From assembly GCA_018340375.1 (NCBI GenBank), contig JAFFJZ010000070.1, positions 124,001-188,000 on the forward strand: a stretch of DNA of 64,000 bases, read 5' to 3'. A program made the position numbers and the translations under genes. Shown piece by piece: positions 1-64,000 of this stretch. Source of the stretch: Gonatopus flavifemur. Taxonomy: Eukaryota > Arthropoda > Insecta > Hymenoptera > Dryinidae. Every line of letters begins with the position of its first letter. The stretch's first letter is position 1. The notes under the pieces were generated by a model. The model saw only the letters and a list, made by a program, of their open reading frames with translations, made no database searches and was not told the origin of the DNA.

Positions 1-17
1 AGTTTTCCGCGTCAGAA

Positions 18-40
18 CTCTCTCTCTCTCTCTCTCTCTT
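18..40. repeat. CT dinucleotide microsatellite
   Basis: A short uninterrupted run of CT repeats lies just inside the window start, in a less AT-rich stretch than the rest of the window. Confidence 0.8.
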
Positions 41-358
41 TTCGAGGGGCCACGGTGACCAACGGTTCACGATCGCCAAAAAGATTTCAACAGGGGTCTA
101 TGTTTCCCCCTGTATAAATAAACAAGAAATGTGTATTCGCAATTATCTCCCAAGTCATGAAGGGATGAATTGCTCTTGTGAGAGAATTCTGGGCCCTTCC
201 GCTTGCGACATAGATGTGACCCTAGAAATCTTTCCCTTTTTTGGTGTGTCGAACTCCATATGGTCTCCGGGGTTTTTCTTAGAGAGATTGAGAGAGCAGA
301 GTTTCGTTCGTGTCGCGCGTGAGAACTTCTAATGATTCCCCTCTTTGTTGTTCTTTAG

Positions 359-461
359 TATAGTGAAACGTGTGTCAGAATTGTTCATTCTTCGTGAACT
401 TCAACAGCGACAATTTTCGTACAATTCGCCAGTGAAACTGTCAAAAGTCTTTCAAACACCG
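359..461 (+). other. Candidate host exon with splice-like ends
   Basis: This 103-base segment follows a pyrimidine-rich tract ending in TTCTTTAG (a good 3' splice acceptor, with a CTAAT branch-like motif upstream near 328). It ends at ACACCG|GTGAGT, a near-consensus 5' splice donor. No long reading frame crosses it and I recognise no protein, so it could be an untranslated leader exon or a chance pairing. The surrounding 1-480 stretch is richer in GC than its neighbourhood, which fits a host 5' region. This is inference from splice motifs only. Confidence 0.3.
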
Positions 462-858
462 GTGAGTTTTATGGTTCACCCTTGATTATGCTTTTCTTCC
501 TCTATCTTTCCCCTTTCTTCCGAATTTCCTCCCGTCGCAAGCGTTATTTCAAGTAGTAACCCTCTCTTTTTTTTGTTATTATGTATCTCCACAGATAGAT
601 GAATTTTTACCCTAGGTTTTTTTAGGAATTATATCTAATAATTCAAACCTTACATTATTTTCATTTATTCCCCGTTATCCAATTCCTTGACAAGGACACC
701 GGCTTTACCGCTCGGAACCGATGCACCCACAAATTCTTCAAAAAAAAGGGGTAAAGGTTGCGGTGAGCTCGATTCTAAAATTGGAATCTCGCTCTTGCCG
801 CAACACCGAACTCCCGACTTTTCCCGACTAGTAGACACCATGAGCAGGAATACGTTGT
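462..858. other. Unannotated stretch before the hAT end
   Basis: I see no gene, no clear repeat and no strong motif here. It could be intron if the exon at 359-461 is real. Confidence 0.4.
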
Positions 859-1020
859 TCCTGACGCATGGGCGTATCCAGCTCCAAACGCAAGGGGGGG
901 CAGCTTTCTGAAACATCATTTCTTTCATAAAGAATGGGTAATCCATGAGAAAAAGGGATGTTATGTAATAATAAACGATAATCAAAGAAAAATAAAATAT
1001 TTATTGCAAAGAAATAGGAC

Positions 1021-3183
1021 TTAGAACAATAGTTTACGAGGATTAGACGCAAATTGCTTAATCACAGCTTCTAGAAATTGTTCCATGTGACCAGAAACCC
1101 ATTTTCGGTGAATGCTTAACATAGCTAATCCATTTAATCTATTTTCACGAATAGTGCTTCTCAAACATGTCTTAATTCGACGAAGAGAACTAAACGAACG
1201 CTCAATAGTACTTGTTGTGCAGGGCTGCGAAAGCAATATCAATAGAGTCGTTCTAATATTTGGAAAACATGATTCGCTTTTTTTTAAAACCTCAATTAAG
1301 TCTGGTACTTCTGGTACCTCATTCCACATTTTGAACCATAATTCCTTCTCTTCTCCAATGCCCTCTAAATTATAGAAATTTGCACAAGATGAAATACTCC
1401 TACTCCATTCTTCTAATGAAATATCTCTCATATTACTTGGATGCAATTTAGTCGATGCAAATGCAGGCGATTGCTCTGCAGAAAATCTGAGTCTCAAAGA
1501 TGATATGAGGGAATCTAAGTAAGGAATTATTAAAGATCTTTTCCAAAATTTGGATGGGTTGTCGGCTGGGTGCGTGCTTCTATGCTGCTGTCGATTAGTA
1601 TTACGAGGGACGGTGATATCAATATTCAAATGCATTGCAATTTCATTCGCTTCTTTTAAAACGTCAGTCGTAATGTTTTCTGCATCTTCTCGATGAATTC
1701 GTAGCATATCAAGAATAGTTTGAATGTGCTGATTGGCTTTGACTATGTCAAGTGTCTTCAATTGCAGTGTATTTGCTATGGGTTCCAGTATAGCGGAATA
1801 CTTAACAATTAATGCTACCGAAACAAGAAATGAAGATCTGCACGCCGCTGCATGTATTTGATAAGCATTTTTTCTTGTTGCTGTATTTCCCTCTTCCGCT
1901 GAAGTCTCTAATGCATTCACGATCTCAACGAAGTGATCCTTGAAAACACGGATACTTTTGTATTTCTCTGACCACCTGGTCTCACATAATTCAGGAATAT
2001 TAACTATAAGCTTGCGTCGTGAAACAGATTCACGAAAAAATGTGATTATCTCTTTAATTGTTCCAACACAGTTTCGAATTTCTGGGATAACATTCAAGTC
2101 GTTTACGGTAAGGTTGAGCTTGTGGGAAGAGCAATGGAAATAAGACGCTTTGTTGTATTTTTTTCTTAAGATCGCCGATACACCCCCTTCTTTTCCAGAC
2201 ATGGTGGAACATCCGTCAAAGCCTAATCCTACACATTTATCAAGGTCTAGGTTCAAATTTGTCACAAAATCTTGAATGGCTTTGGCGATACTCTCAGCGT
2301 TAAGTCCTTCAAGCTCTACAAACCCTAAGAATTCTTCTTTGATTTCGTTCGCCTTTTCATCAAAGAAAAGTAATCCAACAGACAATTGTTCTTTGCCAGA
2401 AATATCTGTGGTTTCATTAGCCAAAATGCTATAAGCGCAAGCTTTTTCAACCTTTAGAACAATGTTTTCCTTGATTACAGCGCCACATATATCAATTATT
2501 TCATTTTGAATTATGGGTGATTGGTATGACGCGTTTTTTGGCCCATGCTTAAGATAGTCTTTTAGTTGTAAATCGCCTGCTTCAATACGTAAATTTCATA
2601 AGTCGCTACGTACGCCTTCATCCAGATTTTTGCCTCTGAGTGGTAAATCATGTGTGCCGGAAAAAATTATGCAAGAAGCAATTGAAAATAGTATTTTTTT
2701 GTTTTTGTCCATTAATCTTTGTGTAGTCTGATGAAGTTGGATGTCCACTGGAATGTCTTCCGTGAACGATATTGCCGATTTCATAGCGATCTGATGTCCA
2801 TAAGTCTGTACATGTGCTTTACATTGATTGTGCATGCTTTTGTATTTGATAAAAGGTTTGGTGCAGAAAGATGCCCAACCACCTCCGTCTTCAATTATAT
2901 TTTCCCTGTGCTGTACATCGGTTTGAAACATAGAACGCTTGACGATCGCAGTACTTGAACTAGAGTGTGGTTGTACTCCCTTATTTTCATCCTCATCACT
3001 ACTGTTCGTATTGTTCTCCGTTCCAAATTCACTGAAAAATAAATTTGATCCAATCTCATCACACTTTGATATAGACATGGACATGGCATCTTGTCGCATT
3101 GGTTTGCCAAGGAAGATTTTAATTGACATTTTGGTTGGGCTCCGCACGAGACTCACGTCAAAGAAAGATAAAATAGTCACCAT
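1021..3183 (-). pseudogene. hAT-family transposase (ZMYM1-like), broken by one in-frame stop
   Basis: Two collinear minus-strand blocks, 3183-2599 and 2595-1021, lie in one frame and are separated only by a TGA at 2596-2598. The N-terminal block carries the WASF..KPFIKYKSMHNQCKAHVQ stretch typical of hAT/ZMYM1-like proteins, but the usual cysteine-rich TTF zinc finger before it looks incomplete. The downstream block has the DUF4371-like RNase H core (ANETTDISGKEQLSV, GFDGCSTMSGKEGGVSA, HCSSHKLNL). It ends in the hAT dimerisation region (TTLLILLSQPCTTSTIERSFSSLRRIK). The family cuts and pastes hAT DNA in the nucleus. Length without the stop is about 720 codons, near the family norm. It ends 154 bases inside the element terminus at 867. 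The stop and the damaged zinc finger argue that it is inactive. Confidence 0.85.
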
Positions 3184-3266
3184 TAGTTATTCCAATCTTC
3201 TGTAATATTATGCGCCTCAAGATATTTCGAGAGTATGGGTGGAAACAACGGAATTGGGTATCACCT

Positions 3267-3503
3267 TCCTTGGTTAAAAGAATTTATCGAATCTGACGAA
3301 TGAAATTTCATGAGATTTGGCCAGAACATTGTCCGAGATTCGATGAGATTTGGTGAGATCCAATAAGATTCACATTGAAAGAATTTATTTTTCTGCCCAA
3401 ATCTCATTGAAAAATCACCGTTGAGATTTGGCCACAACATTGTCCAAGTTGAACTGTAATTTAGTGAGATTTGGCGAGAATCAACTGATTCTTTTAACCA
3501 GGG
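3267..3503. mobile_element. MITE with CCCTGGTTA-type termini (copy 1)
   Basis: About 237 bases with inverted ends: TTCCTTGGTTAAAAGAATT on the left and TTCTTTTAACCAGGG on the right. A related copy lies at 18072-18304 with the same internal phrase (ATGAGATTTGGCCAGAACA). Non-coding. Confidence 0.75.
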
Positions 3504-3707
3504 TTGATTATTTAAACGAAACCAGCAAGGATATATGTCGGAATATGCAACGAAATCTTCATCTAGACTGATAACACACCCAGAACAGCAGTGATGACAT
3601 TTGCATGTGGTCAAGTCAATATTTGGATGATTCAAAAAATAGTTCGAGTTACCATGATTTTGGTTGATTCCACAGCGAGGAATGTGAGATGTACATCAGC
3701 TGTGGTA

Positions 3708-3936
3708 CACTCACAGAAAGGATTCCTTGGAAAGAGAAAATTTTTCTTGTCGCTGGGACGAAACTCATTTTTTTCTTGAGCGTAGGAAATTTTACTTGAA
3801 TTAAAAAAATTTCTTTTAAAATCAAAACTAATTTTTTTTTTGATACGAGTAAAATTTTTCAGGCTCAAGGAAAAAATGAGTTTTGTTCCAGGGACAATCA
3901 AAATTTTCACATTCCAAGAAATCCTTTCTGTGAGTG
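3708..3936. mobile_element. TA-flanked palindromic MITE, 229 bp
   Basis: The ends CACTCACAGAAAGGATT and its inverse AATCCTTTCTGTGAGTG bound an almost full-length hairpin. TA flanks both sides (3706-3707 and 3937-3938), consistent with Tc1/mariner-type mobilisation. Non-coding; inserted inside the enlarged hAT region. Confidence 0.85.
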
Positions 3937-3938
3937 TA

Positions 3939-5306
3939 CATTTCACATCAACCATGGTATATTCCACATTCGGTATTCTAAAATCAACTTAAATTGTGGT
4001 AGCTTGAACTATATATTGAATCATCCGTATAATTACTCAATATGATGTGAATTTCACAAGTTTTTTTGTTCTCAGTGCGAAACTAGTTCCGAGAGATATC
4101 TTAGTTCATCCCTCCATTAAAGTCGGCATCCCACGTGATTTTGTTACATCTTAGGCAAAAGCTGAACTCCGTTCAAAAATATTCATGTCTTAAATTATTG
4201 TCAGAACATTAAATATAGATCATTTTTCAATTGTAGACGAGAGTTTCGTGCAGCGCCCTACATTTTGATCAATCATGAGTTTGATATGATACGTAACTAT
4301 GAGGATTGAAATCAATTGAAGAATATCATTCTTATCAATATAACACTAAAAACTTATAGAAGAATCATTGTTAAAAAAAAAGAGTTGTCAGACATATTGA
4401 CATTTTCTAAAATCCACTTTTTTGAACTCAGAAACTCTGAAACGGATATTTCCATGTATCTATATCATATAGTCATAAATTTATTCACAACGTAGACAAC
4501 AAAGAAAATTGCCAACGCATCCTCAAGAGTATCCTTTGGTTTTGTCGGTTTCAAGCTTCAGGAAAATGTGCCGCAAACATTCTGAAAACTTGGATATTTT
4601 ACTTGAAGAAAACATTTCAGGAACGTTTTTCATGAACAGTCAAGTATTTTGTTGGTATATTTGCAAAATATACTATGAAATATGAATAGACTGTTTTTAA
4701 CCAATATAAACTTGGACTCACTATTTAATGAATAATCAAGTTACACCTAATATGACGTATTTAGATTATCTTCATTTAAATACAAATGAATTAAAAAAAA
4801 TCCAAATTTGAGATGATTCGTTCAACATATTGAATTAAATGTAACCAATAATTGCATGTGGAACAATATTTCATGATATTTAATTCACCATAATCATCAT
4901 GAAAATAAAAATGTCATGTCTGAAACGTATCACCATTGCATTGATGAAAAAAATTCTGAGAAATTGTGTATAATTCCAATTATTAATGAAATTGGATTTA
5001 TGAGATGCCTATAGTTTTCTTTAACTCTCCTCATCTCAGTTTTGCATTTATGCTACAACAGGAAAAATAATCACAAAAATACTTCAGTTGTTTATCATAT
5101 GCATATCAAGTGCTCAAAACCCCCTTTTCTGAAATACTCTAAAATTCAAGAATGTTGGTATTTTCTTACTCCAATACATTAGTAGTATGAAGGGATGTAA
5201 CGCTGTGTCTGAAGGCGAGTTAGTTTGTGAGATATTGTTACGTAAGATACAGAAATTACTGTGAAATTCTAAAAATTCCCGAAAAATAATACAAGAGTTT
5301 TCGAAG
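3939..5306. other. AT-rich stretch without recognisable genes
   Basis: I find no coding frame with recognisable similarity and no clear inverted or tandem repeat across this interval. It may be internal hAT sequence or the older host target. Confidence 0.4.
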
Positions 5307-5308
5307 TA

Positions 5309-6410
5309 CACTGTAAAAAAAAACTGGAAATTTACTGTGCAACTGGACTGGAAATTTCCAGTGCTAGTACTGGAATATGGATATTCCAGTACATGTACAG
5401 AGATTTTGTTGTTACGTTACTGAAAATTTACCAAGCATAACTGAAAATTCAGTCATTGTACTGGAATTTTCAAGTTTGAGATGATGTACTGAAATTTTGC
5501 CATGATTTCGCGAAAATTTTACCGGCTCGTACTACAATTTTATAGTTCTTGTGCACCAAAAAAAAATATTCCCTCAAAAAGGACTTGAGAAAAAATTTGG
5601 AATTTAGAAAAAAAACCTAATCGTTGGTATACTGGAATTATACAGGTTTTTAACTGCAATTCTCAGGTTTTGTGATGGAATTTTCCAGTTACTATGCAAT
5701 TGAATTATACAGGTTTTGAACTGCAATTTTCAGGTCGTGTGATGGAATTTTCCAGTTGCTATGCAACGGAATTTAATCACTGTTGCACTGAAATTTTCCA
5801 CTTCTATTGGACTTCGTCATTTCTGGCAGGAAAAATTTCAAGTCTTTATATTAAAAATTTCCTGATTGAGATTTTGAATAATAATTGTAATTGTAGCCAA
5901 TGAAATTGATATATGAGGTTTTTCCAAGACTTATCCTCTTGTGTTCTAGATATGAAGCATATGTAGTAACCCAAGCTGGCCTTCCAACATGTCGCGCTAT
6001 AGCTCATCGGTTAGGTCTTAGGTTTCAGTTGGTAGGCAGGTAGAAAAGTGTGGGTTCAAATCCTGTTAGGTAGACATGAGTTTCTGTCCATCCAAATGAA
6101 CGATCAAAAGTTTCTCAATCATCTTAGAACACAAGGACCCTGCAAAATCACTTTGCGTGAGCAATTTTTTTTCAATTTTCATGGATATTTTCAGCATTAA
6201 TTTTCCAGTACATGTCCTGGAAAAGTCCAGCTCGTGTACTGAAAAATTCCAGTACCGAGGCTCAGAAAATTTCCAGTTTTGATGCGGAAATTCCATAACG
6301 TTTGCACTGAATTTTTGCAGTACAAATGTGCTGAAATTTTCCGGTACATGTACAGGTTAATGACTTCCAGTACATGTACTGGAATTTTCCGGTGAAATGT
6401 TTTTACAGTG
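5309..6410 (+). mobile_element. 1.1-kb TA-flanked element with tRNA-like module (copy 1)
   Basis: The element starts CACTGTAAAAAA and ends TTTTTACAGTG, and TA flanks both sides (5307-5308, 6411-6412). The subterminal regions are built from repeated ACTGG/CCAGT words around CCAGTACATGTACTGG. A nearly identical copy lies in opposite orientation at 16848-17950; I noticed only isolated base differences, for example near 6123. No transposase is encoded. The short open frames at 5694-5903 and 6066-6296 recur in the other copy simply because the DNA is duplicated. A tRNA-like promoter pair is embedded near 6000-6063. Confidence 0.9.
6000..6063 (+). promoter_or_regulatory. tRNA-like A and B box pair
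   Basis: TAGCTCATCGG (6000-6010) fits the pol III A box at all but one position. GGTTCAAATCC (6053-6063) is a perfect B box. The spacing is that of a tRNA gene, but acceptor and T stems do not pair well, so this is a tRNA-derived or mimicking module and not a functional tRNA. It is repeated in inverted orientation at 17196-17259. Confidence 0.5.
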
Positions 6411-6754
6411 TAATTAACGCTTGCAAGCCCTCATGATTTTGATCTCTAAGGATTTTGTGGAAGTTTACATGTTGTTTCAATATAAAAATAATAAATATTG
6501 TCCAGGGGACATGAGTGTTAGGATGGAACATTGCGTTTTTGAGTTGTGCGTACGAATGAAATCATCGATTTCGATATTTCATTGACGATTTTCTCAAATA
6601 CTTCAAAAAACTCTGCCTGGGAGGTTTTTGCAATGTGTTCTTAGATGATTCCTACTTGAAAATCACTTTTATTTATGCTGCGCAGACCTGCGCAACGAGT
6701 GATATGTTAATTTTTATGACACAGTATCTGTAAAATTATTAGTTATCCGGTATA

Positions 6755-7017
6755 CACTGTTGAAAAAGTTTGTGAATTGAATACACAAAATTTGGAAGCA
6801 ATTACCACACATATTTGTGTTTGAAATTCACCACAGATTTTATGAGGATTCAAATCAAATTCTGTATGAAAAGCACTTGAAAACAATATTGTGTTTGAAT
6901 TTTAATAGAAGTATGGGAAATTCAATGAACAAAATATGTTTTGTCTATAGCTTACAACCTTTTGTATCAAAATTAATATAAATATTCTTAAATTTGCGGT
7001 GGAAATTTTCAACAGTG
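6755..7017. mobile_element. MITE with CACTGTTGAAAA termini, 263 bp
   Basis: CACTGTTGAAAA at the left and TTTTCAACAGTG at the right are exact inverse ends. The flanking trinucleotide ATA is repeated on both sides. Non-coding. Confidence 0.7.
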
Positions 7018-7047
7018 ATATGCAACATGCAACATTACAATAAATCA

Positions 7048-7283
7048 CATGCAGAAAAATGATGTATCAAATATTACTACATTTACTCGTACATTAGTGC
7101 CCGTAAGTGAAGTAGTATAATGTTTACAACTGAATGTAGTAAAATCTCATGCTTTAGGATATGAAGTTGCACCAAATTGCACGATGTTTTGCTACATTCA
7201 GTTGTAAACATTATACTATTTCATTCACGGGCACTAATGTACGAGTGAATGCAGTAAGGTTTGATACATCATTTTTCTCCGTG
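7048..7283. mobile_element. Palindromic MITE, about 236 bp
   Basis: The arms share AGAAAAATGATGTATC and, further in, the GTGCCCGT/ACGGGCAC and TACAACTGAATGTAG blocks, so nearly the whole element folds on itself. Exact ends are uncertain by a few bases. It lies just upstream of the Transib coding region. Confidence 0.7.
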
Positions 7284-7382
7284 CAAGTAAGGTTCAAGTA
7301 GAGCGTGCGGAAATTTCTAGAGTATTGGATGAATTTTATTTGATCTCTGACTACTGTCCTTTGATAGTTTGGCAACGTCATA

Positions 7383-10300
7383 ATGTCATTCACTTCAACA
7401 CGGAAAGAGTTGTTTGATATCTTACGGAACGTGGAGAGTGCCTCACGTGATGCAAAAATTCATCACCTAAAAAGTTACGTCATCAATAACTTACACATAA
7501 AAAAAGATGAGGATATAAAACACATCGGACGACAGGTTACATTGTTTGGTTTAAGTATATTTGATAAGTACGATAAGGCTTCCCGAAAATTTAAGATTTT
7601 TCTCGACAGGAATGAAAAATGGCTCAACGGAATAGTCAAATTTTCAATCATTAAAATGTCCAATAAAACAAACAAGAAGGGTGGTCGTCCTACTTCATCG
7701 TTCGAAAATTCGACCATCAACGCAGAAAAGCGAGTGAACTATGTAAAACTAAGTCAACTGCAGAATTGTCTTTGGCCCTACGAATGAAGTTACGTTCTAA
7801 AGGCCGTCATACGACAGCTGAAATATTGCAAGAAGCTTGTTCAGTATCCGGTAATATAACACACATGGTCAAGGAGAATGTTAAAAACATAACTTCTTAC
7901 ACTGACGATGAAGCCTTAGCTCTGATTGTACAGAATAAATCAACGAAGAATGAGTATCTGAATATGCGACATGGTGCGATAGAAAGAGGTGTGGATTTGT
8001 ATCCTTCTCATCACAAGATATTGGATGCTAAGACTAGATGTTATCCTGGGAATGAATATATAACAGTCACTGATAGTATCGCAGGACTAAAATTACAAGC
8101 TCTCCTCGATCATACTGTAACTCGTATAGTGAAGGTTAGTGAATCTGTTACTGGTATGCTGTCAATTGAGCAATTAGATAAACTGACGCCGTTGTCAAAA
8201 TGGGGATTTGATGGGAGTTCAGGTCATTCTCAATACAAACAGAAACCTAATAGCTCCGAAAGCATGTTCAGTGATAGTAATCTATTTGTAATCAACGGAT
8301 AGAAGAAGTCCAATATCGCGGGCAATGGCGAATAACTTTTATTTCAAAAAGTATAATCCGACGTTTCGACCGAGTTTCGGCCATTTTCAAGGACAATACA
8401 AAATCATAATGGCGAAAGATTTGTCTGTTCCATCGTCGTTAAAAAACCTCGTTGACAAGAGGACAGAGGTAGAATTAGAATATTCACTCGTAGGTTGAGG
8501 AAAGTGGAGTTGGCAGATGCCCGTATCGTTCCTTATTAACGGATAGAAGAAGTCCAATATCGCGGGCAATGGCGAATAACTTTTATTCAAAAAAGTATAA
8601 TCCGACGTTTCGACCGAGTTTCGGCCATTTTCAAGGATAATACAAAATCATAATGGCGAAGGATTTGTCTGTTCCATCGTCGTTAAAAAACCTCGTTGAC
8701 AAGAGGACAGAGGTAGAATTAGAATATTCACTCGTAGGTTGAGGAAAGTGGAGTTGGCAGATGCCCGTATTAAATAATTACGGAAGATTGAAAATTTGAA
8801 AATCACTGTACCCACGAGTGACATCTACCGAACAATCAAGTTACCAGACTTGTTTGAATCCTACAATTCGGCAGAGGATAATCCATAGAATAGATCAAGT
8901 GTAGTCGCTTCGGTCGATAATTCAAATCATAATACGATTGATGCCTTGCTAGAAGCGAAGAAACATATTTACATCGATCAATGAAAATAATCGATGCGTG
9001 TGTTCGCAATCCTTCGCCATTATGATTTTCGCGTAGGTTGAGGAAAGTGGAGTTGGCAGATGCCCGTATCAAATAATTACGGAAGATTGAAAATTTGAAA
9101 ATCACTGTACCCACGAGTGACATCTACCGAACAATCAAGTTACCAGGCTTGTTTGAATCCTACAATTCGGCAGAGGATAATCCATAGAATAGATCAAGTG
9201 TAGTCGCTTCGGTCGATAATTCAAATCATAATACGATTGATGCCTTGCTAGAAGCGAAGAAACATATTTACATCGATCAATGAAAATAATCGATGCGTGT
9301 GTTCGCAATCCTTCGCCATTATGATTTTGTATTATCCTTGAAAATGGCCGAAACTCGGTCGAAACGTCGGATTATACTTTTTTAAATAAAAGTTATTCGC
9401 CATTGCCCGCGATATTGGACTTCTTCTATCCGTTAATAAGGAACGATACGGGCATCTGCCAACTCCACTTTCCTCAACCTACGAGTGAATATTCTAATCT
9501 ATTTGTAACTTCTTCTGTTCCTTTGGAACTGAATGTCTTGCAATCTGACTTGACGAAAAAAATAATTGGGAAAAATCCACGTCCATCGTCAACGAGATTC
9601 TGTCGCCCAATAAGGATACAATTGATAATGGAAACAACTGAAGTGAGTAAAGAAGAGAAACAATACATGAAGAATCAGGTCAATAATCTCGTGCCTCCCA
9701 AAGTATCATGTCCTGTGGGTGATGTGAATGTTACTCATAAAATGGCACTGACTATGATAGACGGAAAAGTTTGCAACGCGATCACATCAACCGCATCTGC
9801 GCAAACTTGTAACATTTGTGGTGCTACGCCAAAAAAAATGAATAATATTGAAGTAGTCTCTACAAGAACAGTCGATCAATGCAATCTTCAATTCGGATTA
9901 TCTTCTCTCCATGCTTGGATAAGGTTTTTTGAATTGCTCTTGCATATTACTTATCGTTTACCCATTCAGAAGTGGCAGATTCGAAGTGTTGCAGACAAGG
10001 ATTTATCCTCCCAAAGAAAAAAAATTATACAAAATAGATTCAGGAGTGAAATGGAATTGCTCATTGATATGTCTATACCTGGAGGAAGCGGAACTACCAA
10101 TGATGGCAATACTGCTCGGCAATTTTTTGAACACGCGTCCACATCATCTGAAATCACAGGGATGGATTTGGATGTTATTGAAAGATTCCGCGTAATATTG
10201 CAAACAATCTCTAGTGGTTTTGCTATCAATGTTGAGGCCTTTGCTAAGTATACACATGATACGGCTGAACTGTATGTTCATAAGTATAATTGGTATCCTA

Positions 10301-10641
10301 TGTCAGCATCAGTCCATAAGGTGATTGCCCATGGGTCTGATATCATAGAACATGCTGACTTACCAATTGGTGAATTAACTGAGGACGCCCAAGAGGCTCG
10401 GAACAAAGATTGCAAATATCATGAAGAACATAATACAAGAAAATCTTCAAGACTTTTAACCAATCTAGACCTTTTACGCATGCTACTGATATCATCAGAT
10501 CCGTGGATTCCCTCTTTACGGAGATTGCCCCAAAATGAGAATAAATCTTTTTCGCCAGAAGTCCTTACACTTCTACAAGATCCGCAGATACAGTTGGCCA
10601 AGGAATATTCGAACATTGAATATGAAGAAAAATTGGTGTGA
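7383..10641 (+). pseudogene. Transib-superfamily transposase (RAG1 relative), frameshifted and interrupted
   Basis: Three coding blocks, 7383-7787, 7766-8291 and 9495-10641, together give one Transib-type transposase. The first carries the N-terminal region with KNLHIKKDEDIKHIG-like spacing. The second holds KWGFDGSSGHSQYKQ (first catalytic Asp). The third holds TMIDGKVCNA (second Asp), a CNICGATPKKMN zinc-binding stretch, DGNTARQFF, and IGELTEDAQEARNKD, whose Glu aligns with the RAG1 catalytic Glu region. So D, D and E are all visible. A frameshift lies near 7766-7787, and a 1.2-kb hammerhead-repeat element with a 14-bp duplication sits between blocks two and three. The apparent Met at 9403 belongs to that insertion and is not a start. 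Family role: RAG-like cut-and-paste transposition, normally with 5-bp target duplications. Inactive as it stands. The superfamily call rests on remembered motif patterns, not a search. Confidence 0.8.
8292..9494. mobile_element. Retrozyme/Penelope-like hammerhead repeat element 1
   Basis: This 1203-bp insertion splits the Transib gene and is flanked by a 14-bp duplication, TAATCTATTTGTAA, at 8278-8291 and 9495-9508. It holds two direct copies of a 244-bp unit (starting near 8294 and 8538), two copies of a second block (about 8770-9030 and 9045-9320), and an inverted partial copy of the first unit (about 9321-9494). Each unit has a hammerhead-like core: on the minus strand at 8359-8393 and 8603-8637, on the plus strand at 9336-9370. 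In order the core is TTGAAAATG, a GGCCGA/TCGGTC stem, CGAAAC, GTC. Non-coding. Long duplications, short tandem units and hammerhead motifs match animal retrozymes mobilised by Penelope-like elements. The core departs from consensus CUGANGA, so activity is doubtful. Confidence 0.65.
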
Positions 10642-10714
10642 AATAATACAAGAAATGAAGAATAAAAAACCTTGAAAAAAATGTTAAGAAAGAAAATAAA
10701 GAAAGAATGGATAA

Positions 10715-11975
10715 AGTTTCCGGCCTGACCAAGAGATGGCGCCACTAGGCCTACCTTGAGGTGGCGTTCTATAGTACCATCCTTAGATGGCTTGTAGCTA
10801 TAGTTTCAGTCCGATCGCCATGTTAGTTTAGTTTTGAGAGCACGCTGACCAAGACGCCTCTGTGTTTTTCGTAGAAATGGAAAAGCTGGAAAATTGTGCT
10901 GTCATCAAATACTTTTATTTGAAGAGGTTAACGCCGAAGGAAATTGAAGAAGAGATGGACTCAACACTGGGGACATCCTCCCCATCATATTCAACCGTTA
11001 AGCAGTGGGTTTCCGAGTTTAAAAAGGGTCGTGTGAGCACCTCTGATGAGCCTCGCTCAGGACGCCCCATTGAGGTCACAACTCCAGATATGATCGAAAA
11101 AATCCATCAAATAGTGCTGAAAGATCGCCGATTAAAAGTTCGTGAGATAGCTGAGACCTGTAAGATGTCATATAAACGTGTACAAAATATTTTGCACCAA
11201 CATTTGTATATGGAAAAGCTCTGTGCAAGATGGGTGCCGCGTTTGCTAACAGTCGACCAAAAATTGATTCGAAAGAACATTTCTACCGCCAATTTGGCGT
11301 TGTATAAGCGTAATCCAAGCAAATTTTTGCGACGATTCGTAACCGTTGACGAAACTTGGGTCCACCACTACACTCCTGAAACCAAAGAACAGTCTAAACA
11401 GTGGATTGGACCAGGGGAACCAACTCCAAAGGAGGCAAAAACAATTTTTTCGGCGAACAAGGTTATGGCTACTGTTTTTTGGGATGCAAGAGGTATTATA
11501 TACATTGATTACCTTGCAAAGGGTAAAACTATCACTGGTCAATACTACGCAGACTTATTGCAACGTTTGAGCCACGAAGTAAAAATTAAACGACCTCATC
11601 TGGCGAAGAAAAAAATCTTGTTTCATCACGATAACGCACCAGCGCACACGTCAATCGTTGCGATGGCTAAAATCAACGATCTGAAGTTTGAATTAATGCC
11701 GCACCCTCCCTACTCTCCAGACCTAGCCCCGAGTGACTATTATCTGTTTCCTAACCTCAAAAAATGGCTTGGTAGTAAGAGATTTGCGGACAATGAAGAA
11801 GTAATCGAACCTGTAAATGGGTATTTTGAGGAGCTTGACGAATCAGTCTATAGAGATGGCATTACTAGACTAGAACACCGCTATGAGAAATGTATCAGCC
11901 TTGGAGGAGATTATGTTGAGAAATAAAAAAAAAAAATTCCTAAAAACGTTGTTTTTCTTGGTCAGGCCGGAAACT
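10715..11975 (+). mobile_element. mariner transposon, about 1.26 kb
   Basis: The inverted ends AGTTTCCGGCCTGACCAAG (left) and CTTGGTCAGGCCGGAAACT (right) are perfect over 19 bases, with TA outside (11976-11977; left TA at 10712-10713 plus one extra A). Size, ends and single gene are those of a canonical mariner. It is inserted downstream of the Transib coding region. Confidence 0.92.
10877..11926 (+). CDS. mariner transposase, apparently intact
   Basis: A 349-residue frame from ATG at 10877 (the frame is open upstream, but MEKLEN is the family-like start). The N-terminal paired-type HTH region leads to EPRSGRP and the hinge WVPRLLT (WVPHLLT in most mariners). The catalytic domain has VTVDETW (first Asp), [11 protein letters not shown] (second Asp) and [14 protein letters not shown] (third Asp). 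I count 34 residues between the second and third, the DD34D signature. No stop or frameshift interrupts it, and length matches the family (about 345-350). The enzyme binds the terminal repeats and cuts and pastes the element at TA sites in the nucleus. The near-perfect ends and clean frame suggest a young copy. Confidence 0.95.
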
Positions 11976-12059
11976 TATCAATCCACCCTCGTAATTCAGT
12001 TCAAGATTTTGAAGAAAAATCTGAATCCAGATCCGTATTTGGCGGCTTCCAAAGACTGT

Positions 12060-12300
12060 CCGGAAACGGGTTTCAGGCTAATCGAAATCATTTCAACATT
12101 TATGTCCGTCATATTGAATTCGCCATCTTGAATTCTGAAAATCTGATTGCGAATTCGTAATCAGCGATCCAAAAAACTCTCCCAGGACGAGTTTCAGGCA
12201 AATCGGAGTGATTTTGACATTTCCGTCCGCCATATTGGATCCGTCATCTTGAATTCGGAAAATCTGACTACAGATTCGTAATCAGCGATCCCCAAAACCT
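12060..12300 (+). repeat. Two tandem 121-bp repeats
   Basis: The phrase TTTCAGGC.AATCG recurs at 12071 and 12192, and GTAATCAGCGATCC closes both units. The repeats contain GCCATCTTGAATTC-like words. They may be subterminal repeats of the Transib element, since a CACTGTG terminus follows at 12370. Confidence 0.75.
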
Positions 12301-12369
12301 CTCAGTCCAGAACAATGCATGAATTAGACAACGCCTTATAGTTTTGAGCACTTTTTGTGGATTCCGGCC

Positions 12370-12376
12370 CACTGTG
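12370..12376 (+). other. Possible Transib 3' terminus (CACTGTG heptamer)
   Basis: CACTGTG read inward from the right is CACAGTG followed by GGCCGGAATCC. This is the heptamer expected at a Transib end and identical to the V(D)J heptamer. It lies about 475 bases past the transposase stop once the mariner is discounted. No partner CACAGTG end was found upstream, so the element may be truncated at its 5' side. Confidence 0.4.
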
Positions 12377-13416
12377 CAATTCTTCCATGAGTTGCCACTT
12401 GTACACTTTTCATCAATATATTATACTTTCCTTACTCACGTAATTCACTTCATTTGGGCTATCAAACATGTACTATACATTATTCATATACATCATTCTT
12501 TGTTATCAGAACATTACTTGAAACAAAAAAAGCAAAAGGTAGGATATATCACATTTGATTAGCAAGATTTCATTGCTTCAGACTGATAGGATTGAAAACG
12601 TAATTGAAACGTTTGTAGATATTTCTACTTTCCTAACACATTTTCAAAATTTTTATGAACACTTCAGAACCTTTTACAAACATTCAAAAGTTTCTTGAGA
12701 ATACTGTCTGAATGTTATAAAATCATCCGTGATCTGTATGAAGCCTGGAAGGTGGTTAAATGTTTCCTTCTCTTTACGGACAAATTCAAAATGAACTAGG
12801 AGTGAGTCGATTGTAATGATATGAAGACTAATCATTTCCATTGTTCATCGGAAGGCTCTAAAAGCACTCAACAAAAATTATAACGCGAAATTTTGTTTCA
12901 TGTTGGAGAGTCCAAAACAATCCCCGCAGGGGCATAACACTTGTAAACATAGAAACATAACCAAAAAATGAAGAATCACAAATTTGAAGTTATATGTTTT
13001 CAAAAGATGAACCGTGCTTGTGAGTTGAATAAAAGCATGTCATAAATGTCAAAGACAGGCTTCTTACCAAAAAATTTTCAGTATCCATTCGTTATAATGA
13101 AATGGATGACAGGTGGTCGGCACGAAAAAGCAAGATTCACAGTGATTGATTTCAATTTCAATTATTTCATCCAAATTCCATACAACAATATAATGAATTG
13201 CATACACTACTTATAAGCGTGTGTGAAAGTAACTGCACTGGCTTCAAGGGACTTATTATTTGAAATTCTAAAGCTGTTTGTGTGCCATCTACCCGATGAG
13301 CACTAGAAGCATTTCATACGTACGTATTACACGCATGAATGAACCAATATGGAAACTTTTGGTATGATAAGAGCGTGAGAGTAAACTACTTCCAGTGGTC
13401 TCTGTACAGATGACGC
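12377..13416. other. AT-rich stretch without recognisable genes
   Basis: Only short open frames are present and none has recognisable content. I see no terminal repeats or tandem structure. Confidence 0.4.
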
Positions 13417-13424
13417 GGATGAAC

Positions 13425-13635
13425 CAGTGATGCCAGATTCGAGACCGACACCGTTTTTACTCAACCCATTGACCGCTTCCCCTTTCTCCCACCATGCGGA
13501 ATGAGTCGCGCGAGCGACAGAGAAAGAGTGACTATCACACTCTCACTCGCCTGACTTATTCCGCATGGCGGGAGAAAGGGGAAGCGGTCGATGGACAGGG
13601 TAAACGTGGTCTCGGTCTCGAATCTGGCATCACTG
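13425..13635. mobile_element. hAT-type MITE with perfect 8-bp duplication
   Basis: The ends CAGTGATGCCAGATTCGAGA and its exact inverse bound a 211-bp near-palindrome. GGATGAAC is repeated on both sides (13417-13424 and 13636-13643), an 8-bp target duplication typical of hAT transposition. The element is clearly richer in GC than its surroundings. Non-coding. Confidence 0.92.
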
Positions 13636-13869
13636 GGATGAACGTTTGAAATTTCAAATAACAAGTTCATGCCCTTCTCGTCGCAGTGTTGAATTGCAAA
13701 ATTAGACCTCCATTTTTTTAATACTTTTTTGATAGCACTGGATACACATCCCTGCTTAGACAAGCTTATTGAGACCGATTTGAAAAAAAGTTTAATCGGA
13801 ATAAATCTTACTTTTGTACTGACAATTTTTCATTCAATAGGGTATTTTCGTCCAACATTGTTGAATATA

Positions 13870-14570
13870 TTTGAAAAATTCGTTTCTGTGAGATATGGAC
13901 CACTTGATTCAGAATTTTTCGAAACAACAAATGAGTAGATCCTGAGAGTAGGGGTCTTTCAAACTGCACTTACAAATTTTACCAATTGCTTGGAGCAAAT
14001 CGGCGGAGAATTTTCAAAAATTCGTTTCTGTGTGATATAGAACAATCAATTCAGAATCTTCTAAAATGAAAGATGAGTAGGTCAGAAGAGTAAGATTTTT
14101 TTCAAACTGCACTTCGAAATTTTACCAAGCAAATCGATGAAGAATTTTCAGAAATTCGTTTCCATGGGGCATGAACCAATCAATTCAGAATCTTCTGAAG
14201 CGAAAAATAATTACCCAGGCGGCACATAAGAATCCCAAATGAATTTCAAAGAAAGAACTCGTTAAGAACTCTGCTAGAATACAAAGAATCCTTAAAGAGT
14301 TTTTGAAAGAATTTGATTCATTATACATTTGTGAGTGCCGTCAAAATTCGAACTCTTCGTATACTAAAAGAGTTCTTGAAAAGTTATTTTTTCGGAATTC
14401 ATTGGGGATTCTTGTGTGCTGTCTGGGTAAGTCACGGGAGACCGGTTTTTCTCATCCTCGACTTGAGGATTTCACCAAGTGCTGGGTCAAATGACCAAAA
14501 ATTTTTAAAATCCCATTTCCTTGAGATATAGACCAATCAACTGAGAATTTTTTAAACCTCAATATAAATA
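13870..14570 (+). repeat. Four diverged tandem repeats of about 140 bp
   Basis: Units recur near 13876, 14021, 14153 and 14511 with the phrase AAATTCGTTTC..TG..ATAT..ACCAATCAATTCAGAATCTT. After subtracting the MITE at 14214-14427 the last interval is also about 142 bases. The array predates that MITE. Confidence 0.7.
14214..14427. mobile_element. TA-flanked palindromic MITE, 214 bp
   Basis: The ends CCCAGGCGGCACATAAGAAT and ATTCTTGTGTGCTGTCTGGG are inverse with few mismatches. TA flanks both sides (14212-14213, 14428-14429). It interrupts the 140-bp tandem array. Confidence 0.8.
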
Positions 14571-14571
14571 A

Positions 14572-15229
14572 ATCAATCAATTCATAGTTACATGGTAATT
14601 CATGGGTTTTTCCATCTCTAACTACCAAATTTCTCCAAGTCTTGTTTGAGGATGATGAAAAATTTCAATATCATAAACACATTCACAGTTTCACTGCGCT
14701 CAAGGGCCTTTAATATACTAGCACCATAGATTTTCAGAACATCGCAGAATATCATACTTGCGATGTTTCAATTGAAAGATTTTCACAATATTCATAGTAA
14801 AATATTTTATCCTCAATATCTATGGAATCTCGTAGGAATATTTCACCCTAAATGTTCCAAGCGAGGTATTGTGATATTCTGGAAATATTACTAAGACATT
14901 GTGTACTGTGTAGGATATTTGGAACTGACTGAATTAATCCTATTAAAAATTTAATCACATATATTTCTATATTCATCAGCATTTCCCATTTCACGTTTGG
15001 GACTTACACAATCAATCTTATTCAGACAAAAATCGCATTGATTATTACACTTGAATTTCATTGAATTGATTCTGCTGAAAGTCCAGTCTTATTTATTGCT
15101 ATATACATCGACAATTTTAATTGAGTAATTACCTAACGATCCGATTGAAATCAACTTGGATTCATTCTTATATTAGAAATTGACTGAATTAACCCGATTA
15201 GAAATTCAATTCATATCTACATTTCTATA
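14572..15229. other. AT-rich stretch without recognisable genes
   Basis: There is weak internal similarity (ATTGACTGAATTAA-like words near 14925 and 15178, suggesting an old duplication), but no genes or termini that I can support. Confidence 0.35.
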
Positions 15230-16110
15230 TTCATCATCATGTCACGACATCTTATTGCTTCCTCGTTAGAGAGAAGCTTTGTGATCGTTTCGAGGGACCG
15301 AAAATTTTTTGTCTCCAAATTCAAAATCTCTAAGGCCAAAACGTTTCTCTCGACTCGGGGAACAATTTTGGTTTCGTGTCTGTCTGTCTGTCTGTGTGGC
15401 TGTAGCTCCCCTAAGGTTCGTACGCGCATATCTTCCGTTCTGCTTATCCGATCGTTTCGAATTTTTTATCACAATTTCGGACTAGGGTGATAGTGGTCCC
15501 ATATAAGTTTCAACCTGATTCATCCAGAAGAATTGGGTGGATGAGAAGAACTCTGACAAAAAATGAACATTTTACGTACGCGCATATCTCCGCTTTCCAT
15601 TATCCGATTTTGATGAAACTTGAACCACACTCTAGTCATAACCTGAGAGTGATCCCATATAAGTTTCATCCCAATCGGTTGAAAATTGTAGAAAATTTTT
15701 TTTTGCGATCCGCGTTTTTTAGCCATATTTTGGAAGCTTGCCTTCTCTATGTCCCTATTATCCGAATGCCATGGAATTTTGAACATGTTCAATTCACGAG
15801 GTGTTAGTTATATTTTATAAATTTCAAGCAAATCGGACGTGAAGGACGAAAACGGCAAGCACTAAGCTCCGAAACAAAATTTGAAAACTTCGTAAATGCC
15901 GCTATCATGCGGATATTTTCCGTTCCTATCATCCAATCGTTATGAAATTTTCAGCACAGTTCTATGCAGTGCCGATAGTGGCCCCATATAAGTTTCAATC
16001 CAATCGGTTGAAAACTGTGGAAAATATTTTTCTTGTTACCTGCATTATTTCATCCTTTTTCATGTACGAGGAAGCCATGTGCCAATTGGCAGAGTTTTCA
16101 CTCTGATATT
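15230..16110 (+). repeat. Dispersed repeat shared with the 29.4-42.1 kb foldback core
   Basis: The order of phrases here (CTCCAAATTCAAAATCTCTAAGGCCAAAA, ACTCGGGGA, then several CGCGCATATCTTCCGTTC..TATCCGAT units, then GAGGAAGCCATGTGCCAAT) is the same as at 30930-31900. At least three diverged internal units carry ATAGTGG(T/C)CCCATATAAGTTTCA and AATCGGTTGAAAA. No intact coding frame. Confidence 0.75.
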
Positions 16111-16847
16111 AGGAAATCTTTGATATTCAAGGAGCAGAACATTCGTATCGGAGATAAATCTTTCCCATAATTTTGTTTTCCATCATTGAACCTGAGAATC
16201 AATCAATTCAATTAATTAATTTGAATTAATTTCTGAATAATCATTACAACCTGGGGTTGTAATGATTCCTGTATTTCATCAGTCAATGTGAGAGTGTTTT
16301 TTCTTCATGTTTTTCTTTCAAAATATTCGATTTGAAACTTTTCACAACTGTTTCATTCGTATATTGGTGCGTTTATTGGAAAAAAATTTCTCCCATTTGG
16401 CAAGGGGGGGGGGCAGCTGCCCTCCCTTGCCCCCCCCCTCTGGATACGCCCATTTCATGACGTAATGAAAGAGTTCCGTTAGGGGATAATTAATTAGGTT
16501 ACCTATTCAACCTGAATGAATGTTTAATGGGATGTCAATGGGAAGTTTCCCACATCTATTCCTATGAGACGGAGTGGGAAAATTGTAGAATACGAACATC
16601 GAATAAGATCAGATTGGAAATTTTCGGTACGAAAATCTGATTTGATCCAATTGATGAATTGAATGGGTTTGAATGGGATCTTTTCTGTGAGGAACGGAGA
16701 TGGGCAACCTCTTTTTGCCACTGATCAAACATCCATATAGAACAAACAGAAAACCCAATGAATTGTTCCCGACAGAGACTTGTTCATCACTTATATTCTA
16801 GGAACTAACCATCTTTACCTGCAAAATTTGATATCAGCAATTTTCTA

Positions 16848-17950
16848 CACTGTAAAAAAATTTCACCGGAAAATTCCAGTACATGTACTGGAAGTCATTA
16901 ACCTGTACATGTACCGGAAAATTTCAGCACATTTGTACTGCAAAAATTCAGTGCAAACGTTATGGAATTCCCGCATCAAAACTGGAAATTTTCTGAGCCT
17001 CGGTACTGGAATTTTTCAGTACACGAGCTGGACTTTTCCAGGACATGTACTGGAAAATTAATGCTGAAAATATCCATGAAAATTGAAAAAAAATTGCTCA
17101 CGCAAAGTGATTTTGCAGGGTCCTTGTGTTCCAAGATGATTGAGAAACTTTTGATCGTTCATTTGGATGGACAGAAACTCATGTCTACCTAACAGGATTT
17201 GAACCCACACTTTTCTACCTGCCTACCAACTGAAACCTAAGACCTAACCGATGAGCTATAGCGCGACATGTTGGAAGGCCAGCTTGGGTTACTACATATG
17301 CTTCATATCTAGAACACAAGAGGATAAGTCTTGGAAAAACCTCATATATCAATTTCATTGGCTACAATTACAATTATTATTCAAAATCTCAATCAGGAAA
17401 TTTTTAATATAAAGACTTGAAATTTTTCCTGCCAGAAATGACGAAGTCCAATAGAAGTGGAAAATTTCAGTGCAACAGTGATTAAATTCCGTTGCATAGC
17501 AACTGGAAAATTCCATCACACGACCTGAAAATTGCAGTTCAAAACCTGTATAATTCAATTGCATAGTAACTGGAAAATTCCATCACAAAACCTGAGAATT
17601 GCAGTTGAAAACCTGTATAATTCCAGTATACCAACGATTAGGTTTTTTTTTCTAAATTCCAAATTTTTTCTCAAGTCCTTTTTGAGGGAATATTTTTTTT
17701 TGGTGCACAAGAACTATAAAATTGTAGTACGAGCCGGTAAAATTTTCGCGAAATCATGGCAAAATTTCAGTACATCATCTCAAACTTGAAAATTCCAGTA
17801 CAATGACTGAATTTTCAGTTATGCTTGGTAAATTTTCAGTAACGTAACAACAAAATCTCTGTACATGTACTGGAATATCCATATTCCAGTACTAGCACTG
17901 GAAATTTCCAGTCCAGTTGCACAGTAAATTTCCAGTTTTTTTTTACAGTG
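16848..17950 (-). mobile_element. 1.1-kb TA-flanked element with tRNA-like module (copy 2, inverted)
   Basis: This is the reverse complement of the element at 5309-6410: same ends (CACTGTAAAAA / TTTTTACAGTG), 1103 versus 1102 bases, TA on both sides (16846-16847, 17951-17952). The pair form a near-identical inverted repeat 10.4 kb apart. It lies just outside the right terminus of the proposed hAT. Confidence 0.9.
17196..17259 (-). promoter_or_regulatory. tRNA-like A and B box pair (copy 2)
   Basis: Inverted counterpart of the module at 6000-6063. The B box complement reads GGATTTGAACC and the A box complement CCGATGAGCTA on the plus strand. Confidence 0.5.
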
Positions 17951-17954
17951 TATT

Positions 17955-18740
17955 AGAGCCTATTCAGAATGTTTGTGGAAGGCGGCGATCGATTCGAATG
18001 GAAATTTCCCATACGGACCCATTCAACGTGTATTTTGAGGAATTTTCCAATTCTTTCTGATAAGAGCCAATCCCTGGTTAGAAGAATTTATTGAATCTGA
18101 GGAATGAAATTTCATGAGATTTGGCCAGAACATTGTCCAAGTTTCGATTAGGCTTGGATTCAACCAGATTCACATTCAGAGAATTCATTCTCCTGATCAA
18201 ATCTCATTGAGAAAGCGTCGTATGAGATTTATTCAGAACATTGTCTGAGATTCAATGTGATCGAGTGAGATTTGGCGAGAATAAATAGATTTTCTCAATC
18301 AGGGATATAGAAAACTTCCCATTGCCTCCCATTACACATTCGTTGGAAACCAATGATAATCCCAATTGGATATTCTTATAAGGAACTTATTTATTACCTG
18401 AATCCTGGAAACAACCTATTCCTGCCCATATAATTCGATGTCAAAAATTTCTCATTCAAACTTATTCAGAGTCAATATGAAAGACTGCGACAGATTCAAA
18501 TGGAAATTCGCTATACGAACTCATTCAACACTGATCTCGTGAAATTTTCCTATTCATCCTTGTCAGACCGGATGGGAAATTCCCTAATGCTGCCTATGAA
18601 ATATTCGCTGGGAACAATCAGTAATTGAAATCGGTTACTTCCTAGAGGGACACATTCATTCCCTTTATCCTAGAAACAACCTATCCCTGCCCATAGAATT
18701 CGGTTCCAGAAATTTCCCATTGAAACTGATTTAGAAGTTT
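17955..18740. repeat. Two diverged tandem repeats of about 271 bp
   Basis: ATTCGAATGGAAATTTCCCATACGG..CATTCAAC in the first unit corresponds to ATTCAAATGGAAATTCGCTATACG..CATTCAAC in the second (near 18500). Both units end with CTAGAAACAACCTAT-like words. The spacing is about 271 bases after subtracting the MITE at 18072-18304. Confidence 0.65.
18072..18304. mobile_element. MITE with CCCTGGTTA-type termini (copy 2)
   Basis: CCCTGGTTAGAAGAATT at the left and TCTCAATCAGGG at the right. It shares internal phrases with 3267-3503 and interrupts the first 271-bp repeat unit. Confidence 0.75.
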
Positions 18741-19205
18741 GATTCATTCCCATTTGATTTTTTTTTTTCAATGGGAATGAACGGTGAACGACCAAATGTG
18801 AAAGCTATTTGTTCATTTTCAAGCTGTAATTTGCTTCACTAATGCTGAAAAGATTTTTGTCAAGTCATGTGTTTCTCATATATCTTTTGCGCTCTTCCTG
18901 AAACTATAATCAGAATTCGAGATATTTTACATACAAATCCAGTATGGCGTTTTTGATTTGAAAAAACCTGAAAAACTGGACGTCATTTTTTTGAGTTCCA
19001 CGTTTCCACCTCGATAAAATGTAGACAGTAACGAATAAGCTCAACTATCGGTGCATAAAATAGTTTGCCTATAAAAACCTACCATAGTGGAACTTCAAAA
19101 ATCAATATAGCGGCCAGGATATGACATAAATACCTTGAAAAGAGGTATAAATTCAATATTTGCCACAACCTACACTTGAAATATATTTTTCATGTGTTCC
19201 TCGTC
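18741..19205. other. Stretch without recognisable features
   Basis: AT-rich; no repeats or gene content that I can support. Confidence 0.4.
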
Positions 19206-19239
19206 AGTCAATCATACATATTGAGAGGAAATATCCTTT

Positions 19240-19756
19240 TTTCCAGGGAACCAATAGTTATTGTTTCTCGAAATAAATGAACACTTGATTTTGTTTAATA
19301 CGAGATATATTTGCACTACGTTATGCAACAGCGCTAGAATGTTGAGCGGTAATTGGGACGTGACGAGCACGCGGCACACGAATCGACACACACGAAAATT
19401 ATTGAGACCGATGAAACAATCGCCACTAACAAATGTCTCCAATAGAAAAGACCTCCCACAGGTCATCCAAACACCCGAATCGACGTTACCCGAGAACAGT
19501 CCTTCGTTCTCCGCACAAATATAGTATAGAAAAACCACTTTAGTCTTCTCCGCGCACGACGGCCATATTGCCATCGATCAGGCCTCAACGATGCCTTTCC
19601 TCGTTGATCGATAATCACACACTGCCCTATCTTCCCGCTTCGCTATTCTGATTCGCGTGCGTTCTGGAAATTTCGGTTGTTGCTAGTCGCACTCTGATTG
19701 GCTCTTACAGTTTGGCCATCCTGGCTATTGAGTCGACCTCGTGCCAATTCCGTTAC
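19240..19756 (-). mobile_element. Possible solo LTR (minus strand)
   Basis: Read on the minus strand the segment begins TGTAACGGAATTGGC near 19756. It runs through a GC-richer block, and near 19240 passes AACAATAACTA followed by TTGGTTCCCTGG, which resembles an LTR end plus a primer-binding site. The 120-residue minus-strand frame at 19574-19212 has no recognisable domain. Alternatively this is a host CpG-rich promoter. I could not find a convincing target duplication. Confidence 0.35.
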
Positions 19757-19839
19757 AATAATTGTTCACTGCTTTGAAAAACATATTTTTTTCATCAATA
19801 CATAAAATTTAATTGTTACCATAAGTAAAATACAATAGA

Positions 19840-20025
19840 AGGTTCAGCACCTCCGTGAACCTGGCCCCACAATATGAAGAAAAAACTTTTTTTTATGCGG
19901 AACGTTTGTACTCAGTTTGTACTTGATTGTACCATCCGTTTTCTCGCTCGTACCTCAAAATTAGAGGCAAAAAAAGGGTTTTTAAGAGACGGCCCCCCGA
20001 TGCGTCCGGTTTAGATGATCGACTA
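19840..20025 (-). repeat. Dispersed repeat, empty-site paralogue of 28370-28825
   Basis: The minus strand matches 28370-28512 plus 28786-28825: GGCCAGGTTCACGGAGGT, TGTACTTGATT..ACC, and AAAGGGTTTT.AAGAG..GGCCCCCC on the plus strand here. The 270-bp palindromic MITE of the other copy is absent, so this copy shows the pre-insertion state. Confidence 0.7.
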
Positions 20026-20723
20026 TTCATTCAAAAGGGCATCATCCCTAAATAAGTGTATCACCATTGATTTTGTTTGTACCCTTGAGGAGGCTCAGTC
20101 AGAGTTTTTTTTAGTTGGCCCCCGATGGGGTGGATTTAAAAAAGCAATATATCATTGGAGAGGAGATGGGCTCTACTTGATTGTATCACAAATTATTTTT
20201 ATGATGGGCCTCAAGAAATGGGACTTATGGGGCCCAAAAGATTTGTATGGGTCATAAGCGATTCCATTCGTCTTCAAAAGGGAGAGAGACGATGGGTACT
20301 TTAATATGATTCAAAACCTTGGGATTTCGGTCCGAAAAAATCGAACCCAGAGCATGAGAGAATTCGTATGTGCGGAAAGTTAACTTCATTGTATCTCAAT
20401 GAGTAGTGAGCTCATCGATAATTCTTTGAATTGTCAATAGATTCCGTCTGAATTGATTGTTGTCATTGTTCATATGGACAAGTACTTTGAGTCGGGGTAA
20501 CTTTCATTAGTCTTTGATGGAACCAGCAAAGCGGCCGGACATATTTGGAAATTTGATACCTTGGGCGAATTCTGAAATGAGGAGGCGTAAATTGTTTTTC
20601 CATGTATTTTAGTGAGGGTCGTTGGAACTAATGCCACCTAGGATTTCGCTCAGGACTCAAACTCAGGAGGACCGACATGTTTTATTCCTACACAATTCAA
20701 TTGTACCCCCCCCCCCCCCCCAT
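20026..20723. other. Stretch without recognisable genes, ending in a poly-C tract
   Basis: No supported gene. A run of C at 20706-20721 immediately precedes the transposon at 20728. Confidence 0.45.
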
Positions 20724-21703
20724 ATACGGGGCAAAATTTCTCAAGCGTACCAGCTCAAAAATTGTTGTTAAATGTAGTACTAGTTAGTGACTTTTATTCC
20801 TATGAAGGATTTTGCTCTGGTACCTTTGGTTATCAAACTACAGGGGTCCAAAATTCACAGATTTCGTTTAATCATCTCTTTTGAAGATATAATTTCTTAA
20901 ATTACATTTTTTTATGAAATTATTTTCGATATTGTTTTTCGTAGCTTCTTTTTCTGTTCTTTACAATGGCGTGACCCGTTTTTTGTGAGAAAAAATTTTT
21001 TCCAACAAATTTAGTGAGTTTGAAGTTATTTTTGCATTTTTTTTCAATTCCGACAATTTTGAAAATCTTTTAAGTTAGCTCATCTGAAAGCTGGATACTT
21101 TAGCTTCGGAACCGTGTAGGAGAAATTATGGGAAGAAAATTTTATCTGGCATTCGCAACGGTTTGAAGCGTGCGTGTCGCATATTCCTATTATCCCCTGA
21201 TACGGTTCGTCATACTGTTGACGCGGAATACAAGTGAAACGAACTGTTTTTCAATAAAATATGATTTTTTAATCATGCCAATGATTTCATACAATGTAAC
21301 CGTACCATTATATTATCAAACTTTGTCAATAACAGCTTTTGAAATTATGAGACATAATCATGAATAAATACACATAATATAATAAATATGGGATAACTCT
21401 GCTTGAAGCAGTATATTTAGCGCAATTTCTTATTCGTATTAATTTTTTTTTAATTCTCATCTTCGGGAAAACATCTACATTCAATGATGACGAAAATACT
21501 CCCTGTGCGAAAAAACCAATGGAAACCGATAGGCGAAATCCTAATGGAATCAATGATATCCTATCGGTTTCTATGCGGTTATTGTCACAGGACCCAAGGG
21601 TTTCTATGAGATTCTAAGTGGAATCTGATGTTCCATGGGTTTCTATCAGCATGATCGGCAAAACCTGATTAATTCTGATAGGAATAAAATGGCCTATCGG
21701 TTT

Positions 21704-23034
21704 CTATGCAGTTATTGTCACAGTACCTATGGTAATCCATGGGAATCTATGGGACTTTTCGGACAGGGCTCGTAAATGCAAAGTCATGTTCGAAGTTGGG
21801 ATGAAACAATGATATTTGAGCGTTCCTGGGATTGTTTTCACAGTTTCGAAGCGAGTTTTGAGTGTTTTAGCAGTGATTTCATGATTTGTCTTCGAACTAA
21901 AAAAAACAACAGAATCTGATAGATTCCTGTTTGCCCATTCGTAAAACGCATCAGGATTTGAAATTTGCCGCTTAGACCTCGCTTGAAGACTCGCTTGAGC
22001 CGCTAGTCGTTTCAGATTACCGCCGACACCGTCACAAGGCCCTTTTCCATGAGCGGTTGCATGAAAATACCATTCAGCTGTTATTCCAAAATCTTGGTAA
22101 TGATACAAGAGATTTTTGAGATTATATCTATTCTTGAAGTGTTAAGATGCTCCATCCGTAAAATAGAAAATTGTTTTGGTTGAAAATCCTCTTTCAGGTA
22201 CGCCATTATAATTTTTTGGAATTCGTACACAGCGATTGTATCGTGATTCAAATTATCCGATAAAATAGCAATGCTCCGAAGACTGAGTTCGTTTCCTTGT
22301 TTGTAATAAATGACAGTGCTGAAAATGGTCGTTTGCTCGTTGTTCCAGTGGAAACCCTGTGCAGCATTCTGGGCTACAAACGCATAATTTTCCACGAAAT
22401 CGCATAAAACTAAAAATCCTCCTTCTTGTAAATTATCCTTCAAATTTTTCAGAAAAGATGACTGCTGTTTCACAACGAATGAATGGAATTTGAGTTTCGG
22501 AAGGTAACGAGAAAATTTCTCTAAAATATCTTCTGCATCTGCAACTTCAGTACACAAAATGCTACGATCAGTCTGTTGCCAAATTTGATATTCGAGTTTT
22601 TCGATGCAATTGTCTTCGAAAACGATTTGTAAAAAATTCTGTAAACCCTCTTTGCCAAGACATAATGAACATTCATCGGGATAACATTCGGCACATGGAT
22701 TCTGACATAAAAACATTTTGAGAGCATCATGATAAGTGGCGATTAAATTCTTCGTATCGGGTGTTAATTTTTGAATATCTATCGCATCAAGCATTACATT
22801 GACATTCCCGTGATGGACACGAACGCAAACAGTATGCGTTCCACTAGCACCAGCGAGTACGCAATTACGAGGTCTAAGGTGCGAGAATGTAGAGAGACTG
22901 ACCGGAATAGTAGGATTCTGATCTTTGGAAGCAAAATATAATTCTGAAAGATTGCACAGAATCAATCTCTTTTGTACGTGCTCTCGTGATCCATCTTCTT
23001 TTTTAACTGAAACAAAATCTTCTATGCCCGGCAT
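21704..23034 (-). pseudogene. Transposase-like protein, catalytic half (unnamed metazoan family), decayed
   Basis: The main block, 23034-22081, begins in MPGIEDFVSVKKEDGSREHVQKRL. It continues through LRPRNCVLAGASGTH, a Cys-rich CAECYPDECSLC stretch, VLCDFVENYAFV and SDNLNHDTIAVY. A frameshift near 22170 and an in-frame TAA separate it from the C-terminal block at 22108-21704, which carries FGITAEWYFHATAHGKGPCDGVGGNLKRLAAQ. The conserved Asp positions (CDF.ENY, a TDGAS readable just past the frameshift, CDGVGG) look like a D-D-D/E core. I recall many uncharacterised proteins in aphids, Hydra and other animals with this motif order, so it is a repeated family and not a host enzyme. Position between long terminal inverted repeats supports a transposase role. 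Inactive here. Confidence 0.7.
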
Positions 23035-23125
23035 TATACGACTATTTTCGTCATCATTATAGAAACTTATGATTTTGGTTTTATTTCAAAAGCTAAAGCA
23101 TGACCCTTTTTTGGAGATGATGACG

Positions 23126-23754
23126 TTAAAATACCATTTTTTTTACCAGTTCGATAGTTTTCCTAGCTTGACGTTCAGAAGTCTCGAACTCGTCAGCAAG
23201 TATCTTCCAACCCCAGGATTTTGGCGCAAGCATGAGGAGTAATACTTTTTCCGAAGCACTCGAGGAAGTTTTATATTTCTGCTTAATGTGATCAAGAACC
23301 ACCATAGCAGATTCATGTTCCTCAATATTACAATCTCTTGGTTTCTTCTCTAATGGCTGGTAATCATCGTCATTACCATGTTCATGAATACCATCATCAT
23401 CGTCATCCTGAATTATGTGAAACATATCGTAGTAATTGATTGTCATTCCCATAAATGTATTGTTCATTTTCATTGATGTACAAATTGTCTTTTTAGCAAT
23501 TGGAAATATGATATCAATACCTCGAGTGAAACATGACCAAACAAATCATCTCGTGCATCAATTAGAGGCTTTTCTCCAGAACAAGCAGCAGCTTCTTTTC
23601 TACATGACCCACACACTTTTGCATCGGGGAGGATACTGAGAAACTTTTTTCGTAGATCTGGAGAAATAGTTCTCAAATCTCTTGATTTGAATTTGTGATG
23701 GATTTTGTGCAAAGGGGTACAACAACGATTAACGAAACTTTGAGTTGCAGACAT
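23126..23754 (-). pseudogene. N-terminal region of the same transposase-like protein
   Basis: Two frames precede the catalytic half. The first (23754-23470) holds a zinc-binding-like module: RCCTPLHKIHHK, LRTISPDLRKKF, VCGSCRKEA. The second (23473-23126) has an acidic linker (IIQDDDDDGIHEHGNDDD) followed by a helical SASEKVLLLMLAPKSWGWKIL..ERQARKTIELVKK segment that fits an HTH-like DNA-binding part. The second ends at a run of eight A/T bases at 23132-23141, where a one-base slip would connect to KNGIL... and on towards MPGIED. Read together the pieces give a protein of roughly 650-700 residues. An intron between the first two frames is possible. Confidence 0.6.
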
Positions 23755-24900
23755 TTTTGAGAATCAAGAAATGTTGTATCAATAATACTGTATTTCATCT
23801 ATTAATTGAATTGCCTACAAACAAACACAATCAAACAGTTGGAAAAGAAAAAATTGATTTTCATCACGAATTGCGAATCATATTTAGAATTGAAACAATT
23901 TTACTTACAATTCAAGATGGTGTCATGCGATGCGATTTTTCGTGTGACATCAAGTTGTATGAAGTATGCGTATAAACAAGGAAAAACGAATGAACATCGT
24001 CGATATGTTTGATGTATCGAAGATGTGTACAGAATTTCAATTGTTCATCGAATTGAGAAAAATCGATCACAAATTCAAATGAATAGATTTGAGAACTATT
24101 TTTCCGAGTCTACAACAAAAGTTTTCCAACATTCTTCCCGATGCAAAAGTGTGTGGGTTATGCAGGAAAGAAGCCAGCGTATTTTCCAGAGAGCAGGATT
24201 ATCCCATATTTATTATAATATGTATATTCATTCATTATTATGTTCCATAATTTCAAAAGCTATTATTGATAAAGTTTGATAATATAATGGTACGGTAAAA
24301 TTGTATGAAATCATTGGCATGATTAAAAAATCATATTTTATTGAAAAACAGTTCGTTTCACTTGTATTCCGCGTCAACGGTATGACGAACCGTATCAGGA
24401 GATAATAGGAATATGCGACACGCGCGCTTCAAACCGTTGCGAATGCCAGATAAAATCTTCCTCCCATAATTTTTCCTACACGATTCCGAAGCTGAAGTAT
24501 CCAGCTTTCAGATGAGCTAACTTGAAAAATTTTCAAAATTGTCGGAATTGAAAAAAAATGCAAAAATAACTTTAAACTCGCTGAATTTGTTGGAAAAAAT
24601 TTTTTCTCACAAAAACAGATTACGCCATTGTAAAGAACAGAAAAAGAAGCTACGAAAAACAATATCGAAAATAATTTCATAAAAAAATGTAATTTAAGGA
24701 ATTATATCTTCAGAAGAGCTGATTAAACGAAATCTGTGAATTTTTGACCCCTGTAGTTTGATAACCAGAGGTACCAGAGCAAAATCCTTTATAGGAATAA
24801 AAGTCACTAACTAGTACTACATTTCAGTGAAATTTTAGAAAGATTGAGGAAGTAAAAATTTTTGAACTGGTACGCTTGAGAAATTTTGCCCCATACTTAA

Positions 24901-25182
24901 CCCTCTTGGGATACACTTATAGTTTCCTCACACATGGGATACACCGGGTCAGTTTGACCCAATTGTGTTTTGATCGCTCATATTTCGGCTTCAAAACATC
25001 GTTGAGCAACTTTTTTTTCAATCCATCGCGGATGTCTGCAGAATACGAATCCGAAACTCTCTTTGCTCTACAGTTGATAGTTTTTTCAATATTCAAAGAA
25101 ATGTTAAGGTACTTTTTCAGAGATATACAACTCTTTGAAATGAAGGATGGTTCATTTTGACCCAGTGTATCCCCAGAGGGTG
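24901..25182. mobile_element. Possible piggyBac-type MITE, about 280 bp
   Basis: TTAA (24897-24900) is followed by CCCTCTTGGGATACAC. The right side has GTGTATCCCCAGAGGG, then TGAG instead of TTAA. Subterminal GGGTCA..TGACCC words are also inverted. CCCT ends and TTAA target fit piggyBac, but the right-hand TTAA is degraded. Confidence 0.5.
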
Positions 25183-25512
25183 AGGAGGCCTTGAACGAAT
25201 CTCTCGACTCGTGTCATACCTAATTGAATCCCGTATATTGTTCTGGTTGGATCCGGGACAAACATTTTCGATGTGATACGGATGGATTCGGAGATGCTAT
25301 TTTGATTCGAACTCATTCGGACTTGCCGTGTATTAGGACAACTGGGGTAGAGTACTCACCGAATGCTGGACGGGAATTTCTTCTTGTACTCCAGGGAAGG
25401 TTTAGCTGCCGAAGTAGCTGACCGAGCGACCACCCCAAAAGAACCAAAATCTGCTTATGTTCAAGCAAGGGCGTATCCAGGATTTTTTTTGGGGGGGGGG
25501 GTCCACGTTTGA

Positions 25513-25530
25513 TATATACATATATATATA

Positions 25531-25577
<47 letters not shown>

Positions 25578-25637
25578 ATATATGTATATATATATATATA
25601 TATATAGATATATATATATGTATATATATATATATAG
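25513..25637. repeat. TA-rich microsatellite
   Basis: Long alternating TA with interspersed TGTG and TACA. The Tyr/Ile-rich open frames over it are artefacts of the repeat. Confidence 0.9.
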
Positions 25638-26430
25638 GAAGAAAGAGAGAGCGTTTCATGAATCATTAATTTATATTGTTATTACGATTAGGAGAGTAAC
25701 GAAACAAAGAATACAGAAGATCTGTTTATAAATACTTTAATACATTCATTAACTCATTAAAATGTCTCATATTTTAACAAATTCACAAAAGCATAACAAG
25801 GAACAGGTTTGTGATAAAGATAGAAAAGAGTTGGTTTAAAACCAATAGTATTACATTTTTAGAAGATTGCATAGTGTTAAAATATTTCATAGATGAGTAC
25901 GAAGATCAATATCTCTTATTTGAGATACAATTTGTATCAATACTTTTAGTTCTTATAAATATTCAATTGATACAATCATTAATATTTTTGTGTCATTATA
26001 TCAAGCATTAATGAATCTCCAACAGTATCTGAAAATTATCCATCAAATAGGGTAGCACAAAACTTAATTAAAAGTTATATTATTGCATTACTTGAATATG
26101 CCGAAGAGTTTAAATATTTGAAATCCAAAACATCTCATAAATCAATTTCAAAGAATGGACATCTTATTTATAGGATACGATTTGTGTGAAGAATTTTAGG
26201 TGTTACAAAAGCAATAGACTCCACGATTTTCGCGCCATTTCATCAAGCACCTGTTCATATGAAAATGCAAAAACTGTATAAGAATTTCAAGAGATTCGAT
26301 CAGTCAAATGGCAAAATCTCATAAAACCATATGAAATCAAGTTCATATACTAGATTTCATCTGGTTTCTGTCCTAGAAATAACTACCCAATGAGAACAGC
26401 TTGTCAAAGTGACGGCATTTTGACTGAGTT

Positions 26431-27392
26431 CCCTGGTGAAAAAATTTCTCATAATTTCTCATATTTTTTCATCATTTTTTTTCATAATTTTCTCATGAAA
26501 TCCCATAATTTCTCAAGGATTTGGAACATCATTATAAGATATAATGTTTTCATAATTTTCCATAATTTTCTCATAAAATTTTCATATTTTCTCATAATTT
26601 TTGCATAAAATTCTATAATTTCTGAAGGAGTTTGAACACTCTTATAAGAAATGCTTTTCTCATAATTTTTCATATTTTTTCATAAATTCTCATAAATTTC
26701 GAATAAAATCTCACCATTTTTTCAAAAAAAGAGGTGCTGTTATAAGAAAAACAATTCACTTTTAAAATTTCCAAATTTTTTATAATCTCTCCAAAACATA
26801 TGTTCATAAAGTCACGTAAGATTTATCATTTATTGTTTTGATAAGACGCTATGGAACCTCCCAAAGTAGCTAATCCAAGTGATCCGGGTCACTTGGATCA
26901 GTTACTTCAGCATGCTTCTATGTTTCCATATGTGTTGATATTTCATATTATCCTTCCCGTCTTCACGGATGCGATAAGAAACTGTATGAAATTTTTAAGA
27001 AATTAAGGCATATATGCAATTCTTTTGAGAAATTAGAAAATTATATGATGATACACTTTCATTTATGAATAATTGTAACTTTTTTGATCAGAAATTATGA
27101 GTTTTTATGAAAAATCATGACTTTTTATGAAAAACCATATCTCATAGTCATCATCATATTCATGAAAAATTTTCTGTAATTTTATGAGAAATTATGAAAA
27201 TATATGAAATAATATGATTTCATTTATGAGAAATTATGACTTATTATGGGAAAACATTTCTCATACTAAATGTTCCAATTCCTTGAGAAATTATGAAAAT
27301 TTATGACATTTATGAAAATATATGAGAAATAATAAGAAATATGAAAAAATACTGAAGCATATGAGAAATTATGTGAAACTTTTTCGCCAGGG
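26431..27392. mobile_element. 962-bp inverted-repeat element, nested in the hAT element
   Basis: The left end CCCTGGTGAAAAAATTTC and right end GAAACTTTTTCGCCAGGG are inverse. The left half is dominated by CATAATTTCTCAT words and the right half by their complement, so much of the element can fold on itself. Non-coding. Confidence 0.75.
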
Positions 27393-28180
27393 TTGTTCTC
27401 ATAGGGTAGAATCCATTCGAATTCATGAGACCTTCTCAACTGCTAAGTAACACACAAACATCCGTTCTGCGAACCCTCTTAGCACATTAAACGTCCTGTT
27501 CATGTATTATGAACATTCTAAGCATGCTGTACGAATCCTGTGTTACTAGGATATCTGGGTATTCATTGCTGCTCAAATATTTTAATTTATTTATTAAAAG
27601 GGAAAGAATTTCACAAAGTTGCATAATTCAGTGAAAAACTATGGTAAGAAAAATCCAAAAACCAATTCGAAAAACGAAATATGAATTTTTGAATTACATT
27701 CAAATCTCTTATCTACTCTCTAAATCTGGAAGACTGAAAAACCACACGTTTCACTCCACTAAATTTCAGAAGTGAGTTTGTCCGACTTGAATGGGATTTT
27801 CACTCGTTTCGAATGAACTCATTCTTTTGAAGTAGAAAATTCATTTTACAATTGAAATGGTTGAGAGAGCTTTGAACCTCAAACTTTGGACTACCACTCT
27901 GACAGAGTGAACATGTCACCTAAAAATTTGACAAGCACACTTTTGGCTGGCTAAAGAGTGCAATCTCACTCTGAAAATTTAATAGAGTTCTACAGTATGT
28001 TACCAATTTCTGATAGGGATTTCGGTTTTTGTGAAGATATTCAGTACAGCACTTTCTTGCGGAAAGAATATTTTTCCGAATGCTTGGGTGTATTATTTCG
28101 TACGATTCATGTTGATGATTTTTGGTTGAAGTGTGAAAATTTGTAAGGCTCTTTCTCTTTAAAGAAGTGGATTTGGTTTT
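27393..28180. other. hAT element interior without recognisable genes
   Basis: AT-rich; only short frames and no recognisable domains. Confidence 0.4.
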
Positions 28181-28369
28181 TTGACCGGTAGTTGATATAT
28201 ATATGGAATATAAATTTGGGGGGGGGGGGGGTCCGGACCCCCTGGACCCTGCCCCCTGGATACGCCCTTGTGCTCAAGGAACGTCTGAGAGACGTATTTG
28301 GACGTTCCCTGGACGTACACAGATTTTAGGTTCTGCTGGGGCATGGTCACTTTCCATCCAAGCAAAATC

Positions 28370-28825
28370 GTCGATCATCTAAATCGGCCGCATTGGGGGG
28401 CCAACTCTTGAAAACCCTTTTTCTGTCCTTAATTGTGAGGTACAAACGACAGAAAGGGTGGTAAAATCAAGTACAAACGGGGTACAAATTTTGCTTGGGA
28501 GAAAATTTTTTTTTCTTCACACGGAAAAAAAAGAATAGTTGTAGCAATTACTTAAATAGTCGATTTTCGATCATTTACTTAAGTAGTTGCTGCAGCTACT
28601 TAGTAGTCAGGACAAGTAACTCGATAGTTGCACTAACTAACGTGAATACCTGAGGCATTTTGAATTAGTTGAGACAGCTAACGTGTTACTTGCTTTGACT
28701 ACTAACTAGCTGTGACAACTACTTAAGTAGATGGTCGAAAATCGACTATGTGAGTAGTTGCTGCCACTATTTCTTTTTTTCCGTACATATTCAGGGGCCA
28801 GGTTCACGGAGGTCAATTGGAGTTT
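28370..28825 (+). repeat. Dispersed repeat interrupted by a palindromic MITE
   Basis: Plus-strand counterpart of 19840-20025. The two halves flank the MITE at 28520-28785. Comparing the copies shows the MITE entered after the repeat had already been duplicated. Confidence 0.7.
28520..28785. mobile_element. Palindromic MITE, CACGGAAAAAAAAGAATAG family (copy 1)
   Basis: The arms share CGGAAAAAAAAGAATAGTTG, then TCGATTTTCGA and TACTTAAGTAGTTGC words. Nearly the full length is a hairpin. A second copy is at 29791-30056. Confidence 0.85.
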
Positions 28826-28829
28826 GAGG

Positions 28830-29404
28830 AATTCAATATGATTTGTCAGGAATTCTTTCTGAACTTCTGTGCCGTGCTTTCATCTTCCAACTGGAATGTA
28901 AATTTTTTTTCATGTTCGTGATTTTTCTAATCTAACTCTAGGAAATCTAAAAACACAACTTCCCACTTTGAAACACTATTAGTTTAGAGGAGAGCAGGCA
29001 CGGCTGCATATGAAGCGATGAAAATAAAGGAAACAAACATTATTGAACATACTTTTTCAATTGTATAACAAAAATATTTCGTCATTCATATCTTATTTAT
29101 AATATATTTTCATGTTTTCAACTGTCAGCTCGATTTCTGAATGCAACGCAAACAAACTCCGTTCGATAACGTTCCAATGTTCACGTGATAGGCAATCGTC
29201 AATTCTGATGAATGTACGTGCGTGTAAAAGATAAATTATTCTGTGAGAGGAAAGATAATTTGATATTTCTATTTTGCCTCTTTTTCTCATGTGTTTGTTT
29301 CTGTTGTTTTCTTCTTATATTTGAAATTTAAAAAGCAGTAAAGGTCCGGGGAGAAAAATTGGATATAATCCAGATATAAATCTATACCTGAATTAAATAT
29401 GAAT
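28830..29404. other. Stretch without recognisable genes
   Basis: AT-rich; I see no gene or repeat I can support before the foldback element begins. Confidence 0.4.
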
Positions 29405-29790
29405 TTTGAACAGATCAGATAATTACATCTCTATATGTATAATCATATCTGCGTCAATTCGAGATCGGACTGGATCGAATCCATATCTAATTCAGATATA
29501 GAGTCATATCAAAAATATTCCCTCAATTTATTCATGTGACAATATTGTGACAGTTCTTTGAAATTCCTCGGATTGGAAAATTATAAAATTTCCGAAAAAA
29601 ATTTTCGAATTCTCATCAGGCACGTGTGCAGAATTTCGTTTCATCTCAGGTGCAAATTTAATCAAAATATCAATCTGTACATCACTTCTCTGATTCAAGT
29701 AGAAGTGCTGTACAGAGCGATATTTTCTTATTGAATTGAAGCATTCGCCTGCAGTTTATCATAAACCATTTGGCGACTGTCACACCGCTA

Positions 29791-30056
29791 CACGGAAAAA
29801 AAAGAATAGTTGCAGCAACTACTCAAATAGTCGATTTTCGACCATCTACTTAAGTAGTTGCTACAGCTACTTAGTAGTCAGGACAAGTAACACGTTAGCT
29901 GTCTCAACTAATTCAAAATACCTCAAGTATTTACGTTAGTTAGTGCAACTATCGGGTTAGTTATCCTGACTACTAAGTAGCTGCAGCAACTACTTCAGTA
30001 GATGGTCGAAAATCGACTATTTAAGTAGTTGCTGCAACTATTTCTTTTTTTCCGTG
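29791..30056. mobile_element. Palindromic MITE, CACGGAAAAAAAAGAATAG family (copy 2)
   Basis: Same family as 28520-28785. It interrupts the left arm of the foldback element. The right arm at about 32500-32520 retains the uninterrupted sequence, so the insertion postdates formation of the arms. Confidence 0.88.
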
Positions 30057-30769
30057 TGGTATCGCCTTAACTTTTGGTTTTGATGGTACATGTAATTCAT
30101 CCTCAATTGAGATTACATGATAATAATGCAAACATACATAATATTATTATAATAAATACTATATACAATACAATTATATAATAACAGTACACAAAAGTAA
30201 TTGAGAATAAAGATTCTTAAATTTATAATCAAGGTTTGATTTTATCCAATATGGAATATTGATTATGTTTTATCTTCATGCAAAAACATTATGCTTTCCC
30301 ACTTGGCAGTAGTGTGGGAAACTATACATAATTTTCATGTGCCTCATTTTTTCATTTTAATGTGAAAAAAAATCTCACTCAGTAATCAGCCTTGTTGGAA
30401 ATTGCTGTTAAAAACAGTTAAAATGTATCAGAAACTGGTTACAACCGGATGAAAACGGCTTAAAAATTCAATTAGTTTTTATCCGGTTTTAAGCTGTTTC
30501 TTATATATTTTAACTGTCTTTAACAGCAATTTTCACCAGAGGGATATTTCTTTTCTGACATTTGAAAAATTAAACATATCATTCATGAAAGAACTTCATA
30601 CACAGTCTTGGGATAAAATATGTTGCAGACATAACTCAGATTGACGCTTTTATAAAATCTATAGAAAAAACTCTGCCGATTGGCACATGGCTTCCTCGTT
30701 TGTGTTGCACTTCAATTTTACGAGTGTTCACAACATGTTGTGCATTCCTCTTCCGAACAATCTCCGGAC

Positions 30770-31792
30770 CAAAAATTTTCCCCGAGTTTGGAGGGACATT
30801 TTGGCCTAAGAGATTTTGAGTTTGGAGAACTCGGTCCCCGAAAACGATGACAAATCTTCCCTCTGACGAGGAAGCAAAACAATAATTATTGTTCAAAATC
30901 ACACACATATACACACAGTCACATGCAAACAATTTCGGGAAACAACGGCCGAAAACTGTTTGTCTCCAAACTCAAAATCTCTTAGGCCAAAATGTCCCTC
31001 CAAACTCGGGGAAAATTTTTGGTTCCGTGTCTGGCTGTGTGTGTTTGTGCGCACATTTTACGAACGCGCATATTTTCTGTTCCTGTTATTCGATCGTCAT
31101 GAAATTTCAACCACGGTTATATGGGGGATTGATATTGGTCCTATGTAATTTTCAACCTGATTCTTACTGAAGAACGGGAGGGGTGAGGAAAAATGTTGTC
31201 AAAAAACGTGATTTCGCGACCGCGCATATCTTCCCTTCCTATTATCCGATTGGAATCAAACTCATACAACGTTCTAGTTACGATCCGATAGTGGTCCCAT
31301 ATGAGTTGTATCCCAATCGGTTGAAAACTGTGGACAATTTTTTTTTGCTATCCGCGTTATTTGACAATATTTTGAGAGCATGCCTTTCCTGTGTCCGTAT
31401 CATCCGAATGCCATAGAATTTGGAACATATTCAATTCACGAGATGTAAGTTATATGGTATGAATTCCAAGCAAATCGGATGCGAGGGCAGGAAATGGTAA
31501 GCATTAAGCTTTGAAGCAAAATTTCAAAAACTGAAAAATACCGCCATCATACGGATATCTCTCGTTCCTATCATCCGATTGTTATGGAATTTTCACCACA
31601 GTTTTATGCAGTGTTGATAGTGGTCCCTTATCAGTTTTAATCTGATCTTGACAGGAAAAACGGGACGGGGAAAGGAAACATATTATCGAAGATTCTGATT
31701 TTCCGATCGGGCATGTCTTCGCTTCCTGTTATCTGATAGCACGTTCTAGTTGTGATCTGATAGGGTTTCTTCAACCAGGGATATGGGATAGA
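30770..31792 (+). repeat. Foldback core, related to 15230-16110
   Basis: Contains the CTCCAAACTCAAAATCTC..AGGCCAAAATGTCCC block twice in opposite orientation (about 30780-30830 and 30965-31010). These are followed by diverged units with TATC(C)GAT and ATAGTGGTCC words. Short open frames over it have no recognisable domain. Confidence 0.7.
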
Positions 31793-33045
31793 AACGTCCG
31801 GAGATTGTTCGGAAGAGGAATGCACAACATGTTGTGAACACTCGTAGAATTGAAGTGCAACACAAACGAGGAAGCCATGTGCCAATCGGCAGAGTTTTTT
31901 CTATAGATTTTATAAAAGCGTCAATCTGAGTTATGTCTGCAACATATTTTATCCCAAGACTGTGTATGAAGTTCTTTCATGAATGATATGTTTAATTTTT
32001 CAAATGTCAGAAAAGAAATATCCCTCTGGTGAAAATTGCTGTTAAAGACAGTTAAAATATATAAGAAACAGCTTAAAACCGGATAAAAACTAATTGAATT
32101 TTTTAGCCGTTTTCATCCGGTTGTAATCAGTTTCTGATACATTTTAACTGTTTTTAACAGCAATTTCCAACAAGGCTGATTACTGAGTGAGATTTTTTTT
32201 CACATTAAAATGAAAAAATGAGGCACATGAAAATTATGTATAGTTTCCCACACTACTGCCAAGTGGGAAAGCATAATGTTTTTGCATGAAGATGAAACAT
32301 AATCAATATTCCATATTGGATAAAATCAAACCTTGATTATAAATTTAAGAATCTTTATTCTCAATTACTTTTGTGTACTTTTATTATATAATTGGATTGT
32401 ATATAGTATTTATTATAATAATATTATGTATGTTTGCATTATTATCATGTAATCTCAATTGAGGATGAATTACATGTACCATCAAAACCAAAAGTTAAGG
32501 TGACACTAGCGGCGTGACAGTCGCCAAATGGTTTATGATAAACTGCAGGCGAATGCTTCAATTCAATAAGAAAATATCGCTCTGTACAGCACTTCTACTT
32601 GAATCAGAGAAGTGATGTACAGAGTGATCCCAAGTAGAAATTACGCCTAGTCAATGGCTAGTGCCCCGTGAGTTTTTCTATATCCCTGACGAGGGCCTTT
32701 TGAGGGAAACTCACCAGGTACTTATTCGTAATGTAACGCTGTGTGTTATGAGGCACTTGCTAGTGGAATTCACAAGGTACTGGTCAGTTACTATTCAGTT
32801 ACTCTCTAAATACTAGTCAATTACCAACAAGTTTTTGACAGCAATTATATGCCAAAAAAATTGTGAAGTTATAATGATACATCAACAATGATTATCCAGT
32901 GAAATATGCATGCTTTGGCCCAAAATGTTTTTGAAAATAAAAAATTGAATTCTGAGCAAAAATCATGTTTCAGAGGAGACACTTGCAGATTACCACCAAC
33001 GTTCACTTCGTGCTCAATGCGATGGAGAGAATATTGGAAACCTCG

Positions 33046-33125
33046 GAGAGGATCGAACCTACCTAAACCAATTCCTACCTAATGTTGCGCGATCTACTAT
33101 CCTAGCGCCCTAACGACTTAAGCTA
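33046..33125 (-). promoter_or_regulatory. tRNA-like A and B boxes on the minus strand
   Basis: On the minus strand, TAGCTTAAGTC (A-box-like, one mismatch) precedes GGTTCGATCC (fits the GWTCRANNC B-box core) by about 60-65 bases. Tandem GTAGG words flank the B box. It is not a recognisable tRNA gene, but a tRNA-like module inside the 32629-41840 element. Confidence 0.4.
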
Positions 33126-33207
33126 AACCGCTACCTACGCGATGCAATAGAAAAGATCAATTAAAGTGACGTGTTTATCCGATTCAATCATCCGTCGGTT
33201 GAATATA

Positions 33208-34986
33208 ATAATCTATGAGCCTGTGTGAAAATTGCAGTTCGGTTGACAGATGTGAGGTTAAATTGATGTGATCAAAAAATGGATAAATTATTTTTATGAA
33301 ATCTGTGGTGGTTATTTCTTGAATAATGTGTATCAAAAAATCTGTTAGTAAGTGCAAAATGAATTGGTAAATCAGTCATAGCTGTTGTAACATGTCAAAA
33401 AATCGTAATTTGTTGATGCCGGGAAAATGAATTTCCTTCAAATACTTACATCAGTACTTCTAGGCAAAAACTCAGGGATCATATTAATTTTGTAATAAAT
33501 ATGAGTCATGAAGAATTCATTTGATCAAAAATATGTCAAAAGAATGTTAAAAATGAATTGCAAAAAATTTGGATTATTCACTTGCAGCTCGACGGATGGT
33601 TTTACTTTTCAAATGGAAGAGTACTCTTCATGTTGAAATTTTCAAATTTGAGGAAAAAGCCTTATTTTCTGAGTTGAATTCGTTGTGAGGGTGATGATGA
33701 ACTTGTAGGAAGAGTTTGAAAGTTGGGTGGAATCTATATTGATCAGGAAAGTCCAAATCGTGTGGCAAAAGTTAGAAAATCCGTCAACTTAGCTTACGGC
33801 ACATGGGTATTCTATCAGTTTTTCTTCACCAAACGAAATCTAGGGAGGAGAAATGTATCAAAATTTAGTAAAATCAAGTTGGTACAGAGTAAGAGAGGAC
33901 AGATATATTCATTGAATTTTATTGGTTATTATGAAAATGTTGATAAATAAGTAAAGGCTATGTATGACTCAATTTATTGTCTCTCAATATGTTTGTTTCA
34001 ATGATTTTGTATTGTGTGCATTTTTGTATCTTTTCACTAGTAGGTTGAGGAAACATGTGTATTGAACCTGTTTCATAAATATAATAACAGTTATTTGGAG
34101 GGACATGATACAACATTATTGGAACAAAAATATTAAAAGACGACACATTGGATCTTCTATAGCCTTTCCTTATTTATCAACATTTTTATGATAACCAATA
34201 AAATTCAATGAATATATCTGTCCTCTCTTACTCTGTACCAACTTGATTTTACTAAATTTTGATACATTTCTCCTCCCTAGATTTCGTTTGGTGAAGAAAA
34301 ACTGATAGAATACCCATGTGCCGTAAGCTAAGTTGACGGATTTTCTAACTTTTGCCACACGATTTGGACTTTCCTGATCAATATAGATTCCACCCAACTT
34401 TCAAACTCTTCCTACAAGTTCATCATCACCCTCACAACGAATTCAACTCAGAAAATAAGGCTTTTTCCTCAAATTTGAAAATTTCAACATGAAGAGTACT
34501 CTTCCATTTGAAAAGTAAAACCATCCAACGCGCTTCAAGTAAATAATTCAAGCTTTTTGAAATTCATTCTAAACATTCGCTTGAAATATTTTTGATCAAA
34601 TGAGTTCTTCGTGACTCATATTATTATAAAATTAATGTAAGTTTTTTGAGAAATGTGAGTTTTGAGAAATTTAATGTGAGTTTTTTCTTCCGAGGAATAT
34701 TGATGTAAATCAATATTGATATCGATTGATATTGATATTGTTGTTGTTGATATTGTCGTGTATTTGAATAGAATTTATTTTCACCACATCAGCAAATTAC
34801 GATTTTTTGACATGTTACAACAGCTATGACTGATTTACTCATTCATTCTGCACTTACTAACAGATTTCTGATACACATTATTCAAGAAATAACCACCATA
34901 CATTTCACAAAAATAATTCATCCATTTTTTGATCATATAAATTTAACCTCACATCTGTCAACCGAACTGCAATTTTCACACAGGCT
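33208..34986. repeat. 1.8-kb palindrome (right tip displaced to about 41595)
   Basis: Left arm from AATCTATGAGCCTGTGTG inward, right arm inverse ending CACACAGGCT, completed beyond the Ty3/gypsy insertion by GGCTCATAGATT at 41584-41595. The arms meet around 33955-34165. Identical 75-residue open frames at 33723-33950 (+) and 34170-34397 (-) are a by-product of the palindrome. They begin MGGIYIDQESPNRVAKV and match no domain I know, though their conservation between arms is notable. Confidence 0.75.
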
Positions 34987-35248
34987 TGTGGCGGATACTC
35001 ACTGCGAAGGGATTCGGTTGTGTTCGGAGAAGCCTACAGCGCCACTATATATATATATATATATATATACATATATACTTTTTTCTACTTTTGTTTTTTC
35101 ATTGTTGTGATACATCAGTCTTTATTTATTAAAGTAAAGATTATTCCAAATATTATAATTGTAATGTGTTTCTACCAGATTTATGAGAATAAACATATGT
35201 AATAACGAGGATCTTGAAAACGTATCAATAATTGGAGAAACCCCCACA
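34987..35248 (+). repeat. 5' LTR of the Ty3/gypsy element
   Basis: 262 bases from TGTGGCGGATACTCACTGCG to CCCCCACA. It differs from the 248-base 3' LTR by a longer TA run (about 14 bases) and a handful of substitutions. It is followed at once by TTGGTGACCCCGAG, a primer-binding-site-like sequence common in arthropod Ty3/gypsy elements. Confidence 0.92.
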
Positions 35249-35299
35249 ATTGGTGACCCCGAGAAAAAATAAATAACGGAGATAACCTCGACAAACAAA

Positions 35300-36148
35300 A
35301 TGTCGACAGATGGAGAAGATGAATATTACGATGCAAGTGCTTTACCGAATGATATACAAAATGAACAGGATAATGTGAACAGAGACGCTACTCAGATCTT
35401 GGCAGTGGAAAGTTTAAAATTACCACCGTTCTGGAAAACCGATCCGGATCTGTGGTTCATTCAGGTTGAGTCTACGTTTCATACACGACGCATCAGAGTC
35501 GATGAAACGAAGTATCATACGGTGGTGACAGCGTTGGATTCGGAAATACTTAAGCAGGTTTCAGACATTATCAGGAATCCGCCAGCTCAAAATAAGTACC
35601 AAACGCTCAAAGATGGTTTGATTAGTAGATTAACCGATTCGCAAGAGCAGCAATTAAGTAAGCTTCTTACAGGGATAGAACTGGGAGATAAGAAGCCTTC
35701 ACAATTACTCCGAGAAATGAAAGTATTGGCTGTGGATAAAGCTTCAGAGGAGATATTACGGTCTTTGTGGATGAAACATATGCCAACGCCTGTACGATGT
35801 ATTTTGTCAGCTAGTCCTAATGTTACACTGGTCGAGCTAGCGAACATAGCTGACAGAATTATGGAAAATAACTCGACTCTAATGTTAATGGCAACGGAGA
35901 CTGGAACTGAAATTGCAGCAAACCACATGAAACAAAACACATTCAATGATCGTATGAGTCGATTGGGAAAAGCGGTGGAGGATCTAACAATAGCGTTGAC
36001 CAAAGGAGCGACTAATCAATTGCGTAGTCGCAGTCGCAGCAGATCTTCAACTTCTGGAGTGTGTTTTTATCATAGACGATTTGGTAACAAAGCGACTCGT
36101 TGCACGCAGCCATGCAACTACAAATCCTCATCAATACCAGAAAACTAA
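35300..36148 (+). CDS. gag: Ty3/gypsy Gag protein
   Basis: A 282-residue frame from ATG 51 bases past the 5' LTR. LPPFWKTDPDLWFIQVE (about residue 38) and YHTVVTALDSEI are hallmarks of the arthropod mag-like Gag capsid region. After an Arg/Ser-rich RSRSRSRSS linker the C terminus has CFYHRRFGNKATRCTQPC, a C-x2-H-x9-C-x3-C zinc-binding variant in place of the classical CCHC knuckle. Gag forms the virus-like particle that packages element RNA in the cytoplasm. The frame is uninterrupted, unlike pol. The mariner insertion begins 72 bases after the stop. Confidence 0.9.
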   Translation: MSTDGEDEYYDASALPNDIQNEQDNVNRDATQILAVESLKLPPFWKTDPDLWFIQVESTFHTRRIRVDETKYHTVVTALDSEILKQVSDIIRNPPAQNKYQTLKDGLISRLTDSQEQQLSKLLTGIELGDKKPSQLLREMKVLAVDKASEEILRSLWMKHMPTPVRCILSASPNVTLVELANIADRIMENNSTLMLMATETGTEIAANHMKQNTFNDRMSRLGKAVEDLTIALTKGATNQLRSRSRSRSSTSGVCFYHRRFGNKATRCTQPCNYKSSSIPEN

Positions 36149-36219
36149 CAAGGCTGTCGGTCGAGCAGGGAGACAACGACAGCAATAACATCGTCCTGCG
36201 CGAATTTCGTCTGCATATA

Positions 36220-38250
36220 CAGGGTGGGGCATTTGAAGTGTCGCGGGCGTTTTTTCCAAAAATAAAGTGAGATACGAGAAAATTTTTCGGACAAAAGTTG
36301 TAGGGTACCGAGGGGGACATCCGATGGTGGCCTTGGCTTTGACCTCAAATCTCATCTTCAAGGGCATTCTGAGATCAACTCTTGTTTTTTAAATAGCATC
36401 TCATATTTTTTACTGCAGATTTGGATTCTAGGTCAAAAACCAAGAAACTTTTGTCTGAACCATTTTCCTGAAATCCGCAAAAATGGCGCTCTAATCGATA
36501 TTGTTCCATTTTGAATCTGACATTCGAATAACTCGAAAACGAAGGGTCTTGCAAAAGAATGTTTCGTACAAAAGTTGTCAATACACAACACATTTGAATC
36601 GTCTACATTACCACCATTCAGAGCTCACGCGATGTAAACAAACGACGGGGTTCAGTGAAAATTCACGATTTTGAAAGTCAGTTTGTCAGTTACATTTGAT
36701 TATTACTTGGTTTATGACATATTGAAAATCATGGATATCCGATACACGGTTTCTGAAAAGATCGATATGATCTACATTTACGGTGAAGTGCATAAGAACC
36801 CCAGACAAGCATATGACTTGTATGCAGAACGATTTCCTGAAAGAACAACGCCATCCATTAGGTATTTTCAACGCATTACAAAATTATTCTCAGAAACGGG
36901 AAGTGTTACAAGGGAAAAACGACATCGAATGAGAACTGTTAGCGGAGAAAATGCGGAAGTTAATGTACTAGCTGCAGTAGCCAATAATCCACACGTGAGC
37001 TCTCGTGAAATTGAACTCCATTCGGGAATTTCTCGAAGAAGTGTTCTTCGAATACTGAAACGTCACAAATTCCATCCGTATCACATTTGTTTGCATCAAG
37101 ACCTTCACGGTGATGATTTCGAAAATCGTGTACAGTTTTGTCGATGAGGTCTAGCGCAAATGCACAATAACAACTTCATCAACATATTATTTTCTGATGA
37201 GTCGACGTTCACCAATCATGGTCAAGTAAATCGACATAATATGCATTAATGGGCGACAGAAAATTCAAGATGGTTACGTCAAGTAGAGCATCAAAGACAA
37301 TGGGCTGTGAATGTTTGGTGTGGTATTTTTCGATCTCGAGTAATTCGACCGTACTTCATTGCAGATACGCTAAATGGAGAAAAGTACAGACATTTCTTAG
37401 ATCAAGTACTTCTAACATTACTTGAAGACATACCTATTCAGAAACGATTGAATATGTGGTATCAACACGATGGTTGTCCATCCCATTATGCAGTCACAGC
37501 TCGAGAAATATTGGACAGAGATTATCCTGGACGATGGATAGGACGTCGTGGACCAGTTCATTGGCCTGCCCGTTCTCCGGATCTTACTTCTCCAGATTTT
37601 TTTTTATGGGGATACATAAAAGATACAGTTTATCAACAAGCACCGACTACACCTGAGAATATGCGTCAACGAATCATCAATGCATGCGCGAGCATCAATG
37701 AAGATATTTTAGCACGAGTTCAGCAATCTTTTGTAAAACGTTTTGAAATGTGTATTGAAGTCGAAGGCCATCATTTTGAGCATCTACTGCATTAAAATTA
37801 TCCAAGTGATGTAGACGATTGAAATGTGTTGTGTTTTGTCTGTTATACCTCATCACCTCCGTTTCAGTTCAAGGGGTCCCCCTTGGAATCAGACAACTTT
37901 TGTCCGAAACATTCTCCTCCAAGACCCTTCGTTTTCGAGTTATTCTAATGTCAGATTCAGTATGGAACAATATCGATTAGAGCGCCATCTTTGCGGATTT
38001 CAGGAAAATGGTTCAGACAAATTTTCTTGGTTTTTGACCTAGAATCCAAATCTGCAGTAAAAAATATGAGATGCTATTCAAACAACAAGAGTTGACCTCA
38101 GAATGCCCTTGAAGATGAGATTTGAGGTCAAAGCCAAGGCCACCATCGGATGTCCCCCTCGATACCCTACAATTTTTGTCCGAAAAATTTTCTCGTATCT
38201 CATTTCATTTTTGGAAAAAACGCCCGCGACACTTTAAATGCCCCACCCTG
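36220..38250 (+). mobile_element. mariner-like (DD41D) transposon inside the Ty3/gypsy
   Basis: Ends CAGGGTGGGGCATTTGAAGT and its inverse (ACTTTAAATGCCCCACCCTG, one mismatch) with TA on both sides (36218-36219, 38251-38252). Long subterminal inverted repeats continue for about 400 bases (AGGGGGACATCCGATGGTGG, CGAATAACTCGAAAACGAAG). At 2031 bp it is longer than a classic mariner. Confidence 0.93.
36731..37795 (+). pseudogene. DD41D mariner/Tc-type transposase with two in-frame stops
   Basis: The frame starts at MDIRYTVSEKIDMIYIYGEVHKNPRQAYDLYAERFPERTTPS, a DUF4817-like HTH region. It continues with a second HTH (NNPHVSSREIELHSGISRRSVLRILKRH). It is in one frame to 37795 but stopped by TGA at 37145-37147 and TAA at 37247-37249. 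The catalytic residues are visible: LFSDEST (first Asp), YQHDGCPSHY (second Asp) and LTSPDFFLWGYIK (third Asp). I count 41 residues between the second and third, so DD41D. About 355 codons. The family cuts and pastes at TA. Inactive here. Confidence 0.85.
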
Positions 38251-38252
38251 TA

Positions 38253-41200
38253 TATGATAAAACTAGCAACGTCAAGTACTTGATTGATTCTGGTTCTGTG
38301 GTGTCGGTGTTGCCATGGACGTTCGCGTCAGTCAACAAATGTGACAATAGAGTTATGAAATTATACGCTGCAAACGGTAGTATTATCGACACATTTGGAA
38401 ATAGAATTTTGGAAGTGGACCTTGGTTTGCGTCGAGCCTTCAAGTGGCCATTTTTGATTGCGGATGTGAAATGTGCTATCATTGGAGCAGATTTTCTGGC
38501 CCATTTTGGTCTAATAATCGATTTAAAACGACGATGTCTGGTCGATTCCTGTACATCAATGACTTCAAAAGGAAATATATCGATGGTACAAATATGCCGC
38601 ATATCTACGCTCGATCAGCAAAATAATGACGATCATCTGCTCCAGGAATTTATCGATATAACCAAGCCTACTCATACCTTGCGGTCAATGGTGGATTGCG
38701 CGACAGCTCATTTTATTCATACGACTGGTCCACCGGTAGCAGAACGACCAAGAAGGCTAAATGGTGAAAAACTTGAAGCTGCGCGCACAGAGGTTGAATT
38801 TTTGTTGGAGCAGGGAATTCTTCGACCGTCCAATAGTCCTTGGGCTAGTCCCATACACCTAGTATAAAAGAAAGCAGGAGGATGGAGAACTTGTGGAGAT
38901 TTTCGCAGGTTGAATGCAGTAACGATTCCGGACCGTTATCCAACGCCTCTAATTCAGGACCTCTTTCAGCGATTACATGACAAGAAGATTTTTTCTACAC
39001 TGGATTCAGTACGAGCATATTATCAAATACCAATGGCGCCAGAGGATATCTCGGAAACGGCAATTATCACACCTTTCGGGTTGTACGAATTTACAGTCAT
39101 GCCGTTTGGATTGCGTCATGCGGCACAGCCCTTCCAGAGACATGTTGATAATATTTTTCGTGGTTTGGATTTCGTTTACGTATACATCGATGATGTCATC
39201 ATTATGTCAGAGACGCGTGAACAACATGAGGAGCATTTGCGCATGGTTTTTGAGTGTTTGCGTAAGCATAAACTTAACATTATTGTCAGAAAATGTTATT
39301 TCAGGCAGATATCTATTCAGTATCTCGGTTATACAATCGATGAGCATGGTTAAAGGCCACCCGAAAATAAAGTTGAGGCCATTCGGCGGTACCCAAAACC
39401 GGATACTATTCAGGAGCTCCGACGATTTCTGGGGATGCTCAATTACTACCGTGGCTGTATTCCAAAGTGCGCACATATACAGGCACCGCTCAATGGGTTC
39501 CTAAAAAAATCTAAAAAGAATGATAAAACCAAGGTGCCGTGGACTGCTAGCGCTGAAAAGGTTTTCGAGGATTGCAAACAAGCTCTTGTGTCTGCTACGG
39601 TAATGGCATTTCCGGCATTGAAGGCAAAACTGAGTCTCACAACAGATGCGTCGGACACAGCAATTGGGACATCGCTAGAACAAATGATGAATGGAGTAAA
39701 AAGACCAATCGGATTTTTCTCAAGGAAATTATTACCCGCCGAACAACGTTACAGTACTTATGATAGGGAATTACTTGCAATTTTTGCTGCAATAAAATTT
39801 TTCAAACATCGTTTAGAGGATTGTCAGTTCATAATATATACAGATCATCGACCATTAATGCTTTCAACCAGAGAGCTGAAAAAACTTCACATCGACAAGC
39901 TCGACAATTGGCGTACATCTCACAGTTCAATGCAGCGATAGTGCACGTGAAGGGAGAAAATAAAGTTGTGGCCGATGCGTTGTCAAGGATTAACGAGATT
40001 ACCATGCCAACTGTTTTGAGTCCGCAGGTTATACAGGAAGCTCATAGTGTCGACGAAGAACTTCAAAAGTTCATGAGCGAAGAAAAAACTTCATTAAAAC
40101 TACAACAACTTGAAGTCGACACTCAATCGGGCGCAACAATATACTGCGATACCTCTGCAGGTGTGGTTCGTCCATACATTCCTAGGTGTTTACGAAGGAT
40201 AGCTTTTGATACGGTGCATGGTTTGTCACATCCTTCGGCTCGAAGCACGTCAAGATGTTTACGGGAGGAATTCGTTTGGCCTGGAATTGAAAAGGACGTA
40301 CTGCGATGGGTGAAGGAGTGTCTTCACTGTCAACAGGCAAAGGTTCACCGACACAATCATATCATACCAGACCACATAGAGGTACCGGAGAATAGATTCA
40401 ATCATATACATGTGGACTTAATCGAGTTGCCATTGGTTAAAGGATTGCGATATTGTCTTACGATCATCGATCGTTTTTCAAGATGGCCAGAAGCCATTCC
40501 TTCATCAAATATAACAGCGGATACAGGAGCATCAGCACTCTATGACAATTGGATTTGCCGATATGGAACCCCATTAACAATAACTTCTGACCAGGGTTCA
40601 CAGTTTGAGTCTGCACTTTTTAAAGCATTGGCAAGACTAGTGGGCTCTGATCGATCTAGGACTACACCTTACCATCCAGCATCAAATGGCCTAGTGGAAA
40701 GAATGCACAGAACTCTCAAAGCAGCTCTTATGTGCGCCCTGCATATTCCATGGCCGGAATTGTTACCTACGGCATTGTTAGGTTTAAGGACGAGTTTCAA
40801 GGAGGATCTAAAAGCAACAGCGGCCGATTTGTTATATGGCACATCTCTTCGAATTCCGGGGGAATTTTTTGTCAATCAGGAAATGCCGCCGGACCCGGAG
40901 TTTTCCGTTGAAAAATTTAGAGAACATATAAGAGGGCTACGGCCTGCCCCTACTGCACATCATAGTAAACAGCGCATGTTCGTCTTGATGGATCTATCTA
41001 CTTGTTCGCATGTATGGGCGCGAGTTGATGGAGTAAAAAAGACATTAGAACCTCCATATCAAGGACCTTACGAGGTGATAAAAAGAATTAGTGATCGCGT
41101 TTTCATCATAAATGTGGGGGGTTACCCCAAAGCCATATCAGTGGAACGTTTAAAACCAGCTTACACTGCTAAAATTGATGACAGTGAAACAGATTCCACG

Positions 41201-41305
41201 GGGATGTCAAAGTCAACGGCACCGCATCAATGGGGTGCATCATTGGACAAGCCGCGGAAAACATACGCGAGATCTAAAAAATCGGTTTCGTTCCTTTCTC
41301 ACTGA
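38253..41305 (+). pseudogene. pol: Ty3/gypsy Pol (protease, RT, RNase H, integrase), broken
   Basis: After the mariner the frame resumes with the protease (LIDSGSVVSVLP, near 38275). Reverse transcriptase follows (CGDFRRLNAVTIPDRYP, FGLRHAAQPFQR, VYIDDVI near 39180). Then come RNase H (LTTDASDTAIG, YDRELLAI, YTDHRP) and integrase: zinc region with H-x3-H and CLHC, core VDLIELP, TSDQGSQFES, NGLVERMHRT. Stops at 38865-38867 and 39351-39353 lie in the same frame. A frameshift between about 39850 and 39940 moves into the integrase frame, which is open to 41305. Order PR-RT-RH-IN is that of Ty3/gypsy. With these lesions plus the mariner, no functional Pol can be made from this copy. Confidence 0.92.
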
Positions 41306-41335
41306 TGTGAACAAAGTCACTGGGGAAGGAGAAGT

Positions 41336-41583
41336 TGTGGCGGATACTCACTGCGAAGGGATTCGGTTGTGTTCGGAGAAGCCTAAAGCGCCACTATATA
41401 TATATATATATACTTTTTTCTACTTTTGTTTTTTCATTGTTGTGATACATCAGTCTTTATTTATTAAAGTAAAGATTATTCCAAATATTATAATTGTAAT
41501 GTGTTTCTACCAGATTCATGACAATAAACATATGTAATACCAAGGATCTTAAAAACGTATCAATGATTGGAAAAACCCCCACA
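41336..41583 (+). repeat. 3' LTR of the Ty3/gypsy element
   Basis: 248 bases, TGTGGCGG to CCCCCACA. Compared with the 5' LTR it has a shorter TA run and scattered substitutions (for example GCCTAAAGC versus GCCTACAGC), so the insertion is not brand new. Confidence 0.92.
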
Positions 41584-42109
41584 GGCTCATAGATTACACT
41601 GTCATCTTCTGGCAAATAAATCTTGAGAGGGCCTCAATGATCTCTGACGAGGCTTACAAGTGTAGTAACAGTATACTTATAAGAAATCCTCCATAGTTTT
41701 CTGAGAGTTTCACTTGTCTAATATATATTGTAAGTAACCGGTGAGTAACTTGCTAGTTTATCTCAACTAGAAGTTCCCTATGAAATCCCTACAGGGGCCT
41801 CATATTGACTAGACAATGCCTTGTCAGATTTCTACTTGGGATATTTTGATTAAATTTGCACCTAAGATGAAACGAAATTCTGCACACGTGCCTGATGAGA
41901 ATTCGAAAATTTTTTCGGAAATTTCATAATTTTCCAATATGAGGAATTTCAAAGGACTGTCACAATATTGTCACATGAATAAATTGAGGGAATATTTTTG
42001 ATATGACTCTATATCTGAATTAGATATGAATTCGATCCAGTCCGATCTCGAATTGACGCAGATATGATTAGACATATAAAGATATGATTATCAGATCTGT
42101 TCAAAACAG

Positions 42110-42360
42110 TATTTTCCTCCTTCATATCACAAGTTTAATATTATCACATAAAGAAATGTATTCCGTAACGTGTCACAGAGAAAAACAATTCTTTCCAGAG
42201 GAATAGCAAGCCATCGATTCGCCAAGACCTTTTGTTAACTTAAATACACCAAAATTCCCACATTGGATCTGATTGAATTTTCTTCAATTTTTTCCCATGG
42301 AGGATCAGAATTTTTCAGAGAATGCTCTATATAGGGTTGAGCTCACCAACATTTTATGAA
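42110..42360. other. Unannotated stretch between foldback tip and minisatellite
   Basis: No gene or repeat I can support. Confidence 0.4.
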
Positions 42361-43385
42361 AACATTTCTTATGTAGGATCGCAGCTATGTAGCAACGCAC
42401 TCATGTAGCATCGAGACATTTGTACAAAAGAATATCATATGTAGGATTGAACCGTTCGACATTACGTCAAAAAAATCCTTATGCAGGATCGCAGCTATGT
42501 AGCAACGCACTTATGTAGCATCGAGGCATTTGTACAAAAAAATATTATATGTAGGATCGAGCATATGTAGCATCGAGTCATCTGTACGAAGAAATACCAT
42601 ATGTAGAATCGAGCATATGTAGCATCGAAGCACCTGTACAAATGAACACCGTATGTAGGATCGAGCCCATTGAGCATTTCCGTTGGAACCTTGCATTAAC
42701 ATTGCATCGATGGTAATGCGATCTTGAAAGTACCTGTTATGAGAATTACAACAGAAATATTACAACATCCAATTACAAGTCAATTACGGCAATGTTACAA
42801 AGACAAGTACTTTCAAGATCGCATCAATATCGCTGCAATGTAATGCAAGGTTCTAACGGAAATGCTCAGTGAGAGCATATGTAGCATCGAGCCGATCGAC
42901 ATTTTGTAAAAAACTCCTTATGTAGGATCGCAGCTATGTAGCAACGCACTTATGTAGCAGCGAGTCACTTGTACAAAGGCATATCATATGTAGAATCGAG
43001 CATATGTAGCATCGAGCCGTTCGACATTACGTCAAAAAAATCCCTATGCAGGATCGCAGCTATGTAGCAACGCACTTATGTAGCATCGAGGCATTCGCAC
43101 AAAACAATATCTTATGTAGGATCGAGCATATGTAGCATCGAGTCATCTGTATAAAGAAATACCATATGTAGAATCGAGCATATGTAGCATCGAAGCACCT
43201 GTACAAGGGAACACCATATGTAGGATCGAGCATATGTAGCATCGAGCCGATCGACATTTGGTAAAAAACTCCTTATGTAGGATCGCAGCTATGTAGCAAC
43301 GCATCTATGTAGCATCGAGGCACCTGGACATAATATGTAGGATCGCCGCTATGTAGCATCGAAAATATGTAGCATCGAAGGCGAC
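42361..43385 (+). repeat. Minisatellite built on (C/T)ATGTAG.ATCGAG words
   Basis: Degenerate tandem repetition of TATGTAGGATCGCAGC, TATGTAGCAACGCAC and TATGTAGCATCGAG words. A higher-order unit of about 108 bases is seen at 42380 and 42488, and similar composite units return near 42928, 43058 and 43286. The minus-strand open frames here (MLHMLDPTYG...) are repeat artefacts. A 0.2-kb palindrome interrupts the array at 42669-42869. Confidence 0.88.
42669..42869. mobile_element. Palindromic MITE inside the minisatellite
   Basis: GAGCATTTCCGTTGGAACCT at the left is mirrored by AGGTTCTAACGGAAATGCTC at the right. The arms continue to GATCTTGAAAGTAC/GTACTTTCAAGATC. Non-coding. Confidence 0.8.
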
Positions 43386-44005
43386 TCCAAGATTTTCATT
43401 AGATAAATACTAGTAAACTAAGAATATGAAGAAAAGAATGGTTGATTAACTCAAATTTCAAATTACATTTCAACACAATAATTCAGTTTCCCAATGTGTA
43501 TACGATTTTTTCCTCTCAAACACAGATTTGTTAATAATTAAGAAATTTGATTTGACATGAACACCTTGAATTTGATTCGACTTTCGATCTATATTGCAGC
43601 AGAATATATAGTTCAGTTTCTTGTTAGAGTGTGTTCAATGACCGTTAGGTCGAAAAATATATGTATTATTCATAATCGTGTGAGAGTGAAAAAATATGAG
43701 AGACAGTCTTGTAGGCTGAATTTTCGTACAAAATTATTAAAATATTTCACCATAACTTTTCATTCAGTTTGTTCAACCTTATAATCACTGTTAGAAAATT
43801 TCTTGAATTTAACATAAGAATTCTTATGAAATTTCATCAGTGCATTTCAAAATCAATAATATTCTGGGATTTATAACTTTTTGTATGAAATTTCACTTTT
43901 TCATGAATTTTTTGTGATAGAATCCTATTACATGTATGATGTCATGACGTCAGCATATATGATATCTAAAACCACATCGTATTTCTCAATCGGTTTCTTC
44001 AATCG
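43386..44005. other. AT-rich stretch without recognisable genes
   Basis: One 75-residue frame at 43557-43784 has no recognisable content. I see nothing else. Confidence 0.4.
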
Positions 44006-44010
44006 TGATG

Positions 44011-44076
44011 TAGTCAAGGTGGTTGAAGCGTTAGGTCGTAATAGGTTAGGTTAAGTATGAAAGCAGGTTCGATTCC
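44011..44076 (+). promoter_or_regulatory. tRNA-like A and B boxes
   Basis: TAGTCAAGGTG (44011-44021) fits the A-box consensus TRGYNNARNNG at every position. GGTTCGATTCC (44066-44076) is a perfect B box. CCCGTTAGGTCCC follows. The stems do not form a full cloverleaf, so a tRNA-derived SINE head or decayed tRNA is more likely than a functional gene. Confidence 0.5.
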
Positions 44077-44132
44077 CCGTTAGGTCCCAAAACTTTGTGC
44101 TTCAATTGCCTGACTTCCATTGATGATTACAC

Positions 44133-44393
44133 ACTGAGAGAAGAGCGATTTGGAGGTTCAGTAAATAGTATTATATTTGATCGATGAATCTGAATATTAC
44201 TGAACTTTCAGCGACGTTTCACGAAATTTCAAGAAACATTATTGGAATTTCGCTTTACATTACTCAGTGTTCTACAATCGTTATTATGTAATACAATATT
44301 CACGACCAAATTCGCTGTGTGTAAGTATTTCATGGTGACTATTCAACTGAATATTTTATTGTTCCCGGAAATTTTCTCTCTCAGTGTAGAGAT
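44133..44393. mobile_element. MITE with CACTGAGAGA/TCTCTCAGTG ends
   Basis: The left side CACTGAGAGAAGAGCG and right side TTTTCTCTCTCAGTG are inverse over the terminal 11 bases. It is related in its ends to the MITE at 53071-53325. Boundaries are accurate to about two bases. Confidence 0.6.
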
Positions 44394-44561
44394 ATTATAC
44401 TAGAGGGAACGAGTCGATGAAATGACCGTCAAACGAATAAAAAGCGACAGCTGTAAACAATGAAAACTGAGGAGGTGAATGTCTTTGTCTTTTCGGAATC
44501 TTCGGATCCCGTTCCGTTCCCGAGAAATTGGGGTCCATGGAAGGCCAGCCTATAGGTACCA

Positions 44562-44669
44562 TTTCATGGGAGCTCCTGCATCAAGCGTCAACATTGGAAG
44601 AAACGAGTGGTCCAACAGGTTCTCTTTGTTCTTCCAATGTTGACGCTTGATGCTGAAGCTGCCATGAAA
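44562..44669. ncRNA. Candidate miRNA-like hairpin
   Basis: A left arm (44562-44602) and right arm (44629-44669) pair over about 41 bases. The inner 26 bases pair perfectly (GCATCAAGCGTCAACATTGG against its inverse), and three or four mismatches lie near the base of the stem. The loop is about 26 bases. The size and mismatch pattern fit a pre-miRNA or hairpin siRNA, from either strand. No terminal repeats or target duplication of a MITE are evident. No expression evidence is available. Confidence 0.45.
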
Positions 44670-44920
44670 AAGGCCCTTTATTGTTCTTTCTGTTCGCACA
44701 GACGAGACCGTCTTCCAACACTATTTTGATATGGAATGCTTGCTCCACTAATATATGCTCTAAGATTCCCACTCACAATATACATATTCAATGCTAATTT
44801 TGCCCTAAATTGACAACTGTCTTTTCAATATTGATAAATTCAGTCTTTCTATGGAATTTTTTGAAATTAGGATTTTGATATAACTAGCCTTTGATGAGAA
44901 CAGGCTGAAAACTGATATTC

Positions 44921-45824
44921 CTATTGGGAAAAACGAAAAATTTTTGAATGGGCCAGAAAAGTGGTAGATTTTGTTGAATTGATCAGAAAATCGTTGAAAT
45001 GTAGCCGGAAATCGGTATTTCGGGAGACAAGGACAGAAATCGGGAGATCTTTAGATAAATCGGGAGGTTTTGCAACACTGATCAGATCCGGTGCTTTTTG
45101 TATATCTACAAAACATATATACACAGATTTTTTCAACTCTAGTCTTTTCTCTACTATTGTTCTGAGAGCTAAAATTGCTTCTCGCGTTCCCCTATTCTTC
45201 CTAAAACTGAACTGATCTTCTGCTAATCTACTCTCTATTTCCTTTTCTATCGTCCTGTATATAATCTTTGTCAGTATTTTCGAGGAATGTGAAGTTGAAC
45301 CAATCGTTCTGTAGTTCTCGCATTTGTCTGCTCCTTGTTTTTCCGGAATGGCGGCAATCTTATTCTTTTGGAAATCTTGAGGAACTTCTCCATTTTCGTA
45401 CATATCTCTGACCAATTCGAACAGTGCGTCACGAGTTTTTTGACTAGAGGCTTTGATCAAGTGCGCACTTATGCCATTCATTCCTGGCGCTTCATTATTT
45501 TTCAATTCTTGCAAAGCCCTGTCGAATTCTGATCTCAAAATCAGCTCCCCCAATTCTTCATGATCGACATCTTCCTTCCTCTCTAAAAATCCCTTCATTA
45601 TCGCTTCCTCCATACAGATCTTCTGAATGATTAATCCATGGTCCTATTTTTCCCTCCGTTCTTATCAACTGTCTCTCTAGAGAATTTTTAATCATCCTGC
45701 TTCTATATTTCATTTGTCCAAAAAATCTCTCAACAATCTTATATGCCTTATCTACTCTCCCTGAATCGAGAGACGCGGTAGCGTCTCGACGCCAAGTACA
45801 TGAAAAGAAACAACAAAGGCACAT
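44921..45824 (-). pseudogene. Non-LTR (LINE) reverse transcriptase fragment
   Basis: The minus strand from about 45760 reads DKAYKIVERFFGQ..RSRMIKNSLE, shifts frame near 45610, then runs MEEAIMKGFLERKED, FDRALQELKNNEAPGMNGISAHLIKAS, EVPQDFQKNKIAAIPEKQGADKCENYRTI, SSKILTKIIYRTIE, EDQFSFRKNRGTREAILALR and YICFVDIQKAP. This is the N-terminal half of a LINE reverse transcriptase domain (finger motifs and motif A Asp). The YxDD catalytic motif, endonuclease and 3' tail are absent: from about 45100 down to 44921 the frame leaves the family. It is an internal fragment and not a simple 5'-truncated LINE. Confidence 0.85.
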
Positions 45825-45829
45825 GTAAG

Positions 45830-46369
45830 TGAAAAAGCAGAAGGCGCCCGCTACCGTGTATCCTTACTCCTAAACCGAGATTTAACCTCCTGAAAAAATT
45901 TTCAATGCACAACTCGTCACACATTGAATGTCACGAAAAAATAATTACACTTTCAATATACAATTCGACTACACACTTTCGTTTAAGCACACTCCGAACT
46001 TGATCAGTTCACGCGATCTTGAGATAGAATTGAAATTTCATGCGATCAAAACATCAACATTGTGGTTCAGATTATTCGATTTCTTTCATCACGATAAATC
46101 TCATAACTATCTGAAGCTCTAGACACACAAACTATGTAAACGTGAGAAACGTCCCAGACAGCACCACCACTTCACAAAGAATTCTTGAAGAAAACATTTA
46201 GAACACCTCAGTTTTGGGGAGAATTCATTTTGAATCCCCAGAATCATCCGAATGAATTCTATGAGACATCAACATGTACACCCGTTGTGCGACTAAACAT
46301 GAAAACATATGGAAGGTCAAAAAGAATACCTAGTCCACCCAACAGAACTCATATTGAACGCCATTATGG
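45830..46369. other. Stretch without recognisable genes
   Basis: A CCCAGACAGCACC motif near 46152 resembles one end of the CCCA..CAGCACC MITEs nearby, but no partner end is visible. Confidence 0.35.
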
Positions 46370-46379
46370 ATACATTATG

Positions 46380-46508
46380 AACATATAACGTATTCAGTTT
46401 TGAATACAAATTACGTTCATAATGATATCAGTTTTAAATACATTTTGCGTGCATAATGAAATCAGTTTTGAATCCATTTTGCGCACATAGTGGTATCAGT
46501 TTTTAATG
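46380..46508 (+). repeat. Short tandem repeat, 34-bp unit
   Basis: ATCAGTTTTGAATACA..TTGCG.GCATAATG-like units recur about three and a half times with substitutions. Confidence 0.75.
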
Positions 46509-46804
46509 CTCGTTAAATAAAAAAATGCATAAAATAGTCACTTTGATATTTGAAAAGAGCAGACTCAACGGTTTGAAAAACTTCTCTTTAAAAAATAATG
46601 TATATCATTTTCAAAGGTTAGTTGAAAGAAATTCCAATTAAAAATATGTATACACCATACAATTGGAAGATTATTAGTGTCCCTTTGAAAGAAAATAGAA
46701 ACTCGAACGAAATTAGCATTGTTAACTAATTTGTCACTTTCATCATTGTATTATCCACAAGTTATTTACAAAATTATTGCGATTCAATGAAGTTCATGAT
46801 GATA

Positions 46805-47122
46805 CCCAAGCAGCAACAGAATTTCAAAGTATATACGAAGTAGAAACCTTCGTAGAATGTACGGATGAGATACGAAGAACACATAATGAATGTTCATAGA
46901 ATGTTCGAATGAGACTGTTTTAAATATACTTAGAACGTATGCAGTACATTCGAAATCTACGATATACATTCAATCGGCGTTCAATCAACGTGCTGTCGTA
47001 TATCCGGTTACATACGTTCGATAAATATGCATAGCACCTATAGAACGGTCTCATTCGAATGTGCATAGAACATATTTCGAATATTCGAAGAACGTTCATA
47101 GTATATTCTGGTGCTGCTTGGG
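46805..47122. mobile_element. TA-flanked palindromic MITE, 318 bp
   Basis: CCCAAGCAGCAACAGAAT at the left and ATTCTGGTGCTGCTTGGG at the right, with TA on both sides (46803-46804, 47123-47124). Inner arms share ATAGAACATTCGAA-like words. Same end style as 14214-14427 and 53722-56090. Confidence 0.85.
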
Positions 47123-47124
47123 TA

Positions 47125-47754
47125 AGTTGGAGCGTTTAACGAAAGAAAAATTATTGTTGCTTTCATTTTGTGTTCATTTGGGCAAACTGAGAATACATCT
47201 TGAACTTCCATGGGGATTCATGTTTTGTCGCATAACGGGTGTTCTTTTGGAATACTTCATGTAGTCTTGATGAATGTTTTGCGAGTTCAGATATGCGCTC
47301 AATGAGAATTCTTTTTGGAGTCTTTTGGTACTGCATGTATTCTTCCAAATTACATATTAGGTTCTCAAAAAAGAGTTCTCTATACATTGTCAAAACATGA
47401 ACAAATAATCTGTCAATGAGGCGATGTGTTGATGGATTATGATAATATCAAAAGGATAATAAAAAAATGAATGAAATACAGGTTACTACATGACAGGTTG
47501 CTACAGGTTATTTATAACAACAATTGAACACAAATAACTTGAATGAAAATTCATGAATGAATGAACGAATGAATGATGGAGAGGTTCTTTGTAAAAAAAC
47601 ACAAAAAGTTCGGAAAAGGTATAAATACAGCTATTTGCTACATTCAGAAAATTGGAATATACACAGGTCAGCTTTGTATGATGGATTATTCATGAAATGC
47701 ATGATTCCTTCACGAGCAAAAGCATAGCAGATATACCATAATCCCTGATGGACA
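47125..47754. other. Stretch without recognisable genes
   Basis: Near its end (47700-47754) it holds the first ATATACCATAATCCCTGATGG motif of the degenerate repeat family found at 50.3-52.8 kb. Confidence 0.4.
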
Positions 47755-47763
47755 GTTTGCTAC

Positions 47764-50277
47764 AGGTCCGTGGAGGTGGCACCCCCACCATTCAAAATCT
47801 GGATTATTAATGCATGAGAATTATGTGCTGATTATGAGCTAATCTTGTGCTCCATTCTGGATTTTTGTGCTCATCAAATTTTTATTAAAAAAAGGAATTT
47901 TGTGAGGGGATGCTGACGACATGTAAAGCTAGCACCCCGCTATATGAGATCGGTATTAAATGATTTATTATCGGATCAACATTGATGGGGGAATTATTTG
48001 CTACTTATGTGCTTCAAATTCCAATTGGTTTTATCATCGAAATCACCGGTGGGAAGAGGTTACAGATGAGAAAGCTATTTGAGGTGTGGAGATAGGACGA
48101 CGAGAACAACCGGATCATGGGAAAGTCATATTTGGGACAATCCAGATTGATGAGTGGATTATGTGCACCTTGTGAATGGTGCTAATTTTGTGCTCATCAA
48201 ATTTTCATAAAAAAAAAGGAATTTTGTGTAGGGATGCTGACAACATGTGGAGCTAGTACCCCCACTATATGAAATCGGTATTAAATGAATCATTATCGGA
48301 TCCAAATTGATGGGAGAATTGTGTGCTATTTATGTGCTCCAATTTCCAATTGGTTTTATCATCGAAATCAGTGGTGGGAAGAAGTGACAGATGAAAAGGC
48401 TGTTTGAGGTGTGAAGATAGGACGACGAGAACAACCGAATCATGGGAGTGTCATATTTGGGACAATCCAGATTGATGAGTAGATTATGTACACCTTGTGA
48501 ATGGTGTACATGTTGTTATGTTCATGAGGTTATGTTTTCATCAATGTGCAGGAATGAATGCCCAATGACTTGTGATATACAGAAGGTACTGAAAGAAGAA
48601 GTGAAAAGAATGCCACTTTGACCCGATCCAGAGTGATCTCATAATTATGTGCTATTCATGTGCTCCACCCACGATTCATGTGCTCGCTGGAAAATTCATC
48701 GGGAGAGTCTGAAACTCTACACAATTAATCGAGTCCAGCACCACCACTCTATGGGAACAAGATAAGACGCATTTTGACCCGGTTGGGAGTAATCCCATGA
48801 TTATGTGCTATTCATGTGCTCCACTCACGATTCATGTGCTCGATGGAATATTCATTAGGGGAGTCGGAATCTCAACTCAATTGATCGAGTCCAGCACCCC
48901 CACTATCTGGAAACAAAATAAGACGCATTTTGACCCGGTTGAGAGTGATCCCATACTTATTTGCTATTTATGTGCTCCACCTACGATTCCTTTGTTTCAC
49001 TTCTTGATGGTGGGGGTGCATGTACTGGATCAATTCAGTTGAGATTCCCACTCCCCTGATGGATTTTCCAGCGAGCACATGAAACGTGGGTGGGAAACAT
49101 AAATAGCACCTAATTATGCGATCACTTAGGATTGGGTCAAAGTGACGTTAATTTAACTTCCTGGAAGTGGGGGTGCTGTACTGGATCAATTGAGTAGAGA
49201 TTCCGACTCCCTTGATCAATATTCCATCGAGCACATTAATCGTGGGTAGAGCACATAAATCGCACCTAATTATGGGATCACTCCCAACTGGGTCAAAATG
49301 CGTCTTATCTTGTTTCCAGAAAGTAGGGGTGCTGGGCTCGATCAATTGAGTTGAGATTCCGACTCCCCCAATGGATTCCCCAGCAAGCACATGAGTCGTA
49401 GGTGGAGCACAGGGATAGCACATAATTCTGGGATCACTCCCAACGGGGTCAAAATGCGTCTTATCTTGTTTCCAGATGGTAGGGGTGCTGGACTCGATCA
49501 ATTGAGTTGAGATTCCGACTCCCCTAATGAATTCCCCAGCAAGCACGTGAATCGTAGGTGGAGCACAGGAATAGCACATAATTCTGGGATCACTCTCAAC
49601 CGGGTCAAAATGCGTCTCATTGTGTTTCCAGATAGTGGGGGTGCTGGACCCGATCAATTGAGTTGCGATTCCGACTCCCCTAATGAATTGTCCAGGGAGC
49701 ACATGAATCGTGGGTGGAGCACATAAATAGCACATGAGATCACTCTGGATCGGATCAATGTGGCATTTTTTTCACTTCTTCTTTCAGTACCTTTTATATA
49801 TCACAAGTCATTGGGCATTCATTCCTGCACATTGATGAAAACATAGCCTCATGAACATAACAACATGTACACCATTCATAAGGTGTACATAATCCATTCA
49901 TCAATCTGGATTGTCCAAAATATGACATCCCCCATGATCCGGTTGTTCTCGTCGTCCCATCTTCACCCCTCAAACAGCCTTTTCATCTGTAACTTCTTCC
50001 CACCGGTGATTTTGATGATGAAACCAATTGGAAATTGGAGCACATAATTCCCCCATCAATTTTGATCCGATAATAAATCATGAGATACCGATTTCATATA
50101 GTGGGGGCGCTAGCTTCATATGTCGTCAGCACCCCCACACAAAATTCCTTCTTTTGGTAAAAAGTTGATGAGCACAAAAATTAGGGATGGAGCACAAAAT
50201 TAGCACATAATTAGCACATAATTCTCATCTTCAAATCTTCAGATTTTCGATGGTGGGGGTGTCACCTGCACGGACCT
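47764..50277. mobile_element. Foldback element with 9-bp target duplication
   Basis: Inverted ends AGGTCCGTGGAGGTG and CACCTGCACGGACCT. GTTTGCTAC is repeated exactly at 47755-47763 and 50278-50286. The arms (about 47764-49030 and 49040-50277) are inverse copies built from repeated TATGTGCT..CATGTGCTCCA words. Near the centre lie tandem units of about 145 bases with GGGGGTGCTGGACTCGATCA and AAAATGCGTCTTATCTTGTT (in either orientation). A 9-bp duplication is typical of Mutator-like elements. The 195-residue frame at 49148-49735 is tandem-repeat translation, not a gene. Confidence 0.85.
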
Positions 50278-50289
50278 GTTTGCTACTGT

Positions 50290-52780
50290 CGGTTTCTCTG
50301 ACCGGAACCAGAGACAAATAATAGAAAATCATACAAGGTTTAGTCAAGGAACATAATCCAAATTTATGAATTCTGAGGCAAAAGCATATCGGATATATCA
50401 TAACCCCTGAGGGACGGCTAGCTACTGTTAACTTCTCCCATTAGGATCGTAGACAATTAGTGAGAAAGATTATACCGAGCTCGCTTGAGAAATATTCAAG
50501 TTTATTTGCTATTCCTTCACAGATAGAATTATAGTGGATATACCATACCCTTAATGGACAGTCCACTGACAGCCTGCTCAGAGAGAAGTGGATGAATGAA
50601 ACATTGTCCTCCTTGCAAACCCTGATTGACAATGACACTTGAGCTGACCTGAAGCGACTGGAGATGTTGCTTATTCTAAATGAACCGTTCCAAATCTTTT
50701 TCATCTTTCTCTACAGAGAAAACCATAAAGAGATGTCTAGTAAGAAAAGGTACGTTTGATACAATTTTATTGTCTTTGTAGTTTTGATGCAGAGTATTAT
50801 ATATTGGAACAGTCCATTAAATCTAACCAAATCTGATTAAGAATCAGACATCAGCGACATAAACTACAATAACAACATGGAGTAGGTTTCTTTGACGGAG
50901 GCTGTTATCGAATCCTTGAATATAAATCGAATTGATAGTACTGATAGCTAACATACAGGTCTATGGTATGTTTGCTTCATTTTGTTCCATCCACCTGTGA
51001 TGCTATTCAAAGAATCTATTAATAGTATCGAATCGATCTGTGATGTATCCACTGCACTCTTGCCTTCGCTTCACTCGACTAAGAGGCCACTGAATGGGAT
51101 TGATAGTGACAGCTATCGTATGGCTGAATGGCTGGCGCACGAATTTATTAATCGTCTGCTTCATTTCTGCTTTGTCTCCATCCACCTGTGATTCTACTCC
51201 GAGGAACTGATGAGTCCAGTATGTCGTCAAGATTTGTGCCATATCTGCTGTGCTTTTGCCTCTAGAGAAATCGTTTTGTTCAATTAATAGTTTTGATTCA
51301 AAATATTTGATATACTTCAATGTAACTAAAGTGCCCGGAGACCAACCTCAACCTTCAACGTTTTTGAAACTTCTCATATCTCATTGAGGTTGTGTCATGA
51401 ACGTCTGATTCTGGAAACTTTTTATACTGCATTGGGGTTTCTGGATGATTCCACGTTCTCATTATATTTGATATTTGATGAATTCCACTTTCTGATATTA
51501 TGAGCGATGATTCAGTTTTGTTGATTCATCACATAATCTTTGATCATCCATTTCATGCCATTCATTATCAATTGAATCCATTTTATCATCTGTAATTCAT
51601 CCATTCAATACAAAATTGCCTATAAAATTACCTAAATGGAATGGATAGTGGTTGTGGACGACGTACAGATCGCATGGTATATTTGCTTCGTTTTTGTCTT
51701 TCCTCACTGGCCTGATACTTTGTCGAACAAGAGTTGTTATCGGATTGCTTGAGTAGTATCACAGGTGTATAAGAAAACACGAAAACCAACGAATATACCA
51801 CAGACCTGTACGTCGTTCAACACCACTATCAATTTCGTATAGTCGGTCTCGGGAAATTTTGTACTGAATGGATGAATTACAGATTACAAAGTGGATTCTA
51901 TTGATAATGAATGGCATGAAATGGATGATCAAAGATTATGTAATAGATCAATGACTGAATCATCACTCATGATCAGAGAGAGGAATTCATCAAAAAACCC
52001 AATGCAATATCAAAAGTTCCCAAAAAGTTAAGCTTATAACAAAATCTCAAAGACATATAAATAGTTTGACTAACGGTAGAAGTTGAAGTTGGTCTCCAGT
52101 TACTTTAGTCACATTGAAGTATCTCAAAACGATTTTTTCAAAGGCGAAAACACAGGAGATATGTCACAGATCCTTACAACATGCTGGGCTCATCAGTGCT
52201 TTGGAGTAGAATCATAGGTGGCTGGAGAAGAAGCAGAAATGAAGCAGACGTACCACGAATTTGTATGCTAGCTATCGTCACTATCAATTTCATTCGATGG
52301 CCTCATAGTCGAACGAAGAAGAGGCAAAAGCGCAGTGGATATATCACAGATCTATCCGGTGCTGTGATCAGATTCTTTGTGTGGTTTTTCAGGGGGAAAA
52401 GAAAGAAACAAAATGAAGCGAATATACCATAGATCTGTGAGTTTGCTATCACCACCATCAATTTGCATTACAGATTACATAGTGGATTGAATTGATAATG
52501 AATCCCTAGATTCTTCGAGCAGAATTACAGGTGAATGCAGTAAAAACAGGCGAATACCAGATATATCATACATCTTTCTATCAGGTACAAGCAGAATCAA
52601 TATCAATAGGCAGCGTTGTAAGAAAATGAAGAAAAGGCAGGGGCGCAGAGGACATACAACAGTTCCTTGCGTCGAGTATACTACTATCAGATTCTTACAA
52701 TGAAATCACTGGTAGATGGAGGAAAAGCAAGAAGGACGCAGATGTACTATACATCCCCCTGGTGGGAATATTTCTCTGAG
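50290..52780. repeat. Degenerate repeat array with ATATACCA(T/C)AGA(T/C)CTGT motif
   Basis: Plus-orientation copies near 50388, 50535, 51794, 52151, 52335, 52417, 52556, 52648 and 52739. Minus-orientation copies near 50955, 51036, 51230 and 51665. Each is often preceded by an A/G-rich AAGCAGAAATGAAGCAGA-like tract and followed by TGCTATCACTATCAATTT words. Unit length is roughly 110-180 bases and irregular. No coding content is recognised. Confidence 0.6.
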
Positions 52781-53070
52781 GATTTCTGAGAATCTCTGTG
52801 GTGCTGTTTGGGAATCTTATTCAAGCACCCATTTTTCTACTCATTTCAGCATATATTCAATGATGGGGATTTGTGAGTGTGGAAATATGTGAGAATAGAT
52901 ATTTATCAACAGTGATATGTAGGGAAGAATTATCTGAAAACTAAGATGATTAAGAATACCGATCTCTAGTGGAGAATATTAAATTGAAAATAGAGTATTT
53001 GAGAGAAAGAATATTTTGGAGTATTATATATTGAGAATGAACAAGATGCTCGAATGAGTTTATTCAAATA

Positions 53071-53325
53071 CACTGACAGAAATAATTACTAATACCAAGA
53101 AAACATATTCTTGAATATTTTTAAGAATACATATCCTTGAATACAGCTGATATGTTGCAAGCTCAAGTGGAATTCCCTTGGATCAAAAAAATATTTCTTC
53201 TAATCAAGAAATACAACCTTAGTTCTAAGAAAATTTTCTTGTATCAAGAGTACAGATTTTTTAAGAAATTGATTTCTTGAAACATCACAATATGTGATTG
53301 GTGATAGTAATTATTTCTCTCAGTG
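53071..53325. mobile_element. TA-flanked MITE, 255 bp
   Basis: CACTGACAGAAATAATTACT and AGTAATTATTTCTCTCAGTG are inverse ends. TA flanks both sides (53069-53070, 53326-53327). The uninterrupted host sequence survives at 53525-53535 (TCAAATATAGTACACG), confirming the insertion. Confidence 0.9.
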
Positions 53326-54667
53326 TATAGTACACGAGTCCTCTTAACGAGCAATGGTGTCAATTTATTGTGGCAGTCCGACGTTTCGCCTAGTTTCTAG
53401 GCATTTTCAGGGGTCATAACAATCGTATGAGTGACGAAGACATTGTCTCCATCATAGACCCTCATTGCTCACGCGGATAGGGCGAAAACATTGAGAATGA
53501 ACAATATGCCCAATCGAGTTTTTTCAAATATAGTACACGAGTCCTCTTGACGAGCAGTGGTGCCAATTTATTGCAGCAGCCCGACGTTTCGCCTAGTTTC
53601 TAGGCATTTCCAAGGTTATAACAATCGTATGAGTGACAAAGATGACGATTGAAAAAACTCATTCGAGCACCTTGTTCATTCTCAATGCTTTCACCTTATC
53701 CGCGTTGGCAATAAGGGTTTACCCACACAGCACCGGATGTCCCAGCAATATTGTCAGAATATTACATTTGGGATGTGAAACATTCTGGAAACCATCTCAA
53801 GAAGATTGTCAGAATGTCTGCAGGATGTCTCATGTCACCATCTTCGTAACATTCTGGAGATATTCTGAAACATTGCTGAAATCATTGAGGTCACATTCTT
53901 GTGATGTGACATTGATGTGATCATTGCAGCGATATTGTGTACGGAAAGAAATGTAACAATCGCATGTATTAAAAATCTTACAAAATCTTACTTTGGGTTG
54001 AAAAAAAATTTCTTCAGAGCTTACTTCCACAAATGTTGAACGAGCTTGGCCGGAAGCACTTTGAGTGGAAGAAAACCTGCTCCGAAGTCGGTTATTAGAA
54101 GGTTCCCCCAGTGGGGATTGAAGCCGGGTTCTGTGGGTTCTGCTCATCCAAAATGAGCGCAACAAAATGTTTAATGAGTCACGTGGTGCTCAATCGTAGT
54201 TTATTGTTCTCACCTTGTTACCGGCGAGATTTACATATGACAAGAATGGAAGAGTTAGAAGACATTTGACAACGTAATAAATCAATCCTTTTTCAAAACT
54301 CATTATCATATCTCCATTGGACAATTTTTAAACTTAGATACAGCCACGAAATACTTTTAAGGATTGATTAAATCAAAAATTTTTCATGTGATAATAACAC
54401 ATTGTAATCGCTAAATGTATTGGAAAATGTTACATCTCAGGTTATTATGAATATTCTGTTCTGAAAAATAGTTAAGGGCACTTTATCAGAAGGAGCGGGT
54501 AAAATTTGCGTTGATTTGTTCCATCAGTTACTTGATAAATCCGAATTTGGAATAGGTGGTTATTTCAGGAACTTGCACACCTAACATTGAACTTCAAATC
54601 TAAGATTAGGTTTCTTCTTGGTTTGCAGGTATTAAGAAACAAATTTATAAACATTTTGATATTTGTA

Positions 54668-54969
54668 CACGGAGAGACATTTCGAGATATTGAATCACTG
54701 AGCTTCATGTGATTTTTCATCTCGAAATCAGATGATTTTGTATCTCGAACGGCGTGAAAAAACATCACAACATCGGAGAGCATAAATCTCGAATCCCGTG
54801 ATGTTATTGCATCGTGAAGTTGGAGATTCAAAATCAAGCAGTTCGATGCTCGAAAAGCATACAGTTCGTGATAGAAAATCACCAATCGGTTGATTTTGCT
54901 TCACGTCAGTTGCGAGATGCAAAATCATGTTGAGTTCGTTGATTTAATATCTCCGAATTTCTCTCCGTG
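54668..54969. mobile_element. TA-flanked MITE, 302 bp
   Basis: CACGGAGAGACATTTCGAGA at the left and TCCGAATTTCTCTCCGTG at the right. TA flanks both sides (54666-54667, 54970-54971). The interior repeats TCTCGAATC/GATTCGAGAT-like words. Confidence 0.85.
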
Positions 54970-55191
54970 TAGGTTATTACTTTTGGACCCCTCTTATACC
55001 CGCCAGGAATCAGTGAAAAACTAAAACTTATATTTAGAAACTGATCTCCATCGTGGATTTCATGGTTATGCAGTTGGAATTTCCCGTAAATGCATAACTT
55101 ATGAAAAAAATGGCGCAACATTTCACTCGCTTCTTCTGATGCTTGAATGTCTTTAAGCGTCGTCCAAAACTCCCCAATCTCACAGCGGTGA

Positions 55192-55250
55192 ATTGGCTCA
55201 GCGGTTCACGTGTTATCTTTCAATCACTTGCGTGAAATCAGAGTTCGTGT
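55192..55250 (+). promoter_or_regulatory. tRNA-like A box with weak B box
   Basis: TGGCTCAGCGG (near 55195) fits the A-box consensus fully. GAGTTCGTGTCTCC about 50 bases on is a degenerate B box. It is a tRNA-like module and not a tRNA gene. Confidence 0.35.
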
Positions 55251-56448
55251 CTCCCTGAGAAGCAAAATTTTCTACGAAATGTTAGTGTCCAAATTCCGTC
55301 AATAATCCAGGTTAATTCAATAGTATAATTGGAAAACGTATAGTTTGTAAGACTTTGAATCCGTGAATCTGGTGTACTGAGTAGGTGTTGAAGGCGTTGT
55401 CTGTAAGCTGATGTGAATTTCCGATTAATTAGAGTCCAGTAGAATAACTACAAGTTCGCTTTTTTACATTATTTTTTGAATCCCTATGATAAAATGAAAA
55501 TTACATTCTTCGATTCCAAAATTCAAACCTTCTGAAGTTGACTCAATTGAATAAAAATTACTATCTACAATTGCAAAATGTTAATCTTTCTCTAATAGAC
55601 ATCCTGTATTATAAATTCTGCGGTGAGAAATTCAGATTGCTACTATTATGACTGTCATTTTCAGACTTGGTCCATGATGTCGCTGTTTTGGAGAAAAAAA
55701 TGATAATTATTCATCCATATTTTGAATTGAAATCATTGTTTTTTTCTCTCAGTGTAGGGCAGGTGTTTTTTTCGATCTTGAATTGTAAATTTCACCAAGT
55801 CCTAGGTCAAGTGTATGAAGATTCATTTTGCTTCATAAAATATTGCTACAGTCATATGCTCAGAATATTTTATTTTCGACAAATTCAGCATATTGCCCAT
55901 CGTAGATTTCCAGAACATCAAAGATCATTGTATGTGCAATGTTTCAATTGGAAGATTCTTAGAACATTCTCAACGGAATATTGTATCTGCAATATCTATG
56001 GGATCTTGTATGAATTTTTCACACAGAATGTTCTGAGCGAGACATTGTAATATTCTCAAAATATTACTGAGACATTGGGTGCTGTGTGGGTATGGAGGAG
56101 ACAACGTCTTTGTCACTCACACGATTGTTATAACCTTGGAAATGCCTAGAAACTAGGCGAAACGTCGGGCTGCTACAAAAAATCGGAACCACTGCTCGTT
56201 AAGAGGACTCGTGTACTATACTTGGAACAACTCATTCGAGTATCTTGTTCATTCTCTATGTTTCCACCTAATCCGCGTGGGCAATAAGGGTCTATAATGG
56301 GGAGAACGTCTTTGTCACTCATACGATTATGATACCCTCGAAAATGCCTAGAAACTAGGCGGAACGTGAGGCTGCTACAATCAATTGGCACCACTGCTCA
56401 TTAAGAGGACTCGTGTACAGTATTATATATGTTACTAGAGAGGATTCG

Positions 56449-57323
56449 AACTATGTTATTAGGAAAAGGATTTCTTGAAGGAATCGAAGTAGATCAATCG
56501 ATCTAAAGAACCCACATCAAAATTAATCAATAAAAAAACCTTTAATAAAAACAAACCCTTAATGATTGCCCAGACAGAGCTGCACAGCAGACGCCTGATT
56601 AAGGAAAAAGAGTAGCAGTTATAACGTTGCTCAGAAATAAGCTACAATTCAAATATGTCGTTGATTATAACGATACAAAGAACCGACGTTCTCGAGAGGC
56701 ACACTCACTCAGAGACGAACATATCGTTCTTTACAGGAAAACTTGAGCATTAAAGGATTTCCACGACCGTTCAAACGTCATTCACACACTCGATTACAAA
56801 CTAATGAGCTTACTATTCAAACTCACGATATTCCTATCGCACGAGCACTTCGCGAAGCACAAACAGCACGTAGCAATCGAAAGAACTATGAGAACCGTGC
56901 ACTCAAGAGAATAACACGTTTGCAAAGAAGAGATCAAAGAATCCCCGAGAGGCTTTTCAGAAGAAGCTAGCTAGCATCGGGCTAATGGATTCGAAAGATT
57001 GTGCGCAACGACTTTGAAGAATTATAAACGTACCGAAAGTAAGGGACTAATCACCGATTGAACGCATGAGATATTCCTACCGTGTTGAGTGCTGCGTGAA
57101 GACTAATTTCCAAACGATAATTCGCAAAGCCAGACCCCCTCTGCCAACTGCCATGAGTCAGGTGACCGTCCGAACAATGAACCCGGATACAAAGCCGAAT
57201 CTAAGTACATATCACCTGACAATTACACATTCATATCATATATCTAACACAAACGTCTCCAAACAGGAGTTTTAAATTTATACGTATCTAAATGCGAGGC
57301 TTCTCCTCTCAAAACCCCGAACA
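56449..57323 (-). repeat. 3' LTR of the BEL/Pao element
   Basis: On the minus strand it starts TGTTCGGGG at 57323, just after a purine-rich ACGGGGCGGGCGGAA tract. It runs to about 56449. The 702 bases 56449-57150 are also present at 62464-63165. The first 173 bases of the LTR (57151-57323) are missing from the other copy. Confidence 0.8.
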
Positions 57324-57374
57324 TTCCGCCCGCCCCGTTCGGTATCGAGACGAACGAAATAAAAGGAGAACAGA

Positions 57375-60300
57375 TCACTTACTTATATCCTTAAAGCTAT
57401 TCAATTTCACCGGTAGAACACACAACTTCGTGATTGGCCTCTTATAAGTGCCAGAAACCGTTCTGACGGTTACCACGCGGACCAAATTGTCAGAGCCAGG
57501 GTGACAAATGATAACCCGAGCCATTTCCCACTTAGAAGGGGGCAGGTTGGGGTTGCTAAGGAAAACCAAATCTCTTTCCTCGATATTCCACTGCCCAAGA
57601 AACCAACGTGAGCGCTGCTGAGGTGAGTGGAGATAATCAGCGGACCAAAGTTTCCAAAAACCTCCTGTAACCCGCTGAACCGCCTGCCAACGTGAAAGCC
57701 GATTCTCGCTGGCATCCAGCACCGAAGGCATAGGAACCGAGTTCAACTGAGACCCAATCAAGAAATGACCGGGAGTAAGCACTTCCAAAGACTGAATGTC
57801 ATCATGAAGTGGAGCAATCGGTCGACTATTCAGACAAGCTTCTATCCTACAGAGGATAGTGGAGAAATCTTCCTTCGTAGGAAGCATCGATCCTAACACT
57901 CGGCGTAAATGGTGCTTCACACTTTTCACCCCTGATTCCCACATCCCACCGAAATGCGCAGCACCATGGGGAATGAAGTGCCAACGTATCGAGTTGCTGG
58001 CCACGTGATCCTTCACCGAGGGATCCCGAATCACATTTTCCAGAGCAGATACAAGCTCTTTCTCAGCACCTACGAAATTCGTCCCATTGTCTGAGTAGAC
58101 GTCACTTGGCAGTCCCCTACGGGTCACAAAGCGATCGAAGCCAGCAAGAAAATCCCCAGATGAGTAACCATCGACGAGCTCCAGATGAACTGCCTTGGTC
58201 ACCAAGCAAACAAATAACGAGATGTACGTTTTGTACGATTGATGTCCTCGCCCCTTCCAAGAACGTACCGAATAAGGGCCAGCAAAGTCCACTTCAACAT
58301 GAGAGAACGGCCGCGAATAATCAACGCGGGAAGCGGGCAATGAACCCATGAGCTGAGACGCTGGAACTGCTCTTATGCGGGCACACCGAACACATTCGAA
58401 GACACAGCGCTTAATGGCAACCCGGACCTCAACAATCCAATATTTCAACCGCAGAGTCTGCAGCATCAGCTGCACTCCTCCGTGCAAAGTCCTGAAATGA
58501 ATATCACGAATAATGAGATCAGTGATCTCACATTTGGGAAGAATAAGAGGAAGCTTCTCTGCTATAGGTAGTGAAGACCACTTCAAACGACCGCCCACCA
58601 AAAGAACTCCCTGCTCGTTCAGAAACGGATCCAACCGCAGCAGACAACTCCATTTTAAAATCGGTCGATCATGGCCCAAGTCTGTGAGCTCAGATGCGTA
58701 ATTAACACCCTGAAGCCGCTTAACCCACCATAATTCAGCATCCGAAATTTCGGAAGCAAAGAGTGAATCATCGAATGAGCCTGTAACCTTCTTCCGAGCA
58801 CGATGCATGAACCTCTTACAATAACAAAAAACCCGCAAAAGCTCAGTCCAGGAAGACACTGGACGGAATGGGGACCAAACATCATCTCTCGAAACTACAA
58901 GAATAACCGGTAGATTTCTTTGTTCCCCCAAATCTCTGGAATCAGGATTGAACGTTGCCGAGGGCCAAGCATCTGAAGACAACCGAATCCATACAGGACC
59001 CTGCCACCACAGCGATTCAGAAATTAAACCACCTGCTGAAACACCGCGCGAAGCCGAATCGGCTGGATTCTCGACTCCAGGGATATGTCTCCATGCTGAA
59101 AGACCAACTAAAGATTCAATCTTCGAGACCCTATTGGCCACGAAAACCTTCCACTTCGAAGGCGCTTGTCTGATCCATGCGAGTGCCACGCTAGAATCTG
59201 TCCAGCACCAAGTCTGAATATTATCCAAATGATATGAGGACTTAACAAAAGATACAAGTTTTGCTAGCAGATAAGCAGCACACAGCTGCAAGCGCGGGAT
59301 GCTGACCACTTGAAGCGGAGCCACTTTGGCCTCCGACATAATGAGCGACACATGCGAATTTCCAAGGTTATCTTTGATGACCAGATAAACCACCGCACCG
59401 TACGCAACATTGGATGCATCTGAAGACCCGTGCAATGTCAGATGCTGCTGGGTGCAAGACAAGCCCGTCCAACGTGGGATCGTAACTTGTTGTAACAGAG
59501 AGAGTTCTTTATAATAATCTAAACACTTCTTATGTAAATCGATGGGAAGATCTGCATCCCAATCAATTTTCCGGAACCAAATCTGTTGCATAAGAATCTT
59601 TGCAACAATTGTAACTGGAGATACCCAGCCCAATGGGTCAAAATTCCGGAGCATGAATGAAAGGAAAGACCTCTTCGTGAAAGAAGAAACCTCAGAAAGA
59701 GTGATCTGGATACAAAAAACGTCTGAGAGTGGATTCCAAGAAACCCCTAACACCTTCAGACGCTCGACCTCTTGTAACGATTTGTCGCTCGGAACTCTAC
59801 AATCAGAATCGTCGACATCGTCTAATAAATCTGGAGAATTCGCAGCCCACTTCTTGAGCTGGAAACCGCCCGCCATGAGCAAGTCTGCGAGCTGGCGACG
59901 CAAAATCTTTGCTGATTCAATACCATCGGCGCCAAACATGATGTCGTCCACGTAAATATCGTTCAGAAGAACGACAGCTGCATCGGGAAATTCATGAGCC
60001 TCATCCAGAGCTAATTGACGGATAACTCGATTCGCCAAGTACGGTGCACATGCAGTGCCATACGTCACCGTCGATAACGAAAAGGATTCTACACTAGAAG
60101 GAGCATGAGGTCGCCAGAAGATTCTCTGCATGTCTACGTCACGATCATCAATCTGAACTTGACGGAACATCTTCTCTATATCGGTGCTGTAAACGAACCG
60201 ATGATTACGCCACCTACAAATTAAAGAAGGCAAATCCACCTGGAGTTTGGGACCGATCATGAGAAAGTCGTTCAATGATTTATCATTTGCACATTTCATT

Positions 60301-61403
60301 GAAGCGTGAAATACTACCCTAATTTTAAGAGATGAATCAAAACTCCTCCACACAGGATGGTGCGAAAAGTAATTTACACTAGGCGATGCAGCGGCATCGC
60401 AGGAGAGACGCATATGTCCCAAATCAAGGTATTCCTGCATGAATTTATTATAGGCATCGGAATGAACCTCATTGGTTCTAACACGAGACTCCATTCTATT
60501 GAATAATTCTCTGGTGATCTCAGATGAGTTGAGTAACTCGAATGGCCTATCTGTTTTGAAAGGTAGTCGTACAACGTATCGACCGGAATTTTCACGCGAC
60601 TGCGTACGAAGAAAGTGCTCCTCACACTGAACTTCCTCTTCGGACAGAGGAGAAGATTGAGGGAGATTTTCCAGCTCCCAAAAGCGATTGAGGGATCGAT
60701 TCATTTCATGACAAACACACGACAGATTTACCGAGAGTGCGCATGAAAGAGCGCATGCAGAAGCCGGGCAGTTACCAAAAACAACCCAACCGAAGATCGT
60801 CTCCTGAGCAACAGGAGCATGGTAAGGACCCTTCTTCAAGCTACCGAGGAGAATCTGCCCCAACCCATCTGATCCGATTATCAGATCTATCGGATTATTT
60901 CCCTGGGGGACAGGATCAGCGAATGACAATTTTTCTAAACGAATCCAAGGAGTCTCGATTCCTACTAACCCGGATAAATATGACGTGAGCTCCGGAAGCA
61001 CAAACGCCCTAAGTCTGACCCCGGCTCCCCCAGGTGAACCAGACGAGACAGCAAAACTCGTCGCGAACTTGACTCTACTTATGCGTCCCCCTCCCATTAC
61101 ACTCACGCTGGCCTCGACCTTTTCCTCTTTTAATCTTAAGAGATTCACAATTCTTCTTGGAAGGAATGAGGCCTGGCTGCCTTGATCTAGCAGCGCCCTG
61201 ACTCGACAAAATCGTCCATTATCGGCTTGAATCAGAACGATCGCTGTTGGCAGCAAAACCTGAGAGCGTGCTTCATTCGCCGTAGAGGTCGAGCACAATG
61301 ATGATTGCGCGTTAGAGCTGTAAGCCATTGAAGAGTCACGAGATGGTCCCGTTTGGTTGTTCACTGCAAGTTGTGTGCTCTGAGCCGGTGGCACATTCCC
61401 CTC
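57375..61403 (-). CDS. pol: BEL/Pao Pol polyprotein
   Basis: A 1339-residue frame with no lesion, read in the same frame as gag after the amber codon at 61404-61406. Order: aspartic protease (VRALLDQGSQASFLP, Asp near residue 70); reverse transcriptase (VYSTDIEKMFRQV, YVDDIMFG near 480); RNase H (LHGSSDASNVAYGAVVY, WTDSSVALAWI); integrase zinc region (C-x2-C at CVRCARIRA); catalytic core VDFAGPY, YSDNGTNFVGAEKEL and GGMWESGVKS. A DUF5641-type C-terminal domain follows (DLVFLSNPNLPPSKWEMARVI). PR-RT-RH-IN order and these motifs are those of BEL/Pao. The enzyme set copies element RNA to DNA in cytoplasmic particles and integrates it. No ATG starts the frame; translation would need readthrough or expression as a fusion with Gag. 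Confidence 0.95.
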   Translation of the reverse strand, partial: EGNVPPAQSTQLAVNNQTGPSRDSSMAYSSNAQSSLCSTSTANEARSQVLLPTAIVLIQADNGRFCRVRALLDQGSQASFLPRRIVNLLRLKEEKVEASVSVMGGGRISRVKFATSFAVSSGSPGGAGVRLRAFVLPELTSYLSGLVGIETPWIRLEKLSFADPVPQGNNPIDLIIGSDGLGQILLGSLKKGPYHAPVAQETIFGWVVFGNCPASACALSCALSVNLSCVCHEMNRSLNRFWELENLPQSSPLSEEEVQCEEHFLRTQSRENSGRYVVRLPFKTDRPFELLNSSEITRELFNRMESRVRTNEVHSDAYNKFMQEYLDLGHMRLSCDAAASPSVNYFSHHPVWRSFDSSLKIRVVFHASMKCANDKSLNDFLMIGPKLQVDLPSLICRWRNHRFVYSTDIEKMFRQVQIDDRDVDMQRIFWRPHAPSSVESFSLSTVTYGTACAPYLANRVIRQLALDEAHEFPDAAVVLLNDIYVDDIMFGADGIESAKILRRQLADLLMAGGFQLKKWAANSPDLLDDVDDSDCRVPSDKSLQEVERLKVLGVSWNPLSDVFCIQITLSEVSSFTKRSFLSFMLRNFDPLGWVSPVTIVAKILMQQIWFRKIDWDADLPIDLHKKCLDYYKELSLLQQVTIPRWTGLSCTQQHLTLHGSSDASNVAYGAVVYLVIKDNLGNSHVSLIMSEAKVAPLQVVSIPRLQLCAAYLLAKLVSFVKSSYHLDNIQTWCWTDSSVALAWIRQAPSKWKVFVANRVSKIESLVGLSAWRHIPGVENPADSASRGVSAGGLISESLWWQGPVWIRLSSDAWPSATFNPDSRDLGEQRNLPVILVVSRDDVWSPFRPVSSWTELLRVFCYCKRFMHRARKKVTGSFDDSLFASEISDAELWWVKRLQGVNYASELTDLGHDRPILKWSCLLRLDPFLNEQGVLLVGGRLKWSSLPIAEKLPLILPKCEITDLIIRDIHFRTLHGGVQLMLQTLRLKYWIVEVRVAIKRCVFECVRCARIRAVPASQLMGSLPASRVDYSRPFSHVEVDFAGPYSVRSWKGRGHQSYKTYISLFVCLVTKAVHLELVDGYSSGDFLAGFDRFVTRRGLPSDVYSDNGTNFVGAEKELVSALENVIRDPSVKDHVASNSIRWHFIPHGAAHFGGMWESGVKSVKHHLRRVLGSMLPTKEDFSTILCRIEACLNSRPIAPLHDDIQSLEVLTPGHFLIGSQLNSVPMPSVLDASENRLSRWQAVQRVTGGFWKLWSADYLHSPQQRSRWFLGQWNIEERDLVFLSNPNLPPSKWEMARVIICHPGSDNLVRVVTVRTVSGTYKRPITKLCVLPVKLNSFKDISK

Positions 61404-62447
61404 CTAAAAAGAGTTGTGCAATAATGAGTGGTGTTTCCGCTTGCAAACTACACACAAATTCGAACTATTGCATTGCGAAACACCATGTGCAAGATTCAAG
61501 CAATTGAGGCAGCATCTATGCTGCTTAACTCTATTGAACCGAACATGAACAGGCTTGTCTTTGAATCTTGGGCATTGGTATAATCTGTGGTTGCCATGAC
61601 AGAGAACGCAACTGTCATTAGAAATGCTAGTTTGCAATGCTCGAATGGGTTTCGAATTGAATGTATGATTTCTCGCAGAATGCGATTGATTCAACAATTT
61701 CTGTGTATTTATAGATTCTAAAGCACGAACAGTGGCCGTCAAGAATGATTTAAGTCTCTCAAGAGTAGGAATTTCTGTTGAATCCTTCAATTCGAACTCC
61801 CACTCAGTTCTAGTTTGTGAATCTAATTTATTTGTGATAATGGGAACAAGGATTGCATCCCAGCTATCATTGCAAACCTCCATGTTTGTCAACGCAGTCA
61901 CTGCGTTGTAAGAAGTGTCAAGCAGAGACCGGATCTCCTTTGCGCTGCGTGATTTGACAGGAACCAAGCTGATGAAGCTATCCAAGAAAGCGTCCACGAT
62001 GAGCCTCTTATTCTCATATCGCTCCTTCAAAGCAAACCAAGCGGTCTTATAGCTCGTATCCGTCATGGGAAGACTTCCTATTGAAGCCAAAGCCTCTCCA
62101 GAAAGACATGACTTCAAGAATTGAAGTTTTTGAACAGCTGACGTGTCCGGGCATAGATTGAAGATAGACTGAAACTGGTCTTTGAACGCGTCCCACTTCA
62201 AGTAGGAACCAGAGAACTTTGGAAGGTCGAGCCGAGGCAAGCTGAACGGCCGAGAAACACGATTCTGGCTTTGAGTTGAAACCACTGAGTCCTGCATTTC
62301 AACAGGTGATCCATCAAACTCCGCAAGCATACTCAAAAAACCGCTTACGGCTCCCTGGTATGCCTCTTCGAACACTTGAAAGTGATTCAAAGTGAAATAC
62401 TGCAATTCCTTGCGATGTTCTTCCGTCGTGGCAGCGAATGAGTCTGA
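61404..62447 (-). CDS. gag: BEL/Pao Gag-like region (DUF1759 and zinc knuckles)
   Basis: Open from just inside the 5' LTR (about 62447) to TAG at 61404-61406. LPKFSGSYLKWDAFKDQFQSIF and LQFLKSCLSGEALASIGSLPMTD are the DUF1759 Gag motifs. A Cys-His cluster (CVLCHGNHRLYQC, CCLNCLNLAHGVSQC, CVVCKRKHHSLLH) closes it. There is no convincing ATG: family members have a longer N terminus, so the start seems to be lost together with the leader. BEL elements normally carry one fused gag-pol frame. Here the frame continues into Pol without shift, broken only by the amber codon. Confidence 0.88.
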   Translation of the reverse strand, partial: SDSFAATTEEHRKELQYFTLNHFQVFEEAYQGAVSGFLSMLAEFDGSPVEMQDSVVSTQSQNRVSRPFSLPRLDLPKFSGSYLKWDAFKDQFQSIFNLCPDTSAVQKLQFLKSCLSGEALASIGSLPMTDTSYKTAWFALKERYENKRLIVDAFLDSFISLVPVKSRSAKEIRSLLDTSYNAVTALTNMEVCNDSWDAILVPIITNKLDSQTRTEWEFELKDSTEIPTLERLKSFLTATVRALESINTQKLLNQSHSARNHTFNSKPIRALQTSISNDSCVLCHGNHRLYQCPRFKDKPVHVRFNRVKQHRCCLNCLNLAHGVSQCNSSNLCVVCKRKHHSLLHNSF

Positions 62448-62463
62448 GTGAAGTACTCTATGT

Positions 62464-63165
62464 AACTATGTTATTGAGAAAAGGATTTCTTGAAGGAATC
62501 GAAGTAGATCAATCGATCTAAAGAACCCACATCAAAATTAATCAATAAAAAAACCTTTAATAGAAACAAACCCTTAATGATTGCCCAGACAGAGCTGCAC
62601 AGCAGACGCCTGATTGAGGAAAAAGAGTGGCAGTCAAAACGTTGCTCAGAACCAAGGTCCAATTCAAATATGTCGTTGATTATAACGATACAAAGAACCG
62701 ACGTTCTCGAGAGGCACACTCACTCAGAGGCGAACATATCGTTCTTTACAGGAAAACTTGAGCATTAAAGGATTTCCACGACCGTTCAAACGTCATTCAC
62801 ACACTCGATTAAAAAACAAATGAGCTTACTATTTAAACTAATGATAATCCTATCGCACGAGCACTTCGCAAAGCACAAACAGCACGTAGCAATCGAAAGA
62901 ACTATGAGAACCGTGCACTCAAGGGAATGACACGTTTGCGAAGAAGAGATTAGAGAATCCCCGAGAAGCTTCTCAGAAGGAGCTAGCTAGCATCGGGCTA
63001 ATGGATTCGAAAGATTGCGCGCACAACTTTGAATAATTATAAACGTAACGAGAGTAAGGGACTTATCACCGATTGAACGCATGAGATATTCCTACCGTGT
63101 TGAGTGCTGCGCGAAGACTAATTTTCAAACGATAATCCGCAAAGCCAGACCCCCTCTGCCAACTG
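62464..63165 (-). repeat. 5' LTR of the BEL/Pao element, truncated
   Basis: 702 bases matching 56449-57150 with scattered substitutions (for example GATTGAGG versus GATTAAGG near 62613). The outer end lacks the 173 bases that begin the other LTR, and abuts unrelated sequence at 63166. Confidence 0.85.
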
Positions 63166-63445
63166 TACTGAAAAACTTCACGAGACGTTGTGAAAGACAT
63201 CCTGCCATATAATAAATGACACAATCTTTAATATCAGGTTCACAATAATCAAGTTCCGAAAAGTCATCAAGTTCCCAATCATCGTGTTGAATAAGGACAT
63301 CTAATTTTGACTTCAGGGAATCAATACGATTAGATGGAGTTGATGTTTTTTGATAAATTTGCTTCAAATCTGACAGTGAAATGAGAGAAGTTTGTGGTTG
63401 ATTGGATGGAATTTGACAATTACCGGATTTTGGGGGCTTCAACAC
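63166..63445 (-). pseudogene. Possible P-element/THAP9-like transposase fragment
   Basis: The minus-strand frame reads SDLKQIYQKTSTPSNRIDSLKSK..ELDYCEPDIKDCVIYYMAGCLSQRLVKF and then runs into LTR sequence. The DCVIYYMAGCLSQRL segment resembles the C-terminal VIYYIAGYV..RL motif of P-element and THAP9-type transposases. The fragment is short and lacks catalytic residues. The assignment rests on this one motif. It abuts the truncated 5' LTR of the BEL element. Confidence 0.35.
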
Positions 63446-64000
63446 ACTATAAACGGAGAGGAGTTTGTATAATTGAAGGAATGTAGGAGCAGAAGGATGA
63501 TCATTGGCACCGCCTGCTTGGCGAATTGTTCCAAAACAAACTCTGTAAGGAAGGATTATTCAAGTGATTAGGCTGTCAATTGGAAGATGGATAGGATCAT
63601 TTAGGGGATCAGACCAAGGCTCCAGTGATGAGATTATGATTTGAAGGATATGAATCATTCCATGATTTCAAGTTTCTGAATCAGATTTTATTATGCGGAA
63701 AATTCCTACGAATTGGTCACATTTGAAATATCTTTGTTTTTCTTCAATAATTTTAAAATATAACTTACATCCCTATAGGCTTTTATTCATTTGATTTATG
63801 AATAGCTAAACTGGTGAATTGAAAATTCTTTACCACAAGAGAACACGAAGGTCAAAAGAATATTCAATCAAGGTGGATTGAACGTCCAGACGTTTGATGA
63901 TCCACCAAACAATCCACGAACGTGAATGTACGAACAATGAACCTACATTTCACCTAAAAGTTCTGTGTGCTGTTGAGATATTTCATCGATATTTAAATCT
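63446..64000. other. Stretch without recognisable genes at the window end
   Basis: AT-rich. The 13-base word CGAACAATGAACC near 63927 also occurs in the BEL LTR at 57170, but the flanks do not match. Confidence 0.35.

Follow-up and report, generated by a model that had tools for sequence, protein, structure and literature searches.

The DNA transposons of the Sola superfamily are described as encoding a DDD transposase and leaving 4-bp duplications, with ends of 11-1124 bp and with most elements being 2-9 kb long (PMC10741241). The account of Sola2 in dictyostelids gives AT-rich 4-bp duplications of the form AWWT, such as ATAT and AAAT, and ends of 12-21 bp (PMC3627910). In the wasp Cotesia congregata, Sola2 elements are reported to be abundant (PMC7822920), and Sola is stated to contain distinct subgroups (PMC4455052). 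Kolobok elements are also DDD/E transposons with 4-bp duplications, and Kolobok as well as piggyBac duplicate TTAA (PMC9587614).

In the current analysis we describe an element with long inverted ends enclosing a broken transposase gene, which lies in a stretch of 64,000 nucleotides from Gonatopus flavifemur, referred to as the window. The observations as a whole are, in our judgement, quite likely explained by a decayed autonomous cut-and-paste DDD transposon, most likely of Sola and nearest to Sola2 by its target.

The element and its ends

The transposon occupies positions 20728-24892 of the window (4165 bp; Table 1). Local alignment of its left and right inverted ends begins at base 1 of either end and has 638 identical positions among 675 aligned, and the tips are exact inverses (GGGGCAAAATTTC). 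When up to 3 mismatches are allowed, the 24-base tip has only two occurrences in the window, both exact, one per end and in opposite orientation, and it has no occurrence in 100 shuffles. An earlier note, made from the letters alone, had proposed these coordinates and tips and the ATAC duplication, and end alignment, tip search and flanks bear them out. Its reading of the element as a transposon is likewise upheld by the inverted ends, the duplication and the further copies of the same kind. The ends are long, as it had stated, but their length is nearer 680-700 bp than the 650 bp given there.

Two repeats have been identified between the ends and the gene. An inverted partial copy of the exon-1 sequence (24059-24174, plus strand; 84% over 116 nt to 23591-23706) is situated between the right end and the gene, and a 57-nt repeat in two copies, 82% alike, is found at 21560-21749 between the left end and the gene. 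The latter region may be a later insertion, given that four other copies, of 3916-3924 bp, are shorter than that of the window by about 240 bp. Rfam gives no match at the gathering threshold within the window.

Table 1. Features of the element and its flanks, in window coordinates
Feature	Position	Strand	Basis or remark
Left target-site duplication, ATAC, 4 bp	20724..20727	.	Flanks the element
Left terminal inverted repeat, 676 bp, tip GGGGCAAAATTTCTCAAGCGTACC	20728..21403	+	End common to many genomic copies
Second RNase H-like half and C-terminal part	21704..22170	-	Frame differs from that of the core
Third presumed catalytic Asp (HGKGPCDGVGG)	22031..22033	-	Asp in 150 of 154 homologues with a residue here; 218 aligned
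Transposase core: conserved beta module, Cys/His cluster GTH.VC...C...C..C, first RNase H-like half	22081..23085	-	
Second presumed catalytic Asp (FTDGAS)	22154..22156	-	Asp in 163 of 166 homologues with a residue here; 218 aligned
First presumed catalytic Asp (CDFVENY)	22399..22401	-	Asp in 186 of 189 homologues with a residue here; 218 aligned
Helical transposase part, possibly DNA-binding, up to a frameshift	23126..23407	-	Helices in homologue models
Probable GT-AG intron	23408..23520	-	Inferred from frame change and other copies
Exon-1-like piece: ATG and Cys/His module (CCTP...H...C..C), zinc-binding-like N-terminal part	23521..23754	-	
Right terminal inverted repeat, 701 bp, with 94.5% identity between the two ends	24192..24892	-	End alignment
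Right target-site duplication, ATAC, 4 bp	24893..24896	.	Flanks the element

The transposase gene

In the window copy the minus-strand gene is broken: the frame shifts near 23130 and again near 22170, and a single in-frame stop lies directly downstream of the FTDGAS motif. Read as open frames from stop to stop, its pieces are exon-1-like (23754-23470), helical (23545-23126), core (23085-22081) and a C-terminal piece reaching 21704. This copy is unable to encode the full protein as it stands, because the gene lies in pieces with frame changes and an internal stop. A tblastn search with a homologue (P0206) covers residues 9-73, 104-172, 176-192, 184-497 and 490-634 of that protein, residues 176-192 being matched in a third frame. 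The motifs quoted previously (HGKGPCDGVGG, CDFVENY, SDNLNHDT and VLAGASGTH) are all present in the gene.

The probable intron would better explain why the reading frame differs between the first piece and the second. Its GT is kept in five of the six aligned copies and its AG in all five copies that reach the site. In the exon-1-like piece the first Cys pair of the Cys/His module is kept in all six and the ATG in five (ATA in L035), while a later Cys of the module is altered in L034.

Full-length relatives open with a conserved Cys/His module, CCNPF...H...C..CRK, which reads CCTP...CGSCRK in the window, followed by the helical part and a module with a second Cys/His cluster. The naming of these domains is based on sequence pattern and predicted helices, the metal- and DNA-binding roles being putative, and on this basis the zinc-binding-like N-terminal module and the helical DNA-binding-like part suggested before are present. 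In the alignment, of which half of the 46 rows were shown, many relatives carry an extra C-terminal stretch of the pattern WW.ACVL...HP.GP, and the closest relatives shown (P0206, P0002 and P0003) are without it.

Predicted fold and catalytic residues

Structure models of homologues have an RNase H-like core carrying three conserved Asp. The fold was expected in the earlier note to be RNase H-like and the Asp to form a possible catalytic core; the models agree on the fold, and together with the alignment of 218 sequences they place the conserved Asp at DDD/E-type positions. On these models the gene product is very probably a DDD transposase, with a predicted catalytic activity. The VIA second-look structure comparison gives a clear alignment to known catalytic domains; Foldseek against PDB and BFVD gives no match with an E-value of 0.001 or less.

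The protein family and its distribution

The family had been described as common in animals. A single-sequence protein search returned 110 rows, of which 12 name an organism. All of these are animals, namely Cyphomyrmex, Cotesia (with clusters from Cotesia glomerata and C. typhae), Hydra, Araneus, Brassicogethes and Ephydatia. A profile search, which scored the 7,997 candidates sharing most words, matched at least 965 proteins, and among the 120 matches listed one row names Myxine (hagfish). The organism-named relatives span sponge to hagfish, most rows being without an organism name, and the view of a large animal family is supported for these named members.

Pfam has no match above the curated cut-off in the four gene pieces of the window. 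Among 32 homologues, with E-values up to 1, none of the Pfam families (25 of 35 shown) matches more than two homologues and no NCBIfam family matches more than one. Scans with two peptide patterns only, hence weak, confirmed none of the 131 pattern matches in viral contigs and none of the 45 in genome contigs searched for prokaryotic relatives. Literature queries limited to the HGKG motif with transposase words or to new-superfamily wording found no account of the family among the papers listed. The description of the family as unnamed is right in so far as matches to Pfam and NCBIfam families are weak and scattered, and the novelty that it implied is not upheld, since the features that can be checked fit published Sola.

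These results bear on the proposal that the family is a separate superfamily of animal DDD transposons with palindromic ATAT targets, unnamed in any classification, which shares the cut-and-paste chemistry but not the descent of Sola. Its features would be the ends of about 700 bp, the zinc-binding N terminus and the C-terminal add-on domain of many members. The lack of a Pfam match above cut-off in the window pieces, the scattered Pfam and NCBIfam matches of the homologues, a PDB sequence search in which the best E-value is 0.044, and ends that are long in comparison with the short ones described for dictyostelid Sola2 (PMC3627910) are in its favour. We regard it as unlikely nevertheless: the checkable features lie inside the range published for Sola (PMC10741241), which itself is stated to have distinct subgroups (PMC4455052).

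Other copies in the genome

The assembly searched for copies comprises 402 contigs and 636 Mb. In it the core protein has at least 121 matches including that of the window, corresponding to 120 places as two rows belong to one place, with 120 of 2,549 candidates scored; in these matches the copies are 60-87% identical to the window copy. In 15 of the 121 rows, as read from the match table, the open frame reaches 500 codons or more and the match is free of stops. A sixteenth intact-looking row was left out, being a piece of a place whose other piece has stops. With up to one mismatch, the tip pattern is found at 299 places in the assembly and its backward control at none.

Apart from the window copy, the 20 copies with the best scores were taken with their flanks as stretches of 9.8 kb, which can include parts of neighbouring copies. 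Whole or partial end sequence is present in all 20, on both sides in 14 and on one side in six, and ten have both tips within 5 mismatches. The length of these ten ranges over 3589-5362 bp; their arms measure about 634-727 bp, and identity between the arms is 82-95%. The sharing of long ends and 4-bp duplications among copies, which had been put forward as a check on the element, is borne out, the ends by these 20 copies and the duplications by the 22 paired ends described below.

The broken state of the window copy would suit a host or captured gene that sits in a repeat by chance and owes its mobility to another element. This is scarcely credible when all 20 best-scoring copies bear end sequence, albeit in stretches that may include neighbours, and when an RNase H-like core and three conserved Asp are seen in the models of homologues; it was rejected on the former ground. 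That the element is a real transposon and that the gene has been correctly read as its transposase are well supported.

Target-site duplications

Flanks were compared at 22 paired ends, namely the window, the ten two-tip copies, ten short-flank pairs and one pair from the tip-pattern loci. They form a non-random sample, the short-flank pairs being taken from 100 listed of the 299 tip places, and two further opposed pairs read from that list were left out. An exact 4-bp duplication is seen in 11 of the 22, the window included; 20,000 shuffles of the right flanks average 2.8 and do not exceed 9. At least three of four bases match in 18 pairs (shuffled mean 12.2; 0.13% of shuffles reach 18), a figure that is less telling because the flanks resemble each other, and the remaining four pairs match in just two of four bases. 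None of the pairs has an exact duplication of 3 bp or of 5 to 8 bp, and exact 2-bp matches occur in eight, as expected from a repeated AT. The outward consensus of the 44 flanks is ATAT (A 37, T 34, A 37, T 32 of 44), other targets being, for example, ACGT, AGAT and CTAT.

Ginger and Chapaev/CACTA-like elements can also leave 4-bp duplications, and Ginger has a transposase domain of integrase type (rve) by sequence. The element could belong to one of these superfamilies or to Kolobok or piggyBac, for which TTAA duplications are described (PMC9587614). TTAA is found in just one of the 22 paired ends against the consensus ATAT, and both Kolobok and piggyBac were rejected for this reason. No rve, piggyBac or THAP is among the Pfam matches listed for the four window pieces and 32 homologues (25 of 35 families shown for the latter); the fold does align with integrases. 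The third presumed catalytic residue is Asp and the tips are GGGGC, and an assignment to any of these superfamilies appears very improbable.

Proposed mechanism

The window feature would be one copy, since decayed, of an autonomous DNA transposon that moves by cut-and-paste and has long inverted ends. The N-terminal zinc-binding-like module and the helical part are suggested to bind the long ends, and the RNase H-like domain with its Asp-Asp-Asp triad may nick and join DNA using metal ions, the excision chemistry being likewise putative. After excision the element would be inserted, at a 4-base stagger, into a short AT-rich palindrome (consensus ATAT), and repair of the gaps would leave the 4-bp duplication.

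Other elements in the window

The window also has a larger inverted-repeat structure of about 12.6 kb (5307-17952), with arms of 1106 bp that are 99.6% identical and tips TACACTGTAAAA. It encloses ORFs at 7667-8302 and 9325-10641, which have no Pfam match at an E-value of 0.01 and which may resemble RAG1/Transib- or CACTA-type transposases. Its 438-codon ORF has at least 101 matches in the genome, some being pieces of one place (96 of 2,384 candidates scored). Nested inside the same structure is an open mariner-type transposase frame (10838-11926, plus strand; 362 codons from stop to stop; Pfam Transposase_1, E-value 1.4e-25).

A hAT-type transposase ORF with DUF4371 and Dimer_Tnp_hAT is encoded at 1021-2595 (minus strand). 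Pieces of a retroelement-like polyprotein, classed by eye, are found at 35273-41305 (plus strand), and between them two ORFs (36659-37795) appear mariner-like by eye, with Pfam DDE_3 at an E-value of 0.0091, below cut-off. Open frames of 1342 and 353 codons at 57375-62465 (minus strand) have by eye a likeness to BEL/Pao-type retrotransposons, and direct repeats about 6015 bp apart are present at their flanks.

Significance and comparison with known transposons

Proteins hitherto unnamed or called uncharacterized (965 profile matches, 120 listed) become recognisable as a transposase family with a predicted active site, ends and target, the organism-named rows coming from ant, wasps, beetle, spider, hydra, sponge and hagfish. 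This is of help to genome annotation, in which such transposase genes can be miscounted as host genes. If the assignment to Sola is true, the main gain is a clean anatomy together with a structural model; if false, the family would be a new superfamily.

The catalytic domains of retroviral integrase and of mariner/Mos1 share with the present protein the RNase H-like fold over about 120-170 aligned residues. Identity is only 7-13% in the alignments listed, the third acidic residue is Asp here and the remaining domains differ. Kolobok is alike in its DDD/E transposase and 4-bp duplications and differs in its target, TTAA as against ATAT.

The Sola subgroups were reportedly found by Bao et al. 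in 2009 to be hardly alike in sequence. Sola has a DDD transposase, as the present element very probably does, with its predicted RNase H-like core and conserved Asp triad, and the 4-bp duplication is common to both, ATAC in the window and exact in 11 of the 22 pairs. The ends (676 and 701 bp) and the element (4165 bp) are also inside the published range of lengths. Since DDD transposase, AT-rich 4-bp duplication and both lengths fit the published description of Sola, the element is probably not a new superfamily and probably belongs to a known one. With respect to dictyostelid Sola2 the ends differ, 12-21 bp as against about 700 bp, and the AWWT target matches the ATAT consensus. The abundance of Sola2 in the wasp Cotesia congregata is paralleled by the Cotesia clusters of the present family.
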